From a virus, in IMG/VR virus record IMGVR_UViG_3300011115_000265, positions 1 through 50,776 of that record: a stretch of 50,776 nt of DNA, one strand, 5' to 3'. The position numbers and the translations under genes are program-made. Below are positions 1 to 50,776 of the stretch, in pieces; position 1 is the stretch's first letter; every line of letters starts with the position of its first letter. Under the pieces are notes generated by a model, which saw nothing but the letters and a program-made list of their open reading frames with translations, had not been told where the DNA came from and did no database searches.

Positions 1-127
1 CTTTATCAACATCTATCCACCCATAACCATTAGGGTGTTTTACAAAATACACAGGTTCTTGGTAGTATTCTTTCTCGGTTATAGATTGCATTTCATCTAA
101 CCATTCCAACTCAATGCCTTGCGCTGG
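1..127. repeat. Exact 127-bp repeat, copy 1 (window start)
   Basis: Every base of 1-127 matches 45036-45162 and the first mismatch is at base 128 (t against c). The repeat covers the C-terminal half of two paralogous small genes. A repeat of exactly 127 bp that begins at the first base of a contig is what a de Bruijn graph assembler with k=127 leaves at a branch point. It may therefore mark an assembly junction, not a biological element. Confidence 0.95.
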
Positions 128-247
128 TTGTTCTAGTGCTTTTTTGCAAGCGTCAATTACTTCTTCATACGCATTTATTATTATGCTTCGTTCACTTGCA
201 TGCTCTAACGCTTCAATTGCCATCTTCAATGCTTCGTCTTTATTCAT
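1..247 (-). CDS. Partial DEALKMAIEAL-family small phage protein (3' end off the window)
   Basis: The visible 82 residues start MNKDEALKMAIEALE and continue through an ACKKALEQPAQ linker to a GYGWIDVDK segment. The function is unknown. The start is the ATG that overlaps the stop of the upstream gene by 8 nt, which suggests translational coupling. From the ALEQPAQ segment onward it is identical to the gene at 44962-45294, while the N-terminal halves differ. If base 1 is joined to base 45035, the reading frame continues into DEYNQEKYDEDKW and ends normally. If it is joined to 50776 it meets a TAG after one more codon. It is the last visible gene of cassette A. Confidence 0.75.
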   Translation of the reverse strand, partial: MNKDEALKMAIEALEHASERSIIINAYEEVIDACKKALEQPAQGIELEWLDEMQSITEKEYYQEPVYFVKHPNGYGWIDVDK

Positions 248-644
248 AATTCTTTTCCTTTAATGCTTGTTCAATAATGCGAGCAAATTTATGTCCTGTA
301 TAACCACCTTCTGCGCCCATTGCTTTAAAAAAATTATTCCATATTTCATCATCACTTAATCCTTGCCATGATGGTGCGGGGTTACAATCTTTTTCACCTA
401 GTGTACAGACGCCTTTTGGCACTCCATGTTTGCAAAACGCTACAGGTTCTTGTGCTGTCTGTGTTTGTTCCATATAACATTCTTTACAGCATCCATCATC
501 TACACCATGCTTACACGCTTCCTGTTCTAATGCTTCCTCACATGCTTTCAATGCTTCAAAGTCACCATCAGTACCACCATAAGCATCTCCATATCTTTCC
601 AACGCTTCAATCGCCATCTTTAATGCTTCGTCTTTAGTCATCAT
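240..644 (-). CDS. DEALKMAIEAL-family small phage protein, Cys-rich middle
   Basis: This 134-residue protein opens with MTKDEALKMAIEALE. It has an ACEEALEQEACKHGVDDGCCKEC segment, which could bind metal, and ends with a PSWQGLSDDEI...FARIIEQALKEKN tail common in phage proteins of unknown function. The same head and tail occur in the 164-residue protein at 45812-46306, with a different middle. The gene follows the ATP-grasp gene with an 11-nt overlap, mirroring cassette B. No enzymatic motif is visible. Confidence 0.75.
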   Translation of the reverse strand: MMTKDEALKMAIEALERYGDAYGGTDGDFEALKACEEALEQEACKHGVDDGCCKECYMEQTQTAQEPVAFCKHGVPKGVCTLGEKDCNPAPSWQGLSDDEIWNNFFKAMGAEGGYTGHKFARIIEQALKEKNYE

Positions 645-1389
645 TTAAGTATTCCTTAAAAGTATTAACATATTTATCTAATGTGATACCAACCAGTCCA
701 GGAGCTGTATTAACCTCAAATACAAATACACGGGAATCACGCTCACGATAGCCCACGTCAACAGCACCAAAATCAAGACCAAGCAAATTAACCGCTTGAA
801 TAGATGATGATAGTAGTATCTCAGGAACATCTATATCAGCCCTAGCATATATGTAGCCATTGGAATGATTACGGATGCCAGTATTAGGCCCTCTATAATC
901 AATACGTTTTTTCTTTTGTTGTACATCTATTACCTTTCCTTTGAATACATGAACACGGAATTCGTACTTATGTTTAGTAGCAACTGTATACAATGGGGCA
1001 TTTACTAACTCATCAGAATTACTTGCTATAATAATACCACTTCCTGAATGTCCTGTTAAATTTGTACGACAATATATATTACTATTATGAATGTTTAGTA
1101 ACCTATTAGCCATGTCTTTAGTAGTACACCAAGTAGGTAAGTGTTCAAAGTTAGCATTACGTAATGTTTCAAATGTTTTAAGTTTGTTACTAGCAATTGC
1201 TATCGCCTCATGTTTGTTTAAATCATGAGAGGCATGTAGTATAGCACTAGGCCTACTGTTACCCCAGTTAATAATAACATCACGTCTACGAGCATCGTAG
1301 GTAGGTTTAACACGTAGTACATTAAGCCCATGTGCTAATGCTTTAGCAGACTGAGATCCCATTTTATATGGAAAGACTTTAAAACGCAT
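634..1389 (-). CDS. ATP-grasp ligase, cassette A
   Basis: This 251-residue protein resembles the RimK/YheC-type ATP-grasp ligases, which use ATP to join a carboxylate to an amine through an acyl phosphate. Visible elements are a NKLKTFETL segment near residue 68, the glycine-rich YCRTNLTGHSGSGI loop at 106-119, EFRVHVFKGKVIDVQQKK at 143-160, and the metal-binding FEVNTAPGL at 224-232. I chose the ATG at 1389, not the longer frame beginning at 1416, because the paralogue at 46290-47081 starts at the same RFKVFPYK block and an AGGA ribosome site sits just upstream. It overlaps the preceding gene by 11 nt. Substrate unknown; it probably works with the neighbouring amidoligase and glutamine amidotransferase. 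Confidence 0.85.
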   Translation of the reverse strand: MRFKVFPYKMGSQSAKALAHGLNVLRVKPTYDARRRDVIINWGNSRPSAILHASHDLNKHEAIAIASNKLKTFETLRNANFEHLPTWCTTKDMANRLLNIHNSNIYCRTNLTGHSGSGIIIASNSDELVNAPLYTVATKHKYEFRVHVFKGKVIDVQQKKKRIDYRGPNTGIRNHSNGYIYARADIDVPEILLSSSIQAVNLLGLDFGAVDVGYRERDSRVFVFEVNTAPGLVGITLDKYVNTFKEYLNDD

Positions 1390-1711
1390 ACTTTGGTCCT
1401 TTCTTTTTATTTTCAAAACGTGTACTAAGTTGTTTACTCTTACGTATAATATTAATATACTTAAGATCAGTTGGATTAAGTTCAGAATTAATCTGTATTA
1501 CTTTGACATAGGATGCATAAACATTCCATCCATGCCCTTCTTTGGCTAGCCCTTCACAGGTATGCCCATCTACATAGTTGTCCCAATCTATATCAATAAC
1601 CATTACAGATCCTGTAGTCCAAGTATTAACAACGGTACCTTCATACCCTGTTTTAATTTTATCATTATTACCTGTGTATATTACTCTATCTCCAACATTA
1701 ATATGATTCAT
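1379..1711 (-). CDS. Small beta-barrel (SH3/KOW-like) protein, cassette A
   Basis: The 110 residues begin with NVGDRVIYTG...GYEGTVVNTW, a pattern typical of SH3- or KOW-like barrels, and end in a basic helix-like tail KYINIIRKSKQLSTRFENKKKGPKYAF. Similar barrel-plus-basic-tail proteins occur at 47065-47346, 47336-47662, 47652-47951 and 44520-44864. It lies between the amidotransferase and the ATP-grasp genes. The last codons overlap the ATP-grasp start. Function unknown; it could be an adaptor or a substrate of the ligases. Confidence 0.7.
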   Translation of the reverse strand: MNHINVGDRVIYTGNNDKIKTGYEGTVVNTWTTGSVMVIDIDWDNYVDGHTCEGLAKEGHGWNVYASYVKVIQINSELNPTDLKYINIIRKSKQLSTRFENKKKGPKYAF

Positions 1712-2573
1712 AATCCCAACCTCCTTTAGGTTGCCATTGACCTACTGGATCTGGTTCTTCCCAGATATCAATGTCACTGAACTTAATGTTATAAATAAAC
1801 TCGGCATCATCATTCATAAGGTCAACTGAATAGTCTTTGTTGACTCCTACAATTTCCCAGATAGAATCACGAGCATAAGATTTCTTAAGTGCACGATCAA
1901 AGTGTCCCCAACTAAGAGTTACAATCTCACCAACAACCATATGATCTTTCTTTTTATTCCAGTCTTGATTGTTGTAATAGTTACTCCAGCTAGAACCAAA
2001 CATAGCTGGTGTATCTGGTTTAGCTACAACAGGTGCAGGCTTTTTGTAACCTGCATTTGAGTACCATACACCTTCATCCCAGTAACCTTTATCTTCGTTG
2101 AAAATCTTAGTATTGCCTGTATTATCCATGAAAATTAACTTACTATAACCAATACGAGACTCAATAAGTTTCTTAACTGGATCCTCAAACAGACCTAAGT
2201 TACCCCATTTGTTGACGAATGGTTGGATTACATCCTCATTGAACAACCAAGTATCTGATTTATTATTATCAGTATAGCCACTGATGACACCATTATGAAC
2301 AAATGCGAACTTATCATTAACCAAATAAGGGTGACAATTATCTTTATTGATCTGACCATGAGTTTTAATCCTAAAATGAATTACACATTCTTTAGTACGA
2401 TCACGACGATACGATTGCCAGAACTCAGAGAAAGAAAAGAAACCTTTCTTAACATAGAGTTTGTCATTCTTATGGAACATATAACCAGCACCGTCAGGAT
2501 TAGTATCATAACAACGTTCAAGTGTTTCACGGTCAATCTCTTTACCTTCTGGTTTATAAATAGCAATACACAT
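1698..2573 (-). CDS. Class II glutamine amidotransferase, cassette A
   Basis: The 291-residue protein starts MCIAIY, so removal of Met exposes Cys2 as the N-terminal nucleophile of the Ntn-hydrolase glutaminase fold. The blocks HFRIKTHG, NCHPY, FVHNGVISG and SDTWLF follow in the family order. It should release ammonia from glutamine. A C-terminal extension (about 210-275, MVVGEIVTLSWG...IWEIVGVNKDYSVDLM) looks like another SH3-like barrel. Its ATG overlaps the amidoligase stop (TAATG), so the two are probably co-translated. The paralogue is at 47953-48876. Confidence 0.9.
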   Translation of the reverse strand: MCIAIYKPEGKEIDRETLERCYDTNPDGAGYMFHKNDKLYVKKGFFSFSEFWQSYRRDRTKECVIHFRIKTHGQINKDNCHPYLVNDKFAFVHNGVISGYTDNNKSDTWLFNEDVIQPFVNKWGNLGLFEDPVKKLIESRIGYSKLIFMDNTGNTKIFNEDKGYWDEGVWYSNAGYKKPAPVVAKPDTPAMFGSSWSNYYNNQDWNKKKDHMVVGEIVTLSWGHFDRALKKSYARDSIWEIVGVNKDYSVDLMNDDAEFIYNIKFSDIDIWEEPDPVGQWQPKGGWDYESY

Positions 2574-4147
2574 TATGCGAATCCTTTCAAGTGATTTGAT
2601 AACTCTGGATAGTCTTTGCGATGTGACTGCATCCAGTTAATAAATGATGAGTAGTGTGTTAGATGTTTGAGACTTGTGTTTAGTTGAGCAGGTTGACAAT
2701 AGTCAGTCAATGCTTGACAGAACTCAAGACGAGATGCAAACTGTTCCCAGTTACTTGGAGTACTAAAGATACGGAACTCGATAGTCTCAGGTGGTGACAG
2801 ATTTAATGCATTGTATCTAGCAGTACTATTGTTTCTATTGACCAATGGATAACTAATAGTTCGACTTGAATCTTGACGAGCATAGTTATTGTCAATACGA
2901 CCAGCAATGTATGCAACAAAATCTTTGTTGTCTAATCTGTTAATGAACTCAGTCATCTTACCAATTGTAAATAGATTCAATGGCTTACGACTGACATGTA
3001 CATGCATACCTGTGTTGGATGCAGCAAATAATTCACCAGGAAGATTGTCATAGAACTTTTTGAACTCTTCCATGTGGATTTCTAATGTTGCAGGACATGT
3101 AACAATCTCAAAGCCATTTTGAATTGATCCATCTGATTTCATAATGGCATGACCAGCTAATTGTTTACCAACTTTAACACGAGCTTTATCTTTGTCAGTT
3201 GTTTCATACTCTAGCTCGATACCTAAGTACAACGTACTAGGTTTTACATTCTTAGCTTTAAATCTGAGTAATGATGGAACTTTAGTTGAGTAGCTGTGAA
3301 TCTTGTAACGAAGTTGTAAACAGTTCCAACAAACACCGTCATCAAAGCCCTCAGCTGGTGCCTCATTGTTACATTCTGGACAGTGTTGCATTATTAATGA
3401 GTCACGATTGTAAGCACGACCACGATACATGATTTGTGATTCATGTAGCAAGCAAAATCCATGACCTTCTAAACGTTCTTCACGATATCCAAAGTCTGTT
3501 GGATTTAAATTGTATAAATAACTTTCATAGTTACCACCAAAGTTAGAAGTAGCTTCTAGTTTACGTAAAATAATTTCATTGGATAGAAAACAAACTCGTA
3601 GGTCTATAATACCAAAGTTAGTTTTTAGATAGTTAATTACATCTGTGTTATTGAACGTAGGATTAAGACGTTTAGTTTCTTCAATGACAGTGTCAAGTAA
3701 TTGTTTTGTAAACATACTTGAGTATAGTTGTCTAGAACGAATACGTCTAGCTACTTCTTTGTAAATACCTTTACGTAACTTACCATTTAGTAAGCGTAAT
3801 GTTGGAGGATTACACATGTAATACAAAGCATCAAGGAAGGCTCCATTAGCATCCCATCCATCACGGGTTACTAGACCAGCCCATTTAGCTAGGTGCATGC
3901 CTTGATCTACTTGTTTGCCAGTACGTTTACTGAATGAACTAATTATTAGCCATTCTCTATTACGTATAACAAGTCCATTTGTTTCTGCTTCTGTTTGAAC
4001 TCTTGGTGTTGCTACTTCTAGGGATATGACAGTATACTCACGACCATCCCAGTTAGTACGGGTTCCTTCTTTGAATCTGAAGTCAGGGTGGAGATTTGGT
4101 ATATTAAAATCTAACTCCATTAACTTTTTAAGGTTAAACGGTTTCAT
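2573..4147 (-). CDS. Amidoligase (glutamine synthetase-like COOH-NH2 ligase) with Zn ribbon, cassette A
   Basis: The 524-residue protein has a poorly conserved N-terminal half, a CPEC...CWNC zinc ribbon (Cys256, 259, 273, 276) and a C-terminal catalytic domain with GIELEYE at 309-315, KSDGSI at 337-342, FEIVT at 346-350, GMHVHVSR at 380-387 and TIEFRIF at 455-461. These match the phage amidoligase family related to glutamine synthetase, which forms amide bonds with ATP. An AGAGGA ribosome site precedes the ATG. It heads the amidoligase, amidotransferase, barrel, ATP-grasp operon. The target is unknown; family context suggests modification of a peptide or cell-envelope component. Confidence 0.88.
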   Translation of the reverse strand: MKPFNLKKLMELDFNIPNLHPDFRFKEGTRTNWDGREYTVISLEVATPRVQTEAETNGLVIRNREWLIISSFSKRTGKQVDQGMHLAKWAGLVTRDGWDANGAFLDALYYMCNPPTLRLLNGKLRKGIYKEVARRIRSRQLYSSMFTKQLLDTVIEETKRLNPTFNNTDVINYLKTNFGIIDLRVCFLSNEIILRKLEATSNFGGNYESYLYNLNPTDFGYREERLEGHGFCLLHESQIMYRGRAYNRDSLIMQHCPECNNEAPAEGFDDGVCWNCLQLRYKIHSYSTKVPSLLRFKAKNVKPSTLYLGIELEYETTDKDKARVKVGKQLAGHAIMKSDGSIQNGFEIVTCPATLEIHMEEFKKFYDNLPGELFAASNTGMHVHVSRKPLNLFTIGKMTEFINRLDNKDFVAYIAGRIDNNYARQDSSRTISYPLVNRNNSTARYNALNLSPPETIEFRIFSTPSNWEQFASRLEFCQALTDYCQPAQLNTSLKHLTHYSSFINWMQSHRKDYPELSNHLKGFA

Positions 4148-4160
4148 ATTAAAGTCCTCT

Positions 4161-4334
4161 TTAATTTAAGAATAAAACGCTTTCTATTGATGCAAATATA
4201 ATACTTAAAATTACTACAAATGTAATTACTCCGATAGATACCTCCTTTAGTAATGGTTGTTGATCATCCCAATACCCCAGTTTGAATGGGTCTTGGCGTA
4301 AGTAATAATAATGCTTTGGATCATATTGATTCAT
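4161..4334 (-). CDS. Small single-pass membrane protein
   Basis: A 57-residue ORF begins MNQYDPKHYYYLRQD and ends with one hydrophobic helix at about 33-55 (VSIGVITFVVILSIIFASI). It lies in the otherwise empty stretch between the amidoligase gene and the Cys-rich gene. The ribosome site is weak. Cassette B has a 36-residue membrane ORF in a comparable upstream position (50564-50674). Function unknown. Confidence 0.55.
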   Translation of the reverse strand: MNQYDPKHYYYLRQDPFKLGYWDDQQPLLKEVSIGVITFVVILSIIFASIESVLFLN

Positions 4335-4379
4335 TTTGTATGTTCCCAGAATCTTAACATATCTGATGCATTAATTGGT

Positions 4380-4568
4380 TTAGATTGTTCGTTCATAATG
4401 AATCCCTTCGTATTTACAAGTACCTAGTTGACTATCACGTTCAATAGAACAAGGCACATATTTAATAAGCCCATACACAGGCTCTACATAATCTTTACGC
4501 ATACATTGTGGTTGACATCCATTTAAATGTATGAAATGTTTACAATTCTTACATAGATTTACTTGCAT
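4380..4568 (-). CDS. Small Cys-rich, probably zinc-binding protein
   Basis: The 62 residues contain CKNCKHF, CQPQC, a central DPVYGLIKY-like segment and two further Cys in PCSIERDSQLGTC. This spacing is common in small phage proteins that probably bind zinc. It overlaps the upstream ORF by 20 nt. No specific function can be assigned. Confidence 0.7.
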   Translation of the reverse strand: MQVNLCKNCKHFIHLNGCQPQCMRKDYVEPVYGLIKYVPCSIERDSQLGTCKYEGIHYERTI

Positions 4569-4740
4569 TTACAGTCCCTTTTGCACGTAATGCAGCAGTT
4601 TTAGAGATAAGATAATGACGACTGATTGTAGAACTATACTTAGGCAGACGACTATAGATTTTATAGTATGCAGCACAGTAAGCTTCCCATAATGATTCAG
4701 TAGACATATCGCCTAATAAAATGTGTTTACGATTAAACAT
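4549..4740 (-). CDS. Small protein of unknown function, paralogue near cassette B
   Basis: The 63 residues include LWEAYCAAYYKIYSRLP followed by a basic C-terminus. The 61-residue protein at 50382-50567 has the same arrangement (LNEEFCFWYFKVYEKFP, then a basic tail), which suggests a diverged pair that travels with the cassettes. No known domain is recognised. Confidence 0.6.
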   Translation of the reverse strand: MFNRKHILLGDMSTESLWEAYCAAYYKIYSRLPKYSSTISRHYLISKTAALRAKGTVNASKSM

Positions 4741-4779
4741 AACTTGAACGCCCCATTTTGATGATAGTAGTTAGCCCCG

Positions 4780-4956
4780 CTAGAAGCCATATTGTTGAAT
4801 TGACAGTTGACGCTTAACTTCGTCAAGAGTATGAATATTAATACATTCAGTTGGAACTTCATCGACATGACGATAGCCTTCTTCGAACATGAAGTCTGTT
4901 AGTTCATCTACAATAAGAACTTGATTTGAATATTTGTTAATTACACGATAATACAT
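4780..4956 (-). CDS. Small hypothetical early protein
   Basis: The 58-residue ORF starts MYYRVINKYSNQVLIVDELTDF. I used the ATG at 4956 because the longer reading frame (from 5013) would run well into the upstream gene. It follows a small membrane protein with a 4-nt gap. There is no recognisable domain. Confidence 0.55.
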   Translation of the reverse strand: MYYRVINKYSNQVLIVDELTDFMFEEGYRHVDEVPTECINIHTLDEVKRQLSIQQYGF

Positions 4957-4960
4957 AATA

Positions 4961-5134
4961 TTAGTCTTTAAGTTGTGGATCGAAATGTAACATGGAAGTC
5001 CAAAAAGCAGCAAATAGTAACATTGCTATAACTTGTAAAGTATCATTGTTTAAAGCAGCATTGATTGCAATTAAGAAATGAAATACAGCCATAAGAATGT
5101 AAAGAATAATACCGAAGTTTTTTGAATCAATCAT
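4961..5134 (-). CDS. Small two-helix membrane protein
   Basis: The 57 residues from MIDSKNFGIILY contain two hydrophobic stretches (about 7-22 and 31-47), so an inner-membrane location is likely. The ATG at 5134 has an AAGGT ribosome site; the longer frame upstream runs through the terminator at 5149-5174 and is rejected. Function unknown. Confidence 0.6.
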   Translation of the reverse strand: MIDSKNFGIILYILMAVFHFLIAINAALNNDTLQVIAMLLFAAFWTSMLHFDPQLKD

Positions 5135-5148
5135 GATAAGTACCTTAT

Positions 5149-5174
5149 AAAAAAATCCCCCAATTAAGGGGGAT
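5149..5174 (-). terminator. Rho-independent terminator, leftward
   Basis: Read leftward, the perfect 7-bp stem ATCCCCC/GGGGGAT with a 6-nt AT loop is followed directly by a run of T. It lies downstream of the 103-residue gene at 5201-5512 and would end or attenuate leftward early transcription before the next gene. Confidence 0.85.
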
Positions 5175-5200
5175 ATCAATTATTATGAAGATGATGAAAC

Positions 5201-5512
5201 TTACTCAGCAGTTACTTTACCTGCATCTGCTGAGTTACTTGCACGTGATAGATCACCACTTGGAAGTGAGGCGTTGTCTAGTGAAGCATCTGTTGTGTTT
5301 TCACGTTTAGCTAAGTAAGCTTTGTTCTTGTCACGAAGATCTGATAACTCATCGACGATGTCAACTAACTCTTTAGCGAAAGGTGATTTGTAACGACGCA
5401 TTACTGATTCTACTTCTTGTAATGATTGTAAAGCTAGGTAAAGACGTAAGCCTGAGTTAGCTTCTTTCATAAGTTCGTTATAGGTTGTAAAGTTAAATGA
5501 ATTTGTAGCCAT
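5201..5512 (-). CDS. First leftward early gene, helical protein of unknown function
   Basis: The 103-residue protein is predicted mostly helical (QSLQEVESVMRRYKSPFAKELVDIVDELSDLRDKNKAYL) with a Ser/Ala-rich acidic C-terminus. It has an AGGAG ribosome site and is followed by its own terminator, so it may be made in larger amounts than the genes beyond. As the gene closest to the control region it is a candidate early host-takeover protein. No domain recognised. Confidence 0.65.
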   Translation of the reverse strand: MATNSFNFTTYNELMKEANSGLRLYLALQSLQEVESVMRRYKSPFAKELVDIVDELSDLRDKNKAYLAKRENTTDASLDNASLPSGDLSRASNSADAGKVTAE

Positions 5513-5571
5513 GATAATACTCCTAATTAAGGTTTAAAATTAAGCAGCTCGTGCTGCGAGGAACCAAGAGG

Positions 5572-5699
5572 CCCGACATCAAGACAAGGTTGTCAAGGAG
5601 ATAGAGCTTACCAAGCGTTAGCCGAGCCAGTCGACGGGTTATCAGACTGGGAGGCGTTACGTTGGTTAGCGATTAGCCCTTGCAACGTTGGCTGTCGGG
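5572..5699 (+). ncRNA. Candidate structured RNA (multi-branched)
   Basis: A closing stem CCCGACA (5572-5578) with TGTCGGG (5693-5699) encloses three hairpins: GACA/TGTC (5583-5594), CCAGTC/GACTGG (5627-5650) and ACGTTG/CAACGT (5659-5688), the last holding an inner GTTA/TAGC stem. The region is more GC-rich than its surroundings and has no good ORF. One inner pair would be G-U on the plus strand and A-C on the minus strand, which weakly favours rightward transcription. It is not a tRNA. No Rfam family is claimed. Confidence 0.4.
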
Positions 5700-5755
5700 A
5701 CTACGGTCCGCAAGCAATAAGCACAGCTGCGTATTTAATCCGATATAGGTGAGTT

Positions 5756-5869
5756 ATGATGGCTATAAAGAAACATTATTGTATTAAATTATGTGTGAAA
5801 GATGTGAGGATTACGGACTGGATAGTGTGGATATTTGATATGATAATTGTGTGGATAATTATTCTGTAA
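5756..5869 (+). CDS. Possible tiny membrane peptide (37 aa)
   Basis: An ATG preceded by AGGTGA opens a 37-residue frame (MMAIKKHYCIKLCVKDVR...) ending in a very hydrophobic stretch of Ile, Val and Trp. It overlaps two DnaA-box-like sites, whose sequence could by itself create a Trp/Ile-rich frame, so coding is uncertain. Confidence 0.25.
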   Translation: MMAIKKHYCIKLCVKDVRITDWIVWIFDMIIVWIIIL

Positions 5870-5963
5870 GTGATTGATGAATATGATTGGTGATTAGAAC
5901 CCTATACAATTACCTATGTGGATAGTAATAAGTGTTGTATAAATGATACAGTATTGTGGATAG
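5826..5963. other. Cluster of DnaA-box-like sites; candidate replication origin
   Basis: TGTGGATA occurs four times in one orientation, at 5826, 5850, 5917 and 5955. The 5850 copy, TGTGGATAA, is the exact complement of the DnaA box TTATCCACA and the others differ at one position. A pure A/T tract follows at 6414-6534. Boxes plus an AT-rich unwinding region, in the gap between divergent gene arms, are consistent with a host-DnaA-dependent origin. The T7-like replisome may not need one, so this is inference. Confidence 0.4.
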
Positions 5964-6020
5964 TGTTGTATATAAACAACAGCTACTCTACGGATAGGTA
6001 TAAGATACTACATGTTGTGG

Positions 6021-6070
6021 TATGTATGATATGTAATACACTATAGGTTGTATGTATGATATGTAAGACA
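6021..6070. repeat. Two-copy direct repeat with 30-bp period
   Basis: TATGTATGATATGTAA followed by one variable base and ACA occurs at 6021-6040 and 6051-6070, 19 of 20 bases identical. The 30-bp period is close to three helical turns, which would place bound proteins on one face of the DNA. It may be an iteron or operator in the control region. Confidence 0.6.
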
Positions 6071-6383
6071 AGTGTTAGAACAGATAGGGGACATAGTCTA
6101 TCAATAAGTCAGATTAGTCTATTCGTTATCCTCAACCCTATAGGGGGGGAGCAATAATCAAATTAAAATTATAGGTGTCTAGCACTAAACTACGTTTTTA
6201 TAAAAATTCTCAATAGGGCCTAGTCAGGATGATTTCGAACACTGGGATATACTCTGATATCAATTTTATAAAATAATTAGTTTTAGATAGGTTTATGTTA
6301 GTTTTAGAACTATAATTGTCGTCCTCGGATACCCCGATCTCGGACTCACTGTTAAGGAGGATATTGTTAGGAATAAATAACAC

Positions 6384-6412
6384 TTGACATTTTAATTAAA
6401 GTATGTTAAAAT
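6384..6412 (+). promoter_or_regulatory. Sigma-70-type promoter, rightward
   Basis: TTGACA at 6384-6389 is separated by 17 bp from TAAAAT at 6407-6412. It lies upstream of the A/T-only tract and reads toward the packaging genes. An AAGGAGG motif just upstream (near 6355) has no clear ORF behind it. Confidence 0.65.
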
Positions 6413-6413
6413 C

Positions 6414-6534
6414 TAATTAATTATTAATAATAATATTAATATAATAATAATAATATATATTATAATATATAATAATAAATATAATATTATAATAATATAT
6501 AATAATATAATATATATTAATATAAATAATATTA
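6414..6534. other. 121-bp tract containing only A and T
   Basis: No G or C occurs between 6414 and 6534; the tract is made of short ATA/TAA/TTA runs. It should unwind easily and could serve as a DNA-unwinding element near the DnaA-like boxes or separate the regulatory arms. There is no coding potential in it. Confidence 0.8.
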
Positions 6535-6637
6535 GACAACTAAAGTTGTTAAAAGTTCGTTATAAAATAAAATTAAATATTCCTTACCTAAAAATATTAA
6601 CCTAACCCGAGTTGTTTCAACTTGCTGTAAATAGTAC

Positions 6638-6666
6638 TTGACAAACCTAACCTTTTCGTGTATAAT
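6638..6666 (+). promoter_or_regulatory. Consensus sigma-70 promoter for the packaging/structural operon
   Basis: TTGACA at 6638-6643, a 17-bp spacer and TATAAT at 6661-6666 form a perfect consensus. The expected start of transcription is near 6673, about 20 nt before the small terminase ATG, with a GAAGG ribosome site between. Confidence 0.9.
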
Positions 6667-6694
6667 AATAGACATAGAGTGAAGGTTTATGTAA

Positions 6695-7342
6695 ATGATA
6701 CGAGATGAACTACCTAAAGATACTGACGAGAGTAAACTCTCTGGCTATAAGCTAGATGATCATGAGATCATTTTAGGTAAAAAACGAGGTCCTGGTTTTA
6801 AGTTCTCTAACCCTAACTACTACAACCTTGAACAAAAGACTGATGCTTGTGCTTTGTACTGTGTGTATGGAGATATAGAACAAGTATCCGAAATGACTGG
6901 AATCCCTGCTAAGTTTATTCGTGATTGGAAAGAAGAACCTTGGTGGAAAGAGATTCAAAAGAAAGTTTTTGTAGAACAGAATGAAAAACTAGCAGGTCGT
7001 ATTAGTGGAGTTCTTGACAAGTCTCTTGAACACTTAGTAGACAGGTTAGACAATGGTGATTACCTTTGGGATGTACGTAAATCAAAACTAGTTCGAAAAC
7101 CAGTTGATACCAAAGTCCTTGCAACAGTCTTTAACAGTTTAATAACTCGAAGACAATTAATACGTGGTGAACCAACAAGTATTACTTCTCAACTAGGAGT
7201 TGATGACAGACTCAAAATGCTTGCTGATCAGTTTGAAAAGTTTGCAGTAGCTAAAGAAATTGTACAATCCCCTCCTCAAATTATTGATATAGAAAGTGAA
7301 CAAGATGGCAACGAAGAAACCAGCAATGGCGAAGATGTTTAA
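6695..7342 (+). CDS. Probable terminase small subunit
   Basis: The 215-residue protein has a helix-turn-helix-like segment (ALYCVYGDIEQVSEMTGIPA, then a Trp-rich recognition region) and a charged C-terminus. Position directly upstream of the packaging cluster and this architecture fit a small terminase, which recognises viral DNA and loads the large subunit. It is the first gene after the 6638 promoter. Assignment rests on domain pattern and position. Confidence 0.65.
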   Translation: MIRDELPKDTDESKLSGYKLDDHEIILGKKRGPGFKFSNPNYYNLEQKTDACALYCVYGDIEQVSEMTGIPAKFIRDWKEEPWWKEIQKKVFVEQNEKLAGRISGVLDKSLEHLVDRLDNGDYLWDVRKSKLVRKPVDTKVLATVFNSLITRRQLIRGEPTSITSQLGVDDRLKMLADQFEKFAVAKEIVQSPPQIIDIESEQDGNEETSNGEDV

Positions 7343-7544
7343 AGGCAAAGAAACTAAAGCTGAAGAAACTAAAGAAGCCAAGGCTGTTAAGTCTGGTAAA
7401 ATCTCTGTAGCTCAATATGCTAAGGGTGAAGCTTCTGAAGGTAAGGGCGAAGGCAAAGGTGCTGTGGCTAAAGGTAAAGCTCTTAAGTCTGGTAAGCTAT
7501 CTGTTAAAGATTATGCTAGTCCTGCTAAGAAAATGAAGAAGTAA
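7305..7544 (+). CDS. Lys-rich basic protein near the terminase genes
   Basis: The 79 residues (from MATKKPAMAKMFKGKE) are dominated by Lys, Ala, Glu and Gly, with two related segments, VKSGKISVAQYA and LKSGKLSVKDYA. A highly basic protein here may bind DNA or the packaging complex. It overlaps the small terminase end by 38 nt, and its stop overlaps the next start (TAATG). Confidence 0.65.
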   Translation: MATKKPAMAKMFKGKETKAEETKEAKAVKSGKISVAQYAKGEASEGKGEGKGAVAKGKALKSGKLSVKDYASPAKKMKK

Positions 7545-7678
7545 TGGCTAAAGGTTTATATGCAAATATTAATGCTAGGAAGAAACAAGGTACTAACAGA
7601 CCTAAAAGTAAATCTACAATTACTTCTAAGGCCTATGCAAATATGGAAAAAGGCTTTCCTAAGAAGGGTAAGAAATAA
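7544..7678 (+). CDS. Small basic phage protein, MAKGLYANI family
   Basis: A 44-residue ORF begins MAKGLYANINARKKQG and ends FPKKGKK. Proteins starting MAKGLYANI are common beside terminase genes of tailed phages; their function is not known. TAATG overlaps at both ends show a tightly coupled operon. Confidence 0.75.
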   Translation: MAKGLYANINARKKQGTNRPKSKSTITSKAYANMEKGFPKKGKK

Positions 7679-7938
7679 TGGCAACTAAAAAAAAGGGCGT
7701 AAGCCTTGCAGTAGGTCGTGGTGAGAAACTTTCAACTAAAGCTGGTGCTGGTTTAACAGCTAAAGGCCGTGCTAAGTACAATGCAGCTACTGGTTCTCAT
7801 TTAAAAGCACCACAACCTGAAGGTGGTCCACGTAAAAAGTCTTTCTGTGCTCGTATGTCTGGTATGCCAGGCCCTATGAAAGATGAAAAAGGTCGTCCTA
7901 CACGCAAAGCTGCCTCTCTTAAACGTTGGAAATGCTAA
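7678..7938 (+). CDS. Small basic phage protein, DUF6321-like
   Basis: The 86 residues contain GLTAKGRAKYNAATGSHLKAP and FCARMSGMPG, ending in a basic LKRWKC. This resembles a widespread family of small basic phage proteins (I recall it as DUF6321) found beside packaging genes. The role is unknown; nucleic-acid binding is plausible. Confidence 0.7.
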   Translation: MATKKKGVSLAVGRGEKLSTKAGAGLTAKGRAKYNAATGSHLKAPQPEGGPRKKSFCARMSGMPGPMKDEKGRPTRKAASLKRWKC

Positions 7939-8201
7939 GAATGCCATCAAGTCCTAACTATAAACGTGATTACAAAGCTGAATATGAAGACCATCATTCC
8001 TCTACCAAAGCAAAAAAAGAGAGAGCTGCCAGGAATAAAGCAGCCCGTGCTAAAGGTGAGGCAGGTAAAGATGTAGATCACAAAAAACCTCTACGTTCTG
8101 GTGGTTCTACCTCCCTAAGTAACACAAGGGTCCGTGCAGTATCAGCAAATCGTTCAGATAATGGACATAAACCTGGCGAAAAACAGAAAAAACGTAAGTA
8201 A
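7932..8201 (+). CDS. Small HNH-like basic protein
   Basis: The frame from the ATG at 7932 gives 89 residues; an ATG at 7941 is also possible. The segment DVDHKKPLRSGGSTSLSNTR...NR resembles the DHxxPLxxGGxxxxxN core of HNH nucleases, though the fold is short and very basic. HNH proteins beside terminases can take part in packaging cleavage. Activity is uncertain. Confidence 0.55.
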   Translation: MLRMPSSPNYKRDYKAEYEDHHSSTKAKKERAARNKAARAKGEAGKDVDHKKPLRSGGSTSLSNTRVRAVSANRSDNGHKPGEKQKKRK

Positions 8202-8207
8202 GAGTTT

Positions 8208-8290
8208 ACCCAGCTGGTAGGTCGTCAGCTTGGGTCTTGGTTAGGGCTAGGATGGCCGTCCGAAAAGAGAGATCCTCCTCTCCTGCCCTA
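8208..8290 (+). ncRNA. Candidate structured RNA before terL
   Basis: A hairpin ACCCAGCT/AGCTTGGGT (one bulged T, 8208-8235) is followed by a three-way junction: TAGGGC (8242-8247) pairs with GCCCTA (8285-8290), enclosing GGAT/GTCC (8250-8261, one G-U) and GAGAG/CTCTC (8267-8282). The G-U pair favours the plus strand. The T-rich TTAGTTTTTC after it could also make it a weak terminator. It fills the 110-bp gap before the large terminase gene. Confidence 0.45.
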
Positions 8291-8312
8291 TTAGTTTTTC
8301 AGAAAGTAGTAG

Positions 8313-9824
8313 ATGAAATTAACGTCTGACATGGTATTAGGATTTTCTGGCTCCTGTCTAGCTAAAGAATATGATGGTACAACACCAACACCTAAGTGTC
8401 ATCAAGAGTGGTGGGACTTATGTTGTAGTGATGATTCTTTAGTTGCTATAGCCGCTCCTCGTGGGCATGGCAAGTCGACTGCAATCACTCATGCTTATAC
8501 ATTAGCTGCAGTTCTCTTTAGAGAAAGAAAGTTTGTAGTATTAGTTTCAGATACAGAGTCACAAGCACAGAACTTCTTGAATGATATCAAGAGAGAACTG
8601 ATGAATAATGATGACTTGATTGATTTGTTTGGTGTTAAAGGTTTTATTAAAGATTCACAAACCGATATTATTGTCGAGTTTGAAGATGGTGAACAGTTTC
8701 GTATTATAGTCCGTGGTGCAGAGCAACGTGTCCGTGGTCTTAAGTGGAACTCTAAACGTCCTGATCTAATTGTATGTGATGACCTTGAGGGTGATGAACA
8801 GGTACAATCAAAAGATCGACGTGAAAAGCTACACAAATGGTTTTATGCTGCATTATTACCTTGCCGTTCTAAAGAAGGTATTGTACGTGTTGTAGGTACT
8901 GTAATGCATTTGGATAGTTTACTTAATAAATTAATGCCACCAGACTATGATGGTGATTACATTAAAGTAGAACCTTTAAAAACATATTCAACACGTAAAC
9001 GTGTAGAGTGGAGATCAGTTCGATATAGAGCTCACTCAGAAGACTTTGCTAATATTCTTTGGGATACTAGGTATACTGCAGAAGATTATAGGGTTAAAAA
9101 AGAATCCTACCTTAAGCAAGGTATCCCAGAAGTTTATTCACAAGAGTTTTTAAACTACCCAGTTGATGAGGGTACTGCTTATTTTAAGCGTCCTGACTTT
9201 ATTGAGATACCTAGGTACACACTTGAAGCTATTAGACATAAAGAAAAGAAACTTACTTACTACGCTGCTGTGGACTTTGCAATCAGTACCAGAGAACGTA
9301 GTGATTATACTGTCATTGCTATTGGTGGTATTGACTCAGATGGCATAATGAATATTATTGACATTCGTAGAGGTCGTTGGGATGCTCTTGAGATTGTTGA
9401 TGAGATGTTTGCAGTACAAAAGAAATATGATCCTCATTACTTTGTAACTGAAAAAGGTGCCATTGAAAAAGCTATTGGTGCTATTTTACGTAGAGAACAA
9501 ATTAGTAGAAGTACTTATATGAGTCTTTTACCTATGACTCCTACAAAAGATAAGCAGTCTCGAGCAAGAAGCTTTCAAGCTCGTTTTAGAGCTGGTGGTG
9601 TTAAGTTTGATAAGAGTGCTCCGTGGTATAATGAACTAGAAGAAGAAATGGTTCGTTTCCCTAAAGCTAGGCATGATGACCAAGTAGATGCTTTAAGTTG
9701 GTTAGGTTTGGTAGTAGATCAAGTGCAAGAAGCTAGTACTCCTGAAGAGGATGAAGAACTAGAGTATCAGAAGTCTATGTCACAACAACAAAATGATGGT
9801 CGATCTGCAATTACAGGATATTAA
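8313..9824 (+). CDS. terL: Terminase large subunit
   Basis: The 503-residue packaging motor has an ATPase domain with Walker A APRGHGKST (48-56) and Walker B LIVCDDLE (152-159), then an RNase H-like nuclease domain with AAVDFAISTRERSDY, a central FVTEKGAIEKAIG and the late acidic site RHDDQVDAL. It translocates DNA into the procapsid and cuts concatemers. The ribosome site is weak (AGAAAG). The length is typical of podovirus large terminases. Confidence 0.93.
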   Translation: MKLTSDMVLGFSGSCLAKEYDGTTPTPKCHQEWWDLCCSDDSLVAIAAPRGHGKSTAITHAYTLAAVLFRERKFVVLVSDTESQAQNFLNDIKRELMNNDDLIDLFGVKGFIKDSQTDIIVEFEDGEQFRIIVRGAEQRVRGLKWNSKRPDLIVCDDLEGDEQVQSKDRREKLHKWFYAALLPCRSKEGIVRVVGTVMHLDSLLNKLMPPDYDGDYIKVEPLKTYSTRKRVEWRSVRYRAHSEDFANILWDTRYTAEDYRVKKESYLKQGIPEVYSQEFLNYPVDEGTAYFKRPDFIEIPRYTLEAIRHKEKKLTYYAAVDFAISTRERSDYTVIAIGGIDSDGIMNIIDIRRGRWDALEIVDEMFAVQKKYDPHYFVTEKGAIEKAIGAILRREQISRSTYMSLLPMTPTKDKQSRARSFQARFRAGGVKFDKSAPWYNELEEEMVRFPKARHDDQVDALSWLGLVVDQVQEASTPEEDEELEYQKSMSQQQNDGRSAITGY

Positions 9825-9827
9825 TAA

Positions 9828-11903
9828 ATGCAACTAGATGTAAAATTAAATTTAAATAAAATGCTGGTAGCTTCTAATATTGCTGATATGTTAGATGAAC
9901 AGTGTCTTACAACTATTGGCTCTCATGTAGTCAATGAGTTTGAATTAGATAAAGAATCTAGAAGTACTTGGGAAAAACGAGTAGAGTCAGCTATGATGCT
10001 AGCTTTACAAGTTGCAGAAACAAAATCTTTCCCTTGGCAAGGCGCTTCTAATATTAAGTTTCCCTTAGTAACTATTGCCGCTTTACAGTTCCATAGTCGT
10101 GCATATCCAGCATTAATTCCTAGTTCAGATTTAGTTAAGATGAATATGGATTATGCTGATGATACTCCACCAGAACAGTTTGAATCTAACAAACGTGTTG
10201 AAAAACATATGTCTTTCCAGCTTCTTAAAGAAGATGAAAACTGGGAAGCAGAGATGGATAAGGTTCTTATTTCAGTACCTATTGTAGGTTGTGCTTTTAA
10301 GAAAACATATTGGGACTTTAATGAGAATCATCCAGTATCTGAGAATGTTTTAGCTAAAGACTTTGTAGTTTCCTATTGGACTAAAAATCTTAAAGATTGT
10401 CCTCGTCAGTCTCATGTAATCTATTTGAATTCTAATGATGTAATCTCACGTCAACGTCGTGGTATTTGGTGTGACTTTGATCTTAATCCAGCACAACAAC
10501 TTCCTCAAGATGGTCTAACTATTGCAAGTAATAAAGCTCAGGGTGTAGAACAACCTCAGCAAGATCCATCAACTCCTTATGAGTTTATTGAACAGCATCG
10601 TTGGGAAGACTTAGATGGTGATGGTTTTAAAGAGCCATACATTGTAACAGTACATAGAAGTACTGGTAAAGTTGTTCGTATTGTAGCTAACTACTTTGAG
10701 TCTTCAATTAAACGAAACTCTAAAAATCAAATTATTAGTATTAAACCTGAGAGTTACTTTACTAAGTACTCATTCATTCCTTCACCAGACGGTGGTTTTT
10801 ATGACATTGGTTTTGGTATTCTATTAGGACCTCTAAATGAATCTATCAATACTATTATTAACCAACTTGTGGATGCTGGTACTATGGCAAACACTGCGGG
10901 TGGTTTCCTTAGCCGAGGTATCAAAATCCGTGGTGGTAACTACAACTTTGCACCGTTAGAGTGGAAGCATGTAGATTCTACTGGTGAAGATCTAGCTAAA
11001 GGTATTTACCCATTACCAGTTCGTGAACCTAGTCAAGTACTATTTACATTATTAACTACCTTAGTTAACTATGGTGAACGTATTGTAGGCTCTACAGATA
11101 TTATGGTAGGTGAAAATGTAGGTCAAAATACACCAGCTACTACAGCTACAAATATGATTGACCAGGGTATGAAGGTTTTTGCTGGTATTTTTAAACGTAC
11201 ATACCGAGCATTAAATGATGAACTTAAAAAAGTATATCGTTTAAATCAGTTATATTTACCAGATTCATATAAGTTTTCTACAGGTGTAGTTCAATCATCT
11301 GACTATCAACAATCTGCTGATATGTTACGCCCTGCAGCAGACCCACATGTAGTTTCTGATACACAACGAATTCAGCAAGCCCAAGCTTTAGTACAAGCTT
11401 CAAGCACTGCTCCAGGATTTGATCAATACCAAGTAATGAAACGTTATTTAGAAGCGTTGAAAGTACCTAATATTGATCAAGTATTGCCTAATCCGAAAGG
11501 TCCTAATGCTATCCAGCAAGGTCCAGATATTAAAATTCAGATTGAGCAAATGAAGTCGCAAGAACGTCAATTGTCATTACAAGTTAAGATGAAACTTGGT
11601 ATTATGAAGTTGACACAAGAGGCAGAACTAAATAGAGCGAAGATAATGCAACTACAAGCAGATGCAATTAAACTGCTTGAAGAAGCAGGTGGAGAAAAAG
11701 AGTACCAAAAAATTGCACTACTTAATGCAAAGATTGGTGCTGCTAAAGCACACGAAGATAGTGTCTTACGTTCTATTGAGCTAATGCAAAAAGCAACGAG
11801 TGAACTAGGAGATGTAGAGTATGGTGCTGACGCAACAAGAGTACTTGGATTGGGTGGAACATCCAGCGACCAAGGCCCTCAAGAAAGCCCTCAACAAGGA
11901 TAG
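9828..11903 (+). CDS. Portal (head-tail connector) protein
   Basis: The 691-residue protein follows terL after 3 nt. It has the segment WQGASNIKFPLVTIAALQFHSRAYPAL seen in podovirus portals, a central region with FGILLGPLNESINTIINQLVDAG, and a long helical C-terminus rich in Gln and Lys (QEAELNRAKIMQLQADAIKLLEE) as expected for the barrel. It forms the dodecameric ring through which DNA passes. The last 83 nt overlap the next gene. Confidence 0.88.
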   Translation: MQLDVKLNLNKMLVASNIADMLDEQCLTTIGSHVVNEFELDKESRSTWEKRVESAMMLALQVAETKSFPWQGASNIKFPLVTIAALQFHSRAYPALIPSSDLVKMNMDYADDTPPEQFESNKRVEKHMSFQLLKEDENWEAEMDKVLISVPIVGCAFKKTYWDFNENHPVSENVLAKDFVVSYWTKNLKDCPRQSHVIYLNSNDVISRQRRGIWCDFDLNPAQQLPQDGLTIASNKAQGVEQPQQDPSTPYEFIEQHRWEDLDGDGFKEPYIVTVHRSTGKVVRIVANYFESSIKRNSKNQIISIKPESYFTKYSFIPSPDGGFYDIGFGILLGPLNESINTIINQLVDAGTMANTAGGFLSRGIKIRGGNYNFAPLEWKHVDSTGEDLAKGIYPLPVREPSQVLFTLLTTLVNYGERIVGSTDIMVGENVGQNTPATTATNMIDQGMKVFAGIFKRTYRALNDELKKVYRLNQLYLPDSYKFSTGVVQSSDYQQSADMLRPAADPHVVSDTQRIQQAQALVQASSTAPGFDQYQVMKRYLEALKVPNIDQVLPNPKGPNAIQQGPDIKIQIEQMKSQERQLSLQVKMKLGIMKLTQEAELNRAKIMQLQADAIKLLEEAGGEKEYQKIALLNAKIGAAKAHEDSVLRSIELMQKATSELGDVEYGADATRVLGLGGTSSDQGPQESPQQG

Positions 11904-12039
11904 AGAATATCTTAAAGAGATGTGGTGTAGGGGTAACCTTACAAATGAAGAAGAAGTAAAAGGTAGATGTAATGCAATATACGGAATCCTAAATATTACA
12001 TATGAGGATTTAGTAGAAGGAGCTAAAGATGGAGAATAA
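11821..12039 (+). CDS. Small conserved phage protein overlapping the portal gene
   Basis: The 72 residues read TQQEYLDWVEHPATKALKKALNKDREYLKEMW...NAIYGILNITYEDLVEG, a pattern common in short proteins after portal genes. Most of the first third overlaps the portal C-terminus in another frame. The conserved HPATKAL block lies inside the overlap, so the overlap appears real. Function unknown. Confidence 0.65.
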   Translation: MVLTQQEYLDWVEHPATKALKKALNKDREYLKEMWCRGNLTNEEEVKGRCNAIYGILNITYEDLVEGAKDGE

Positions 12040-12337
12040 GAGTGGGATTCACCCTAAAGGGCACCGAGTTCTTATCTATCCAGAGCCTGTAGAAACAACA
12101 ACAGCAAGTGGTATTGTAGTTACAACAGGTAATAATATAGAGAGAGAACGACTTGCTCAGTTACGTGGAACAGTAGTAGAAGTTGGTAGTACAGCTTGGC
12201 ATGATCAACCCGAAGCATGGGTTAAACCTGGTGACAAAGTTATCTTTGGTAAATACTCAGGTTTAATTTATACAGGGGATGATGATAAAGAGTATCGTAT
12301 TATTAATGATCTAGATATTGTAGCAACAGTAAGTTAA
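12029..12337 (+). CDS. GroES-like co-chaperonin
   Basis: The 102-residue protein matches the Cpn10/GroES fold: HPKGHRVLIYPEPVETTTASGI with the mobile loop after the first strands, RGTVVEVGS, VKPGDKVIFGKYSG and the closing YRIINDLDIVATV. It should cap host GroEL to help fold the capsid, as T4 gp31 does. No GroEL is in the window. Its place between portal and scaffold supports a role in head assembly. Confidence 0.92.
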   Translation: MENKSGIHPKGHRVLIYPEPVETTTASGIVVTTGNNIERERLAQLRGTVVEVGSTAWHDQPEAWVKPGDKVIFGKYSGLIYTGDDDKEYRIINDLDIVATVS

Positions 12338-12350
12338 TTAAGGAAAAAGT

Positions 12351-13205
12351 ATGTCAGAAGAAAATCAAGAAGTAAGTCAACAAGAACAACAAGCAGCTCC
12401 AGAAGTTAATGAAGCTGTAGCAAAAGAAGCTCGAATGTTTGGTTGGGTTCCTCGTGAGGAATTCCGTGGATCAGATGATGAGTGGGTAGATGCTGATGTT
12501 TTTGTAAAACGTGGTAAGGAAATTAATCCTATTCTCCGTAAGAACAATGAAACTCTTATGAAGAAACTGGATGAAAAATCCAAAGAAATTGACAGCATTA
12601 AAGCTTCTGTTGAGGAATTTAAAAAGTTCCAAAAAGAATCTTATGAGCGTAAGCAAGTAGAACTTCAAGTTCAAATTGCAGAATTAAAGACTCGTAAAAA
12701 AGAAGCTATTGCAGAGGGTAATGGTGATTTGGTTGTTGACATTGACGATCAGATTGATGAAATTAAAGAAGCACAACGTGAAGCTAAAGAAGAGGCTAAG
12801 AAAAAGCCCGAAGTTGAACAACCAAAAGCAGCAGATATTCCTGATGATCCATCACTTCAAGCCTGGTTAGGTAAGAATCAATGGTTTGGTCAAGACTCTG
12901 ATATGACTGATGTTGCTAATGGTTTAGGTGCATCTGTAAGACGTCAATTCCCTCACCTATCTGGTCAAGCATTTCTTGACAAATTAGATGAAAAAATCGT
13001 AGAGTATTTTCCACATAAAGTTTTAGGTAATAAAGCACGAGGTAGTGCTGTAGACTCAAGTGGTGATGTACGAGGTGGTAGTAGCAGTGGTAAAAAGTCT
13101 TATGATAATTTACCAGCAGATGCTAAAGCTGCATGTGACCGTTTTATTAAAAATGGTTGGATTAAATCTAAACAAGAATATGTCGAATCATACGACTGGA
13201 ACTAA
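12351..13205 (+). CDS. Probable scaffolding protein
   Basis: The 284-residue acidic protein has a Gln/Glu-rich start, a coiled coil from about 65 to 155 (KKLDEKSKEIDSIKASVEEFKKFQKE and onward) and a basic C-terminal part. This composition and its place just upstream of the head proteins are typical of scaffolding proteins, which shape the procapsid and then leave. An AAGGA ribosome site precedes the ATG. Confidence 0.75.
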   Translation: MSEENQEVSQQEQQAAPEVNEAVAKEARMFGWVPREEFRGSDDEWVDADVFVKRGKEINPILRKNNETLMKKLDEKSKEIDSIKASVEEFKKFQKESYERKQVELQVQIAELKTRKKEAIAEGNGDLVVDIDDQIDEIKEAQREAKEEAKKKPEVEQPKAADIPDDPSLQAWLGKNQWFGQDSDMTDVANGLGASVRRQFPHLSGQAFLDKLDEKIVEYFPHKVLGNKARGSAVDSSGDVRGGSSSGKKSYDNLPADAKAACDRFIKNGWIKSKQEYVESYDWN

Positions 13206-13216
13206 GGAGAGCAATT

Positions 13217-13711
13217 ATGGCACGAGCACTTACAATTGATGAGAAAAAAGAACGAGCACTTACACGAGTATCAGGTGAACGCACTACATCAGAAAGACAA
13301 CGTAATGTATTTAATGGTACTAAAGCTAAGTTAACCGTAAGCAGACAAATCCCTGGATATCACTTGCACATCTTTAATGATGAGCCAGGTCGTATTCAGA
13401 CCGCACTTTCTGGAGGTTGGGAATTTGTAACTCCAGATGAGGTGGGCGGTGTTGGAGAGAGAGTAACGTCAGTTAATACTGATTTAGGAGATAAAGTTAG
13501 GTACCTAGTAGGTGCCGATGAGAAAGGTGATGGCTTCTACGCTTACTTGCTAAAGATCAAGCAAGAATGGTTTGATGAAGACCAAGCCGCAATGCAAGAA
13601 CGTAATGACTTGGTAGATGATGCAATTCGTGGTGGTGTAAATGTTAAGGACGGTACTAGTACTGAAGGTTTCTATACACCTCGTGAAGGCATTAAATACC
13701 AAACTCGATAA
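13217..13711 (+). CDS. Head-region protein of unknown function
   Basis: The 164 residues begin MARALTIDEKKERALTRVSGERTT, include SRQIPGYHLHIFNDEPGRIQTALSGGWEFVTPDEVG, and end with FYTPREGIKYQTR. The pattern recurs in podovirus head clusters. It lies between scaffold and head-decoration genes with an AGGAG ribosome site. It may be a minor capsid protein. Confidence 0.6.
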   Translation: MARALTIDEKKERALTRVSGERTTSERQRNVFNGTKAKLTVSRQIPGYHLHIFNDEPGRIQTALSGGWEFVTPDEVGGVGERVTSVNTDLGDKVRYLVGADEKGDGFYAYLLKIKQEWFDEDQAAMQERNDLVDDAIRGGVNVKDGTSTEGFYTPREGIKYQTR

Positions 13712-13729
13712 TCTTAAAGGAGTTTTTAA

Positions 13730-14353
13730 ATGGCTAATGCTAATACCCCTCGTGGACTAAGCCCAGTTAAAACTATTACTGGTGCTCCGTTCAATGAACA
13801 AGGCCGCCTTTATGCTATTGCTTCAGATGCTTCTAACACATACGCTATTGGCGATGTAGTTAAAGTAGCTGGTGGCAGTGATGTAAATGGTATTGCCTAT
13901 GCAACAAAAGCAGCTTCTACAGATACACCAGTTGGTGTTATTGTAGGTTTCCGTGTTTCAGATCCAGGTGTATCTCTACAAGGTACAACTTTGGCTCTTA
14001 ATACACTTTATTTGCCACTAAACGCAGGTTTACGCTACGCATTTGTAGTTGATGATCCTAACGTTATTTTCCAAGTTGAAGGTGATGCTACTGGCGTTGC
14101 TGCAGCTGATGTATTTAAAAATGCTGGTTTAACAATTACAGCTAACCAAACAACTCTTGGTCAGGCTCAACCATTGTCAAATACAGTTATTGACGCTACA
14201 TCAATTAAAGCTATTGGTACTTCTGGTTCATTGGCATTGCCATTGCAAATCATTGGTCTAGAGCAAATTGAAAATAATGCTGCTGGTGCTTATGCTAATG
14301 TATTGGTGAAATGGAATAAACATCAGTACCTTAACCCAGTTGGCACTGCTTAA
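13730..14353 (+). CDS. Head decoration/stabilisation-like structural protein
   Basis: The 207-residue, Ala/Thr-rich beta protein begins MANANTPRGLSPVKTITGAPFNEQG and has YAIGDVVKVAGG and VGVIVGF segments. Such proteins commonly precede the major capsid gene and coat or stabilise the head. AAGGAG stands before the ATG. Confidence 0.7.
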   Translation: MANANTPRGLSPVKTITGAPFNEQGRLYAIASDASNTYAIGDVVKVAGGSDVNGIAYATKAASTDTPVGVIVGFRVSDPGVSLQGTTLALNTLYLPLNAGLRYAFVVDDPNVIFQVEGDATGVAAADVFKNAGLTITANQTTLGQAQPLSNTVIDATSIKAIGTSGSLALPLQIIGLEQIENNAAGAYANVLVKWNKHQYLNPVGTA

Positions 14354-14369
14354 TTAAAAGGAGAATAAA

Positions 14370-15284
14370 ATGGCTGGTATTATTACTACTGCTTCACATC
14401 CAAAGGCTCTTTGGCCTGGGATTAAAGCTTGGTGGGGTCAAGTTTACGACGAACATCCAGAAGAATATTCTAAATTGTTTGATAGTGATACTTCATCTCA
14501 AAACTATGAAGAAGACGTACAACTAACAGGTTTTGGTCTTGCTCCACGCAAGTCTGAAGGTTCTGGTGTTCAGTATGATTCTGAAATTCAAGGCTTCACA
14601 ACTCGTTACACACACGTAGCTTATGCTTTAGGTTACATTGTAACAAAAGAAGAATTGGATGACAACTTGTACGAACAAGTTTCACGTCGTCGTGCAGCAG
14701 CACTTGCTATGTCTTTCCGTCAAACGAAAGAAAACGTAGCAGCTAACGTGTATAACCGTGGCTTTAATGGCACATATACAGGTGGTGATGGTGTTGCTTT
14801 ATGTTCTACAGCACATCCTAACGTATCTGGTGGTACATTTGCAAACAAACCTTTAGTTGATGCTGACTTGTCAGAAGCTTCTTTAGAAGATGCAATGATT
14901 GCCGTTATGGGTTTCCAAAATGACCGTGGTCTTTTGATCAATGTTATGCCGAAATCTTTGGTTGTTGCTCGTCAAAACTGGTACAACGCTAACCGTATCT
15001 TGAAGTCTGTTTATACACCTTCATCTGCAAACAACGCTGTAAACGTTTTAGTGGCTACAAATGCATTGCCAGAAGGCATTGTAATGAACCACTACTTGAC
15101 ATCACCAAATGCATGGTTCTTGCGTACTAACATTCAAAACGGTATGAAGTACTATAGCCGTGTTGGTATTCAGTTTGACCAAGACAATGACTTTGATACC
15201 ATGAATGCGAAAGCAAAAGGTTACGAACGTTATTCATTCGGTTGGACAGATCCACGTGCAATTTACGGTGTTAACGGTCCTTAA
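14370..15284 (+). CDS. Major capsid protein
   Basis: The 304-residue protein (MAGIITTASHPKALWPGIKAWWGQVYDEHPEEY...) resembles Mu gpT-type HK97-fold major heads: an N-terminal arm, a tail of extended strands around GLAPRKSEGSGVQYDSEIQG, and a C-terminal SFGWTDPRAIYG. Its codon choice is more optimal than its neighbours, as expected for the most abundant protein. It is preceded by AAAGGAGAATAA and followed by a strong promoter. Confidence 0.88.
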   Translation: MAGIITTASHPKALWPGIKAWWGQVYDEHPEEYSKLFDSDTSSQNYEEDVQLTGFGLAPRKSEGSGVQYDSEIQGFTTRYTHVAYALGYIVTKEELDDNLYEQVSRRRAAALAMSFRQTKENVAANVYNRGFNGTYTGGDGVALCSTAHPNVSGGTFANKPLVDADLSEASLEDAMIAVMGFQNDRGLLINVMPKSLVVARQNWYNANRILKSVYTPSSANNAVNVLVATNALPEGIVMNHYLTSPNAWFLRTNIQNGMKYYSRVGIQFDQDNDFDTMNAKAKGYERYSFGWTDPRAIYGVNGP

Positions 15285-15291
15285 AAAAGAC

Positions 15292-15320
15292 TTGACAAGA
15301 CACTAGAAATAGTGTATAAT
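15292..15320 (+). promoter_or_regulatory. Consensus sigma-70 promoter after the capsid gene
   Basis: TTGACA (15292-15297), 17 bp, TATAAT (15315-15320) is a perfect consensus only 8 bp after the capsid stop. It should boost transcription of the tail and lysis genes, starting near 15327. Confidence 0.9.
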
Positions 15321-15323
15321 AGT

Positions 15324-15366
15324 AAGGTAGGCTGAGAGTTTAAAAAGCTTTTATAAGTCCTGCCTT
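15324..15366 (+). promoter_or_regulatory. 5' stem-loop at the start of the 15292 transcript
   Basis: AAGGTAGG (15324-15331) pairs with CCTGCCTT (15359-15366), including one G-U pair, around a 27-nt loop. The stem begins almost at the predicted transcription start, so it may protect the mRNA 5' end. A T-rich stretch follows, so an attenuator is an alternative. Confidence 0.5.
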
Positions 15367-15390
15367 TCTTTATTTATAAAAGGAAAGAAA

Positions 15391-15459
15391 ATGTCATACG
15401 CACTTCAAGAAAAAAAGGGCAAACGTCCTCCAGTTAAACCAATTAAACAACCAAAATAA
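15391..15459 (+). CDS. 22-residue Lys/Pro-rich micropeptide
   Basis: An ATG with an AGGAAAG ribosome site opens MSYALQEKKG followed by a KRPPVKPIKQPK tail and TAA. It is the first frame on the strong 15292 transcript, ahead of a structured leader. The basic, proline-rich tail resembles ribosome- or membrane-active peptides only in composition. It may be a leader peptide that regulates the next gene. I do not recognise a family. Confidence 0.5.
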   Translation: MSYALQEKKGKRPPVKPIKQPK

Positions 15460-15467
15460 TTTATATC

Positions 15468-15510
15468 TTTTGACGATCTTAACGGATCGTTGACTTATAT
15501 CAACGTCAAA
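15468..15510 (+). promoter_or_regulatory. Structured leader before the 15521 gene
   Basis: TTTGA (15469-15473) pairs with TCAAA (15506-15510), enclosing CGATC/GATCG (15474-15489) and TTGA/TCAA (15490-15503). The outer strand ends next to the AAAGGA ribosome site, and CG dinucleotides at the hinges allow alternative pairings, so it could modulate translation of the structural gene. Confidence 0.4.
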
Positions 15511-15520
15511 GGAAAAAACA

Positions 15521-16246
15521 ATGAGTTCTCCATCACGCTTCTTATCAGGTGTTGCAACAGTAGATACACAATATCCACTAGGTCAATATCCATTTCCAGA
15601 TCCATTTCACACAAGTGGTTCTTCAACTTTACATTCTACAACATATTCAAACGACTTCTTTACAGTAGGTTCAACAACACTTGATTGGACTATTACTGGT
15701 ACATCATCTACTTTTGGTATTACAGATGGTTTAGGTGGTGTAGCTCTTGTAACACCAGGTGGTGCTTCTACAGTTACTACAGTTGCTGGTGCACATAATG
15801 GTTTTCAATTTATTTCAGGTAACAAATTTTGGTACCTATGTCGTATTAAACCAAATGCTGTATCAGGCACTAAAGCTTTCTTGTTTGGTCTTCAAACAGG
15901 TACGTCAGCAGCTTCAACAGATGGTCTTTGGTTTGTTAAACCAGCTTCATCTACTTCTATTAATTTAGTTAGCCGTGTAAATTCTACTTCAACAACATTA
16001 GTAACAGGTTTAGAAACTGCTGTTGCTGGTGAATGGATTGATGTTGCTTTTTACTTTGATGGTTCTGATATCTTAGTTTATAATGAAGATGCTTTAGTAG
16101 CTCGAGTATCAGCTCCTACAATTGGTTCAACAGGCACAACACTTACAAATGCTTTATTAACTCCAGTATTTCAAACTACACCTACAGCAACTACAGATAC
16201 ATTGTCAATTGACTACGTATTAGCTGCTGGTGAAATCTTACGTTAA
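15521..16246 (+). CDS. Virion structural protein, beta-rich (lectin-like fold)
   Basis: The 241 residues are rich in Ser, Thr and Gly. WYLCRIKPNAVSGTKAFLFGLQTG, then GEWIDVAFYFDGSDILVYNEDALVARV, resembles concanavalin-like sandwich domains found in capsid decoration or fibre proteins. It sits between the capsid and tail genes. Exact role unknown. Confidence 0.6.
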   Translation: MSSPSRFLSGVATVDTQYPLGQYPFPDPFHTSGSSTLHSTTYSNDFFTVGSTTLDWTITGTSSTFGITDGLGGVALVTPGGASTVTTVAGAHNGFQFISGNKFWYLCRIKPNAVSGTKAFLFGLQTGTSAASTDGLWFVKPASSTSINLVSRVNSTSTTLVTGLETAVAGEWIDVAFYFDGSDILVYNEDALVARVSAPTIGSTGTTLTNALLTPVFQTTPTATTDTLSIDYVLAAGEILR

Positions 16247-16258
16247 TAGGGGATTACT

Positions 16259-16675
16259 ATGGCTAATGTAACCTCAATTCAAATTTTAGAAGATGGTGAT
16301 CGTAATGTGATTGCTAAACTAACAGGTAAACTAGATACATCTAATGTGTCTTTAGCTACTTTGTTAGATCCAGCAACACTAGCCTCAGTAAATGCCTCTG
16401 GTTTAAATTCACAAAAAGCTAGTACTTTAGCTATTGAAACTGTCACTTTTGACATTGAAGATGGACTAGTAGTTAACTTTTATTGGGATGCTGACGTTGA
16501 CGTGCCTATTTGGTATTTCTCAGGTCGTGATAAAATGAATACTGAATTTACAGGTTTCTTGCAAAACAATGCAGGAGCTGGTAAAACAGGTAAAATTTTA
16601 TATGATACTAGTGGGTACTCAACAGGTACTAAATCATTTTCATTAATTATCCAATGTATTAAACAATGGACGTAA
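16259..16675 (+). CDS. Virion structural protein of unknown role
   Basis: The 138-residue protein begins MANVTSIQILEDGDRNVIAKLTG and has mainly beta-strand character with FYWDADVDVPIWYFSGRDKM. It is in the head-tail block and shares the start MA plus beta-rich composition with its neighbours. Likely a head-tail joining or decoration protein. The last 10 nt overlap the next small gene. Confidence 0.6.
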   Translation: MANVTSIQILEDGDRNVIAKLTGKLDTSNVSLATLLDPATLASVNASGLNSQKASTLAIETVTFDIEDGLVVNFYWDADVDVPIWYFSGRDKMNTEFTGFLQNNAGAGKTGKILYDTSGYSTGTKSFSLIIQCIKQWT

Positions 16676-16815
16676 ATTCAAAAGTAAAAGAGTTAGTATT
16701 GTCTGCCCAAATTACCAGGGCAGATGGTACTATTGAAGACTTGGGTGCTATTAATTACTGGCATTCAAGTTTTATTAAAAGATTATTATGGAGTATTAAA
16801 CAATGGCTACGTTAA
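16666..16815 (+). CDS. Small conserved phage protein (49 aa)
   Basis: MDVNSKVKELVLSAQITRADG continues TIEDLGAINYWH and ends in a basic, Trp-containing helix. The block VKELVLSAQITRADGTIEDLG recurs in small phage proteins at this place. It overlaps both neighbours (10 and 13 nt), which indicates coupled translation. Function unknown. Confidence 0.65.
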   Translation: MDVNSKVKELVLSAQITRADGTIEDLGAINYWHSSFIKRLLWSIKQWLR

Positions 16816-17168
16816 TGGTAAACGGAGGTAAAGCAATTGTTACCAACCGTATTAAAGGTTCTGGTACTGAGCCTAACTATGTAGGTTGGGGTACAGGTGC
16901 TGGTACTACTGGTGCCACTGACACTACCCTATTTACAGAAACAGGTACTCGTACTGCAGGTACATCTACACAACAAACAACTACAACTACTAATGACACT
17001 TATCAAGTAGTAGGTACTTTGACAGCTCCTTCTGGACTAACTATTACTAATGCAGGTTTATTTGATGCATCTACATCAGGTAACTTGTTTATTAAAGGTG
17101 ACTTCACAGGTATTGTTTTAAATACAGGTGACTCTATTCAATTCACTATCAAGGCACAATTTAGCTAA
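16803..17168 (+). CDS. Tail or fibre-associated structural protein
   Basis: The 121-residue Thr/Gly-rich protein has NYVGWGTGAGTTGATDTTLFTETGTRTAG and GLTITNAGLFDASTSGNLFIKGDF, a pattern of small tail proteins that flank fibre genes. Its stop overlaps the next ATG (TAATG). Confidence 0.6.
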   Translation: MATLMVNGGKAIVTNRIKGSGTEPNYVGWGTGAGTTGATDTTLFTETGTRTAGTSTQQTTTTTNDTYQVVGTLTAPSGLTITNAGLFDASTSGNLFIKGDFTGIVLNTGDSIQFTIKAQFS

Positions 17169-18385
17169 TGGCACTAATAGTTAAAGACAGGGTTAAGGAA
17201 ACCACTACCACTACAGGTACTGGTACAGTTACGCTCGCTGGTGCTTCTACAGGATTTCGTTCATTCGCTGACATTGGTACTGGTAACACTACCTACTACA
17301 CAATTGCAGGTGGTACTGAGTGGGAAGTAGGTCTTGGCACTTACACAGCATCTGGAACGACACTATCTCGTGATACTGTGCTGTCTAATAGTTTAGGAAC
17401 GACTGCTTTAATTTCATTCTCTGCTGGTGTTAAAGACGTATTTTGTACATACCCATCAGAAAAAGCCATATTAGGTGATACAAGTGCAGTAGGTTCTACA
17501 GGTACAGGGAATGTTGTATTAGATACTAATTCATCATTCACAACAGATATTGAAGTTAGACCATTTACATCAAAATTTATAGGTATTGGTGGGGGCAATG
17601 AAATATCTAATACTGTATTTGGGGCATACGCTTTAGCAAACAATAATTTTGGCACTAACAATATTGCTATTGGAGATAACGCATTAAATCAATCTTTATT
17701 TGGCAGTGGAAGTATTGCAATTGGCACTAATGCAGGAAGCACAATAACATCTGGTGAAAATAATATATATATTGGAGATAGTGTTTCGGCTTTTAATTCA
17801 TCAGCAATAAATGAAATTGTTATTGGATTTGGTGCAATTGGTATTGGCAGTAATAAAACTGTCATTGGAAATTCATCTACAGTAGAAACAAACTTAAAAG
17901 GCACTACAACAGTTGTTGGATTAACCGCTTCAGGCTCACTACAATTAACAGGTGATGCAACAGCCAATCAAAACATTGCTACAAACCAAACCACGGGCTC
18001 ACTAACAATTGGTGGCACAGGGGCGGCTACAGGAACACTTAATATTGGATTGTCAACTGCTTCGCATACTGTAAACATTGCAAATGGAACATTAACAACA
18101 CTTCGTGTTAGAACAATTAATATTGGCGTTGCTGGCGGAAACAATACACTTACAAACACAACAATTGGCACAATTGGTGTTCAAGGTAGTGCAAGAAGTG
18201 TCACTTTAATAAATGGCACAATAAGACAGCAAACATTTACAGTTGCAACATTGCCTACAGGGGTTGCTGGTGCAAGAAGTTTTGTGACAGATGCTTTAGC
18301 ACCTACATTTGGCGCAACTGTCGTTACTGGTGGGTCAGTAGGTGTTCCTGTATATCACGATGGCACTTCATGGAAGGTGGGCTAA
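17168..18385 (+). CDS. Tail fibre with YadA-head-like repeats
   Basis: The 405 residues have a conserved fibre base (about 1-115, WEVGLGTYTASGTTLSRDTVL) followed by repeats such as NNIAIGDNAL, GSIAIGTNAG, NNIYIGDSVS and NKTVIGNSS, which resemble the left-handed beta-roll of trimeric autotransporter adhesins. A later stretch has repeated TLNIGLST/TINIGVAG motifs. From about 17530 codons shift to GGC, GCA and ACA, unlike the GGT/ACT-rich base, so the distal part may have been acquired by recombination. Confidence 0.75.
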   Translation: MALIVKDRVKETTTTTGTGTVTLAGASTGFRSFADIGTGNTTYYTIAGGTEWEVGLGTYTASGTTLSRDTVLSNSLGTTALISFSAGVKDVFCTYPSEKAILGDTSAVGSTGTGNVVLDTNSSFTTDIEVRPFTSKFIGIGGGNEISNTVFGAYALANNNFGTNNIAIGDNALNQSLFGSGSIAIGTNAGSTITSGENNIYIGDSVSAFNSSAINEIVIGFGAIGIGSNKTVIGNSSTVETNLKGTTTVVGLTASGSLQLTGDATANQNIATNQTTGSLTIGGTGAATGTLNIGLSTASHTVNIANGTLTTLRVRTINIGVAGGNNTLTNTTIGTIGVQGSARSVTLINGTIRQQTFTVATLPTGVAGARSFVTDALAPTFGATVVTGGSVGVPVYHDGTSWKVG

Positions 18386-18652
18386 ATGGCACTATTAAAA
18401 TCAGTAAACACAGCATTTGGAATTGATGCAACTTATTGGAACATCTATTCCATTAGCGAAGACTTCAAAAATAAATCACTTGAAGTGGTTATTAACGGCT
18501 ATGTAAGTAAAGAAGTGCGAGATGAGAATCTTAATCCTGTTGCATGGAACAACCTAACATTTGCTGGCGATGATTATATTCAAGATGCTACACGCAAAGC
18601 AGTTTACAAGAGACTAAAGACAACCGAGTTTGCTGACGCTACGGACGTATAA
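18386..18652 (+). CDS. Fibre-linked small protein
   Basis: The 88 residues (MALLKSVNTAFGIDATYWNIYSISEDF...KTTEFADATDV) resemble short proteins that follow tail fibre genes and end in xEFADAxDV. It shares the altered codon use of the distal fibre and may have been acquired with it. Function unknown; possibly a fibre chaperone or structural subunit. Confidence 0.65.
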   Translation: MALLKSVNTAFGIDATYWNIYSISEDFKNKSLEVVINGYVSKEVRDENLNPVAWNNLTFAGDDYIQDATRKAVYKRLKTTEFADATDV

Positions 18653-19410
18653 TGTTTGGATTTAATTCTTTTGCTTCTCATTCTTTTGCAGATGTTAAAG
18701 AAGGTACACTATATACTAAAGTTTTAAATGTAGTATCTAGTACATCAGCTTTGTTTGTAAGACAAATAGGACGCATTTTAAACTACCTACAAGCGATTAA
18801 TATTAATATGGTAAGGGCATTGGTTAGGGTAAAGCTTTTAAATGCCTCTATTACTTCTGTAGTTTCTTTTAATAAACAAATTAAAAAGACGCTTACTTAT
18901 TTAGTAAATACTTTAAGTTCTTTTGTTAGACTTTTATATAAAACAATAAGTACTAATACTATTGTAAGTTTATTTATACAAAGAGCTAGGTTAGTTGTAT
19001 TAACTGTTATTAGTCTTATTCCTGTAGGTGGTTTAAATAGTTCTGCACTTAATAGTGCTGCTGTTAATTCTACAGTAATCTTTAGACGAATAGGTGTACT
19101 TGCAATTAACTATATGTCTAAGAAAGTTATTAAAACTTTACCTAGTGTTTTAGTTAATATTACTCCATTTTTTATAACACAACGTAGCAGATTTATGGTA
19201 GCTACTATTAATACTTCTGCTACATTTGTTAGATGCATTAATAAAATAATGAAAGTTTTAACAAATATTATAATCACTTTTATACCTAGTTTACTATCGT
19301 TTAGAATTTTTAATAATGAACGTTTATACTATATAGCTCAAAAAATTACAACTACTACTACAACTAAAATTAGAACTGTGTTTTATACACTAACACATTT
19401 AGGAAAATAA
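18652..19410 (+). CDS. Repeat-containing hydrophobic virion protein
   Basis: The 252 residues start MFGFNSFASHSFAD and then carry loosely repeated segments of about 35 residues centred on ALFVRQIGRIL, SSFVRLLYKTI, TVIFRRIGVLA and ATFVRCINKIM. Alternating Ser/Thr-Val-Arg patterns suggest a regular helix or beta repeat in a tail-associated protein. No signal peptide is seen. It is very AT-rich. Confidence 0.5.
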   Translation: MFGFNSFASHSFADVKEGTLYTKVLNVVSSTSALFVRQIGRILNYLQAININMVRALVRVKLLNASITSVVSFNKQIKKTLTYLVNTLSSFVRLLYKTISTNTIVSLFIQRARLVVLTVISLIPVGGLNSSALNSAAVNSTVIFRRIGVLAINYMSKKVIKTLPSVLVNITPFFITQRSRFMVATINTSATFVRCINKIMKVLTNIIITFIPSLLSFRIFNNERLYYIAQKITTTTTTKIRTVFYTLTHLGK

Positions 19411-19718
19411 TGAGTGCTTTTTCATATAAGTTGACTACAGAAAATGAACAGTTTACATTTGACTTTTCTAATGTACTAGGTTCAGGGGAAACTATTAGTT
19501 CTGCTACAGTGTCTATTACTGTTAAAGAGGGTACAGATTCTAACCCTAGTGCAATGCTTTTAGGTTTACCTTTAATTAGTGGTGCAAGAGTAGCTCAACG
19601 TATTTATGGGGGACTAGATCAAGTAACCTATAGGGTAGCTATTACTGCAACAACATCTTTAACTAACGTATATACTTATGTAGCTGACTTACCTGTGTTA
19701 TCTGTAGCGAGTTTATAA
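19410..19718 (+). CDS. Small beta-sandwich tail protein
   Basis: The 102 residues (FDFSNVLGSGETISSATVSITVKEG...QVTYRVAITATTSLTNVYTYVADLPVL) read as an Ig-like sandwich found in short fibre-region proteins of phages. The start overlaps the previous stop (TAATG). Confidence 0.6.
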   Translation: MSAFSYKLTTENEQFTFDFSNVLGSGETISSATVSITVKEGTDSNPSAMLLGLPLISGARVAQRIYGGLDQVTYRVAITATTSLTNVYTYVADLPVLSVASL

Positions 19719-19999
19719 TGAGTTACATTCCAAAATATAGTAGTGGTGACTGGATAACTATTTGTGATGTTTGTGGTCGTAAGTTTAAAGCATCTTTATT
19801 ACAACAACGTTGGGATGGTTTAATGTGTTGTAGCAAAGACTGGGAAATAAGACAACCACAAGATTTTGTACGAGGAGTAGCTGATACTCAAATAGCTCCT
19901 TGGTTAAGATCAGAACCTTCAAATTCTTTTGTACCAGTTACAAGTACTGTAACAGTAGACCCAGTACCTCCAGGTACTTTTAATGAGAATACTTTATAA
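19718..19999 (+). CDS. Small zinc-finger-like virion protein
   Basis: The 93 residues contain CDVCGRKFKASLLQQRWDG followed by MCCSKDWEIRQPQDFVRG, a four-cysteine arrangement common in fibre-region proteins of phages. Zinc binding is likely. The C-terminus is Pro/Thr-rich. Role in the virion unknown. Confidence 0.65.
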   Translation: MSYIPKYSSGDWITICDVCGRKFKASLLQQRWDGLMCCSKDWEIRQPQDFVRGVADTQIAPWLRSEPSNSFVPVTSTVTVDPVPPGTFNENTL

Positions 20000-20616
20000 T
20001 GCCAAGTTTATTTACTAATAATGCTTTAACAACAATTCAAACTAGTATTACAGATGTTTCTACGTTTGTTACTGTTAATGATGCTTCAGCATTTCCATTA
20101 AGTGTTGGACAAGATTATTTTTATATTACTCTGCAAGATGCTATTGCAGGTACTCATATTGAAATAGCTAAAGTTACTAATGTGACAAGTAATACTTTTA
20201 CTATTGTACGTGGTCAAGAAGGTACTACACCTTATGCTTTTCAAGCTGGGGATAGAGTTGAACTTCGCCTTACCGCTAAAGGTATTACAGAACTTCGATT
20301 ACCTAGAACTTTTTCTACTACTACTACTACTACTTTAAGTACCAACAGTGACTTACTAGATGAGGTTATTGTTACAAACTTAGCATCTAATATTACAATT
20401 AGTAATCCAACAGGTACTCCTGTAGATGGTCAAAAACTTATTATAAGAATTACAAGTGATGCTACTATTAGAACCATTACTTGGGGTAGTCTATTTTTTC
20501 CGTTAGGGACTGCTTTACCTATAAATACAGTAGCATCTAAAACTTTATACGTAGGATGTATGTATAATGTAGTAACAAGTAAATGGGATGTATTAGGTAC
20601 TATTCAAGAGGCTTAA
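19999..20616 (+). CDS. Tail fibre-region protein, beta-rich
   Basis: The 205 residues begin MPSLFTNNALTTIQTSITDVSTFVTV and include FTIVRGQEGTTPYAFQAGDRVELRLTAKGI, a segment typical of fibre base domains. The second half resembles a small beta domain (NPTGTPVDGQKLIIRITSDA). Probably a virion fibre subunit. Confidence 0.65.
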   Translation: MPSLFTNNALTTIQTSITDVSTFVTVNDASAFPLSVGQDYFYITLQDAIAGTHIEIAKVTNVTSNTFTIVRGQEGTTPYAFQAGDRVELRLTAKGITELRLPRTFSTTTTTTLSTNSDLLDEVIVTNLASNITISNPTGTPVDGQKLIIRITSDATIRTITWGSLFFPLGTALPINTVASKTLYVGCMYNVVTSKWDVLGTIQEA

Positions 20617-20617
20617 T

Positions 20618-21913
20618 ATGGCAACTAAATACTGGATAGGTAATGGAGGACCTACGTCTGATTTAAGACGTTGGTCTAATTCTACAGGAAATAATTTTAC
20701 AATAAGTAGAGAAAATCCCACAAGTAATTATTTTATTTACTCTAATTTAATAGGAACGCTTGCAATAGGTCAAGCTGTTTTTGGACGATATAATAATGAT
20801 ACTTTTGGAGATTCTGAGTATTTAGGTACAATTTCTGACATAATTACATCCACTAAAAAAATAAGGCTTTCAGGAGGAGATTATTCTCCTTCAACAGATA
20901 TTGCTAATGTTAATTGGTGCTCTGGTACAATAGGAACAGCATTACCTTTAGATAATGATACTATTATTTTTAATGATAGGTCAGGTACTCAAACTATATA
21001 TATCCCTGAAACTTATACTTCTACTGTGTCTACTAAATTTAGCACTACAGATTTAACAGGCTTTTCAGGAGAAATTTCAGGAAGTATAAATACTAAAAAT
21101 TTAATTCTTAGCCCAATAGCTAGTTATAGTACACAACTAGGTTATTATAATTTTCTTGTAGCAAATGGATCTATTTCTATGGCTTCAGGGACGCCTAGAA
21201 CAGATTTGGGTTTTGTAAATATTGCAATTGGCGGATACTACTATAGAAATTCTTTTGGAAGTTCTTTTTATAGTTCTGATAATTCTTCTATAGTTTCTTT
21301 AGCTTCTAATATAGATAGTTTAGATACTAATTCAGCTACAGTTAATTTTTTTATAATTAGTGGAACTTTTAATACTAATAATTATAATATTAAAAATTAT
21401 TATTTTGTAACAGATGACCCTGCTTTTCCATTAACTACTAATACTGTTACTATTAATTTAGGGAGTTCTACTATAGAATCTACTCTAGTTAGTTTACTTG
21501 CTTCAGGAGCAGGTAGAAATTATACTTTAACTTTAAATCCTGGAACAAGTACTGTTATTGTTAATAATTTAACTAATGCTTATGGAAGTACTTTATATAA
21601 TGTAAGCCTTAAAGGTTTAACTTCTGGAAATTATTCTTGTAATACTTTTACTACTATTTGGGATGGCTCTGGATCAATGCCTATAAATGCTAATATATCG
21701 GCAAATAATTTTGTATTAAATGATTCTAGTATTTTAGGGTATACAGGAAAAGCCCTTACTAAAGTAGGTGGTGGGCCTATTAATATTAAAAATAGTAGTT
21801 TACAAAGATTAACAGTTTATCCTATTCGTACTTTTTACGCAACTAATTGTGAAAATTTAGGTAGCAATACTAATATTACTTTTTCTACAAATTCTTTTAT
21901 GGCCTTTTTTTAA
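20618..21913 (+). CDS. Probable receptor-binding/tail spike protein
   Basis: The 431-residue protein starts KYWIGNGGPTSDLRRWS, a start motif shared by many phage fibre proteins, and continues as a Ser/Thr/Asn-rich chain of short strands suggestive of a beta-helix. It is among the most AT-rich genes of the block. Location at the end of the fibre cluster suits a host-recognition protein. Confidence 0.55.
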   Translation: MATKYWIGNGGPTSDLRRWSNSTGNNFTISRENPTSNYFIYSNLIGTLAIGQAVFGRYNNDTFGDSEYLGTISDIITSTKKIRLSGGDYSPSTDIANVNWCSGTIGTALPLDNDTIIFNDRSGTQTIYIPETYTSTVSTKFSTTDLTGFSGEISGSINTKNLILSPIASYSTQLGYYNFLVANGSISMASGTPRTDLGFVNIAIGGYYYRNSFGSSFYSSDNSSIVSLASNIDSLDTNSATVNFFIISGTFNTNNYNIKNYYFVTDDPAFPLTTNTVTINLGSSTIESTLVSLLASGAGRNYTLTLNPGTSTVIVNNLTNAYGSTLYNVSLKGLTSGNYSCNTFTTIWDGSGSMPINANISANNFVLNDSSILGYTGKALTKVGGGPINIKNSSLQRLTVYPIRTFYATNCENLGSNTNITFSTNSFMAFF

Positions 21914-21915
21914 TT

Positions 21916-22125
21916 ATGATTAACTACCAAGAACATCTATCAGAAGCATCTAAACACCTTTTAGATGGACTTTCTGCTTTAACAGTACTAGGAACACTTG
22001 CTCAGATGCTACCTCCTTTAGCAGCTTTATTTACTATTATTTGGACTATTATTAGAATTTATGAAACACAAACAGTTCAAAATCTATTAGGTAAAGACAA
22101 TGCTGACAGCACTGATATTAAATGA
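21916..22125 (+). CDS. Holin
   Basis: The 69 residues have two hydrophobic segments (about 18-32 and 33-46) joined by a short turn with LPPLAALFTIIWTIIRIYETQTVQNLLG, a pattern of class II holins in podoviruses. It would open the inner membrane for the endolysin at 32046. It overlaps the next small membrane gene. Confidence 0.7.
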   Translation: MINYQEHLSEASKHLLDGLSALTVLGTLAQMLPPLAALFTIIWTIIRIYETQTVQNLLGKDNADSTDIK

Positions 22126-22303
22126 AACAGGTAAAGTAAGTCATTCTAAACTGTGGTCAAACATAGCATACTTAGCAGGGACTATTAAATTTATTATGAT
22201 TCCAGAACCAAGTGCAGATATTTGGTTTGCTTATCTAGGAATTGTTGGTAGTGCTGCTGTAGCTTCTAAACTTATACAAATGAAATATGGAGACTCTAAA
22301 TGA
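22100..22303 (+). CDS. Small membrane protein next to the holin
   Basis: The 67 residues include KVSHSKLWSNIAYLAGTIKFIMIPEPSADIWFAYLGIVGSAAVASKLI with two membrane segments. Similar proteins accompany holins in other phages. It may be a second holin component or antiholin. It overlaps the holin gene by 26 nt. Confidence 0.6.
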   Translation: MLTALILNETGKVSHSKLWSNIAYLAGTIKFIMIPEPSADIWFAYLGIVGSAAVASKLIQMKYGDSK

Positions 22304-23043
22304 GTACATCGGGTGTAGCAACTTATAATGTAAACAGAAATGACATTATTGCAGCGTCTTTACGTTTACTAGGCGTCCTTGAAGAAGGGGCTGTACCTAA
22401 TGCAACGGCTATTGAAAATGCAAGTCTAGTTCTTAATCTGCTTATTAAAGACTGGATGACAGATGGTATTAAACTTTGGACTGTTAATGAAATTGTTCTT
22501 CCTTTAGTTTACAATAAAACAACGTATTCAATTGGTGAAGCTAACACTAACGATTTAGTTACTTTTAAACCACTTAAAGTTATTCAAGCTACTCTTCGTA
22601 ATAATGCAGTTAATCCTGCTATTGATATGCCTATGACTATTATCTCTGAACAAGAGTACAATATCCTAGGTGCTAAAAAGTCTCAAGGTAATGTTAATAC
22701 AGTAATGTACAAACCATATATTGATAATGGTATTCTTAGTATATTCTTAACACCTACAGTAGAAGTAGCTACTAACTATGAACTTCGTTTAAACATTCAA
22801 AGACCTCTTCAAAATATAACTAACTCTAATCAAACTTTTGATTTTCCAGCTGAGTGGTATCAATGTTTACGTTGGGGTTTAGCAGCAGAACTAGTACCTG
22901 ACTACGGTTTAGATTTACAACGATCTTCACTTATTATTCAAAGAGCAGAGCAGTATAAACAACGGTTACTAGGTTGGGATGTAGAAAATGCAAGCACATT
23001 CTTTAGACCTGATGCTCGTGCTAATTCAGTTAAATTTAGGTAA
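22300..23043 (+). CDS. P22 gp4-like tail accessory (head completion) protein
   Basis: The 247-residue protein has the family start NRNDIIAASLRLLGVLEEG...ENASLVLNLLIKDWMTDG and the late FPAEWYQCLRWGLAAELVPDYG. In P22, gp4 plugs onto the portal after packaging and is the platform for the tail. It precedes a gp10-like gene as in P22. Confidence 0.85.
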   Translation: MSTSGVATYNVNRNDIIAASLRLLGVLEEGAVPNATAIENASLVLNLLIKDWMTDGIKLWTVNEIVLPLVYNKTTYSIGEANTNDLVTFKPLKVIQATLRNNAVNPAIDMPMTIISEQEYNILGAKKSQGNVNTVMYKPYIDNGILSIFLTPTVEVATNYELRLNIQRPLQNITNSNQTFDFPAEWYQCLRWGLAAELVPDYGLDLQRSSLIIQRAEQYKQRLLGWDVENASTFFRPDARANSVKFR

Positions 23044-23046
23044 TAT

Positions 23047-24663
23047 ATGGCTACTTTACGTTTACCAATGACATATCCTTTAGAGTTTAGATCAAGCTCT
23101 ACTGATAAAGGATCTAAAATGGTTAATTGCTATTCTGAAAAGGATGGTACAAACTCTTATGCAATTAAACGTCCTGGACTTAAGTACTCTGGAGTTTCTT
23201 TTCCAGCAGGTATTGGTCAAGGTATTTTTAATTATAAAGATAAGATTGTAGGAGTAATTAATAATAGTTTTTATAATGTTACAGGAACTACTCCAGCTTT
23301 AGTAAGTACTTTAGAAGGTGCTACAAATCGTTGTTATTTTAATAGAACAGCTAATGATGGGTATTTATTCTTTCATAAAAAAGATAAAGGTTATGTTTGG
23401 GATGGTACTACCTTTACTAAACTTTCTGCTAGTTCTGTAGGCTTTGTTAATGTTACAGCAGGCGGTACTGGTTATGTATCTGTACCAAGTGTTACCTTTT
23501 CAGCGCCTCCTAGTGGCATAACAGCTACTGGTACTGCAGTTTTAACTAGTGGTATTGTAACAGATATTATTATTACTAATGTGGGTTCTGGTTATGTAAG
23601 TGCCCCTACTGTAACTATTGCTGCTCCTCCAAGTGGCGGAACACAAGCAACAGCAGCTTCAGTACTTAATGGTTTTCCAGCAGGTAATATAGTTCCAGGT
23701 ACTGTCTACCTAGATGGGTATACTTTTGTAATGACAGAAGATGCTAAGATTTGGAACTCTGCAATTAATAATCCTTTACTTTGGGACCCATTAGATTTTA
23801 TTACATCAGAAGCTGAACCAGATAAAGGTGTGGCTATTGCTAAACAATTTAACTATCTTGTTGCTTTTGGACAATGGTCTACTGAGTTTTTTTATGACTC
23901 AGGTAATGTAACTGGTTCTCCTTTACTACCTAACCAAACAATGCGTATTGAGTTTGGATGTGCTAATGGTGACTCTGTAGCTCAAATGGAACAAACTATT
24001 ATTTGGGTAGGTGTTGGTAAGACTACAGGTAGAGTTGTACTTATGCTTGATGGTACAAGACCAGAACAAATGTCTGACGCTTCTGTAGAACGTATTCTTA
24101 ATAATTCTACTTTACAGAATGTACGTTCTTATAGTGTTAAGGTAGCTGGACATTTCTTCTATGTATTAAACTTAATAGATGATAATATAACTTTAGTTTT
24201 AGATGTTAAGACTAAAGAATGGGTTATTTGGACATCTTATGTTAATAATGTAGAGACTTATTTTGATGGTGTTTTTTATACTTATTTAAATAATACTCAT
24301 TGGACACTTGACAACGACAACGGAAGAGTGTATAATATAAGTGAGACTGAAACTCAAGATGACTCAGGAGCTATTCAGTTTAGAATTCGAACGCCTTTGT
24401 TTGATGCAGAGTCAACTAAACGCAAGTTTTTATCTAGGCTAGAAGTAGTTGGAGATAAAATACCCTCTGTTCTCCGAATTAGATTCACTGATAATGATTA
24501 TCAAAGTTGGTCAGATTATAGGACTGTCTTACTAGACGATACTAGAAGTGTACTCTATCAAAATGGTTCTTTCCGTAGAAGAGCCTATGAATTTTATAAC
24601 AATGATGATGTTCCTCTTCGTTTAAATTATTGCGAATTAGAACTTGAACCAGGAAATGTGTAA
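23047..24663 (+). CDS. P22 gp10-like tail hub protein
   Basis: The 538 residues start MATLRLPMTYPLEFRSSSTDKGSKMVNCYSE and match P22 gp10-type stabilisation proteins (GVAIAKQFNYLVAFGQWSTEFFYDSG, WVGVGKTTGRVVLMLDG). Between about 140 and 205 there is an inserted pair of repeats, VTAGGTGYVSVPSVTFSAPPSG and ITNVGSGYVSAPTVTIAAPPSG, resembling surface-exposed beta domains. A consensus promoter lies inside the gene at 24308-24336. Confidence 0.85.
   Translation: MATLRLPMTYPLEFRSSSTDKGSKMVNCYSEKDGTNSYAIKRPGLKYSGVSFPAGIGQGIFNYKDKIVGVINNSFYNVTGTTPALVSTLEGATNRCYFNRTANDGYLFFHKKDKGYVWDGTTFTKLSASSVGFVNVTAGGTGYVSVPSVTFSAPPSGITATGTAVLTSGIVTDIIITNVGSGYVSAPTVTIAAPPSGGTQATAASVLNGFPAGNIVPGTVYLDGYTFVMTEDAKIWNSAINNPLLWDPLDFITSEAEPDKGVAIAKQFNYLVAFGQWSTEFFYDSGNVTGSPLLPNQTMRIEFGCANGDSVAQMEQTIIWVGVGKTTGRVVLMLDGTRPEQMSDASVERILNNSTLQNVRSYSVKVAGHFFYVLNLIDDNITLVLDVKTKEWVIWTSYVNNVETYFDGVFYTYLNNTHWTLDNDNGRVYNISETETQDDSGAIQFRIRTPLFDAESTKRKFLSRLEVVGDKIPSVLRIRFTDNDYQSWSDYRTVLLDDTRSVLYQNGSFRRRAYEFYNNDDVPLRLNYCELELEPGNV
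24308..24336 (+). promoter_or_regulatory. Intragenic consensus sigma-70 promoter in the gp10-like gene
   Basis: TTGACA (24308-24313), 17 bp, TATAAT (24331-24336) is a perfect match inside coding sequence. It could boost the GNAT and internal virion protein genes just downstream. The GTGTATAATA context is shared with the 6638 and 15292 promoters. Confidence 0.6.
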
Positions 24664-25124
24664 TGATTCGTGATCTTAATCCCAATAATTTTGAAGAACT
24701 AGAAACTCTTTGCGTGTTTGGTAAAGCTTTTTGTGAAGCTATTAATACTCATACTTTTGATAAACTTTCTTTTTTAAAGTTTGTACACACTATACTTTCT
24801 AAAAAAAGAGGTAAAGTATTTGTACTAGAACTAGACAATAAGATTGTTGGAAGTGTTGGAGTTGTTGCTTCTCCTTGTTTTTATAACAATAATGTACTTA
24901 GAGTACAAGAGTGTTTTTGGTGGATTGATCCTGAACATAGAAATTCCAGAGAAAGTATTAAACTTTTTAATAAAGTTGAAGAGTGGGCTAAAGAAATTAA
25001 TGCTCATCAAATTATGGTCTCATCTACTGCTACATTAAATCCTGAAAAACTAGAAAAGTTTTACATTAAAAAAGGATTTAAAAAGGTAGATATTAATTAT
25101 GTTAAGGATGTAAAAAATGCCTGA
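24663..25124 (+). CDS. GNAT-family N-acetyltransferase
   Basis: The 153-residue protein has the GNAT fold: a central KVFVLELDNKIVGSVGVVASP strand pair, ECFWWIDPEHRNSRESIKLFNKVEEWAKE with the acetyl-CoA-binding region, and FYIKKGFKKVDINYV near the end. It overlaps gp10 by 1 nt and the next gene by 8 nt, so it is co-translated with tail genes. Its substrate is unknown; it may modify a virion or host protein. Confidence 0.82.
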   Translation: MIRDLNPNNFEELETLCVFGKAFCEAINTHTFDKLSFLKFVHTILSKKRGKVFVLELDNKIVGSVGVVASPCFYNNNVLRVQECFWWIDPEHRNSRESIKLFNKVEEWAKEINAHQIMVSSTATLNPEKLEKFYIKKGFKKVDINYVKDVKNA

Positions 25125-25998
25125 GTTTATTGATGATGTCTTAGATTTTGGTGGAGATGTTATAAGTGGTGTAGGTGATGCTATAGGGGATGTTGCAGGT
25201 GGTGTCGGAGACGTTCTAGGTTCTATTGCTGATGTCCCTGTACTAGGTGATATTGCTAGTATGGCTGCTAACTACTTCGTACCTGGATCTGGTTTTATAC
25301 TGGACCAATTTGGAGAGGACAGTATTTTTAATGGTGGTGGTATTGGAAGCCTTATAGGAGACATAGGTAGTTCTTTTGGGATGCCTGGTGGAACAAGTGG
25401 TTCAGGCAGTCTTATGAACAGTTTTATGCCTGGTGAAAGTGCAGGTATGATTGGTGGTACTCCTAGTCTTGGTGGCTACGTAGGTAGTATGCTAGGTTTA
25501 GACCAGTCTGATATGGATTTTGCTGGTAAAATATTTAATGCTGGTTCTAGTATTTACCAAGCTTTTAACCAACCAAGTACTCAATCACCTCAAGCTGCTC
25601 AAAATCGTGCAGATCCTTATGCACTTTATAGACAAGAAGCAGCTACTAAATTAAATGCTTTAATGAAAGATCCAAGCATGGTTTATGGTATGCCTGGGTA
25701 TAACTTTGCACAACAACAAGGTGCTAAACAAATTACAAGGTCTAATGCAGCTACAGGTAATTTAGCTTCAGGTAGTACTCTTGCTTCTCTACAACAACAA
25801 GGTGCCCAGACAGCTCAAAGTTGGTTTGACAACTATGTAAATAAACTCCAAACTCAAGCTGGGGCATCATTTAGTCCAGCTTCTGGTGGAGCTGCCTATA
25901 CTGAAGCTGAAGATGTTAAAAATCAAAATGAGAAAGCTAAACAAAGAGCTATTCTTGAAGGTTTAACAATGGCTGGTAAAAGCTTTTTCAATCCATAA
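25117..25998 (+). CDS. Internal/ejection virion protein
   Basis: The 293 residues open with Gly/Asp-rich amphipathic repeats (FGGDVISGVGDAIGDVAGGVGDVLGSIADV) and continue through a Ser/Gly linker to a Gln-rich helical end. Position between tail hub and two larger internal proteins fits the smallest of three ejection proteins, as gp7 in P22. Confidence 0.6.
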   Translation: MPEFIDDVLDFGGDVISGVGDAIGDVAGGVGDVLGSIADVPVLGDIASMAANYFVPGSGFILDQFGEDSIFNGGGIGSLIGDIGSSFGMPGGTSGSGSLMNSFMPGESAGMIGGTPSLGGYVGSMLGLDQSDMDFAGKIFNAGSSIYQAFNQPSTQSPQAAQNRADPYALYRQEAATKLNALMKDPSMVYGMPGYNFAQQQGAKQITRSNAATGNLASGSTLASLQQQGAQTAQSWFDNYVNKLQTQAGASFSPASGGAAYTEAEDVKNQNEKAKQRAILEGLTMAGKSFFNP

Positions 25999-26009
25999 AG
26001 GTTAAGTTA

Positions 26010-27419
26010 ATGGAAACATATAATAAATATGCTGTACCTACTATGCAAGAAGCTAAGGCTAGACTTGCTGGTTATGACAAAGATGTTCAAGACGCAGAAA
26101 TTAGTAGACTAAGGTTAGATGAAGCTAAACGAGTTTTATCTGAACAAGCACAAGCTAGGCAAACTAAAATTGACATTGATAAGTCAATGCCTATGGATGA
26201 AGAAATTCCTACTGCTCCTGTTGGTTTTGATGCTGGGATGCCTAAAGACCAAGCACAGTCTCAAACTATGCCTGAGATGGGTAGTACTGACTTTTGGAAA
26301 GGTCAACCTACTGCCCAACCTGAACAAGCAGCTCAACCTCAAACAACACCTATTCAAAAGCTTAAAGAAGGTAAGACTGCTTACACAACTATAGCTGGTC
26401 AAATAAAACAAAATGCTGCTTATGCTAAAGCTTTACGAGCAAAAGGTCTTCCAGACTTAGCAGAAGAGTATGAAACTAAAAATATCGGACTTGAAGAAAA
26501 AGCTTTAAAAGCTAAAGATGATCATTTAGATTATGCTGTTAAAGTATTTAGTAAAGCTGGTGATGCTGCTAATGGTTACTTAGATGCAATTAAAACTAAT
26601 CCTGCTGCAGATGACTCTGCTTGGGCAATGTTTTCTATGCAAGCTAAGATGTTTGGTGCTGATGAAAATAATAAATTAGGTTCACTTCCTAAAGAACAAC
26701 GTGCCCAGTTTGCTCAACAGATTATGGACTCTACTCAAACTGCTAAAGACAGAGTTGCTTTAGAACGAGAGCAAATAAAAGCTAGTACTAAACTAAAAAC
26801 TTCAGAGCAACATGATAAAACTTTACGTGACTTATCCTCTATAAAAGAAAAGCAACAGGCTTGGAGTAGACAATTTAGAGAAAGTAAACAAGCTTTTGAA
26901 GAAGGTAAGTTTAAATTTAAAGAATTATATTCAAGTGTTAATGATCAAATTAAAACTTATGAAAACAAAAAAACTAGTTTGGATAGGGATATTTCTGAGT
27001 ATGAACGCAATTTCTTAGAGTTCCAAAAAGGTAATATGTTTGTTAGTTCTTCTGGTAAATCTATGTCTCCTAGTGAAAACCCAGGTCTTCGTGAAGATGA
27101 AGGTGCTTTACTAAAACAAAAACTAGATGCAGCTAGATTAGAAAAACAAGAGTACGATTCTAACATTGATGAACTTAATGCCAATAGACAAGATTTATTA
27201 AAAAACATACCAGCTGCTCAACGTAAAAATCTTGAAGGTAATTCAGAGACTGATAAACCTAAAGAATTTAATACTAAAGTTGGTTATAAGTTTACTAAAA
27301 CTGCTTCTTCAGATGACTTAGCTTTATATAAAAAACTAATGTCCGAAGCTAAAACAAGAGAAGATAAATTAAAAGTTCAAGAACTAGCTTTTAAACATAA
27401 CATTGTGGAACCTAAGTAA
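26010..27419 (+). CDS. Internal virion protein with long coiled coils
   Basis: The 469-residue protein is mostly helical, with a Gln/Pro linker near 70-120 and a coiled coil around 290-405 (FKELYSSVNDQIKTYENKKTSLDRDISEYERNF). It lies between two other candidate ejection proteins and probably helps form a DNA channel through the cell envelope. Its stop overlaps the next ATG. Confidence 0.6.
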   Translation: METYNKYAVPTMQEAKARLAGYDKDVQDAEISRLRLDEAKRVLSEQAQARQTKIDIDKSMPMDEEIPTAPVGFDAGMPKDQAQSQTMPEMGSTDFWKGQPTAQPEQAAQPQTTPIQKLKEGKTAYTTIAGQIKQNAAYAKALRAKGLPDLAEEYETKNIGLEEKALKAKDDHLDYAVKVFSKAGDAANGYLDAIKTNPAADDSAWAMFSMQAKMFGADENNKLGSLPKEQRAQFAQQIMDSTQTAKDRVALEREQIKASTKLKTSEQHDKTLRDLSSIKEKQQAWSRQFRESKQAFEEGKFKFKELYSSVNDQIKTYENKKTSLDRDISEYERNFLEFQKGNMFVSSSGKSMSPSENPGLREDEGALLKQKLDAARLEKQEYDSNIDELNANRQDLLKNIPAAQRKNLEGNSETDKPKEFNTKVGYKFTKTASSDDLALYKKLMSEAKTREDKLKVQELAFKHNIVEPK

Positions 27420-30400
27420 TGGCCAGTTCGTTTGCTGAAGCAGTAGACAATCTTAAATTTAATAAAATTACCGACATTGAATCTGGTGGTAATCAATTTG
27501 ATAAGACAGGTAAACCCCTCACTTCCAGTGCAGGGGCTATTGGTCGTGCTCAAGTTATGCCTAAGACTGCTCCTGAAGCAGCTAAACTTGCTGGTGTTCC
27601 TTTTGATGAATCTAAATATAAAAATGATGCAGACTATAATACCCTTATAGGTAATGCTTATTTTAAAGAACAAGTTAAAAACTTTGGTGATGAATCTAAA
27701 GGAGCTGCTGCTTATAATGCTGGACCTACAGCTGTTCGTAAAGCAATTGAAAAGTATGGTGAGAATTGGTTACAAGGTGTTCCAAAAGAAACACAAGATT
27801 ATGTAGTTAAGTATAATACTCCTAAAGAAAAAACTTCTTCTTTTGCTGATGAGGCTAAAGATTTAATTAAACCTAAAAGTTCTTTTGCTTCTGAAGTGGA
27901 AAGTATTAAATCATCTAAAAGTTCTTTTGCACAAGCTGTAGAAAATAGTCAACCTAAAACTAATTGGGCTGGTACAGGCCCAGAAATGTCTTTTGGTGAA
28001 TACATGAAATCAGGTTTTGCTGGCAGAATTGCTTCTGGTCTAGGTTCTAGAGAAGAAATTGGTGATCAAGCCCGTAAAAATGTAATAGCTGCTGGTTATA
28101 CTTCTCAATCAGATTATAATGATAAAGTAGGTAAAGAGTATGATAAGCTACTTGGTGAATGGAAAGTTAAGAAAGCTGAAGAAGAAAAAGCCAAAGGCCC
28201 TGAACCTACATTTAAAGAGTCTTTAAAAGGTTTTGGTTCTGAACTTGTTAATAATCCAGGTCGTGCTGTTGCTGGTTTAATTTATGAATTAGGTAAAGAT
28301 CCTGAACTACTTGGTTTGGGAGCATTTGCTGCACCTAAAGCTGTTGGAACTGTAGCAGCTGCTGGACGTACAGCTAAGGCATTACAAGCTGTTAAAGGTG
28401 TTGGTGTTGCTGCAGCTAAAGGTGGTGCTCTTGGTGCTGGTCTTGAGACTACAGCAGAGGCTAGTGAATCTGGTAATTTAGATTTACAAAAGATTACTAA
28501 TACTGCTGGTATGTTTGCTGTACTTGGTGGTGGTATGAAAGCTGCTGGTGAAGTATACAAAGGAGTTAAAGGTACACCTAAAGTTAAACCTGATTTAACA
28601 CCTGAAGAATTTGAAACTGAGCTTGGTAAGTTTGAATCTATGTCAGACACTACTAAGTCTTCTGATGTAAGTACTGGTTTAGCTTCTGATATTGAGGCAG
28701 GTAAAACTATGTCTACAGATCCTATAGGTGATGTTTCAGATACAGGGTTACCTATTAAACAAGGTCCTATTTTAGATTCTAGTACAAGTGAACCTTTATT
28801 TGATAGTTCTAATCGTCCTCGTATGGCTATTATGCGTAGAGATAAAGTTACTGGAGACCCTATTGGTATTGAACTTAACTTAGAAGAGATTGGTAAACGT
28901 TTTGAAGAAAAGCCTTGGGTCAAACTAGGTCATCCAGAAGATACATTTAAAACTCCTGAACAGTATGCTAGGTTTATTCTTAAACACGAAGAAGAGCATG
29001 TTTATCAATCTTTTGACGAATGGAAAGCAGATCGTCCTGTAGAAATAGGAGAGGCTGAACTTACTGAAAAAGAATTGCATCGTGAATATGAAACAACTAT
29101 TAATAAACGTGCTAAAGTTAAACTTGATGCAGAGATTGATCAAGAACTAAAAGACAATCCTAGTCTTTACGAACTTGGTGATGTATTTAAAGATGATACT
29201 TATACAGAACAGACTGGTTTAAATGCTGTTCATCGTGTAATAGCTGACATATCTTTAAACAAACGAGCTGCTAAGATTATCAAAGAGTCTATTGAACGTA
29301 TGATTCCTAACAAAAAGATTAGGGAACGTATGACTATGGCTATTGAAGGTGAAAAAGAAACTGATCGTTTACTTACTGATGTTCAAAAACAAGAGCTTCT
29401 TTATGGTACTGGTAAAGTAAAACCAGGAACTAAGTTTGTAGATAATGGCTTAGTTAGTGCTCTTGAAAACATGAAACGTAAGTTTGAACAAGGTGCATTT
29501 AAAGATGAGCCTAGTAAACTAGCTTTTAAAGAAAAGCTTGGTAAGCTAGAGTATGTAGTTAACATGCTCAAAGAACTTCCTTCAGAAGAGAATGCTATTA
29601 AACTTCAAAAAGTAATTGAAGGTAAGTTTGCAGAAATGGGTGAAATTGCTAAGAACGAAGGTGTTCTTGATGCTTTACGCCAAAACTATGTAGCTCACGT
29701 TATTGATTTTTCTGACTCGGTATTGTCTAAAGAAAATCAAAAGTCTTTACTTGATCGTTTAAACTTAGACCCTAAAGAAAGTAGACTTAACAGAGACTTT
29801 TCTGAAGCTCGTATGTATAGATATATTCGAGACTTAGAACATCGAGTATATGAAGTAGCTAAAAAAATGGGTCTTAATACTACTGGTCTTAAGGTACAAC
29901 GTGATCTGGCTCGTATTTATGAAGTGTATCAAGAGTCTATGGGTAATGCTATTATTCAAAAACGTTTGACTAACTTTTTAGCAAATAAAGTAGCTATTAA
30001 AATTCCTGTTATAGGTAGTGATGGGCAAGTTAAATCTGTAACAAATTTAGGTATTCTTACTAAAGATTATAAACTTGGTTTTGAAAACAAGTATGAACAG
30101 TTTACTGGTTATGGATCTGATGCACTTAAAGGTTATATGGTTCATCCAGATCTTATTCCTGCTTTAGGTCACTTGTTTAGACAGACTGATCCTAACTTAG
30201 TACTAAGAACAGCTAGTGCTATTTCTATGCTTTCTAAAACCATTACTACAATGGCTTCTATGTTCCATGCTACATCATTGGCTTGGGCTAGAATGGGTGC
30301 TACACCTTTTGGTATGCTTAAAGAAATTGGTACTGGGTTTTCAGGAACTAGAGCTGCTCTTGAAACTCTTCGTCATGACGGACATAGTAAGGATGTAGAT

Positions 30401-31453
30401 AACTGGGCTAGAGATAATCTTAAATTTGAGACTGAAGATATTCAACAAGGTATTTTACCTGATGTTGCTAGAAACGTAGACAATTTTACTACTAAACTAT
30501 TTACAGACAAAGATGTTAGACTTACAAGACAAATTATTGATCCTTTAGATACTCAAGTATTACAAAAAATTAATACATTTACTTGGGACTTTATGCATTC
30601 TGCAGGTAAGTTTGCAACAGCTCAACATATATTTGCTAATATTAAAGCTAAAAATCCACATTTAGCAGATCAAGCTATTCGTCAAGAAGTAGCTTCTTTT
30701 GTTAATAATACTTTTGGTGGTTTAAACTGGTTAAAAATAGCTGATGAAGTTCAAAATAAAACACTTAAAAACTTAGCTATTACTATGACAGGGTTACAAG
30801 GTCGTACTTGGATGCAAGTGTTAATGTTTGCTCCTGACTGGACTATTTCTACTCTTAGATCTTATAGTAAAGCATTGCCTAAAGAGACTTTTAGACCTGA
30901 TAGATGGGAAGTTAAAAAGGGTGCTCAAGGTTTAATTAATCCTACTACTTCTGGTGATCTAGCTAGACGTTATGTACTTACTACAGGTGTGCTTTATCTA
31001 ACACTTATTAATGGTATTAACATGGCTATTACAGGTAGACCTGTCTGGACTAACAAGGATCCTACTCGTATTGATTTAGGTGATGGTACTACCATGCAGT
31101 TAGCTAAACACTCTATGGAAGGCCCACATTGGGTATTACATCCTATTAAAACAGCTGTTAATAAGCTTGGTTATATTCCTAAGACTGCAGTTACTTTAGC
31201 ATCTCCTTATGTTAATACACCTATGGATGCACTTAAAGTAATAGGTGAGCCTTTTGTCCCATTCCAGATTAGTGCAGCAGTTAAAGCACCTTCTGGTGAG
31301 AAACTTAAACGTGGTGTATTTAGCTTTATGGGTTTCCCTATTTATGGTCAAACAGATAGACAACATACAAGTGTTGAAGTATTGGCTGATCGTAAAGAAC
31401 AACGTAAAGAAACTCGTATGAAAAATAAAGAAGAAAAACTTAAGAGACTATAA
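27419..31453 (+). CDS. Large internal virion protein with lytic transglycosylase domain
   Basis: The 1344 residues start with a transglycosylase domain (about 15-130): the catalytic Glu in TDIESGGNQFD, then SSAGAIGRAQVMPKTAPEAAKLAG and AAAYNAGPTAVRKAI. Three short repeats KSSFA(S/Q)xVE(S/N) follow (about 155-185), then a long helical region with an Ala/Gly-rich hydrophobic patch near 295-345. It resembles the largest ejection proteins (T7 gp16 in design), which pierce peptidoglycan during DNA entry. Confidence 0.82.
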   Translation: MASSFAEAVDNLKFNKITDIESGGNQFDKTGKPLTSSAGAIGRAQVMPKTAPEAAKLAGVPFDESKYKNDADYNTLIGNAYFKEQVKNFGDESKGAAAYNAGPTAVRKAIEKYGENWLQGVPKETQDYVVKYNTPKEKTSSFADEAKDLIKPKSSFASEVESIKSSKSSFAQAVENSQPKTNWAGTGPEMSFGEYMKSGFAGRIASGLGSREEIGDQARKNVIAAGYTSQSDYNDKVGKEYDKLLGEWKVKKAEEEKAKGPEPTFKESLKGFGSELVNNPGRAVAGLIYELGKDPELLGLGAFAAPKAVGTVAAAGRTAKALQAVKGVGVAAAKGGALGAGLETTAEASESGNLDLQKITNTAGMFAVLGGGMKAAGEVYKGVKGTPKVKPDLTPEEFETELGKFESMSDTTKSSDVSTGLASDIEAGKTMSTDPIGDVSDTGLPIKQGPILDSSTSEPLFDSSNRPRMAIMRRDKVTGDPIGIELNLEEIGKRFEEKPWVKLGHPEDTFKTPEQYARFILKHEEEHVYQSFDEWKADRPVEIGEAELTEKELHREYETTINKRAKVKLDAEIDQELKDNPSLYELGDVFKDDTYTEQTGLNAVHRVIADISLNKRAAKIIKESIERMIPNKKIRERMTMAIEGEKETDRLLTDVQKQELLYGTGKVKPGTKFVDNGLVSALENMKRKFEQGAFKDEPSKLAFKEKLGKLEYVVNMLKELPSEENAIKLQKVIEGKFAEMGEIAKNEGVLDALRQNYVAHVIDFSDSVLSKENQKSLLDRLNLDPKESRLNRDFSEARMYRYIRDLEHRVYEVAKKMGLNTTGLKVQRDLARIYEVYQESMGNAIIQKRLTNFLANKVAIKIPVIGSDGQVKSVTNLGILTKDYKLGFENKYEQFTGYGSDALKGYMVHPDLIPALGHLFRQTDPNLVLRTASAISMLSKTITTMASMFHATSLAWARMGATPFGMLKEIGTGFSGTRAALETLRHDGHSKDVDNWARDNLKFETEDIQQGILPDVARNVDNFTTKLFTDKDVRLTRQIIDPLDTQVLQKINTFTWDFMHSAGKFATAQHIFANIKAKNPHLADQAIRQEVASFVNNTFGGLNWLKIADEVQNKTLKNLAITMTGLQGRTWMQVLMFAPDWTISTLRSYSKALPKETFRPDRWEVKKGAQGLINPTTSGDLARRYVLTTGVLYLTLINGINMAITGRPVWTNKDPTRIDLGDGTTMQLAKHSMEGPHWVLHPIKTAVNKLGYIPKTAVTLASPYVNTPMDALKVIGEPFVPFQISAAVKAPSGEKLKRGVFSFMGFPIYGQTDRQHTSVEVLADRKEQRKETRMKNKEEKLKRL

Positions 31454-32046
31454 TGGCTGTTCAATTACCTCCAATACCCAATAACCCAGTCACAGATACT
31501 TTTGTATGGCGTGATTGGTTTTTTAAAGTTAGTCAATTACTTGTTCAACAAGCTGGTATTTCTTGGACTAGTCTTGACTTTACTGGGTCTAATTTACTTA
31601 ATATTCAGACTAGACAGCATAATGCTTTACAATCTGTTCAGGGTGGTAACTCAGGTCAGTATTATCATTTAAGTCAAGCACAGTATAATACAGTAGCTAC
31701 GCTTCCTACTTTTGGAACTATGGCTACTCAAAATGCTAATAATGTAGCTATTACTGGTGGTACTATTCCTAATACAGTTATTACTGGTTTAGGTACAATG
31801 TCTACTCAAAGTACTACATCTTATGCTACAAAAGGAACAGATACAGTCTATGCTTATAGGGCTAATAATTTATCTGACTTAGCTAGTGCAGCTACTGCTA
31901 GAACTAATTTAGGATTAGGTACTATAGCTACTCAGAATACTGGATTAAGTGTTACTATTAATACTGCTAAGTTAACAACTGGTGGTGCTAATGGTAGTAT
32001 GACTTTTACTAATGGTATTTTAACTTCTCAAACACAGGCTACATAA
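31453..32046 (+). CDS. Fibre-like virion protein
   Basis: The 197 residues begin PPIPNNPVTDTFVWRDWFFKVSQLL, then NALQSVQGGNSGQYYHLSQAQYNTVA, a phrase typical of phage tail fibres, and repeated GTMATQ/GTMSTQ/GTIATQ segments. It lies directly upstream of the endolysin and overlaps it by 1 nt. Confidence 0.65.
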   Translation: MAVQLPPIPNNPVTDTFVWRDWFFKVSQLLVQQAGISWTSLDFTGSNLLNIQTRQHNALQSVQGGNSGQYYHLSQAQYNTVATLPTFGTMATQNANNVAITGGTIPNTVITGLGTMSTQSTTSYATKGTDTVYAYRANNLSDLASAATARTNLGLGTIATQNTGLSVTINTAKLTTGGANGSMTFTNGILTSQTQAT

Positions 32047-32459
32047 TGATTAACTCAAGAGACTTAAAAGACTTACATCCTAAAGTAACTGCTTTAGCTA
32101 ATGAATTTATTAACCGTTGTAAAGCTAAAGGTATTGATGTACTTATTACTTCTACTTATAGAGATGCTGCAAGTCAAAATGCTTTATATGCTCAAGGTAG
32201 AACTTTGCCTGGAAAAAAGGTAACTAATGCATCGGCAGGCAAAAGCTTTCATAATTATAAGGTTGCGTTTGATTTTGTTCCATTAGTTAATGGTAAAGCT
32301 ATGTGGAGTGATACTGCTTTATTTACACAGTGTGGTGAGATTGCAGAACAAGTTGGACTTGAATGGGCAGGTAGGTGGGTTAAGTTTAAAGAGTTAGCTC
32401 ATTGTCAGTATACTGGTGGTTTAACATTAGCAGACTTTCAAGCAGGTAAAACAATTTAA
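32046..32459 (+). CDS. Endolysin, M15-type peptidase
   Basis: The 137-residue enzyme has the M15 (L-alanyl-D-glutamate or D-Ala-D-Ala peptidase) arrangement: SFHNYKVAFDF supplies the zinc His and Asp and FKELAHCQ the last His. It should cut peptidoglycan peptides at lysis. No signal peptide, so it needs the holin at 21916. It is the last gene of the rightward block. Confidence 0.88.
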   Translation: MINSRDLKDLHPKVTALANEFINRCKAKGIDVLITSTYRDAASQNALYAQGRTLPGKKVTNASAGKSFHNYKVAFDFVPLVNGKAMWSDTALFTQCGEIAEQVGLEWAGRWVKFKELAHCQYTGGLTLADFQAGKTI

Positions 32460-32470
32460 TGATTTTACCG

Positions 32471-32499
32471 ATGACAGATTACTTGACTTATGGTATAAT
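32471..32499 (+). promoter_or_regulatory. Extended -10 promoter of pqqA copy 1
   Basis: ATGACA (32471-32476) is 17 bp from TATAAT (32494-32499), which is preceded by TGG as in extended -10 promoters. The -10 context CTTATGGTATAATATAT is repeated before the second pqqA. A 5' hairpin TAGTAC/GTACTA (32507-32524) sits at the predicted transcript start. Confidence 0.8.
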
Positions 32500-32543
32500 A
32501 TATGCATAGTACAAATTCGTACTACTTATTTAGGAGTTTTACC

Positions 32544-32615
32544 ATGTGGACTAAACCAGCAGCTACAGAAATGCGTTTTGGCTTTGAAGTTACTATGTAT
32601 ATTATGAACAAATAG
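32544..32615 (+). CDS. pqqA: PqqA-like PQQ precursor peptide, copy 1
   Basis: The 23-residue peptide begins MWTKPAATEMRFG and ends in FEVTMY plus IMNK. It shows the PqqA pattern: MW-KP start, basic-hydrophobic middle, and Glu15-x-x-x-Tyr19, the two residues that PqqE cross-links to make PQQ. An AGGAG site lies 8 nt upstream. It is a complete single-gene unit with its own promoter, 5' hairpin and terminator. It sits between the endolysin and the convergent replication block. No pqqB-E gene is in the window, so host enzymes must process it. Recruitment of the peptide for another purpose is possible. Confidence 0.85.
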   Translation: MWTKPAATEMRFGFEVTMYIMNK

Positions 32616-32671
32616 GGTCAAATCGTCATAGAGATATCTACAAGGCTCTACAGCGAGTTTTAGATAAAAAG

Positions 32672-32700
32672 AAAGGCCACGATATTCAGTGGCCTTTTTT
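32672..32700 (+). terminator. Terminator after pqqA copy 1, probably bidirectional
   Basis: The perfect 9-bp stem AAAGGCCAC/GTGGCCTTT with an 8-nt loop is followed by TTT on the plus strand and by CTTTTT on the minus strand. It separates the rightward block from the leftward block. Confidence 0.9.
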
Positions 32701-32735
32701 ATTGCGTTACACGCTTACTGTGTACGTTGATTTTC

Positions 32736-32906
32736 TTACACTGTCTGTAATTTTACCTTAGTTGGTGCTAAAAAGGCAATTACCTCATCAAAAGTCTTAA
32801 ATACATTAACTGCTTGCTCTGGATGTTGTTGACCAAAGACAACTTTAGATGAAGCTACAATAAAACCGTTTTCTGCTTTGTTAATTTGTACTTGATTGAA
32901 TTCCAT
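32736..32906 (-). CDS. Small conserved phage protein (56 aa)
   Basis: A frame from MEFNQVQINKAENGFIVASS through KTFDEVIAFLAP ends at 32736, with a strong AAGGAG ribosome site. The FIVAS...FKTFDE(V/A)IAF pattern is seen in small phage proteins of unknown function. It is the last gene of the leftward block. Confidence 0.7.
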   Translation of the reverse strand: MEFNQVQINKAENGFIVASSKVVFGQQHPEQAVNVFKTFDEVIAFLAPTKVKLQTV

Positions 32907-32908
32907 AA

Positions 32909-33061
32909 CTACTCCTTAATATATGTAAATAATAAACGAACAATAAATAGATCTAAAACTAAGTAATCTGAAGTGCCACTACCTTCTTCTAAATCATCAG
33001 CAGTAACAATTTCAAATCCTAGCATAAACCCACTAATAAAACTAAATTCAAACATAAACAT
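32909..33061 (-). CDS. Small hydrophobic phage protein (50 aa)
   Basis: MFMFEFSFISGFMLGFEIVTA, an acidic linker, then YLVLDLFIVRLLFTY: two hydrophobic segments that suggest a membrane protein. Its ATG overlaps the stop of the HNH gene (TAATG). Function unknown. Confidence 0.55.
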   Translation of the reverse strand: MFMFEFSFISGFMLGFEIVTADDLEEGSGTSDYLVLDLFIVRLLFTYIKE

Positions 33062-33567
33062 TATAGACCTACTACTTCAGTGTAAAAAGAAACTACTTGT
33101 TGTAAATCTTCAAGTGAAGCATCACTTTTAATTCTGTTTGCTTTGTTGCTAATAATCATAATGTTTCCTTTTATATAACCAAGACTAGGATTTATTCTAT
33201 CAATAGAAGCTGACCAATCTTTATCATTATAAATAAATGGTACTTTAAACACTGGGCATTCCTTAGGAATAATAATATCAGATAGTTCTAAATTAAAATC
33301 TATGTTTTTTATATTAGCTCTTGATCTAGCTCTATTAAGTATTTTATATTCTAAAGAAGTATTTTTCCATTGTTGTTTAGTAATAACTTTTCTACATTCT
33401 TTACAAACTGAATTATAACCATCCCTACATCCTGAATGTTTATGAAATTCATTTAGAAGTTTTAAAGTATTACAATTACTACAATGCCTAGTTCCTTTTG
33501 GTATTTTATCTAGATGTTTCCATCTATTAATTCTACCTTTAGCCCGTTGTTCATCAGTTAAAGCCAT
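33061..33567 (-). CDS. HNH-type (homing) endonuclease
   Basis: The 168 residues contain CSNCNTLK...CKEC zinc knuckles, an ARSRANIKNIDFNL segment, CPVFKVPF, and SIDRINPSLGYIKGNIMIIS...AN, hallmarks of a phage HNH homing family. It has its own promoter and lies just after the ribonucleotide reductase gene, a usual target neighbourhood. It starts MALTD like the reductase and 14 of the first 15 bases are the same. Confidence 0.82.
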   Translation of the reverse strand: MALTDEQRAKGRINRWKHLDKIPKGTRHCSNCNTLKLLNEFHKHSGCRDGYNSVCKECRKVITKQQWKNTSLEYKILNRARSRANIKNIDFNLELSDIIIPKECPVFKVPFIYNDKDWSASIDRINPSLGYIKGNIMIISNKANRIKSDASLEDLQQVVSFYTEVVGL

Positions 33568-33601
33568 TTAAAAACCCTCAAATTATTACACCATTTATAA
33601 T

Positions 33602-33630
33602 AGTATAACATATTTGAGAGTTCTTGTCAA
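33602..33630 (-). promoter_or_regulatory. Leftward promoter of the HNH gene
   Basis: On the minus strand TTGACA (33630-33625), 17 bp and TATACT (33607-33602) precede the HNH start. CTCAAAT (33577-33583) and ATTTGAG (33612-33618) form an inverted repeat that spans the -10 region, either an operator or a hairpin at the 5' end. Confidence 0.75.
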
Positions 33631-33637
33631 GAAAAAC

Positions 33638-35524
33638 TTATCCTACTAGTCCAACAATTTCGCAAGAACCAGATGTACAACTTAATTCCTGGGTTCCTGT
33701 TGTAGTATCTTCCTCCTCTTTAAAGTTTGACCAGTCAACATCAGGGAAATTCTTAACAGCTTCGTTATAAACTTCCTCTGTTACTTCTTGATAAGGTGCT
33801 TGTTTATATACATGATCAGAATGTGGTAGTAAGGATACACCTGACACATCGCTGAAGTTATTATAAATCCAAGCTCCTACATTCATGAACTCGTTATCTG
33901 TATAGTAAACAGTGATTGACGGATTATGCTCTGTCCAATGCTTCTGATATACACTATATAGTTTAAGTTGTTCTAAGGCATTTGTTTCATTACGAGTTAC
34001 ACCTGATTGGCTTCCTTGTTGCGGGAAACTAAAGATTGTAATGTCGTTTGGTTTTGTAACGTCTGGTTCATTTGGAACCCCTGCATCTTTAAAGAACTTT
34101 GTAATTGGATCTTTGTTATCCATTCGTACAGTTCTAATGTAATGTTTAGAGTAAGCAGGATGAATGCCAGAACTGCAACCAACCAACTGACTAACAGTCC
34201 CTGAAGGCTTAACAGTAGTGATAGCGACAGACTCAGGTATGCCGAGTACAGCAGCCCACTTTTTATTAACTTCAATTGCATATTCTCGTAGCTCCGTTAA
34301 CCATTTAATACATTCTTCAGTAGGTTTACTTAGGATAGGATGATCCATAATACCTGTCATACTTACACCTAATAACCGTTCTTCCTCTTGATTCTTTTTC
34401 CACTCAGCTCTTAAGTATCTAAAGTTTGTAAGGGTGGATTGAAATGTCCCGATAATTGTTGCGACTTCAATCTTTTCCTTAAGGTCAGCAAGGGTATCTT
34501 TCTCTCGGATGACAACTTCACTGAGATTACACACTCCCTTAGATCGCAGGATAATTTCTCCGCAAGGGTTTGTGCCGTAGTCGTAACCATCAACATCTCG
34601 TCTTCCGTTAGAGGCTGCTTTCTTTGTAGCTGCAACTCTATTAAATATTCCTCGTTCACCGTTCTTTGACTCATACAATGTACCCCACTCTTTTAAGAAA
34701 ATACCAACATCAGGTTTCTCAGTGTAAGCAACAGAGTTATTAGCTAAAGCTCGTTGAACATTACCTTCCCACCAAGCACCGTTCTTAGCATTACGCATAC
34801 GGTCATCAGTAAGATTAGATAAGCTAATTAGAGCAGATCTACGAACACCTCCGACAATAACAATGTCAGCTACTTTACATACAATATCATGACATTCCAA
34901 TGAGTTTAGTTTTCGTCCTGCAGCTCGTTTGAAAGTATGGATTGTAAATTCAAACAAGTCTTCAAGAGGTTTTGGACCGCTTGCTCTACCACCGAAAGTC
35001 CTGAGTCTAGCTCCAGCAGGTCGCACTCCTGAGGTATCCCATTTTGGAATTCTCCCTGAATATAGGAGGCTAATGAGTTCCCTATAAGCAGATGCCCAAC
35101 CAATTCTTGAATCTTTAACTCTAATAGATGTGTCTGTATCATGGAATTCCTCAGCAACTACTGGTAACATGTTTGTAAACTGTCGTTCTACTGAGAACCC
35201 TACACCTGTACCACACATTAAAACATACATTACTTCATCAAATGCTTTAGGGTTATCAATAGCAATAAAACTACAATTGTAACCTGCAATCTCATCACGA
35301 TCTAAAGCTTGTCCTGCTGTCATTAAACAACGCATACTAGGCATTACATCTAGTTCACGGATTGCTTTATTAACTTTCTCTTCAGGGAAGCTATCAAAGC
35401 GACCTTTAAAGAATCCTGTATAACGACTTACTGTTTCTTCCCATGTCTCACGTCGAGACTCACTAGGAACCCATCGTGCATAACGGCTTGCATGTATAAA
35501 TCTTTGGTAATCTGTTAAAGCCAT
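33638..35524 (-). CDS. Adenosylcobalamin-dependent (class II) ribonucleotide reductase
   Basis: The 628-residue protein matches monomeric B12-dependent triphosphate reductases: GYNCSF with the first redox Cys, CGTGVGFSVE, VRRSALISLS, TNPCGEI with the radical Cys and Glu, CNLSEVV, KPSGTVSQL, and the C-terminal CTSGSC pair that re-reduces the site. It makes dNTP for phage replication and works with or without oxygen but needs host B12. It overlaps the upstream gene (TAATG). Confidence 0.93.
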   Translation of the reverse strand: MALTDYQRFIHASRYARWVPSESRRETWEETVSRYTGFFKGRFDSFPEEKVNKAIRELDVMPSMRCLMTAGQALDRDEIAGYNCSFIAIDNPKAFDEVMYVLMCGTGVGFSVERQFTNMLPVVAEEFHDTDTSIRVKDSRIGWASAYRELISLLYSGRIPKWDTSGVRPAGARLRTFGGRASGPKPLEDLFEFTIHTFKRAAGRKLNSLECHDIVCKVADIVIVGGVRRSALISLSNLTDDRMRNAKNGAWWEGNVQRALANNSVAYTEKPDVGIFLKEWGTLYESKNGERGIFNRVAATKKAASNGRRDVDGYDYGTNPCGEIILRSKGVCNLSEVVIREKDTLADLKEKIEVATIIGTFQSTLTNFRYLRAEWKKNQEEERLLGVSMTGIMDHPILSKPTEECIKWLTELREYAIEVNKKWAAVLGIPESVAITTVKPSGTVSQLVGCSSGIHPAYSKHYIRTVRMDNKDPITKFFKDAGVPNEPDVTKPNDITIFSFPQQGSQSGVTRNETNALEQLKLYSVYQKHWTEHNPSITVYYTDNEFMNVGAWIYNNFSDVSGVSLLPHSDHVYKQAPYQEVTEEVYNEAVKNFPDVDWSNFKEEEDTTTGTQELSCTSGSCEIVGLVG

Positions 35525-35697
35525 TAATCTTCCTCATCTGTTGTTAGTTCATTATTAAAGTATTCGTATTTATCTTCAATACGATCAAAGAAAGCCTCTA
35601 CTAGATCATAAGAATCAATGTTCAGAATCTCTAGTAGAGTTACTTCATCATACTGTTCTGCTAGTTTTTTAGTTATTTCCTGCAGAGTTAGTGTCAT
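35524..35697 (-). CDS. Small acidic protein upstream of the reductase
   Basis: The 57-residue ORF (MTLTLQEITKKLAEQYDEVTLLEILNIDSYDLVEAFFDRIEDKY...) is a helical acidic protein with the EVTLLEIL..DLVEAF..RIEDK pattern of short proteins common in phage nucleotide and replication operons. Its stop overlaps the reductase start, so they are coupled. Function unknown. Confidence 0.7.
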   Translation of the reverse strand: MTLTLQEITKKLAEQYDEVTLLEILNIDSYDLVEAFFDRIEDKYEYFNNELTTDEED

Positions 35698-36190
35698 TCC
35701 ATGCTTCCTTATCCCACTTAATAATAGCGTTAATTTGTGTTCTTAAGCCATTACAGATTTCATCACTCTTTATTTTGTTTTCGAAGATGTCGTCGATAGT
35801 AATGGTACTGAGTCCACTGGTGGTTTCAATAGTTCCTGTGGAATCCTTGGGCAACTCAGTAAAGAGACCTTTGTTTGATTCATTCCACAACCTGATACCA
35901 TCAGCAGTAATATTACAGTTACTAGTATATATTTTAACACGTTTAAGTTTCCTTGTCAACTGATTATAGTAATTTGTTTGATTACTTAAGGCTGTTTGAT
36001 ACTCTTTGATTTCATTACGTGATTTGACATCATTATTCCTAATCGTAGTAAGTAACGAGTCATACTTTTTAACTTCATCCGCTTTATCGAACTGACCTTT
36101 AACATAGTAACCTCCTGTAAAACTACCAATCACCATCGCTGAGATCAGAACCCACTTGTAAGGGTTGAGCATTGTCAATAGATTCTCCAT
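35669..36190 (-). CDS. Probable inner-membrane spanin (Rz-like)
   Basis: The 173 residues begin with one membrane helix (YKWVLISAMVIGSFTGGYYV), then a charged coiled-coil periplasmic part (VKSRNEIKEYQTALSNQTNYYNQLTRKLKRV) and RLWNESNKG, as in Rz-type i-spanins. I chose MENLL at 36190 for its GGAGG site. No matching Rz1 lipoprotein was identified. It lies far from the other lysis genes. Confidence 0.65.
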   Translation of the reverse strand: MENLLTMLNPYKWVLISAMVIGSFTGGYYVKGQFDKADEVKKYDSLLTTIRNNDVKSRNEIKEYQTALSNQTNYYNQLTRKLKRVKIYTSNCNITADGIRLWNESNKGLFTELPKDSTGTIETTSGLSTITIDDIFENKIKSDEICNGLRTQINAIIKWDKEAWNDTNSAGNN

Positions 36191-36440
36191 ATATATCCTC
36201 CAAATCAATTAGTAAATCAATAAAGTGTTTAGCTTTTTCTAGATCTTGTACTCCACCTTTATTGCGCCATCTACATAAATATTTAATTGCAGTAGCTTCT
36301 AAGTAAGGAATATTGTTTACAAAGCAGAATTCAACAGGTTGGATTTTGAACTCTTTGTAATGAGAGCCACCGACTTGTGTAGAGAGTGATGATAGTAGTT
36401 CCTCTTGTCTGTCAATGTCCAAGTTTTTAAAGTGACCCAT
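36123..36440 (-). CDS. DUF3310 protein
   Basis: The 105 residues contain VGGSHYKEFKIQPVEFCFVNNIPYLEATAIKYLCRWRNKGGVQDLEKAKHFIDLLID, the signature of DUF3310 phage proteins, sometimes annotated as nucleotide kinases without proof. It overlaps the spanin gene by 68 nt and the phosphoesterase by 14 nt. Confidence 0.85.
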   Translation of the reverse strand: MGHFKNLDIDRQEELLSSLSTQVGGSHYKEFKIQPVEFCFVNNIPYLEATAIKYLCRWRNKGGVQDLEKAKHFIDLLIDLEDIYGESIDNAQPLQVGSDLSDGDW

Positions 36441-37197
36441 ATGTTCTCCGTAAGTAATCTAATGACACAGCCATCTCATCGAATGACCCATCGTTAACTT
36501 CATGTAGCATGTAGAAGCCACGCCAATGCTCGTTGCCTTGTGGTCCCATGTAACCCTCATTATGTTCGTAACACGAACCAGCAATGATAGCTGTCATTTC
36601 TTTACCGTCGGCACGACGACCATAAGCAATCTGTCTACCTTGTTGGTGCCCTGCAAAGCAGGACATATGTTTTTTAGTGATAAGCATTTGAGCACTGATT
36701 ACAGGCCGTCCCATAACACCACTAGTAAAATAATGAGAATAAGCAATACCATCAATTACCACCACTTCAAGGAACGGATGAACTTCCCAACCAAAAGTTT
36801 CATAAGCAAGATCCTTAATACCAATGAGTCCATCAAGTTTGCGATCATACTCAATTGCCCTTTCAATACGTTCTTCATGGTTACCTAATGTAAGTACTAA
36901 CCTAGGATTCCAACGAGGTCTGTGGTTAGTTTTAAGTTTTTCTTGTTCATCATGGATAGGTTTCATTAATGCTCGCATCCCTTTACGGGCTGCCTTAACA
37001 TCAGCAGTATATGTCCTACCTTCAAAAGACTTCTTACCAATATCATAGCTAGATAGGGACGGCATGTCAGCGAAGTCCCCGATGCAGACAATCACATCAG
37101 GTTTTTTCTCCGCTGCATACTGACCAATCCAACTTAGATATTCCACACTTTCACCAGGCTTAACCTGGCAGTCAGGAATAACTAAGTGTTTACTCAT
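36427..37197 (-). CDS. Calcineurin-like metallophosphoesterase
   Basis: The 256-residue enzyme has the metal-binding series IPDCQ, GDFADMP, LTLGNHEERIERA and the later SHYF and AGHQQG. It likely hydrolyses phosphoesters in nucleotides or DNA ends. It is in the replication operon with overlapping starts and stops on both sides. Confidence 0.85.
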   Translation of the reverse strand: MSKHLVIPDCQVKPGESVEYLSWIGQYAAEKKPDVIVCIGDFADMPSLSSYDIGKKSFEGRTYTADVKAARKGMRALMKPIHDEQEKLKTNHRPRWNPRLVLTLGNHEERIERAIEYDRKLDGLIGIKDLAYETFGWEVHPFLEVVVIDGIAYSHYFTSGVMGRPVISAQMLITKKHMSCFAGHQQGRQIAYGRRADGKEMTAIIAGSCYEHNEGYMGPQGNEHWRGFYMLHEVNDGSFDEMAVSLDYLRRTYGSL

Positions 37198-37427
37198 CTG
37201 TGTTTCTCCCTTTCATCTAGCATAGCTGTTGCTACTCTATATGCACTTTGAGCTAAGTATGAAGCTTCACTTTCTCCACCACTCCAACCACCACTGTCAA
37301 TGATAGCATGTAAAGCTTCCATTGCAATGTAGTCTCGTAAGTTCATACCTGTCCAGATTTGTTTTTGATTATCTTGACAAGGGAAAGCAGGGGAGTTACC
37401 CCTTGGTGCTGTGTTTACATCACTCAT
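37194..37427 (-). CDS. Small phage protein with GMNLRDYIA motif
   Basis: The 77 residues have NSPAFPC...GMNLRDYIAMEALHAII and AQSAYRVATAMLDER, a frequent small protein of phage early operons whose role is unknown. It overlaps its neighbours by 4 nt on each side. Confidence 0.7.
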   Translation of the reverse strand: MSDVNTAPRGNSPAFPCQDNQKQIWTGMNLRDYIAMEALHAIIDSGGWSGGESEASYLAQSAYRVATAMLDEREKHR

Positions 37428-37618
37428 GATACTTGTCCTCCATTCTCTTTGAATAGATCTAGCTCTTGTTCTACTTCGTCAACTGCTACACTAAAGATAC
37501 CACGTCGTACTAACTCTTTAATACTAAAGTCCATAAGGAATGCAGCTTCATTAGCATCTACATGGAAGTCAAAGTCTAAAGACCCATCTTCATTCTGAAC
37601 ACAATCTGATATAATCAC
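37424..37618 (-). CDS. Small acidic phage protein (64 aa)
   Basis: The sequence NEDGSLDFDFHVDANEAAFLMDFSIKELVRRGIFS resembles short phage proteins with an NEDGS-DF(D)V start and a helical C-terminus. No function is known. It is embedded between overlapping operon genes. Confidence 0.6.
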   Translation of the reverse strand: MIISDCVQNEDGSLDFDFHVDANEAAFLMDFSIKELVRRGIFSVAVDEVEQELDLFKENGGQVS

Positions 37619-37973
37619 TTAGCCAATCCTTTCTAAAGTCTAACCATTTGAAACCGTTGGCTTCCGCCCACATCCAATAGGTAGTTTTACTTCTTTTAGT
37701 TATCTTATTATCTGGATTCATAAACAAGAATATAATAGTTATGTCTGGGTTACAATCTTTAAACCAAATCATCTTTTGTCTTGTATCTAAATCTAACTTA
37801 CCTTTAGCTTCTAGATAAACTTTCTTACGTCCAGTCTTAAAGTCGGGTATATATTTACGTTCTTTAGCAGGCTGTGTGTAAGCAAACTTATCTGGTTCAT
37901 ACTTAACTGAGGGGAAGTTCTCCTTCAAGATCTTCCATACTTGTTCCTCCAGTTTGCTCTTGAATAAGGGCAT
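37590..37973 (-). CDS. Endonuclease I (Holliday junction resolvase), T7 gp3-like
   Basis: The 127 residues from MPLFKSKLEEQVW show the T7 endonuclease I plan: FKSKLE with the metal Glu, YIPDF, VYLEAKGKLD with the Glu-x-Lys pair, then QKMIWFKDCNPDITIIF. It resolves branched DNA during replication and packaging. The start has GGAGTG 9 nt upstream; longer frames overlap the exonuclease more. It overlaps the exonuclease end by 71 nt. Confidence 0.85.
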   Translation of the reverse strand: MPLFKSKLEEQVWKILKENFPSVKYEPDKFAYTQPAKERKYIPDFKTGRKKVYLEAKGKLDLDTRQKMIWFKDCNPDITIIFLFMNPDNKITKRSKTTYWMWAEANGFKWLDFRKDWLSDYIRLCSE

Positions 37974-38628
37974 TGAATTGTTCACTCCAGTCTTCATCTT
38001 CATTACGTCTAATCCATAGGACTCGACCATTCATAAGGAATTCTTCATCGTTACCATAAGCATTACGTACTGCTTTAAACAAATCATACTCTGATACACA
38101 ACCATCTAGAATACGTTCTGCCTTCTTAGGACCAATTCCAGGGATACCTTTGATGTTATCGCTACGGTCTCCTTGTAAACACTGCATATAAAAATGCTTT
38201 AGTCCATCTAGATAGCCAACAGTTTTAAATTTATCTTTAACAAAATTATAATGTTGTCCTGGGATCATTAACAAATCTTTATCTATAGTACAGATAATTG
38301 TTTCACTTGTTTGATTGATACCCATTGCATCATCAGCTTCTTGTCCATCACATACTTCTGCTTTGTACTCTTTAACTAGGTAGTCTCGTATAGTTTGTAA
38401 CCAGAATGGTTTTTCTGTAGGCCTATGGGCCTTATACTCTGGATAGATTGCCTTACGAAAGTTATTACTGCCAGTTAAAAAGACACGGTACTCATCAGAG
38501 TCTGTATAGAAAGTGATCTTATCAATGATATCATCTACCTTACTAAATACATAATCTTCTGAGTCGTCGTCTTCACAAGTACAAGCTGCTCGATATGCGA
38601 CAATGTCACCATCAATTAATGCTTGCAT
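37903..38628 (-). CDS. 5'-3' exonuclease (FEN/PIN family)
   Basis: The 241-residue enzyme has MQALIDGDIVAYR, YKAHRPTEKP, DGQEADDAMG, TIDKDLLMIPGQHYN and the helix-3-turn-helix QGDRSDNIKGIPGIGPKKAE, the series of metal-binding acids of the flap nuclease family. It removes RNA primers or degrades host DNA, as T7 gp6. Confidence 0.9.
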   Translation of the reverse strand: MQALIDGDIVAYRAACTCEDDDSEDYVFSKVDDIIDKITFYTDSDEYRVFLTGSNNFRKAIYPEYKAHRPTEKPFWLQTIRDYLVKEYKAEVCDGQEADDAMGINQTSETIICTIDKDLLMIPGQHYNFVKDKFKTVGYLDGLKHFYMQCLQGDRSDNIKGIPGIGPKKAERILDGCVSEYDLFKAVRNAYGNDEEFLMNGRVLWIRRNEDEDWSEQFNALIQEQTGGTSMEDLEGELPLS

Positions 38629-38637
38629 TAGTTATCC

Positions 38638-39174
38638 TTAATATGGAATGTCATCTTCTAAATCTAACTCTGGAATGTTAGCTGCTGTTTTAGTTTCTTC
38701 TTTAGAGAATACATATGACTCAAACTCTTTAGCTAAAGACAAAATAGCGTCACTAGTAGGAACAGATTTAGCACCAATAGTAAGAGCACCGATAGCAGCA
38801 CTAATGCTACTTTGTCGTACAATGTAAACTTGGCGAGCTGCTCGCTCTTCTTTGGTTTCATAATTACTTCCTGTAGTACGATTAACTCCAGCTGCCGCTG
38901 GCTTACTTGCTGACTCTTGTGTTGGTGCATCTCCACCAATTGCAGTCCATTGCCAGTAACCCTGATCATCTTTGGTAGTTGTGACGTTTACTGCATCACC
39001 TTTACCAAGGTTCTTAATGTGATTAAATACACTAGGATTACTAAAGGACATTAACTTCTTTGTTTTTGTCTGAGCTTGTTCATCTTTGTATGTAACTTCT
39101 AATGACTGGTAACTACGACCATTTTTAGCAGCGTGAGTATTTGGTGCACCTACATCAATAATATTAATTAGCAT
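38638..39174 (-). CDS. Single-stranded DNA-binding protein
   Basis: The 178 residues have an OB-fold-like N-terminus (LEVTYKDEQAQTKTKKLMSFSNPSVFNHIKNLGKGDAVNVTTTKDDQGYWQW), a disordered middle and an acidic C-terminal tip DLEDDIPY, nearly the SSB tail DDDIPF that recruits partners. It lies directly after the polymerase gene. Confidence 0.8.
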   Translation of the reverse strand: MLINIIDVGAPNTHAAKNGRSYQSLEVTYKDEQAQTKTKKLMSFSNPSVFNHIKNLGKGDAVNVTTTKDDQGYWQWTAIGGDAPTQESASKPAAAGVNRTTGSNYETKEERAARQVYIVRQSSISAAIGALTIGAKSVPTSDAILSLAKEFESYVFSKEETKTAANIPELDLEDDIPY

Positions 39175-39882
39175 TTACTACCTCCATATTTCCCCAGTTA
39201 GGACCGACTTGACATTCGACCCGCATTGGGAGATTAAATTTAACTCCAAAGAGTTTTTCAAAGTTCATTGGTACATCTGTAAAACATTTATCAACTAATT
39301 GAACTATACTATTATTATCGCATATCTTGTCATCTATGTCAATGATTATCGAATCATGTACAGTATTAATTAGTTTTACTCCACCCACTCCTTTAAGTCT
39401 GTTAGCCAAGCTGACTCGTGCGATGGACATGAGGTCCGCTCCAAGCCCTTGTACAGGGTAGTTGAGGATCTTTGTCCGAGGCCACTTGACTTTTCCGTAC
39501 ACAACATCTGGTTCATAGTTATAGACTCTGCCCGTGGGCATAATAAGTTTTCTATCTCGTTTAGCTGTGTTGACAATTTCTGTATGCCACTTACTAAGCC
39601 CATCGTATTTACGATAGAACTCTCCAATGACTCCGTCCCAGAATTGTTCTCCGCCAATGTCTTTAAAGTTAGGATCATTAGCATAAGAGTATGCAGATCC
39701 TCCGTAGATAAGACGGAATACGAACGTTTTAGCAATGAGTCTACTTGGCAGACCAAACCGCTCTTGGTTGTCTGTGTGTTGGTCGACATTATCCCATATC
39801 TCCTTGATAGCTGTTTGATCTTGACTTAGGAACGTAGCACATACCCACTCAAGAGCTTTGCGTCTGCTTGTATTAATGACAT
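39164..39882 (-). CDS. DNA polymerase family A, C-terminal (palm/fingers) fragment, needs a -1 frameshift
   Basis: An ATG at 39882 with an excellent AAGGAGG site opens MSLIQADAK, the start of polymerase motif A, but this frame stops after 18 codons. A -1 shift at the A-AAG of GCAAAG continues ALEWVCATFLSQDQ, giving QADAKALEW as expected, then motif B RLIAKTFVFRLIYGGSAYSYA and motif C HDSIIID, 239 residues in all. The shifted frame has no start of its own upstream of motif A. Programmed frameshifting, a true mutation or a base error are all possible. Confidence 0.7.
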
Positions 39883-39990
39883 TTGGCTATCCTCCTTCTA
39901 GGATCGAATTACAAAATTGAATGAGTTCTTCCTTATTAGAATCCCATTTCATACTGTTTGCTAATGAACTAATAACTCTAATCTTGTCAA

Positions 39991-40143
39991 CTAGTTTCCG
40001 CCTGTATTAAGCTCATTGTTGCACTCCTTTTGACATTCATTTACTTTAGCTTGAGCATAAGCAGGTTCTGCATCAAACTCATTGAACTCATTTACATAGT
40101 CTAAATCTGTTTTACCATACACATCATTTAGTTCTTTAGTCAT
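39991..40143 (-). CDS. 50-residue ORF inside the split polymerase
   Basis: MTKELNDVYGKTDLDYVNEFNEFD continues to a Cys-containing, Asn/Gly-rich end. Its ATG overlaps the stop of the polymerase N-terminal gene by 8 nt, with a strong AGGAG inside that gene, so translation is coupled. A further helical frame (VDKIRVISSLANSMKWDSNKE...) without a clear start fills the space to the C-terminal fragment. No domain recognised. Confidence 0.55.
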   Translation of the reverse strand: MTKELNDVYGKTDLDYVNEFNEFDAEPAYAQAKVNECQKECNNELNTGGN

Positions 40144-41296
40144 ATCTGCTCCTAAAAAGTTCTTTAATTTCGCCATCAAAGTTTTGTAAGTTAGGTCTGC
40201 TTGAACTAAGTCGACCTGTTCTAGCCACACATTGGTTAAGCTGTCCGTGTAGTTTTCCTTCATTCCATTTCATTTCCTTTCGTAGTTTAACTAAGCCTTC
40301 ATAGTAAGTAGATACTCGTTTTTCTAGAGTTGCTCTGCGTAATAACAATTCAACTAACTCCTTAGCTTTCTTACTTCCTTTAAGAGACTTAAGTGTTTGT
40401 TCATCTGTACTGTAAAAACCTTCCTTAGCCAGTTCAGAACCTTTAAGCGGATTAATAAGTTTATTAAATACAATTGGATATTCTACCCATTTTTCTTTGA
40501 CTTGTCCAGCCCTAGTACCAGTCTTGAATACTCCAATAACTTCTCTACGCTTAAAAGTAAGAGTCCCACCATAAAGTAAAGCAGAGAGGTGCTCAGTAGA
40601 ATTACAGTTGAAACCATCAGTTTGGTGATAGTCATAAAGAATATCATCGAGTGTTTTAATTTGTACTGTAAGTTCTTCACCCAATTCTGTACAGCGAGCC
40701 TCATCAAATACCAATCCATTATATTCCATCTCCTCTAACACTAGCAAGTCTTGGTTGTGTAAGCTAACTAACCTACGTAACTGAGGGCTTGCTTTATCTA
40801 GTTCCTCACGTTGTTTAAGATACACTTGATACGTTAAGTCTAAATCACCTTGCAAATACTCTGTAAGAATATCTTCTGGTATGTCTGGTGTATCTATACC
40901 ATTCTTCCAGTACTCTGTGCTAACAACATCAAGCTTAGTACCCAAACCGTAATAAGCAGCAACACCATTAAGGGAGGGATAGGATGCTGTTTGTCCAGTA
41001 AGAATAAAATGCACCAACTGACAATCCCATATACGCTTAGTATTAAAAGAAATTCCATAACGTCGTATCCAATGTAAGTCAAACTTAATATTAAAACCGA
41101 TTACAAGATCGCACCCATCAATACTAGTTTGTGTACTAGATAGATTGTTGCCGTAAGGTTGATCATTGAACTCAATAGGATAAAGATTAGAACTAGTCCC
41201 ATTACTAAGTCCAATGTAACAGAGCTTGTTACTTTCATCAAATGGGTTTCCTTTATTGCTAATAGTTGTTTCAACATCTAAGACTAGCTCCCGCAT
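40136..41296 (-). CDS. DNA polymerase family A, N-terminal (3'-5' exonuclease and thumb) fragment
   Basis: The 386 residues carry exonuclease motifs LVLDVETT, GFNIKFDLHW and YLQGDLDLTYQVY, then the thumb and ARTGRLSSSRPNLQNFDGEIKELFRSRYD. The chain stops just before motif A, which is at the start of the separate fragment at 39164-39882. Both halves together equal a T7-like polymerase of about 625 residues. The two proteins may assemble into one enzyme. Confidence 0.88.
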   Translation of the reverse strand: MRELVLDVETTISNKGNPFDESNKLCYIGLSNGTSSNLYPIEFNDQPYGNNLSSTQTSIDGCDLVIGFNIKFDLHWIRRYGISFNTKRIWDCQLVHFILTGQTASYPSLNGVAAYYGLGTKLDVVSTEYWKNGIDTPDIPEDILTEYLQGDLDLTYQVYLKQREELDKASPQLRRLVSLHNQDLLVLEEMEYNGLVFDEARCTELGEELTVQIKTLDDILYDYHQTDGFNCNSTEHLSALLYGGTLTFKRREVIGVFKTGTRAGQVKEKWVEYPIVFNKLINPLKGSELAKEGFYSTDEQTLKSLKGSKKAKELVELLLRRATLEKRVSTYYEGLVKLRKEMKWNEGKLHGQLNQCVARTGRLSSSRPNLQNFDGEIKELFRSRYD

Positions 41297-41433
41297 TCTC
41301 CGACCGCCTTGTTTAATGGGTAGAATTTATCTACAGTTTCTTCTAATGTTTCACCTGCACTAACACTATCAATGATATCATAGATATCTTCACGTGTCAA
41401 ATCAGGACGGTCTTTTAAAATCTTGTCGATCAT
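41284..41433 (-). CDS. Small acidic protein before the polymerase (49 aa)
   Basis: MIDKILKDRPDLTREDIYDIIDSVSAGETLEETVDKFYPLNK... is a helical acidic protein with a GGAG ribosome site. It overlaps the polymerase start by 13 nt. Function unknown. Confidence 0.6.
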   Translation of the reverse strand: MIDKILKDRPDLTREDIYDIIDSVSAGETLEETVDKFYPLNKAVGECGS

Positions 41434-41539
41434 TTCTTTTCTCCATGTAATGTACAATTGAAAGGGCTACGAGTATCCCCAATCCGAAGGATATGTAGTA
41501 GCACTGAACGTATTCAAAAACGGTCTGCAGATAAGTCAT
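41402..41539 (-). CDS. Small membrane protein overlapping both neighbours (45 aa)
   Basis: MTYLQTVFEYVQCYYISFGL starts a 45-residue frame with one membrane helix (about 14-31) and a basic tail YMEKRNDRQDFKRPS. AAGGA lies 8 nt upstream. It overlaps the genes on either side by about 30 nt. Confidence 0.5.
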   Translation of the reverse strand: MTYLQTVFEYVQCYYISFGLGILVALSIVHYMEKRNDRQDFKRPS

Positions 41540-41744
41540 CTATAACTTCCTTAGAGTCAGGCCACTTGCGTGGTACATAGTACTGTTCAAGTAGTAGTTG
41601 TAAGTCTTCAAAGTCACTTTCTATTTTAACCCAACGTTCCCATAACTCGTCAGGAATTTCTACAGAATGATTAGTAGGTTTATCTTGTTGCCATAAGCTA
41701 AAGACTGGATACCACTCATCACAAATTACTTCTACTTGTTTCAT
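41514..41744 (-). CDS. Hypothetical replication-operon protein (76 aa)
   Basis: The 76 residues (CDEWYPVFSLWQQDKPTNHSVEIPDELWERWVKIESDFEDLQLLLEQYY) are Trp-rich and acidic, a pattern seen in small phage proteins between helicase and polymerase genes. It overlaps the upstream gene by 4 nt. Function unknown. Confidence 0.6.
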   Translation of the reverse strand: MKQVEVICDEWYPVFSLWQQDKPTNHSVEIPDELWERWVKIESDFEDLQLLLEQYYVPRKWPDSKEVIDDLSADRF

Positions 41745-41932
41745 TTAGTTGCTCTCCATACGTCCCATTTAGTCCAGACATCTCCGAGTTCATTAAATGT
41801 TTTCTTAGCTATACCATATGGTGGTGTAACAGTTGCCCATACTTTGCTGTTTCGTATTAAATACTGAGCACCAATTTCTATGAGAGGTTTGTTACGTAGT
41901 TCATGTTCATATGGTAGTTCGTTAAGTATCAT
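41741..41932 (-). CDS. Hypothetical replication-operon protein (63 aa)
   Basis: MILNELPYEHELRNKPLIEIGAQYLIRNSK continues with TVTPPYGIAKKTFNELGDVWTKWDVWRATK. It overlaps the helicase stop by 1 nt and the next gene by 4 nt. No family is recognised. Confidence 0.6.
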   Translation of the reverse strand: MILNELPYEHELRNKPLIEIGAQYLIRNSKVWATVTPPYGIAKKTFNELGDVWTKWDVWRATK

Positions 41933-43173
41933 TAAATATCCTCATACCTTGCAATCTCTGGTTTGATTAATACTTGAACAGAACCATGTCGTAAGTCTGG
42001 CATAGTATCTGCATCTCCAATTAGTTTGTTCTTAACAATGTTAAAGAATCTACTACGTGATGTGTTATCTTGTTCTTTACCAATGCCTAGAATCCAGTCA
42101 GCTTCACCTTGCTTTGCTGTCTTTGAACCATCTACCATGTCCATTGTAAGATAGAGTTTACCTTCTGCCTCACCACTTGCTTGCGAAACAGCAATGACAG
42201 GTGCATATGTTTTAGCAACTTCACGGGCCCACTGGTAGATTGCTTTGAGTTCCAAATCATTACGGTCTCCTTTAAACCCTTTAATCTTATCTATCTGATC
42301 AAAGATAATTAATGCAGGGTTACTGTTTTTAAGAATATTTTCAATCTTAGTTTTTGTATTTGAATCTTCAAAGTCTAGGATCTTAATACGGTTACCAGTT
42401 GCATGTACATATTCACGTTGACGTCGCTCCCTGTTATCAAATAGAAACTCTTGGGGTAAACCAAGTGCTGCTTGATAGCAGCGAATAGCTACTTTGTTAC
42501 CTTGTTCCTCATTGTTAAACCAAAGTACTTCTCCCTGAGTCTGAGAGACCATGTGAGTAATTTCCGACGCCAGAAAAGTAGTCTTACCTGTTTCTGGTCT
42601 GGCGAATATAAAGCCAAAGTCCCCTTTGCGCAAAGATCCAAGAGCCTGATTAAGCCAGTTAACACGCCAGCGTAGACCAGGAGTAGCAACTTGAGAATCG
42701 TAAAGTTTTTCCAAATCCATTTCAATAGGCTTAGGTTCATCTAATGCAATCTCCTGTTGTTCAAACTTGTTTAGTAAGTCTAACAAGTCTTGGACTGGTT
42801 TCTTACCAGTCTCTACATCCAATGATACCAATGCTACCTCGCCTGCAATGGCTCGGTGACGATGCTCATCTAGTAACCCGACTAACGCATCACGATTGGT
42901 AATGTCTTGGTTAAACACATCTTCTAACAGTACTTTAAGTTCTTTCCTTTCTTGTTCTTTTAACATGTATTCAGTATTATAAAAAATATCTAAATCATTT
43001 ATATTAATATTATTATTTATATTATATTTAATATAATAATTATTAATACTATTAAATATTTTATATATATTATTATAATTAGTTTTAATATAATTAATAT
43101 TAACATATTTATAATATTTTGTAAAGAGTTCTTTATCTTCACAGAAGAGTTTTATAATTTGTTTCTCAACCAT
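41932..43173 (-). CDS. DnaB-like replicative helicase
   Basis: The 413 residues hold a RecA-type motor: Walker A ARPETGKTT (191-199), LWFNNEEQG, Walker B ALIIFDQIDKIKG, VIAVSQASGEAEG and MVDGSKTAKQGEADWILGIG. It unwinds DNA ahead of the split polymerase. Residues 18-66 are a low-complexity run of Asn, Ile, Tyr and Lys encoded by almost pure A/T DNA. It overlaps the primase end by 22 nt. Confidence 0.9.
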   Translation of the reverse strand: MVEKQIIKLFCEDKELFTKYYKYVNINYIKTNYNNIYKIFNSINNYYIKYNINNNININDLDIFYNTEYMLKEQERKELKVLLEDVFNQDITNRDALVGLLDEHRHRAIAGEVALVSLDVETGKKPVQDLLDLLNKFEQQEIALDEPKPIEMDLEKLYDSQVATPGLRWRVNWLNQALGSLRKGDFGFIFARPETGKTTFLASEITHMVSQTQGEVLWFNNEEQGNKVAIRCYQAALGLPQEFLFDNRERRQREYVHATGNRIKILDFEDSNTKTKIENILKNSNPALIIFDQIDKIKGFKGDRNDLELKAIYQWAREVAKTYAPVIAVSQASGEAEGKLYLTMDMVDGSKTAKQGEADWILGIGKEQDNTSRSRFFNIVKNKLIGDADTMPDLRHGSVQVLIKPEIARYEDI

Positions 43174-43841
43174 TCGTTAATTTCCTTAACTGAGTATTCT
43201 TTAGGATCTAATTCCGTTACCAGCACGGAACACCTAATGCCCTTAGCAAGCATGTTTCTAGCTTGTTTAACAGCACTTGTTGCTTTGTCCCTATCAAGCC
43301 AAAGGATCACGTCATTGGATTGTTCAAACAGGGCTTCCTCAAGTTCAGGTGACACACTAGAACCAAGTAGTGGTATAGCAGTTACATCTTTGATAGCTTT
43401 GCTAACTTTTACAGCACTTAAAACATCTTCAACACATACTATTGTACCACCATTCCCATAGGAAAGCAAGGGTTTGTTTCCTTTGCTAAGATACTTAACT
43501 CCAGGACCAAAGTTTCTTGCTTGCCAGTACGCTGGGGTGTTAACAAGTACCAACAGACTACGGTCTTCTACCCACCCCCATGAGTGCTCACTTACGTCAG
43601 CACCCGTGATTCCGTAGGACAGTAGCCATTGCATGGCTTGTTTTGGTAAGTCATTAGTAACCTGTAATGATATGTCTCCGTCGTCTTTGGGGACGACGTC
43701 TTCTAGCCGCCTACGGACGGACTCTAAATCATTTTTAGGTTTGTAATAACCACAGCCAAAGCAGTACCAATTGTCGGTGTACTCACCGAGATTGTCTTTG
43801 CTACCACATTTAGGACACGCAGTGTGTTGGATAAAACTCAT
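43152..43841 (-). CDS. DNA primase (zinc ribbon and TOPRIM)
   Basis: The 229 residues begin with a zinc ribbon (Cys9, 12, 27, 30) and continue into a TOPRIM domain with TIVCVEDVLSAVKVSK and VILWLDRDKATSAVKQ. It resembles the primase half of T7 gp4, here on a separate gene from the helicase. It synthesises primers for lagging-strand DNA. Confidence 0.88.
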   Translation of the reverse strand: MSFIQHTACPKCGSKDNLGEYTDNWYCFGCGYYKPKNDLESVRRRLEDVVPKDDGDISLQVTNDLPKQAMQWLLSYGITGADVSEHSWGWVEDRSLLVLVNTPAYWQARNFGPGVKYLSKGNKPLLSYGNGGTIVCVEDVLSAVKVSKAIKDVTAIPLLGSSVSPELEEALFEQSNDVILWLDRDKATSAVKQARNMLAKGIRCSVLVTELDPKEYSVKEINEWLRNKL

Positions 43842-44053
43842 GCAAAGGTTTCCTGTAAAGCCTCTAACATATCATACATTAAACTACCTACGTCTTCTTC
43901 TTCTTCAAAAGGATACCAAATTAAAAAGTCATCTTGGTATTCAGTATCCTTAACAATTTCAGTAGTCATATCACATAACTCTTCAAAGGTTTTATCTTTA
44001 GGATATTCAGATAAAAACCAATCTGCTACAAACTTTTCATGTTTAGTTAACAT
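43838..44053 (-). CDS. Small acidic protein (71 aa)
   Basis: From MLTKHEKFVADWFLSEYPKDKTFEELCDMTTEI, a 71-residue acidic protein overlaps the primase start by 4 nt. I used the ATG at 44053 because it has an AGGA site and the longer frame overlaps the upstream gene. Function unknown. Confidence 0.6.
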   Translation of the reverse strand: MLTKHEKFVADWFLSEYPKDKTFEELCDMTTEIVKDTEYQDDFLIWYPFEEEEDVGSLMYDMLEALQETFA

Positions 44054-44081
44054 AGTAAATCCTATTGGTAAACTCCATAGA

Positions 44082-44312
44082 TTAATCGGAGGAAGTTTTA
44101 GTGTCTTCCACTTTATCATAATGCTCTCCGTCATTTCCATTCTGACCAATGACATCAATACGATTTTCATTCCAGTCTAATGGAGGTGGTGTCCAACCAC
44201 CATTAGTTTTCTTTTTAACACCAAAAATAGTCTCAAAGTTTTCTTCTCCTTGTTCGCTTAACTTATCACGAGTTTGGATTTTATCTCCAGTAATGTCATT
44301 ACGTGCTACCAT
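44082..44312 (-). CDS. Small phage protein with RNDITGD motif (76 aa)
   Basis: MVARNDITGDKIQTRDKLSEQGEENFETIFG is a common start of small phage proteins; the C-terminus PPPLDWNENRIDVIGQNGNDGEHYDK is also recurrent. Its function is not known. It directly abuts the next gene. Confidence 0.7.
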   Translation of the reverse strand: MVARNDITGDKIQTRDKLSEQGEENFETIFGVKKKTNGGWTPPPLDWNENRIDVIGQNGNDGEHYDKVEDTKTSSD

Positions 44313-44507
44313 TTATTCCTCCTCGTCATCATAGTTATCTTCATCAGCTACTTCATCTTCTTGTAAGTCAGGACGTATTAATGTGTCTACGTCATCTTGA
44401 ATGTCACTATAACATCTGTTGCACAGGTCTAAGAACTCACCTGTACTAGCAAACTTACGTGTTGATTCAAAGTCAGATAAATTTTTATTACAGCTTAAGC
44501 ATCTCAT
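44313..44507 (-). CDS. Zinc-ribbon small protein with acidic tail, copy 1
   Basis: MRCLSCNKNLSDFESTRK, a middle with CNRCY and a very acidic tail (EDEVADEDNYDDEEE). The four Cys should bind zinc. A close paralogue with the same plan lies at 45452-45652. Confidence 0.7.
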   Translation of the reverse strand: MRCLSCNKNLSDFESTRKFASTGEFLDLCNRCYSDIQDDVDTLIRPDLQEDEVADEDNYDDEEE

Positions 44508-44519
44508 ACTACCTCCATG

Positions 44520-44864
44520 TTATGATTGTTCATGTTCTTGTCTTACCAACCTAGTAAGTATATCAAAAATAGATTCATGTGTCAATTCTTTTTTATTTAA
44601 GTCACGGTTTTGGAACTTACGATCAAGTTGTTTTATTTTGGCACTAACTTTTTCGTACTTAGCATGTTTAGGATCTATAGGTTCTGCTAGTTCCCAGTTT
44701 ACATCCCAACCATTTGGACTACTATTTTTTAAAAGGTTACCTCCTAACTCAAGTCCATATTTGTTAGCTCTAGCTACCTTATTAGGGTTTCCTGATAGAG
44801 TTAGACCTTTGATAATGTAATAAGCATCATCTAATTTTAACAACTGACCTATACTAAATTCCAT
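44520..44864 (-). CDS. Barrel-plus-basic-tail family protein (114 aa)
   Basis: The N-terminus MEFSIGQLLKLDDAYYIIKGLTL resembles the SH3-like starts of the cassette proteins, and YEKVSAKIKQLDRKFQNRDLNKKE resembles their basic tails. It lies downstream (leftward) of cassette B. Function unknown. Confidence 0.6.
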   Translation of the reverse strand: MEFSIGQLLKLDDAYYIIKGLTLSGNPNKVARANKYGLELGGNLLKNSSPNGWDVNWELAEPIDPKHAKYEKVSAKIKQLDRKFQNRDLNKKELTHESIFDILTRLVRQEHEQS

Positions 44865-44958
44865 GATTTAATCCTTTAGTATTAATATCAGGACACCATC
44901 TCATCCATTTTTTATATGGAATCCACTGTTGTTTATTTAGATGCCAAACATAAATCAT
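44854..44958 (-). CDS. Tiny Trp-rich ORF (34 aa)
   Basis: MIYVWHLNKQQWIPYKKWMR followed by WCPDINTKGLNHGI, with an AAAGG site and an 11-nt overlap with the next gene. Trp content and coupling support expression. Function unknown. Confidence 0.45.
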   Translation of the reverse strand: MIYVWHLNKQQWIPYKKWMRWCPDINTKGLNHGI

Positions 44959-44961
44959 TAT

Positions 44962-45294
44962 CTACCTTTGCCATTGATGAGGGTGGGTGTAGAGTTTCCA
45001 TTTATCTTCATCATATTTTTCTTGGTTATATTCATCTTTATCAACATCTATCCACCCATAACCATTAGGGTGTTTTACAAAATACACAGGTTCTTGGTAG
45101 TATTCTTTCTCGGTTATAGATTGCATTTCATCTAACCATTCCAACTCAATGCCTTGCGCTGGCTGTTCGAGGGCTTCTTTACAGGCTTGGATTGTTTCAT
45201 GGGTATAAATAATTATACCTTCAACTGTTTCTGCACCATTGCATAACTCTAAATCGTCAATCGCCATCTTTAATGCTTCGTCTTTATTATTCAT
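44962..45294 (-). CDS. DEALKMAI-family small protein (110 aa)
   Basis: MNNKDEALKMAIDDLELC, then ACKEALEQPAQGIELEWLDEM and a GYGWIDVDKDEYNQEKYDEDKW end. From ALEQPAQ on it is identical to the gene cut off at the window start, for 127 nt exactly as far as that gene is visible. It lies between the tiny Trp-rich ORF and pqqA copy 2. Confidence 0.75.
   Translation of the reverse strand: MNNKDEALKMAIDDLELCNGAETVEGIIIYTHETIQACKEALEQPAQGIELEWLDEMQSITEKEYYQEPVYFVKHPNGYGWIDVDKDEYNQEKYDEDKWKLYTHPHQWQR
45036..45162. repeat. Exact 127-bp repeat, copy 2
   Basis: It is identical to bases 1-127 and stops matching at 45163. It codes for the conserved half of the 110-residue gene. Linking 45035 to base 1 keeps the reading frame, as expected if the left end of the window belongs here in one haplotype. 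Confidence 0.95.
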
Positions 45295-45305
45295 GATTTT
45301 CTCTA

Positions 45306-45334
45306 TTTACTTTTATATAATCTTATGGTATAAT
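45306..45334 (+). promoter_or_regulatory. Extended -10 promoter of pqqA copy 2
   Basis: TTTACT (45306-45311), 17 bp and TATAAT (45329-45334) preceded by TGG. The surrounding CTTATGGTATAATATAT is the same as at copy 1. A perfect hairpin ATATACT/AGTATAT (45341-45360, 6-nt loop) stands at the predicted start of transcription. Confidence 0.8.
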
Positions 45335-45379
45335 ATATACATATACTAATAAAAGTATATATAACTTTAAGGAAATATT

Positions 45380-45451
45380 ATGTGGACAAAACCATCAGCA
45401 ACTGAAATGCGTTTCGGCTTTGAAGTAACAATGTATGTAATGAATAAGTAA
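45380..45451 (+). CDS. pqqA: PqqA-like PQQ precursor peptide, copy 2
   Basis: The 23 residues begin MWTKPSATEMRFG and end FEVTMY plus VMNK; Glu15 and Tyr19 are kept. It differs from copy 1 by two conservative changes (Ala6Ser, Ile20Val) although 12 of 72 bases differ. AAGGA lies 7 nt upstream. It reads rightward inside a block of leftward genes, ending one base before the stop of the convergent zinc-ribbon gene, so it looks like an inserted moron. No terminator is visible, so its transcript could run antisense into 45452 and beyond. Confidence 0.85.
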   Translation: MWTKPSATEMRFGFEVTMYVMNK

Positions 45452-45652
45452 TTAGTCTTCAGTCCATTCACTGTAGTCAAGTTCACTATCAGAGATTGAT
45501 TCTTTTGTCAATAGATCTTCACGATCAGTAGATAGAAGTTCATCTTTGATAGTGCCATAGCAATGATTACACATGTCAATATAATTACCATGTAAATCTT
45601 TACGTGTTGATTCGTAGTCACTAAGTTCTACATTACAAGCAAGACATCTCAT
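45452..45652 (-). CDS. Zinc-ribbon small protein with acidic tail, copy 2
   Basis: MRCLACNVELSDYESTRKDLHG, CNHCY and an acidic end. Same plan as 44313-44507, with diverged tail. The stop abuts the stop of pqqA copy 2. Confidence 0.7.
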   Translation of the reverse strand: MRCLACNVELSDYESTRKDLHGNYIDMCNHCYGTIKDELLSTDREDLLTKESISDSELDYSEWTED

Positions 45653-45819
45653 TGTTTAATCCAATCCTTATTATCCCAGTATTCATCACAAGTATTATCT
45701 GATTTTAAGGGAACTTCTGCAAAGAAAGACTGTCGATATTCATTAGATATTGCAGTAAATCTATAGCATGTTTCTTTATTAGGACAGTTAGTACCTTTAC
45801 ATTTAGTTATATCAGCCAT
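45649..45819 (-). CDS. Small Cys-containing phage protein (56 aa)
   Basis: MADITKCKGTNCPNKETCYRF continues EYRQSFF...CDEYWDNKDW. The CxGxxCPxKxxCYR pattern followed by a late Cys is a common small phage protein, probably zinc-binding. AAAGGA precedes the ATG. It overlaps its neighbours by 4 and 8 nt. Confidence 0.75.
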   Translation of the reverse strand: MADITKCKGTNCPNKETCYRFTAISNEYRQSFFAEVPLKSDNTCDEYWDNKDWIKQ

Positions 45820-46306
45820 GATTCTTTTCCTTTAATGCTTGTTCAATAGCACGAGCAAATTTAGTAGCCAGTTCTTCAACATAATAATCACCAAGCGTTA
45901 CATCATCAATTGCTCTTATCTCATCATCACTTAATCCTTGCCATGATGGTGCAGGGTGGGTGTAGAGTGGAGTTTTATGTGGAATATTTTTAACTACCAT
46001 CTGCCCTATATACCCATCTTGCATTGAATAAACTATTGCCACAGGTTCTTGTTCTGGCTGTTCTGCTTCCCATCCTTCACATTCACAAACATACCTTCCT
46101 GCACTATGGCTTGCATCTCTACAAAATCCATGTGGCGCATCAGGATGATTGCTACATTCAGGCTCTTGTGCTGGCTGTTCTAATGCTTTTTTACAGGCTG
46201 GTATTGCATCTTTTACTAACAAATAATAAGTTGGTTGTACTAAATCTTCATCTATACATTCCAACGCTTTAATCGCCATTTTTAATGCTTCAGTTTGTTT
46301 GTTCAT
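45812..46306 (-). CDS. DEALKMAI-type small protein (164 aa)
   Basis: It starts TEALKMAIKALECIDEDL, has a Cys/His-rich middle (CSNHPDAPHGFCRDASHSAGRYVCECEG) and ends PSWQGLSDDEI...FARAIEQALKEKN like the 134-residue cassette A protein at 240-644. It follows the ATP-grasp gene of cassette B in the same way. Confidence 0.7.
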   Translation of the reverse strand: MNKQTEALKMAIKALECIDEDLVQPTYYLLVKDAIPACKKALEQPAQEPECSNHPDAPHGFCRDASHSAGRYVCECEGWEAEQPEQEPVAIVYSMQDGYIGQMVVKNIPHKTPLYTHPAPSWQGLSDDEIRAIDDVTLGDYYVEELATKFARAIEQALKEKNHG

Positions 46307-47081
46307 TTAAGTATTCCTTGAATGCATTTACATATTTATCAAGAGTAGTACCAAATAAACCTGGTGCAGTATTAACTTCAAATAAGAAAGCTTTATCATC
46401 ACGTTCTCTATACCCAATATCACATGCACCAAAGTCTAACCCTAATATTGTAACAGCTTTTACTGCCGCTGTCAAGACACAATCAGGGGGAGTAACATCA
46501 CATCGAGCATAGATCCAGCCATTAGAATGGTTGCGAATACCAGTGCTAGGCCCAGAGTATCCAAGTTTACGTTTCTTTTGTTGAACATCAATTACATTTC
46601 CTTTAAATACATGAATACGATATTCATGTTTATGTTTAGTACCAAGAGTATACAGAGGTGCTTCTACTAATTCATAAGTGTTTTTAGCAATTACTATACC
46701 AGAACCAGAGTGCCCTGTCAAGGAAGTTCGGCAATAGATAGCTTCTTTACCGAGGGTTTCACCACCATTGGTTGCAGTATAAAGTAATGTAGAAGCTTGG
46801 TACCTAGATGTACACCACTCAGGTAAGTATTCAAAACCTGCAGCTTGCAATGTCTCAAATGTTTTAAGTTTGTTACATGCTAATGCAATAGCTGTATGGC
46901 TATTAAGATCATGAAGAGCAGGAAGAATAGCGCTTGGACGAGAATTACCCCAGTTAATAATGATATCACGTCTACGTGCATCATATGTAGAACGTACACG
47001 TTTGACTCCTAGACTACTAGCCAAAGACTTAGCAGAGAGTGAGCCTAGCTTATATGGAAATACTTTAAAACGATAAGTCAT
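46290..47081 (-). CDS. ATP-grasp ligase, cassette B
   Basis: The 263 residues from MTYRFKVFPYK carry YCRTSLTGHSGSGIVI, EYRIHVFKGNVIDVQQKK and FEVNTAPGLFGTTLDKY as in the cassette A copy, with an insert near 100-110 (ATNGGETLGKEA). It keeps all visible ATP- and metal-binding blocks, so both copies look active. Its start overlaps the preceding barrel-protein gene by 17 nt. Confidence 0.85.
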   Translation of the reverse strand: MTYRFKVFPYKLGSLSAKSLASSLGVKRVRSTYDARRRDIIINWGNSRPSAILPALHDLNSHTAIALACNKLKTFETLQAAGFEYLPEWCTSRYQASTLLYTATNGGETLGKEAIYCRTSLTGHSGSGIVIAKNTYELVEAPLYTLGTKHKHEYRIHVFKGNVIDVQQKKRKLGYSGPSTGIRNHSNGWIYARCDVTPPDCVLTAAVKAVTILGLDFGACDIGYRERDDKAFLFEVNTAPGLFGTTLDKYVNAFKEYLNEQTN

Positions 47082-47346
47082 TATCCAATCCTTTATGTCT
47101 GTTAGTAAATTTAGTATTTAATTGTACCACTTTTCTACAAACTAAAACTTTATTTTTATCATGCAAATTACCAGTGAATAGCTCTAAGTGTTTCTTTTCT
47201 ACCCACCAAGAAGGTTCATCTAAATACAATGATTCTTTATCAACTCTAATAACAGTATAGATATCATTAAGTTTAAGTTTATGGTTGTGTTCCCCATCAA
47301 AACAAGGTGATACATATATAACAAGATCTCCCACTTTATATTGCAT
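47065..47346 (-). CDS. Barrel-plus-basic-tail protein, cassette B (93 aa)
   Basis: MQYKVGDLVIYVSP and DIYTVIRVDKESLYL give an SH3-like barrel; LVCRKVVQLNTKFTNRHKG is the basic tail. It is the nearest neighbour of the ATP-grasp gene, in the place of the cassette A protein at 1379-1711. Starts and stops of the chain overlap. Confidence 0.65.
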   Translation of the reverse strand: MQYKVGDLVIYVSPCFDGEHNHKLKLNDIYTVIRVDKESLYLDEPSWWVEKKHLELFTGNLHDKNKVLVCRKVVQLNTKFTNRHKGLDNDLSF

Positions 47347-47662
47347 AACCTTTTACCTTTCGTTTAGCTTGCATTTTATTTATCTTTTCACATACCTTTT
47401 TATATTTGGTATTAGGATCTAATAAAGTAGTAGCAGGTTTATGAAGTTTAACTTCATGACCCCGAACATTCCATTGATTAGGCCCTGCAGTATCTCTATA
47501 GGTACCTTCACCTGGATACTCCCATTGAATCTCATAGATAGCAGTTACAGCATCACTCCATCTATGAGTAATAGTACCTATATTGTTTTTACCTACCTTT
47601 GATATACAATTGCTAGATACAGGTGTAACTAAGTCACCAATTTCTAATACTTCAAAAGTCAT
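47336..47662 (-). CDS. Barrel-plus-basic-tail protein, cassette B (108 aa)
   Basis: The start MTFEVLEIGDLVTPV is used because AAGGAG lies 7 nt upstream; a TTG two codons earlier is less likely. NQWNVRGHEVKLHKP matches the GHGWNVYASYVKVIQ segment of the cassette A protein and the tail is KYKKVCEKINKMQAKRKVKGYAI. Confidence 0.65.
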   Translation of the reverse strand: MTFEVLEIGDLVTPVSSNCISKVGKNNIGTITHRWSDAVTAIYEIQWEYPGEGTYRDTAGPNQWNVRGHEVKLHKPATTLLDPNTKYKKVCEKINKMQAKRKVKGYAI

Positions 47663-47951
47663 AGCCAAGCTCCTTACGTTTTTGATATAGTTGTTGAACC
47701 TTAAGATTAACTTTAAAATTCTTAGGCATCTCTTTAAGATTTAAACTTCCTACTTTACTAAACAATTCTGCCATGTCATTACTAATATACAAGTCATGAA
47801 AGGCTTCATAAGTTCCATCATCTTTTACATGATTTAGATTTAAAATAGAAAAACCTTTAGGCTTTTTATAAATACTATTTACAACATACTTATTAAAATT
47901 TCCTAAAGCATCTTTATAACTAATAAGATCATAGAGTTGAAAAGCATTCAT
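47652..47951 (-). CDS. Barrel-plus-basic-tail protein, cassette B (99 aa)
   Basis: MNAFQLYDLISYKDALGNF and the tail NFKVNLKVQQLYQKRKELGYDF. The ATG at 47951 has GGGGAG upstream and follows the amidotransferase stop by one base; the longer frame from 48038 overlaps that gene and is rejected. Confidence 0.65.
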   Translation of the reverse strand: MNAFQLYDLISYKDALGNFNKYVVNSIYKKPKGFSILNLNHVKDDGTYEAFHDLYISNDMAELFSKVGSLNLKEMPKNFKVNLKVQQLYQKRKELGYDF

Positions 47952-47952
47952 A

Positions 47953-48876
47953 CTAAACTCCCCAGAAATCTGCCGTTGTTCGTTCCCAATATTCTGAATT
48001 GGTTTCCATGCGAGGCTTGATATCATAAGCTTCATCATAGAAATCTAACTTAGCAAACGGTACGTTGTATGCAAAGGCATCATCCTCATCGCTCATTAAG
48101 TCAGCAGTATAGTTAGAGTTGACAGCAACTACTTCGAAGATTCTACCACGTTTGTATAAAGTCTTGGTTTCTTTTTCCCAATGTGCAGTAATCAAGCGAA
48201 CTAACTCACCTTCTTTAACTACCATGTTAGCATGGACTTTAGTTGGTGGTGGTAAAGCAGGAGCTTTTGGTGCATTATCTACATATCCACCATACTTATA
48301 GTAAGAACTAATTGGTGGAATAGTACGACTAACTACAGGACTAGGCTTATAACTAGAGTTAGAATACCATACTTCATCATCCCAAACACCTTTGTTTTCG
48401 TTGAAGATCTCGTGTTTTCCCTGACGATCTAAGAAGATAAGCTTGGAATAACCAATGCGTTCTTCGATAAGATGTTTGATAGCAGGCTCAAACAAAGATA
48501 GATTACCCCACTTACTTACTAAAGGTTTAAGAATTAGATTATTAAAGTCACGAGTATCAGAGATGTCACCTTCACCATATCCAGAGATAACACCATTGTG
48601 TACAAAGCCTAAGCTATTAGTAATCTCAAATGGATGACAGTTATCTACACTAATAGAACCGTGAGTCTTGATACGGAAATGAATAACACATTTCTTAAGC
48701 TCATGTTGTTGGTATGCTTGCCAGAAATCATCGAACTTAAAGAAACCTTTTTGTACTTTAAGTTGTTTGTTATCTACATACATAAACCCAGCACCATCAG
48801 GATTAGAGTTGAAGCATTGAAGTAAACGATCTTTAGAGATAGTTAAGTTTTTATCTTTCCAAATAGCGATGCACAT
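47953..48876 (-). CDS. Class II glutamine amidotransferase, cassette B
   Basis: The 307 residues start MCIAIWK with Cys2 as nucleophile, then HFRIKTHG, NCHPF, FVHNGVISGYG and SDTRDF. A Pro-rich linker (about 180-220) leads to a C-terminal barrel-like domain (EGELVRLITAHWE...IFEVVAVNSNYTADLM). It supplies ammonia and is a full-length paralogue of the protein at 1698-2573. Confidence 0.9.
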   Translation of the reverse strand: MCIAIWKDKNLTISKDRLLQCFNSNPDGAGFMYVDNKQLKVQKGFFKFDDFWQAYQQHELKKCVIHFRIKTHGSISVDNCHPFEITNSLGFVHNGVISGYGEGDISDTRDFNNLILKPLVSKWGNLSLFEPAIKHLIEERIGYSKLIFLDRQGKHEIFNENKGVWDDEVWYSNSSYKPSPVVSRTIPPISSYYKYGGYVDNAPKAPALPPPTKVHANMVVKEGELVRLITAHWEKETKTLYKRGRIFEVVAVNSNYTADLMSDEDDAFAYNVPFAKLDFYDEAYDIKPRMETNSEYWERTTADFWGV

Positions 48877-48877
48877 A

Positions 48878-50395
48878 TTAGTTGTATCCTTTCAATTTAG
48901 CTACTAATTCTGGGTAATCTTTACGACGAGGCATAACCCATGACATAAAGGTAGTATGATTTGTTTGAAGCTTAAGACTTGCACCACATTGTGCAGGTTT
49001 AGCATAGTCAACAAGAGCTTGACAGAACTGAACCTTATGTGCAAAGTCTTCATAAGATAATGGAGAACTAAAGACACGGAACTCAATCGTTGCGTCATTC
49101 TGTAAGTTTAATGAATTGTAACGATCACCACGTTGATTTGTCCAAGGGAAAGTAACTGTACGACCCCTACTTAAAGCACAGTAGTGATTAATCTTACGAC
49201 CTGCAATGAACTCAATAAACTTACGATTCTCTTCCCTGTTCATGAACTCTGTCAACTTACCTACTGTAAGGACAGATAAAGGTTTGCGAGATACATGCAC
49301 ATGCATACCTGTGTTAGCTTTAGCTTCTAATTCTTCTGGACGATTGTCAAAGAATTTCTTGAAGACTTCTAACTGAATATCCATAGTAGCAGGACATGTA
49401 ACAATCTCGAAGCCATGACTAATAGAACCATCTGATTTCATAATAGCATGGCCATTAAGAGCACGACCAACTTTCATACGAGCTGAGTCATAGTCAGTAG
49501 TTTCATACTCAAGTTCACATCCTAAGTACAATGTATTAGGTGTAACTTTCTTAGCTTTGAACTTAAGTAAATTAGGAACACGAGTGCTATAACTATGAAC
49601 TTTGTAAGCAGCACTTGAACAGATAGTACAATGAGTTGTAAATGAATCAATAGCACCTACTGGAACATCGTCACGACCACAACTTGGGCATGTACATACA
49701 CCAGCAGAACGAGGAAACACTTGACGATTGAATACAACATCATCATCTGTATGCCAAATGTTACCATCACTATGTCTTATGTAGCCATGATCTGCAAGAC
49801 TAACACCATTTGTAATATAGTAAAATGTATTTCTAATATTTACTTTTTGAAATGCACCACCTAAAAGATATTGACCTGTCAAACAACATACTTTGAAACG
49901 TCGAGATAACTTTGATGGTAGATTATCATTAATCCATTTGTAATGTTCTAGAGTACCAACTTCATGACCTGATAATCTAATAGCATCTTCTAGTATTTCT
50001 TTATGAATTTCTTCTAGAAGATACTCAGTAACTTTAATTCTGTATATTCCAGAATCATTTAATCGTTTGTATAATGTTTCGTAGTGATGTCTAAAGATAC
50101 GACCACGACGATTTTTTAGTGTATCTGGAGGTGTGATTAGATAATATAAACTATCTAAGAGACCATTAATATTTCTACAATTAATATCTAGAGCAAGTAG
50201 AGCATCATGATTTACATCTTCAGTAAAATACTGCCAGCTATTGTAGTATACAATACTAAATAATAATGTATCATTTTGATAGAAAGAATGCTTTTTACCT
50301 CTACCATTGTTTTCTGATTTTACAGAGATACCCAAAGAATTTTCTTTGAATGTAAACCCATCTGCTGCAAATTTCTTCATGTCATACAATTTCAT
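48878..50395 (-). CDS. Amidoligase with Zn ribbon, cassette B
   Basis: The 505 residues have a diverged N-terminal half, a CTCPSCG...CTIC ribbon (Cys236, 239, 256, 259) and the catalytic series GCELEYE (292-298), KSDGSI (320-325), FEIVT, GMHVHVSR (363-370) and TIEFRVF. The C-terminal domain is closely related to cassette A, whereas the N-terminal half is not, which suggests a changed target. AAGGAG precedes the ATG. Confidence 0.88.
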   Translation of the reverse strand: MKLYDMKKFAADGFTFKENSLGISVKSENNGRGKKHSFYQNDTLLFSIVYYNSWQYFTEDVNHDALLALDINCRNINGLLDSLYYLITPPDTLKNRRGRIFRHHYETLYKRLNDSGIYRIKVTEYLLEEIHKEILEDAIRLSGHEVGTLEHYKWINDNLPSKLSRRFKVCCLTGQYLLGGAFQKVNIRNTFYYITNGVSLADHGYIRHSDGNIWHTDDDVVFNRQVFPRSAGVCTCPSCGRDDVPVGAIDSFTTHCTICSSAAYKVHSYSTRVPNLLKFKAKKVTPNTLYLGCELEYETTDYDSARMKVGRALNGHAIMKSDGSISHGFEIVTCPATMDIQLEVFKKFFDNRPEELEAKANTGMHVHVSRKPLSVLTVGKLTEFMNREENRKFIEFIAGRKINHYCALSRGRTVTFPWTNQRGDRYNSLNLQNDATIEFRVFSSPLSYEDFAHKVQFCQALVDYAKPAQCGASLKLQTNHTTFMSWVMPRRKDYPELVAKLKGYN

Positions 50396-50567
50396 TGTAA
50401 TTACTCCTTAGTTTAGATTTATAACTACGCTTCAAACTCCAAATAGTTTTTACTAAATTTGGTTTACTAAATTCAGCTTTTCTATTTGGAAACTTTTCAT
50501 ACACTTTAAAGTACCAGAAACAGAACTCTTCATTAAGTGTATCATAATTCAATTTAGAGATACTCAT
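50382..50567 (-). CDS. Small protein paired with cassette B (61 aa)
   Basis: From MSISKLNYDTLNEEFCFWYFKVYEKFPNRK; basic C-terminus. Resembles 4549-4740 in spacing of aromatic residues. The ATG overlaps the stop of the upstream ORF (ATGA) and the end overlaps the amidoligase by 14 nt. Confidence 0.6.
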   Translation of the reverse strand: MSISKLNYDTLNEEFCFWYFKVYEKFPNRKAEFSKPNLVKTIWSLKRSYKSKLRSNYNEIV

Positions 50568-50674
50568 GGTGATTTCCAAATATCTTCTAGTGTCCAATAT
50601 ATAAATACTACAGGAACCCATAATGGACTAGTTATTAATATTAAGCATAACTTTTGTTTATTAGAGAACTTCAT
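50564..50674 (-). CDS. Tiny membrane protein upstream of cassette B (36 aa)
   Basis: MKFSNKQKLCLILITSPLWV continues as one hydrophobic helix, then WTLEDIWKSP. GGAAAG lies 7 nt upstream. The frame stays open to the end of the window without a usual start, so a longer protein beginning outside cannot be excluded. The rest of the right end (50690-50776) shows only a short CCAGGTT direct repeat. Confidence 0.5.
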   Translation of the reverse strand: MKFSNKQKLCLILITSPLWVPVVFIYWTLEDIWKSP

Positions 50675-50776
50675 TATAAGACTTTCCATATATTTGATTG
50701 AGGTATGACCGACCTTACCCAGGTTTACCAGGTTATTTACGACCAGCCATTTCGTTTTATATACACAAATGCTACT

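Follow-up and report, generated by a model that had tools for sequence, protein, structure and literature searches.

The window, meaning the whole stretch of DNA analyzed here, is a viral record with a length of 50,776 bases. It is a tailed phage, encoding a major head protein, a head closure protein, a DnaB-like helicase and a DNA polymerase in addition to the terminase and portal protein given below. An ORF of 23 codons with a TAG stop lies on the plus strand at exactly the position given by the initial annotation, which had read it as a free-standing gene for the PQQ precursor peptide PqqA. A second pqqA copy, overlooked by the initial annotation, was found when the window was searched with the Pfam profile PF08042. 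The features of the two loci and the viral hallmark genes are as follows.

8313–9824, plus strand: terminase large subunit, viral hallmark
9828–11903, plus strand: portal protein, viral hallmark
32046–32459, plus strand: endolysin, the final late gene ahead of pqqA copy 1
32471–32499, plus strand: predicted promoter of the sigma70 type (ATGACA-N17-TATAAT, extended TG) that agrees with the consensus at 11 of 12 bases
32507–32524, plus strand: predicted 5'-leader stem-loop TAGTAC-AAATTC-GTACTA, between promoter and ribosome binding site
32532–32536, plus strand: putative ribosome binding site AGGAG
32544–32615, plus strand: pqqA copy 1, encoding MWTKPAATEMRFGFEVTMYIMNK (translation; PF08042 and TIGR02107 matches)
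32666–32703, both strands: predicted terminator hairpin, its stem palindromic, with T runs on either strand
33638–35524, minus strand: B12-type ribonucleotide reductase, in the convergent operon beyond copy 1
45306–45334, plus strand: predicted promoter of copy 2, TTTACT-N17-TATAAT plus extended TG, sharing a 22-nt sequence with the copy 1 promoter
45341–45360, plus strand: predicted 5'-leader stem-loop ATATACT-AATAAA-AGTATAT of copy 2, with a near-identical leader in contig L018
45380–45451, plus strand: pqqA copy 2, encoding MWTKPSATEMRFGFEVTMYVMNK (PF08042 match), in the contig tail

The peptide of copy 1 matched all 19 positions of PF08042 (E 6.4e-11, 42.4 bits, cut-off 21.1) and scored 40.4 bits against the NCBIfam equivalog TIGR02107 (cut-off 20), and thus lies above both curated cut-offs in the family profile search that the initial annotation had proposed as a check. 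Glu15 and Tyr19, the PqqA pair with three residues in between, are both present as claimed. Linkage to pqqBCDE, which is usual for PqqA and not a condition of membership, is absent for the window gene. The PF08042 search gave zero matches in 14 control genomes, and PHROGs contain no family matching the copy 1 peptide. On its sequence, the ORF at 32544–32615 encodes a true PqqA.

A promoter, an AGGAG site and a terminator of its own had also been claimed for copy 1, and all of them are supported by the elements listed above. A 22-nt core around the -10 element, CTTATGGTATAATATATnCATA at 32487–32508, occurs in the window only before copies 1 and 2, and the relatives G061–G063 have a similar promoter in the same place as that of copy 1. 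A hairpin was present at this leader position in nearly all of 19 leaders of the window lineage; its arms differ yet remain complementary, and MAFFT alignment did not bring the hairpins into register. The leader hairpin may have a role in mRNA stability. An Rfam search recognized no known RNA upstream of pqqA; its only match in the window was an int-alpA RNA at 8240–8306 (40.3 bits, cut-off 35.8), directly 5' of the terminase gene, although no tyrosine integrase was found in the window. Among 116 phage pqqA upstream regions, 96% contained GGAG, AGGA or GAGG, and TATAAT was present within 70 bases upstream of 35% of the copies against 11% in shuffles, compared with 1% against 9% in shuffles for host pqqA. 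Terminator-like hairpins followed 44 of the 116 phage copies (shuffled: 2) and 69 of 86 host copies (shuffled: 0).

Contig structure and host

Positions 1–127 of the window are repeated exactly at 45036–45162, and the tail past this repeat carries a cassette with the same gene order as the left end at 42–66% protein identity. In the nearest relative, G061 (81–93% DNA identity), the left cassette is joined straight to the region of approximately 44.9 kb. From the repeat, the diverged tail cassette and the G061 junction, the contig is probably a 45.0-kb circular genome followed by a 5.6-kb alternative allele (45163–50776) from a co-occurring strain, and copy 2 probably sits on this allele, joined on by the assembler. 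The possibility that one genome holds two copies was weakened by the same repeat and junction, and by the finding that none of 30 sampled relatives of the window lineage had two pqqA copies in one record. Relatives had pqqA in one of two places. In G061, G062, G063 and window copy 1, it separates the late genes from ribonucleotide reductase; in G069, L018 and window copy 2, it sits next to the primase gene on the strand opposite to the early genes, and in G069 its neighbors are primase and an ATP-grasp-like gene. Both cassette versions (634–4147 and 46290–50395) encode a class-II glutamine amidotransferase and an amidoligase, of which MEP402 has homologues, along with a protein that looks ATP-grasp-like but is not matched by Pfam; together they may form a system that modifies peptides or surfaces.

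The replication proteins of the window are 44–67% identical to those of the OM43 phage MEP402. The PqqA type MWT-P-ATEMRFGFEVTMY(V/I) retrieved bacterial records titled with Methylophilaceae or Methylophilales genera, together with some metagenome bins titled only Betaproteobacteria, Nitrosomonadales, proteobacterium or Pseudomonadota. The replication proteins and the PqqA sequence type therefore indicate that the host most likely belongs to the Methylophilaceae.

Distribution of pqqA among viruses

The peptide was searched by tblastn against public phage genomes, and nine named Methylophilales or Methylophilaceae phage genomes matched (Venkman, P19250A, MEP301, MEP401, MEP402 and four Melnitz genomes), as did one spring-water podovirus genome. 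MW202796, a spring-water genome near the window by its polymerase and head-closure proteins, was not among these matches. The Venkman, P19250A, MEP301 and MEP402 records leave the matching position unannotated, and Melnitz and the spring-water podovirus genome have an opposite-strand ORF annotated there; gene callers probably drop ORFs of 23 codons, which would explain the missing annotation. A degenerate pattern retrieved at least 120 IMG/VR contigs, and all 120 among the matches listed encode PqqA-like peptides. In these 120 loci, no PqqB, PqqC, PqqD or PqqE was found next to pqqA, which also speaks against bacterial contamination of the IMG/VR set.

The initial annotation had named absence from related phages as evidence that would count against its reading. 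Relatives were selected by their DNA polymerase or terminase, hence blind to pqqA, and among records of 20 kb or more the gene was present above the PqqA cut-off in 22 of 30 in the window lineage, 5 of 6 in the Venkman lineage, 7 of 20 in the P19250A lineage and 7 of 17 in the MEP301 lineage. Many records are partial, and a missing gene in such a record is no proof of loss. The pqqA-carrying lineages share few genes, and Melnitz belongs to the T4-like Kyanoviridae. The gene lies among phage genes, has a host homologue and is under purifying selection, in line with the criteria for an auxiliary metabolic gene. Supplying host methanol oxidation thus looks like a common viral strategy and not one genome's curiosity.

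A minority of viral contigs (L012, L020, L025, L031, L032, L035, L085 and others) have other PqqA types, which suggests that the gene is also carried by phages infecting other PQQ producers. Two records named Acinetobacter phage MD-2021a (CAKLQF020000010.1 and CAKLQH020000055.1) also matched pqqA; the former was excluded because it holds a bacterial ppk beside pqqABCDE and looks like mislabelled host DNA.

Selection on the peptide and host gene dosage

Copies 1 and 2 of the window differ at 9 of approximately 12.5 synonymous sites and at 2 of 56.5 nonsynonymous sites (Fisher p approximately 6e-7). Since the search pattern biases the pN/pS of the 120-contig set low, a set of 15 distinct ORFs retrieved independently of any DNA pattern was preferred; its pN/pS was 0.07, and third positions made up 17 of its 26 variable columns. 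Every copy read retains Glu15 and Tyr19, whether it was retrieved by pattern or by profile. Copy 1 had a best identity of approximately 92% to fetched host pqqA genes, and three phage PqqA peptides were letter-for-letter the same as host peptides.

These results bear on two alternatives. The gene might be a neutral passenger picked up by chance from the multi-copy host genes, as its small size, its abundance in hosts and its patchy presence in phages would allow; synonymous divergence with a conserved protein, phage-specific promoters with leader hairpins and recurrence in several lineages make this highly improbable. The second is that the locus is an attachment-site remnant of a phage that integrates into host pqqA and carries the sequence restoring the gene. 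Host pqqA copies are many and scattered, and the attP of a phage commonly duplicates the terminal part of a host gene, but the window gene is complete with its own promoter, it shares no identical core with the host genes, and no tyrosine integrase was found in the window or in 16 pqqA-bearing records (serine recombinases were outside this search). The attachment-site reading was rejected as extremely improbable.

The claim of a free-standing gene agreed with the wider data. Neither PqqE nor a PQQ alcohol dehydrogenase was found when the window was searched for them, and PqqE was above the cut-off in none of 50 pqqA-bearing viral records. A PQQ alcohol dehydrogenase was present in one of the 50, a 72-kb record (IMGVR_UViG_3300025120_009955) with a PQQ methanol/alcohol dehydrogenase at 34049–35731 and pqqA at 41887–41943, which resembles the Lake Baikal methylophages. 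A substrate carried without its enzymes, under a strong promoter that would suit titration, could be a decoy that occupies PqqD/PqqE and shuts off host PQQ synthesis. A decoy should lose or alter the two residues that are joined, but Glu15 and Tyr19 are retained throughout; moreover, the three peptides identical to host peptides do not fit an inhibitor, and some phages, including those of PMC7678222, pair methanol dehydrogenase with pqqA, which points to support of the host pathway. We regard the decoy as very unlikely.

By the same profile searches, all of 16 Methylophilaceae genomes contained 2–12 pqqA genes each, and PqqE above the cut-off was single in 15 of them and present twice in one. 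These counts agree with the published 3–12 pqqA genes against mostly single pqqBCDE (PMC4109929). PqqA availability has been reported as rate-determining for PQQ in Methylovorus MP688, in work cited by a 2024 paper (PMC11317620). Because pqqA genes are many, pqqE genes are few and PqqA can be rate-determining, peptide supply is a sensible control point. The orphan pqqA genes of Methylophilaceae (PMC4109929) resemble the phage copies in peptide type, in being mostly unlinked to pqqE and in their downstream hairpins; unlike the phage copies, they are chromosomal and have no TATAAT enrichment upstream.

Proposed role in PQQ supply

Considering the purifying selection, the recurrence, the host gene dosage and the literature on limiting PqqA, precursor supply is the best-supported mechanism, and we consider it likely that phage pqqA supplies PQQ precursor so that host methanol oxidation continues during infection. 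The promoter, 5' stem-loop, ribosome binding site, 23-aa ORF and terminator would form a self-contained unit on the phage genome that yields the peptide during infection. Host PqqD/PqqE, PqqB and PqqC would turn this peptide into additional PQQ, and the periplasmic PQQ-dependent methanol dehydrogenases would stay loaded and go on giving energy and carbon, to the presumed benefit of the phage. The phage would thus bring just the substrate that is consumed stoichiometrically and use the reusable enzymes of the host. The initial annotation had proposed precursor supply for methanol or sugar oxidation; the methanol part stands as the best inference, and Methylophilaceae hosts favor methanol over sugar oxidation.

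Several points temper this model. PQQ already bound in dehydrogenases may outlast infection, so that extra precursor would be unneeded. Phage pqqA is not essential, since 13 of 20 relatives in the P19250A lineage and 10 of 17 in the MEP301 lineage are without it, many of these records being partial. The operon pqqA was dispensable in Methylobacterium, where orphan copies exist, according to a paper cited in PMC11317620. Another use of PqqA or PQQ, such as lanthanide binding or uptake for XoxF or PQQ release at lysis, is improbable. PMC11317620 raises PqqA as perhaps part of an alternative lanthanide uptake system, but the idea is speculative there and the established role is cofactor supply. 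All four alternatives are less likely than precursor supply.

The initial annotation knew of no earlier description of phage pqqA, and this novelty did not hold. Coutinho et al. (2020; PMC7678222) had reported PqqA in VP_266, a Methylophilaceae phage population of Lake Baikal, and methanol dehydrogenase in both this population and VP_139, and had proposed the same interpretation, a boost of methanol oxidation; viral pqqA was also listed among phosphorus-cycle genes in 2026 (PMC13188868). VP_139/VP_266 share with the window a Methylophilaceae host, phage PqqA and the proposed boost, but they are T4-like and carry methanol dehydrogenase, which the window and nearly all sampled records do not. 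MEP401/MEP402 (Zobellviridae, PMC10580990) share the replication module described above and pqqA, unannotated in MEP402, but their structural module is barely similar (terminase 25%) and their pqqA differs in both genomic position and leader. In the Methylophilales phage papers examined, pqqA goes unmentioned, and the Melnitz paper refers to PQQ solely as an ingredient of the medium. Its spread across lineages, its occurrence as substrate alone and the conserved promoter-hairpin leader appear to be new and undescribed in the papers searched.

It is also probable, in our judgment, that pqqA recurs among methylotroph phages and has mostly been overlooked, unrelated lineages having acquired it on several occasions as a module that provides just the substrate and comes with its own promoter and a stabilizing 5' hairpin. 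The phage would thereby set host cofactor flux through dosing the ribosomal substrate alone. As with cyanophage psbA and phage pmoC, the phage would supply a component of host energy metabolism that is short-lived or limiting; those genes encode an enzyme or electron-transfer subunit, in contrast to the peptide substrate of a cofactor pathway here. Methylophilaceae (OM43, Methylopumilus) are important methanol consumers in seas and lakes, and if phages routinely supply PqqA, infected cells may go on oxidizing methanol and published phage genomes would hold an overlooked metabolic gene. Cultured pairs make the idea directly testable (Venkman-H5P1, P19250A-IMCC19250, MEP301-FZCC2181 and MEP401/402-FZCC0133).

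A further ORF of 86 aa at 7678–7938, upstream of the terminase gene, is 88–90% identical in the records G014 and G028, despite structural proteins just 25–42% alike. With homologues at 52–64% identity in Venkman, MEP301 and MEP402, it encodes a small conserved methylotroph phage protein that seems to move between lineages.
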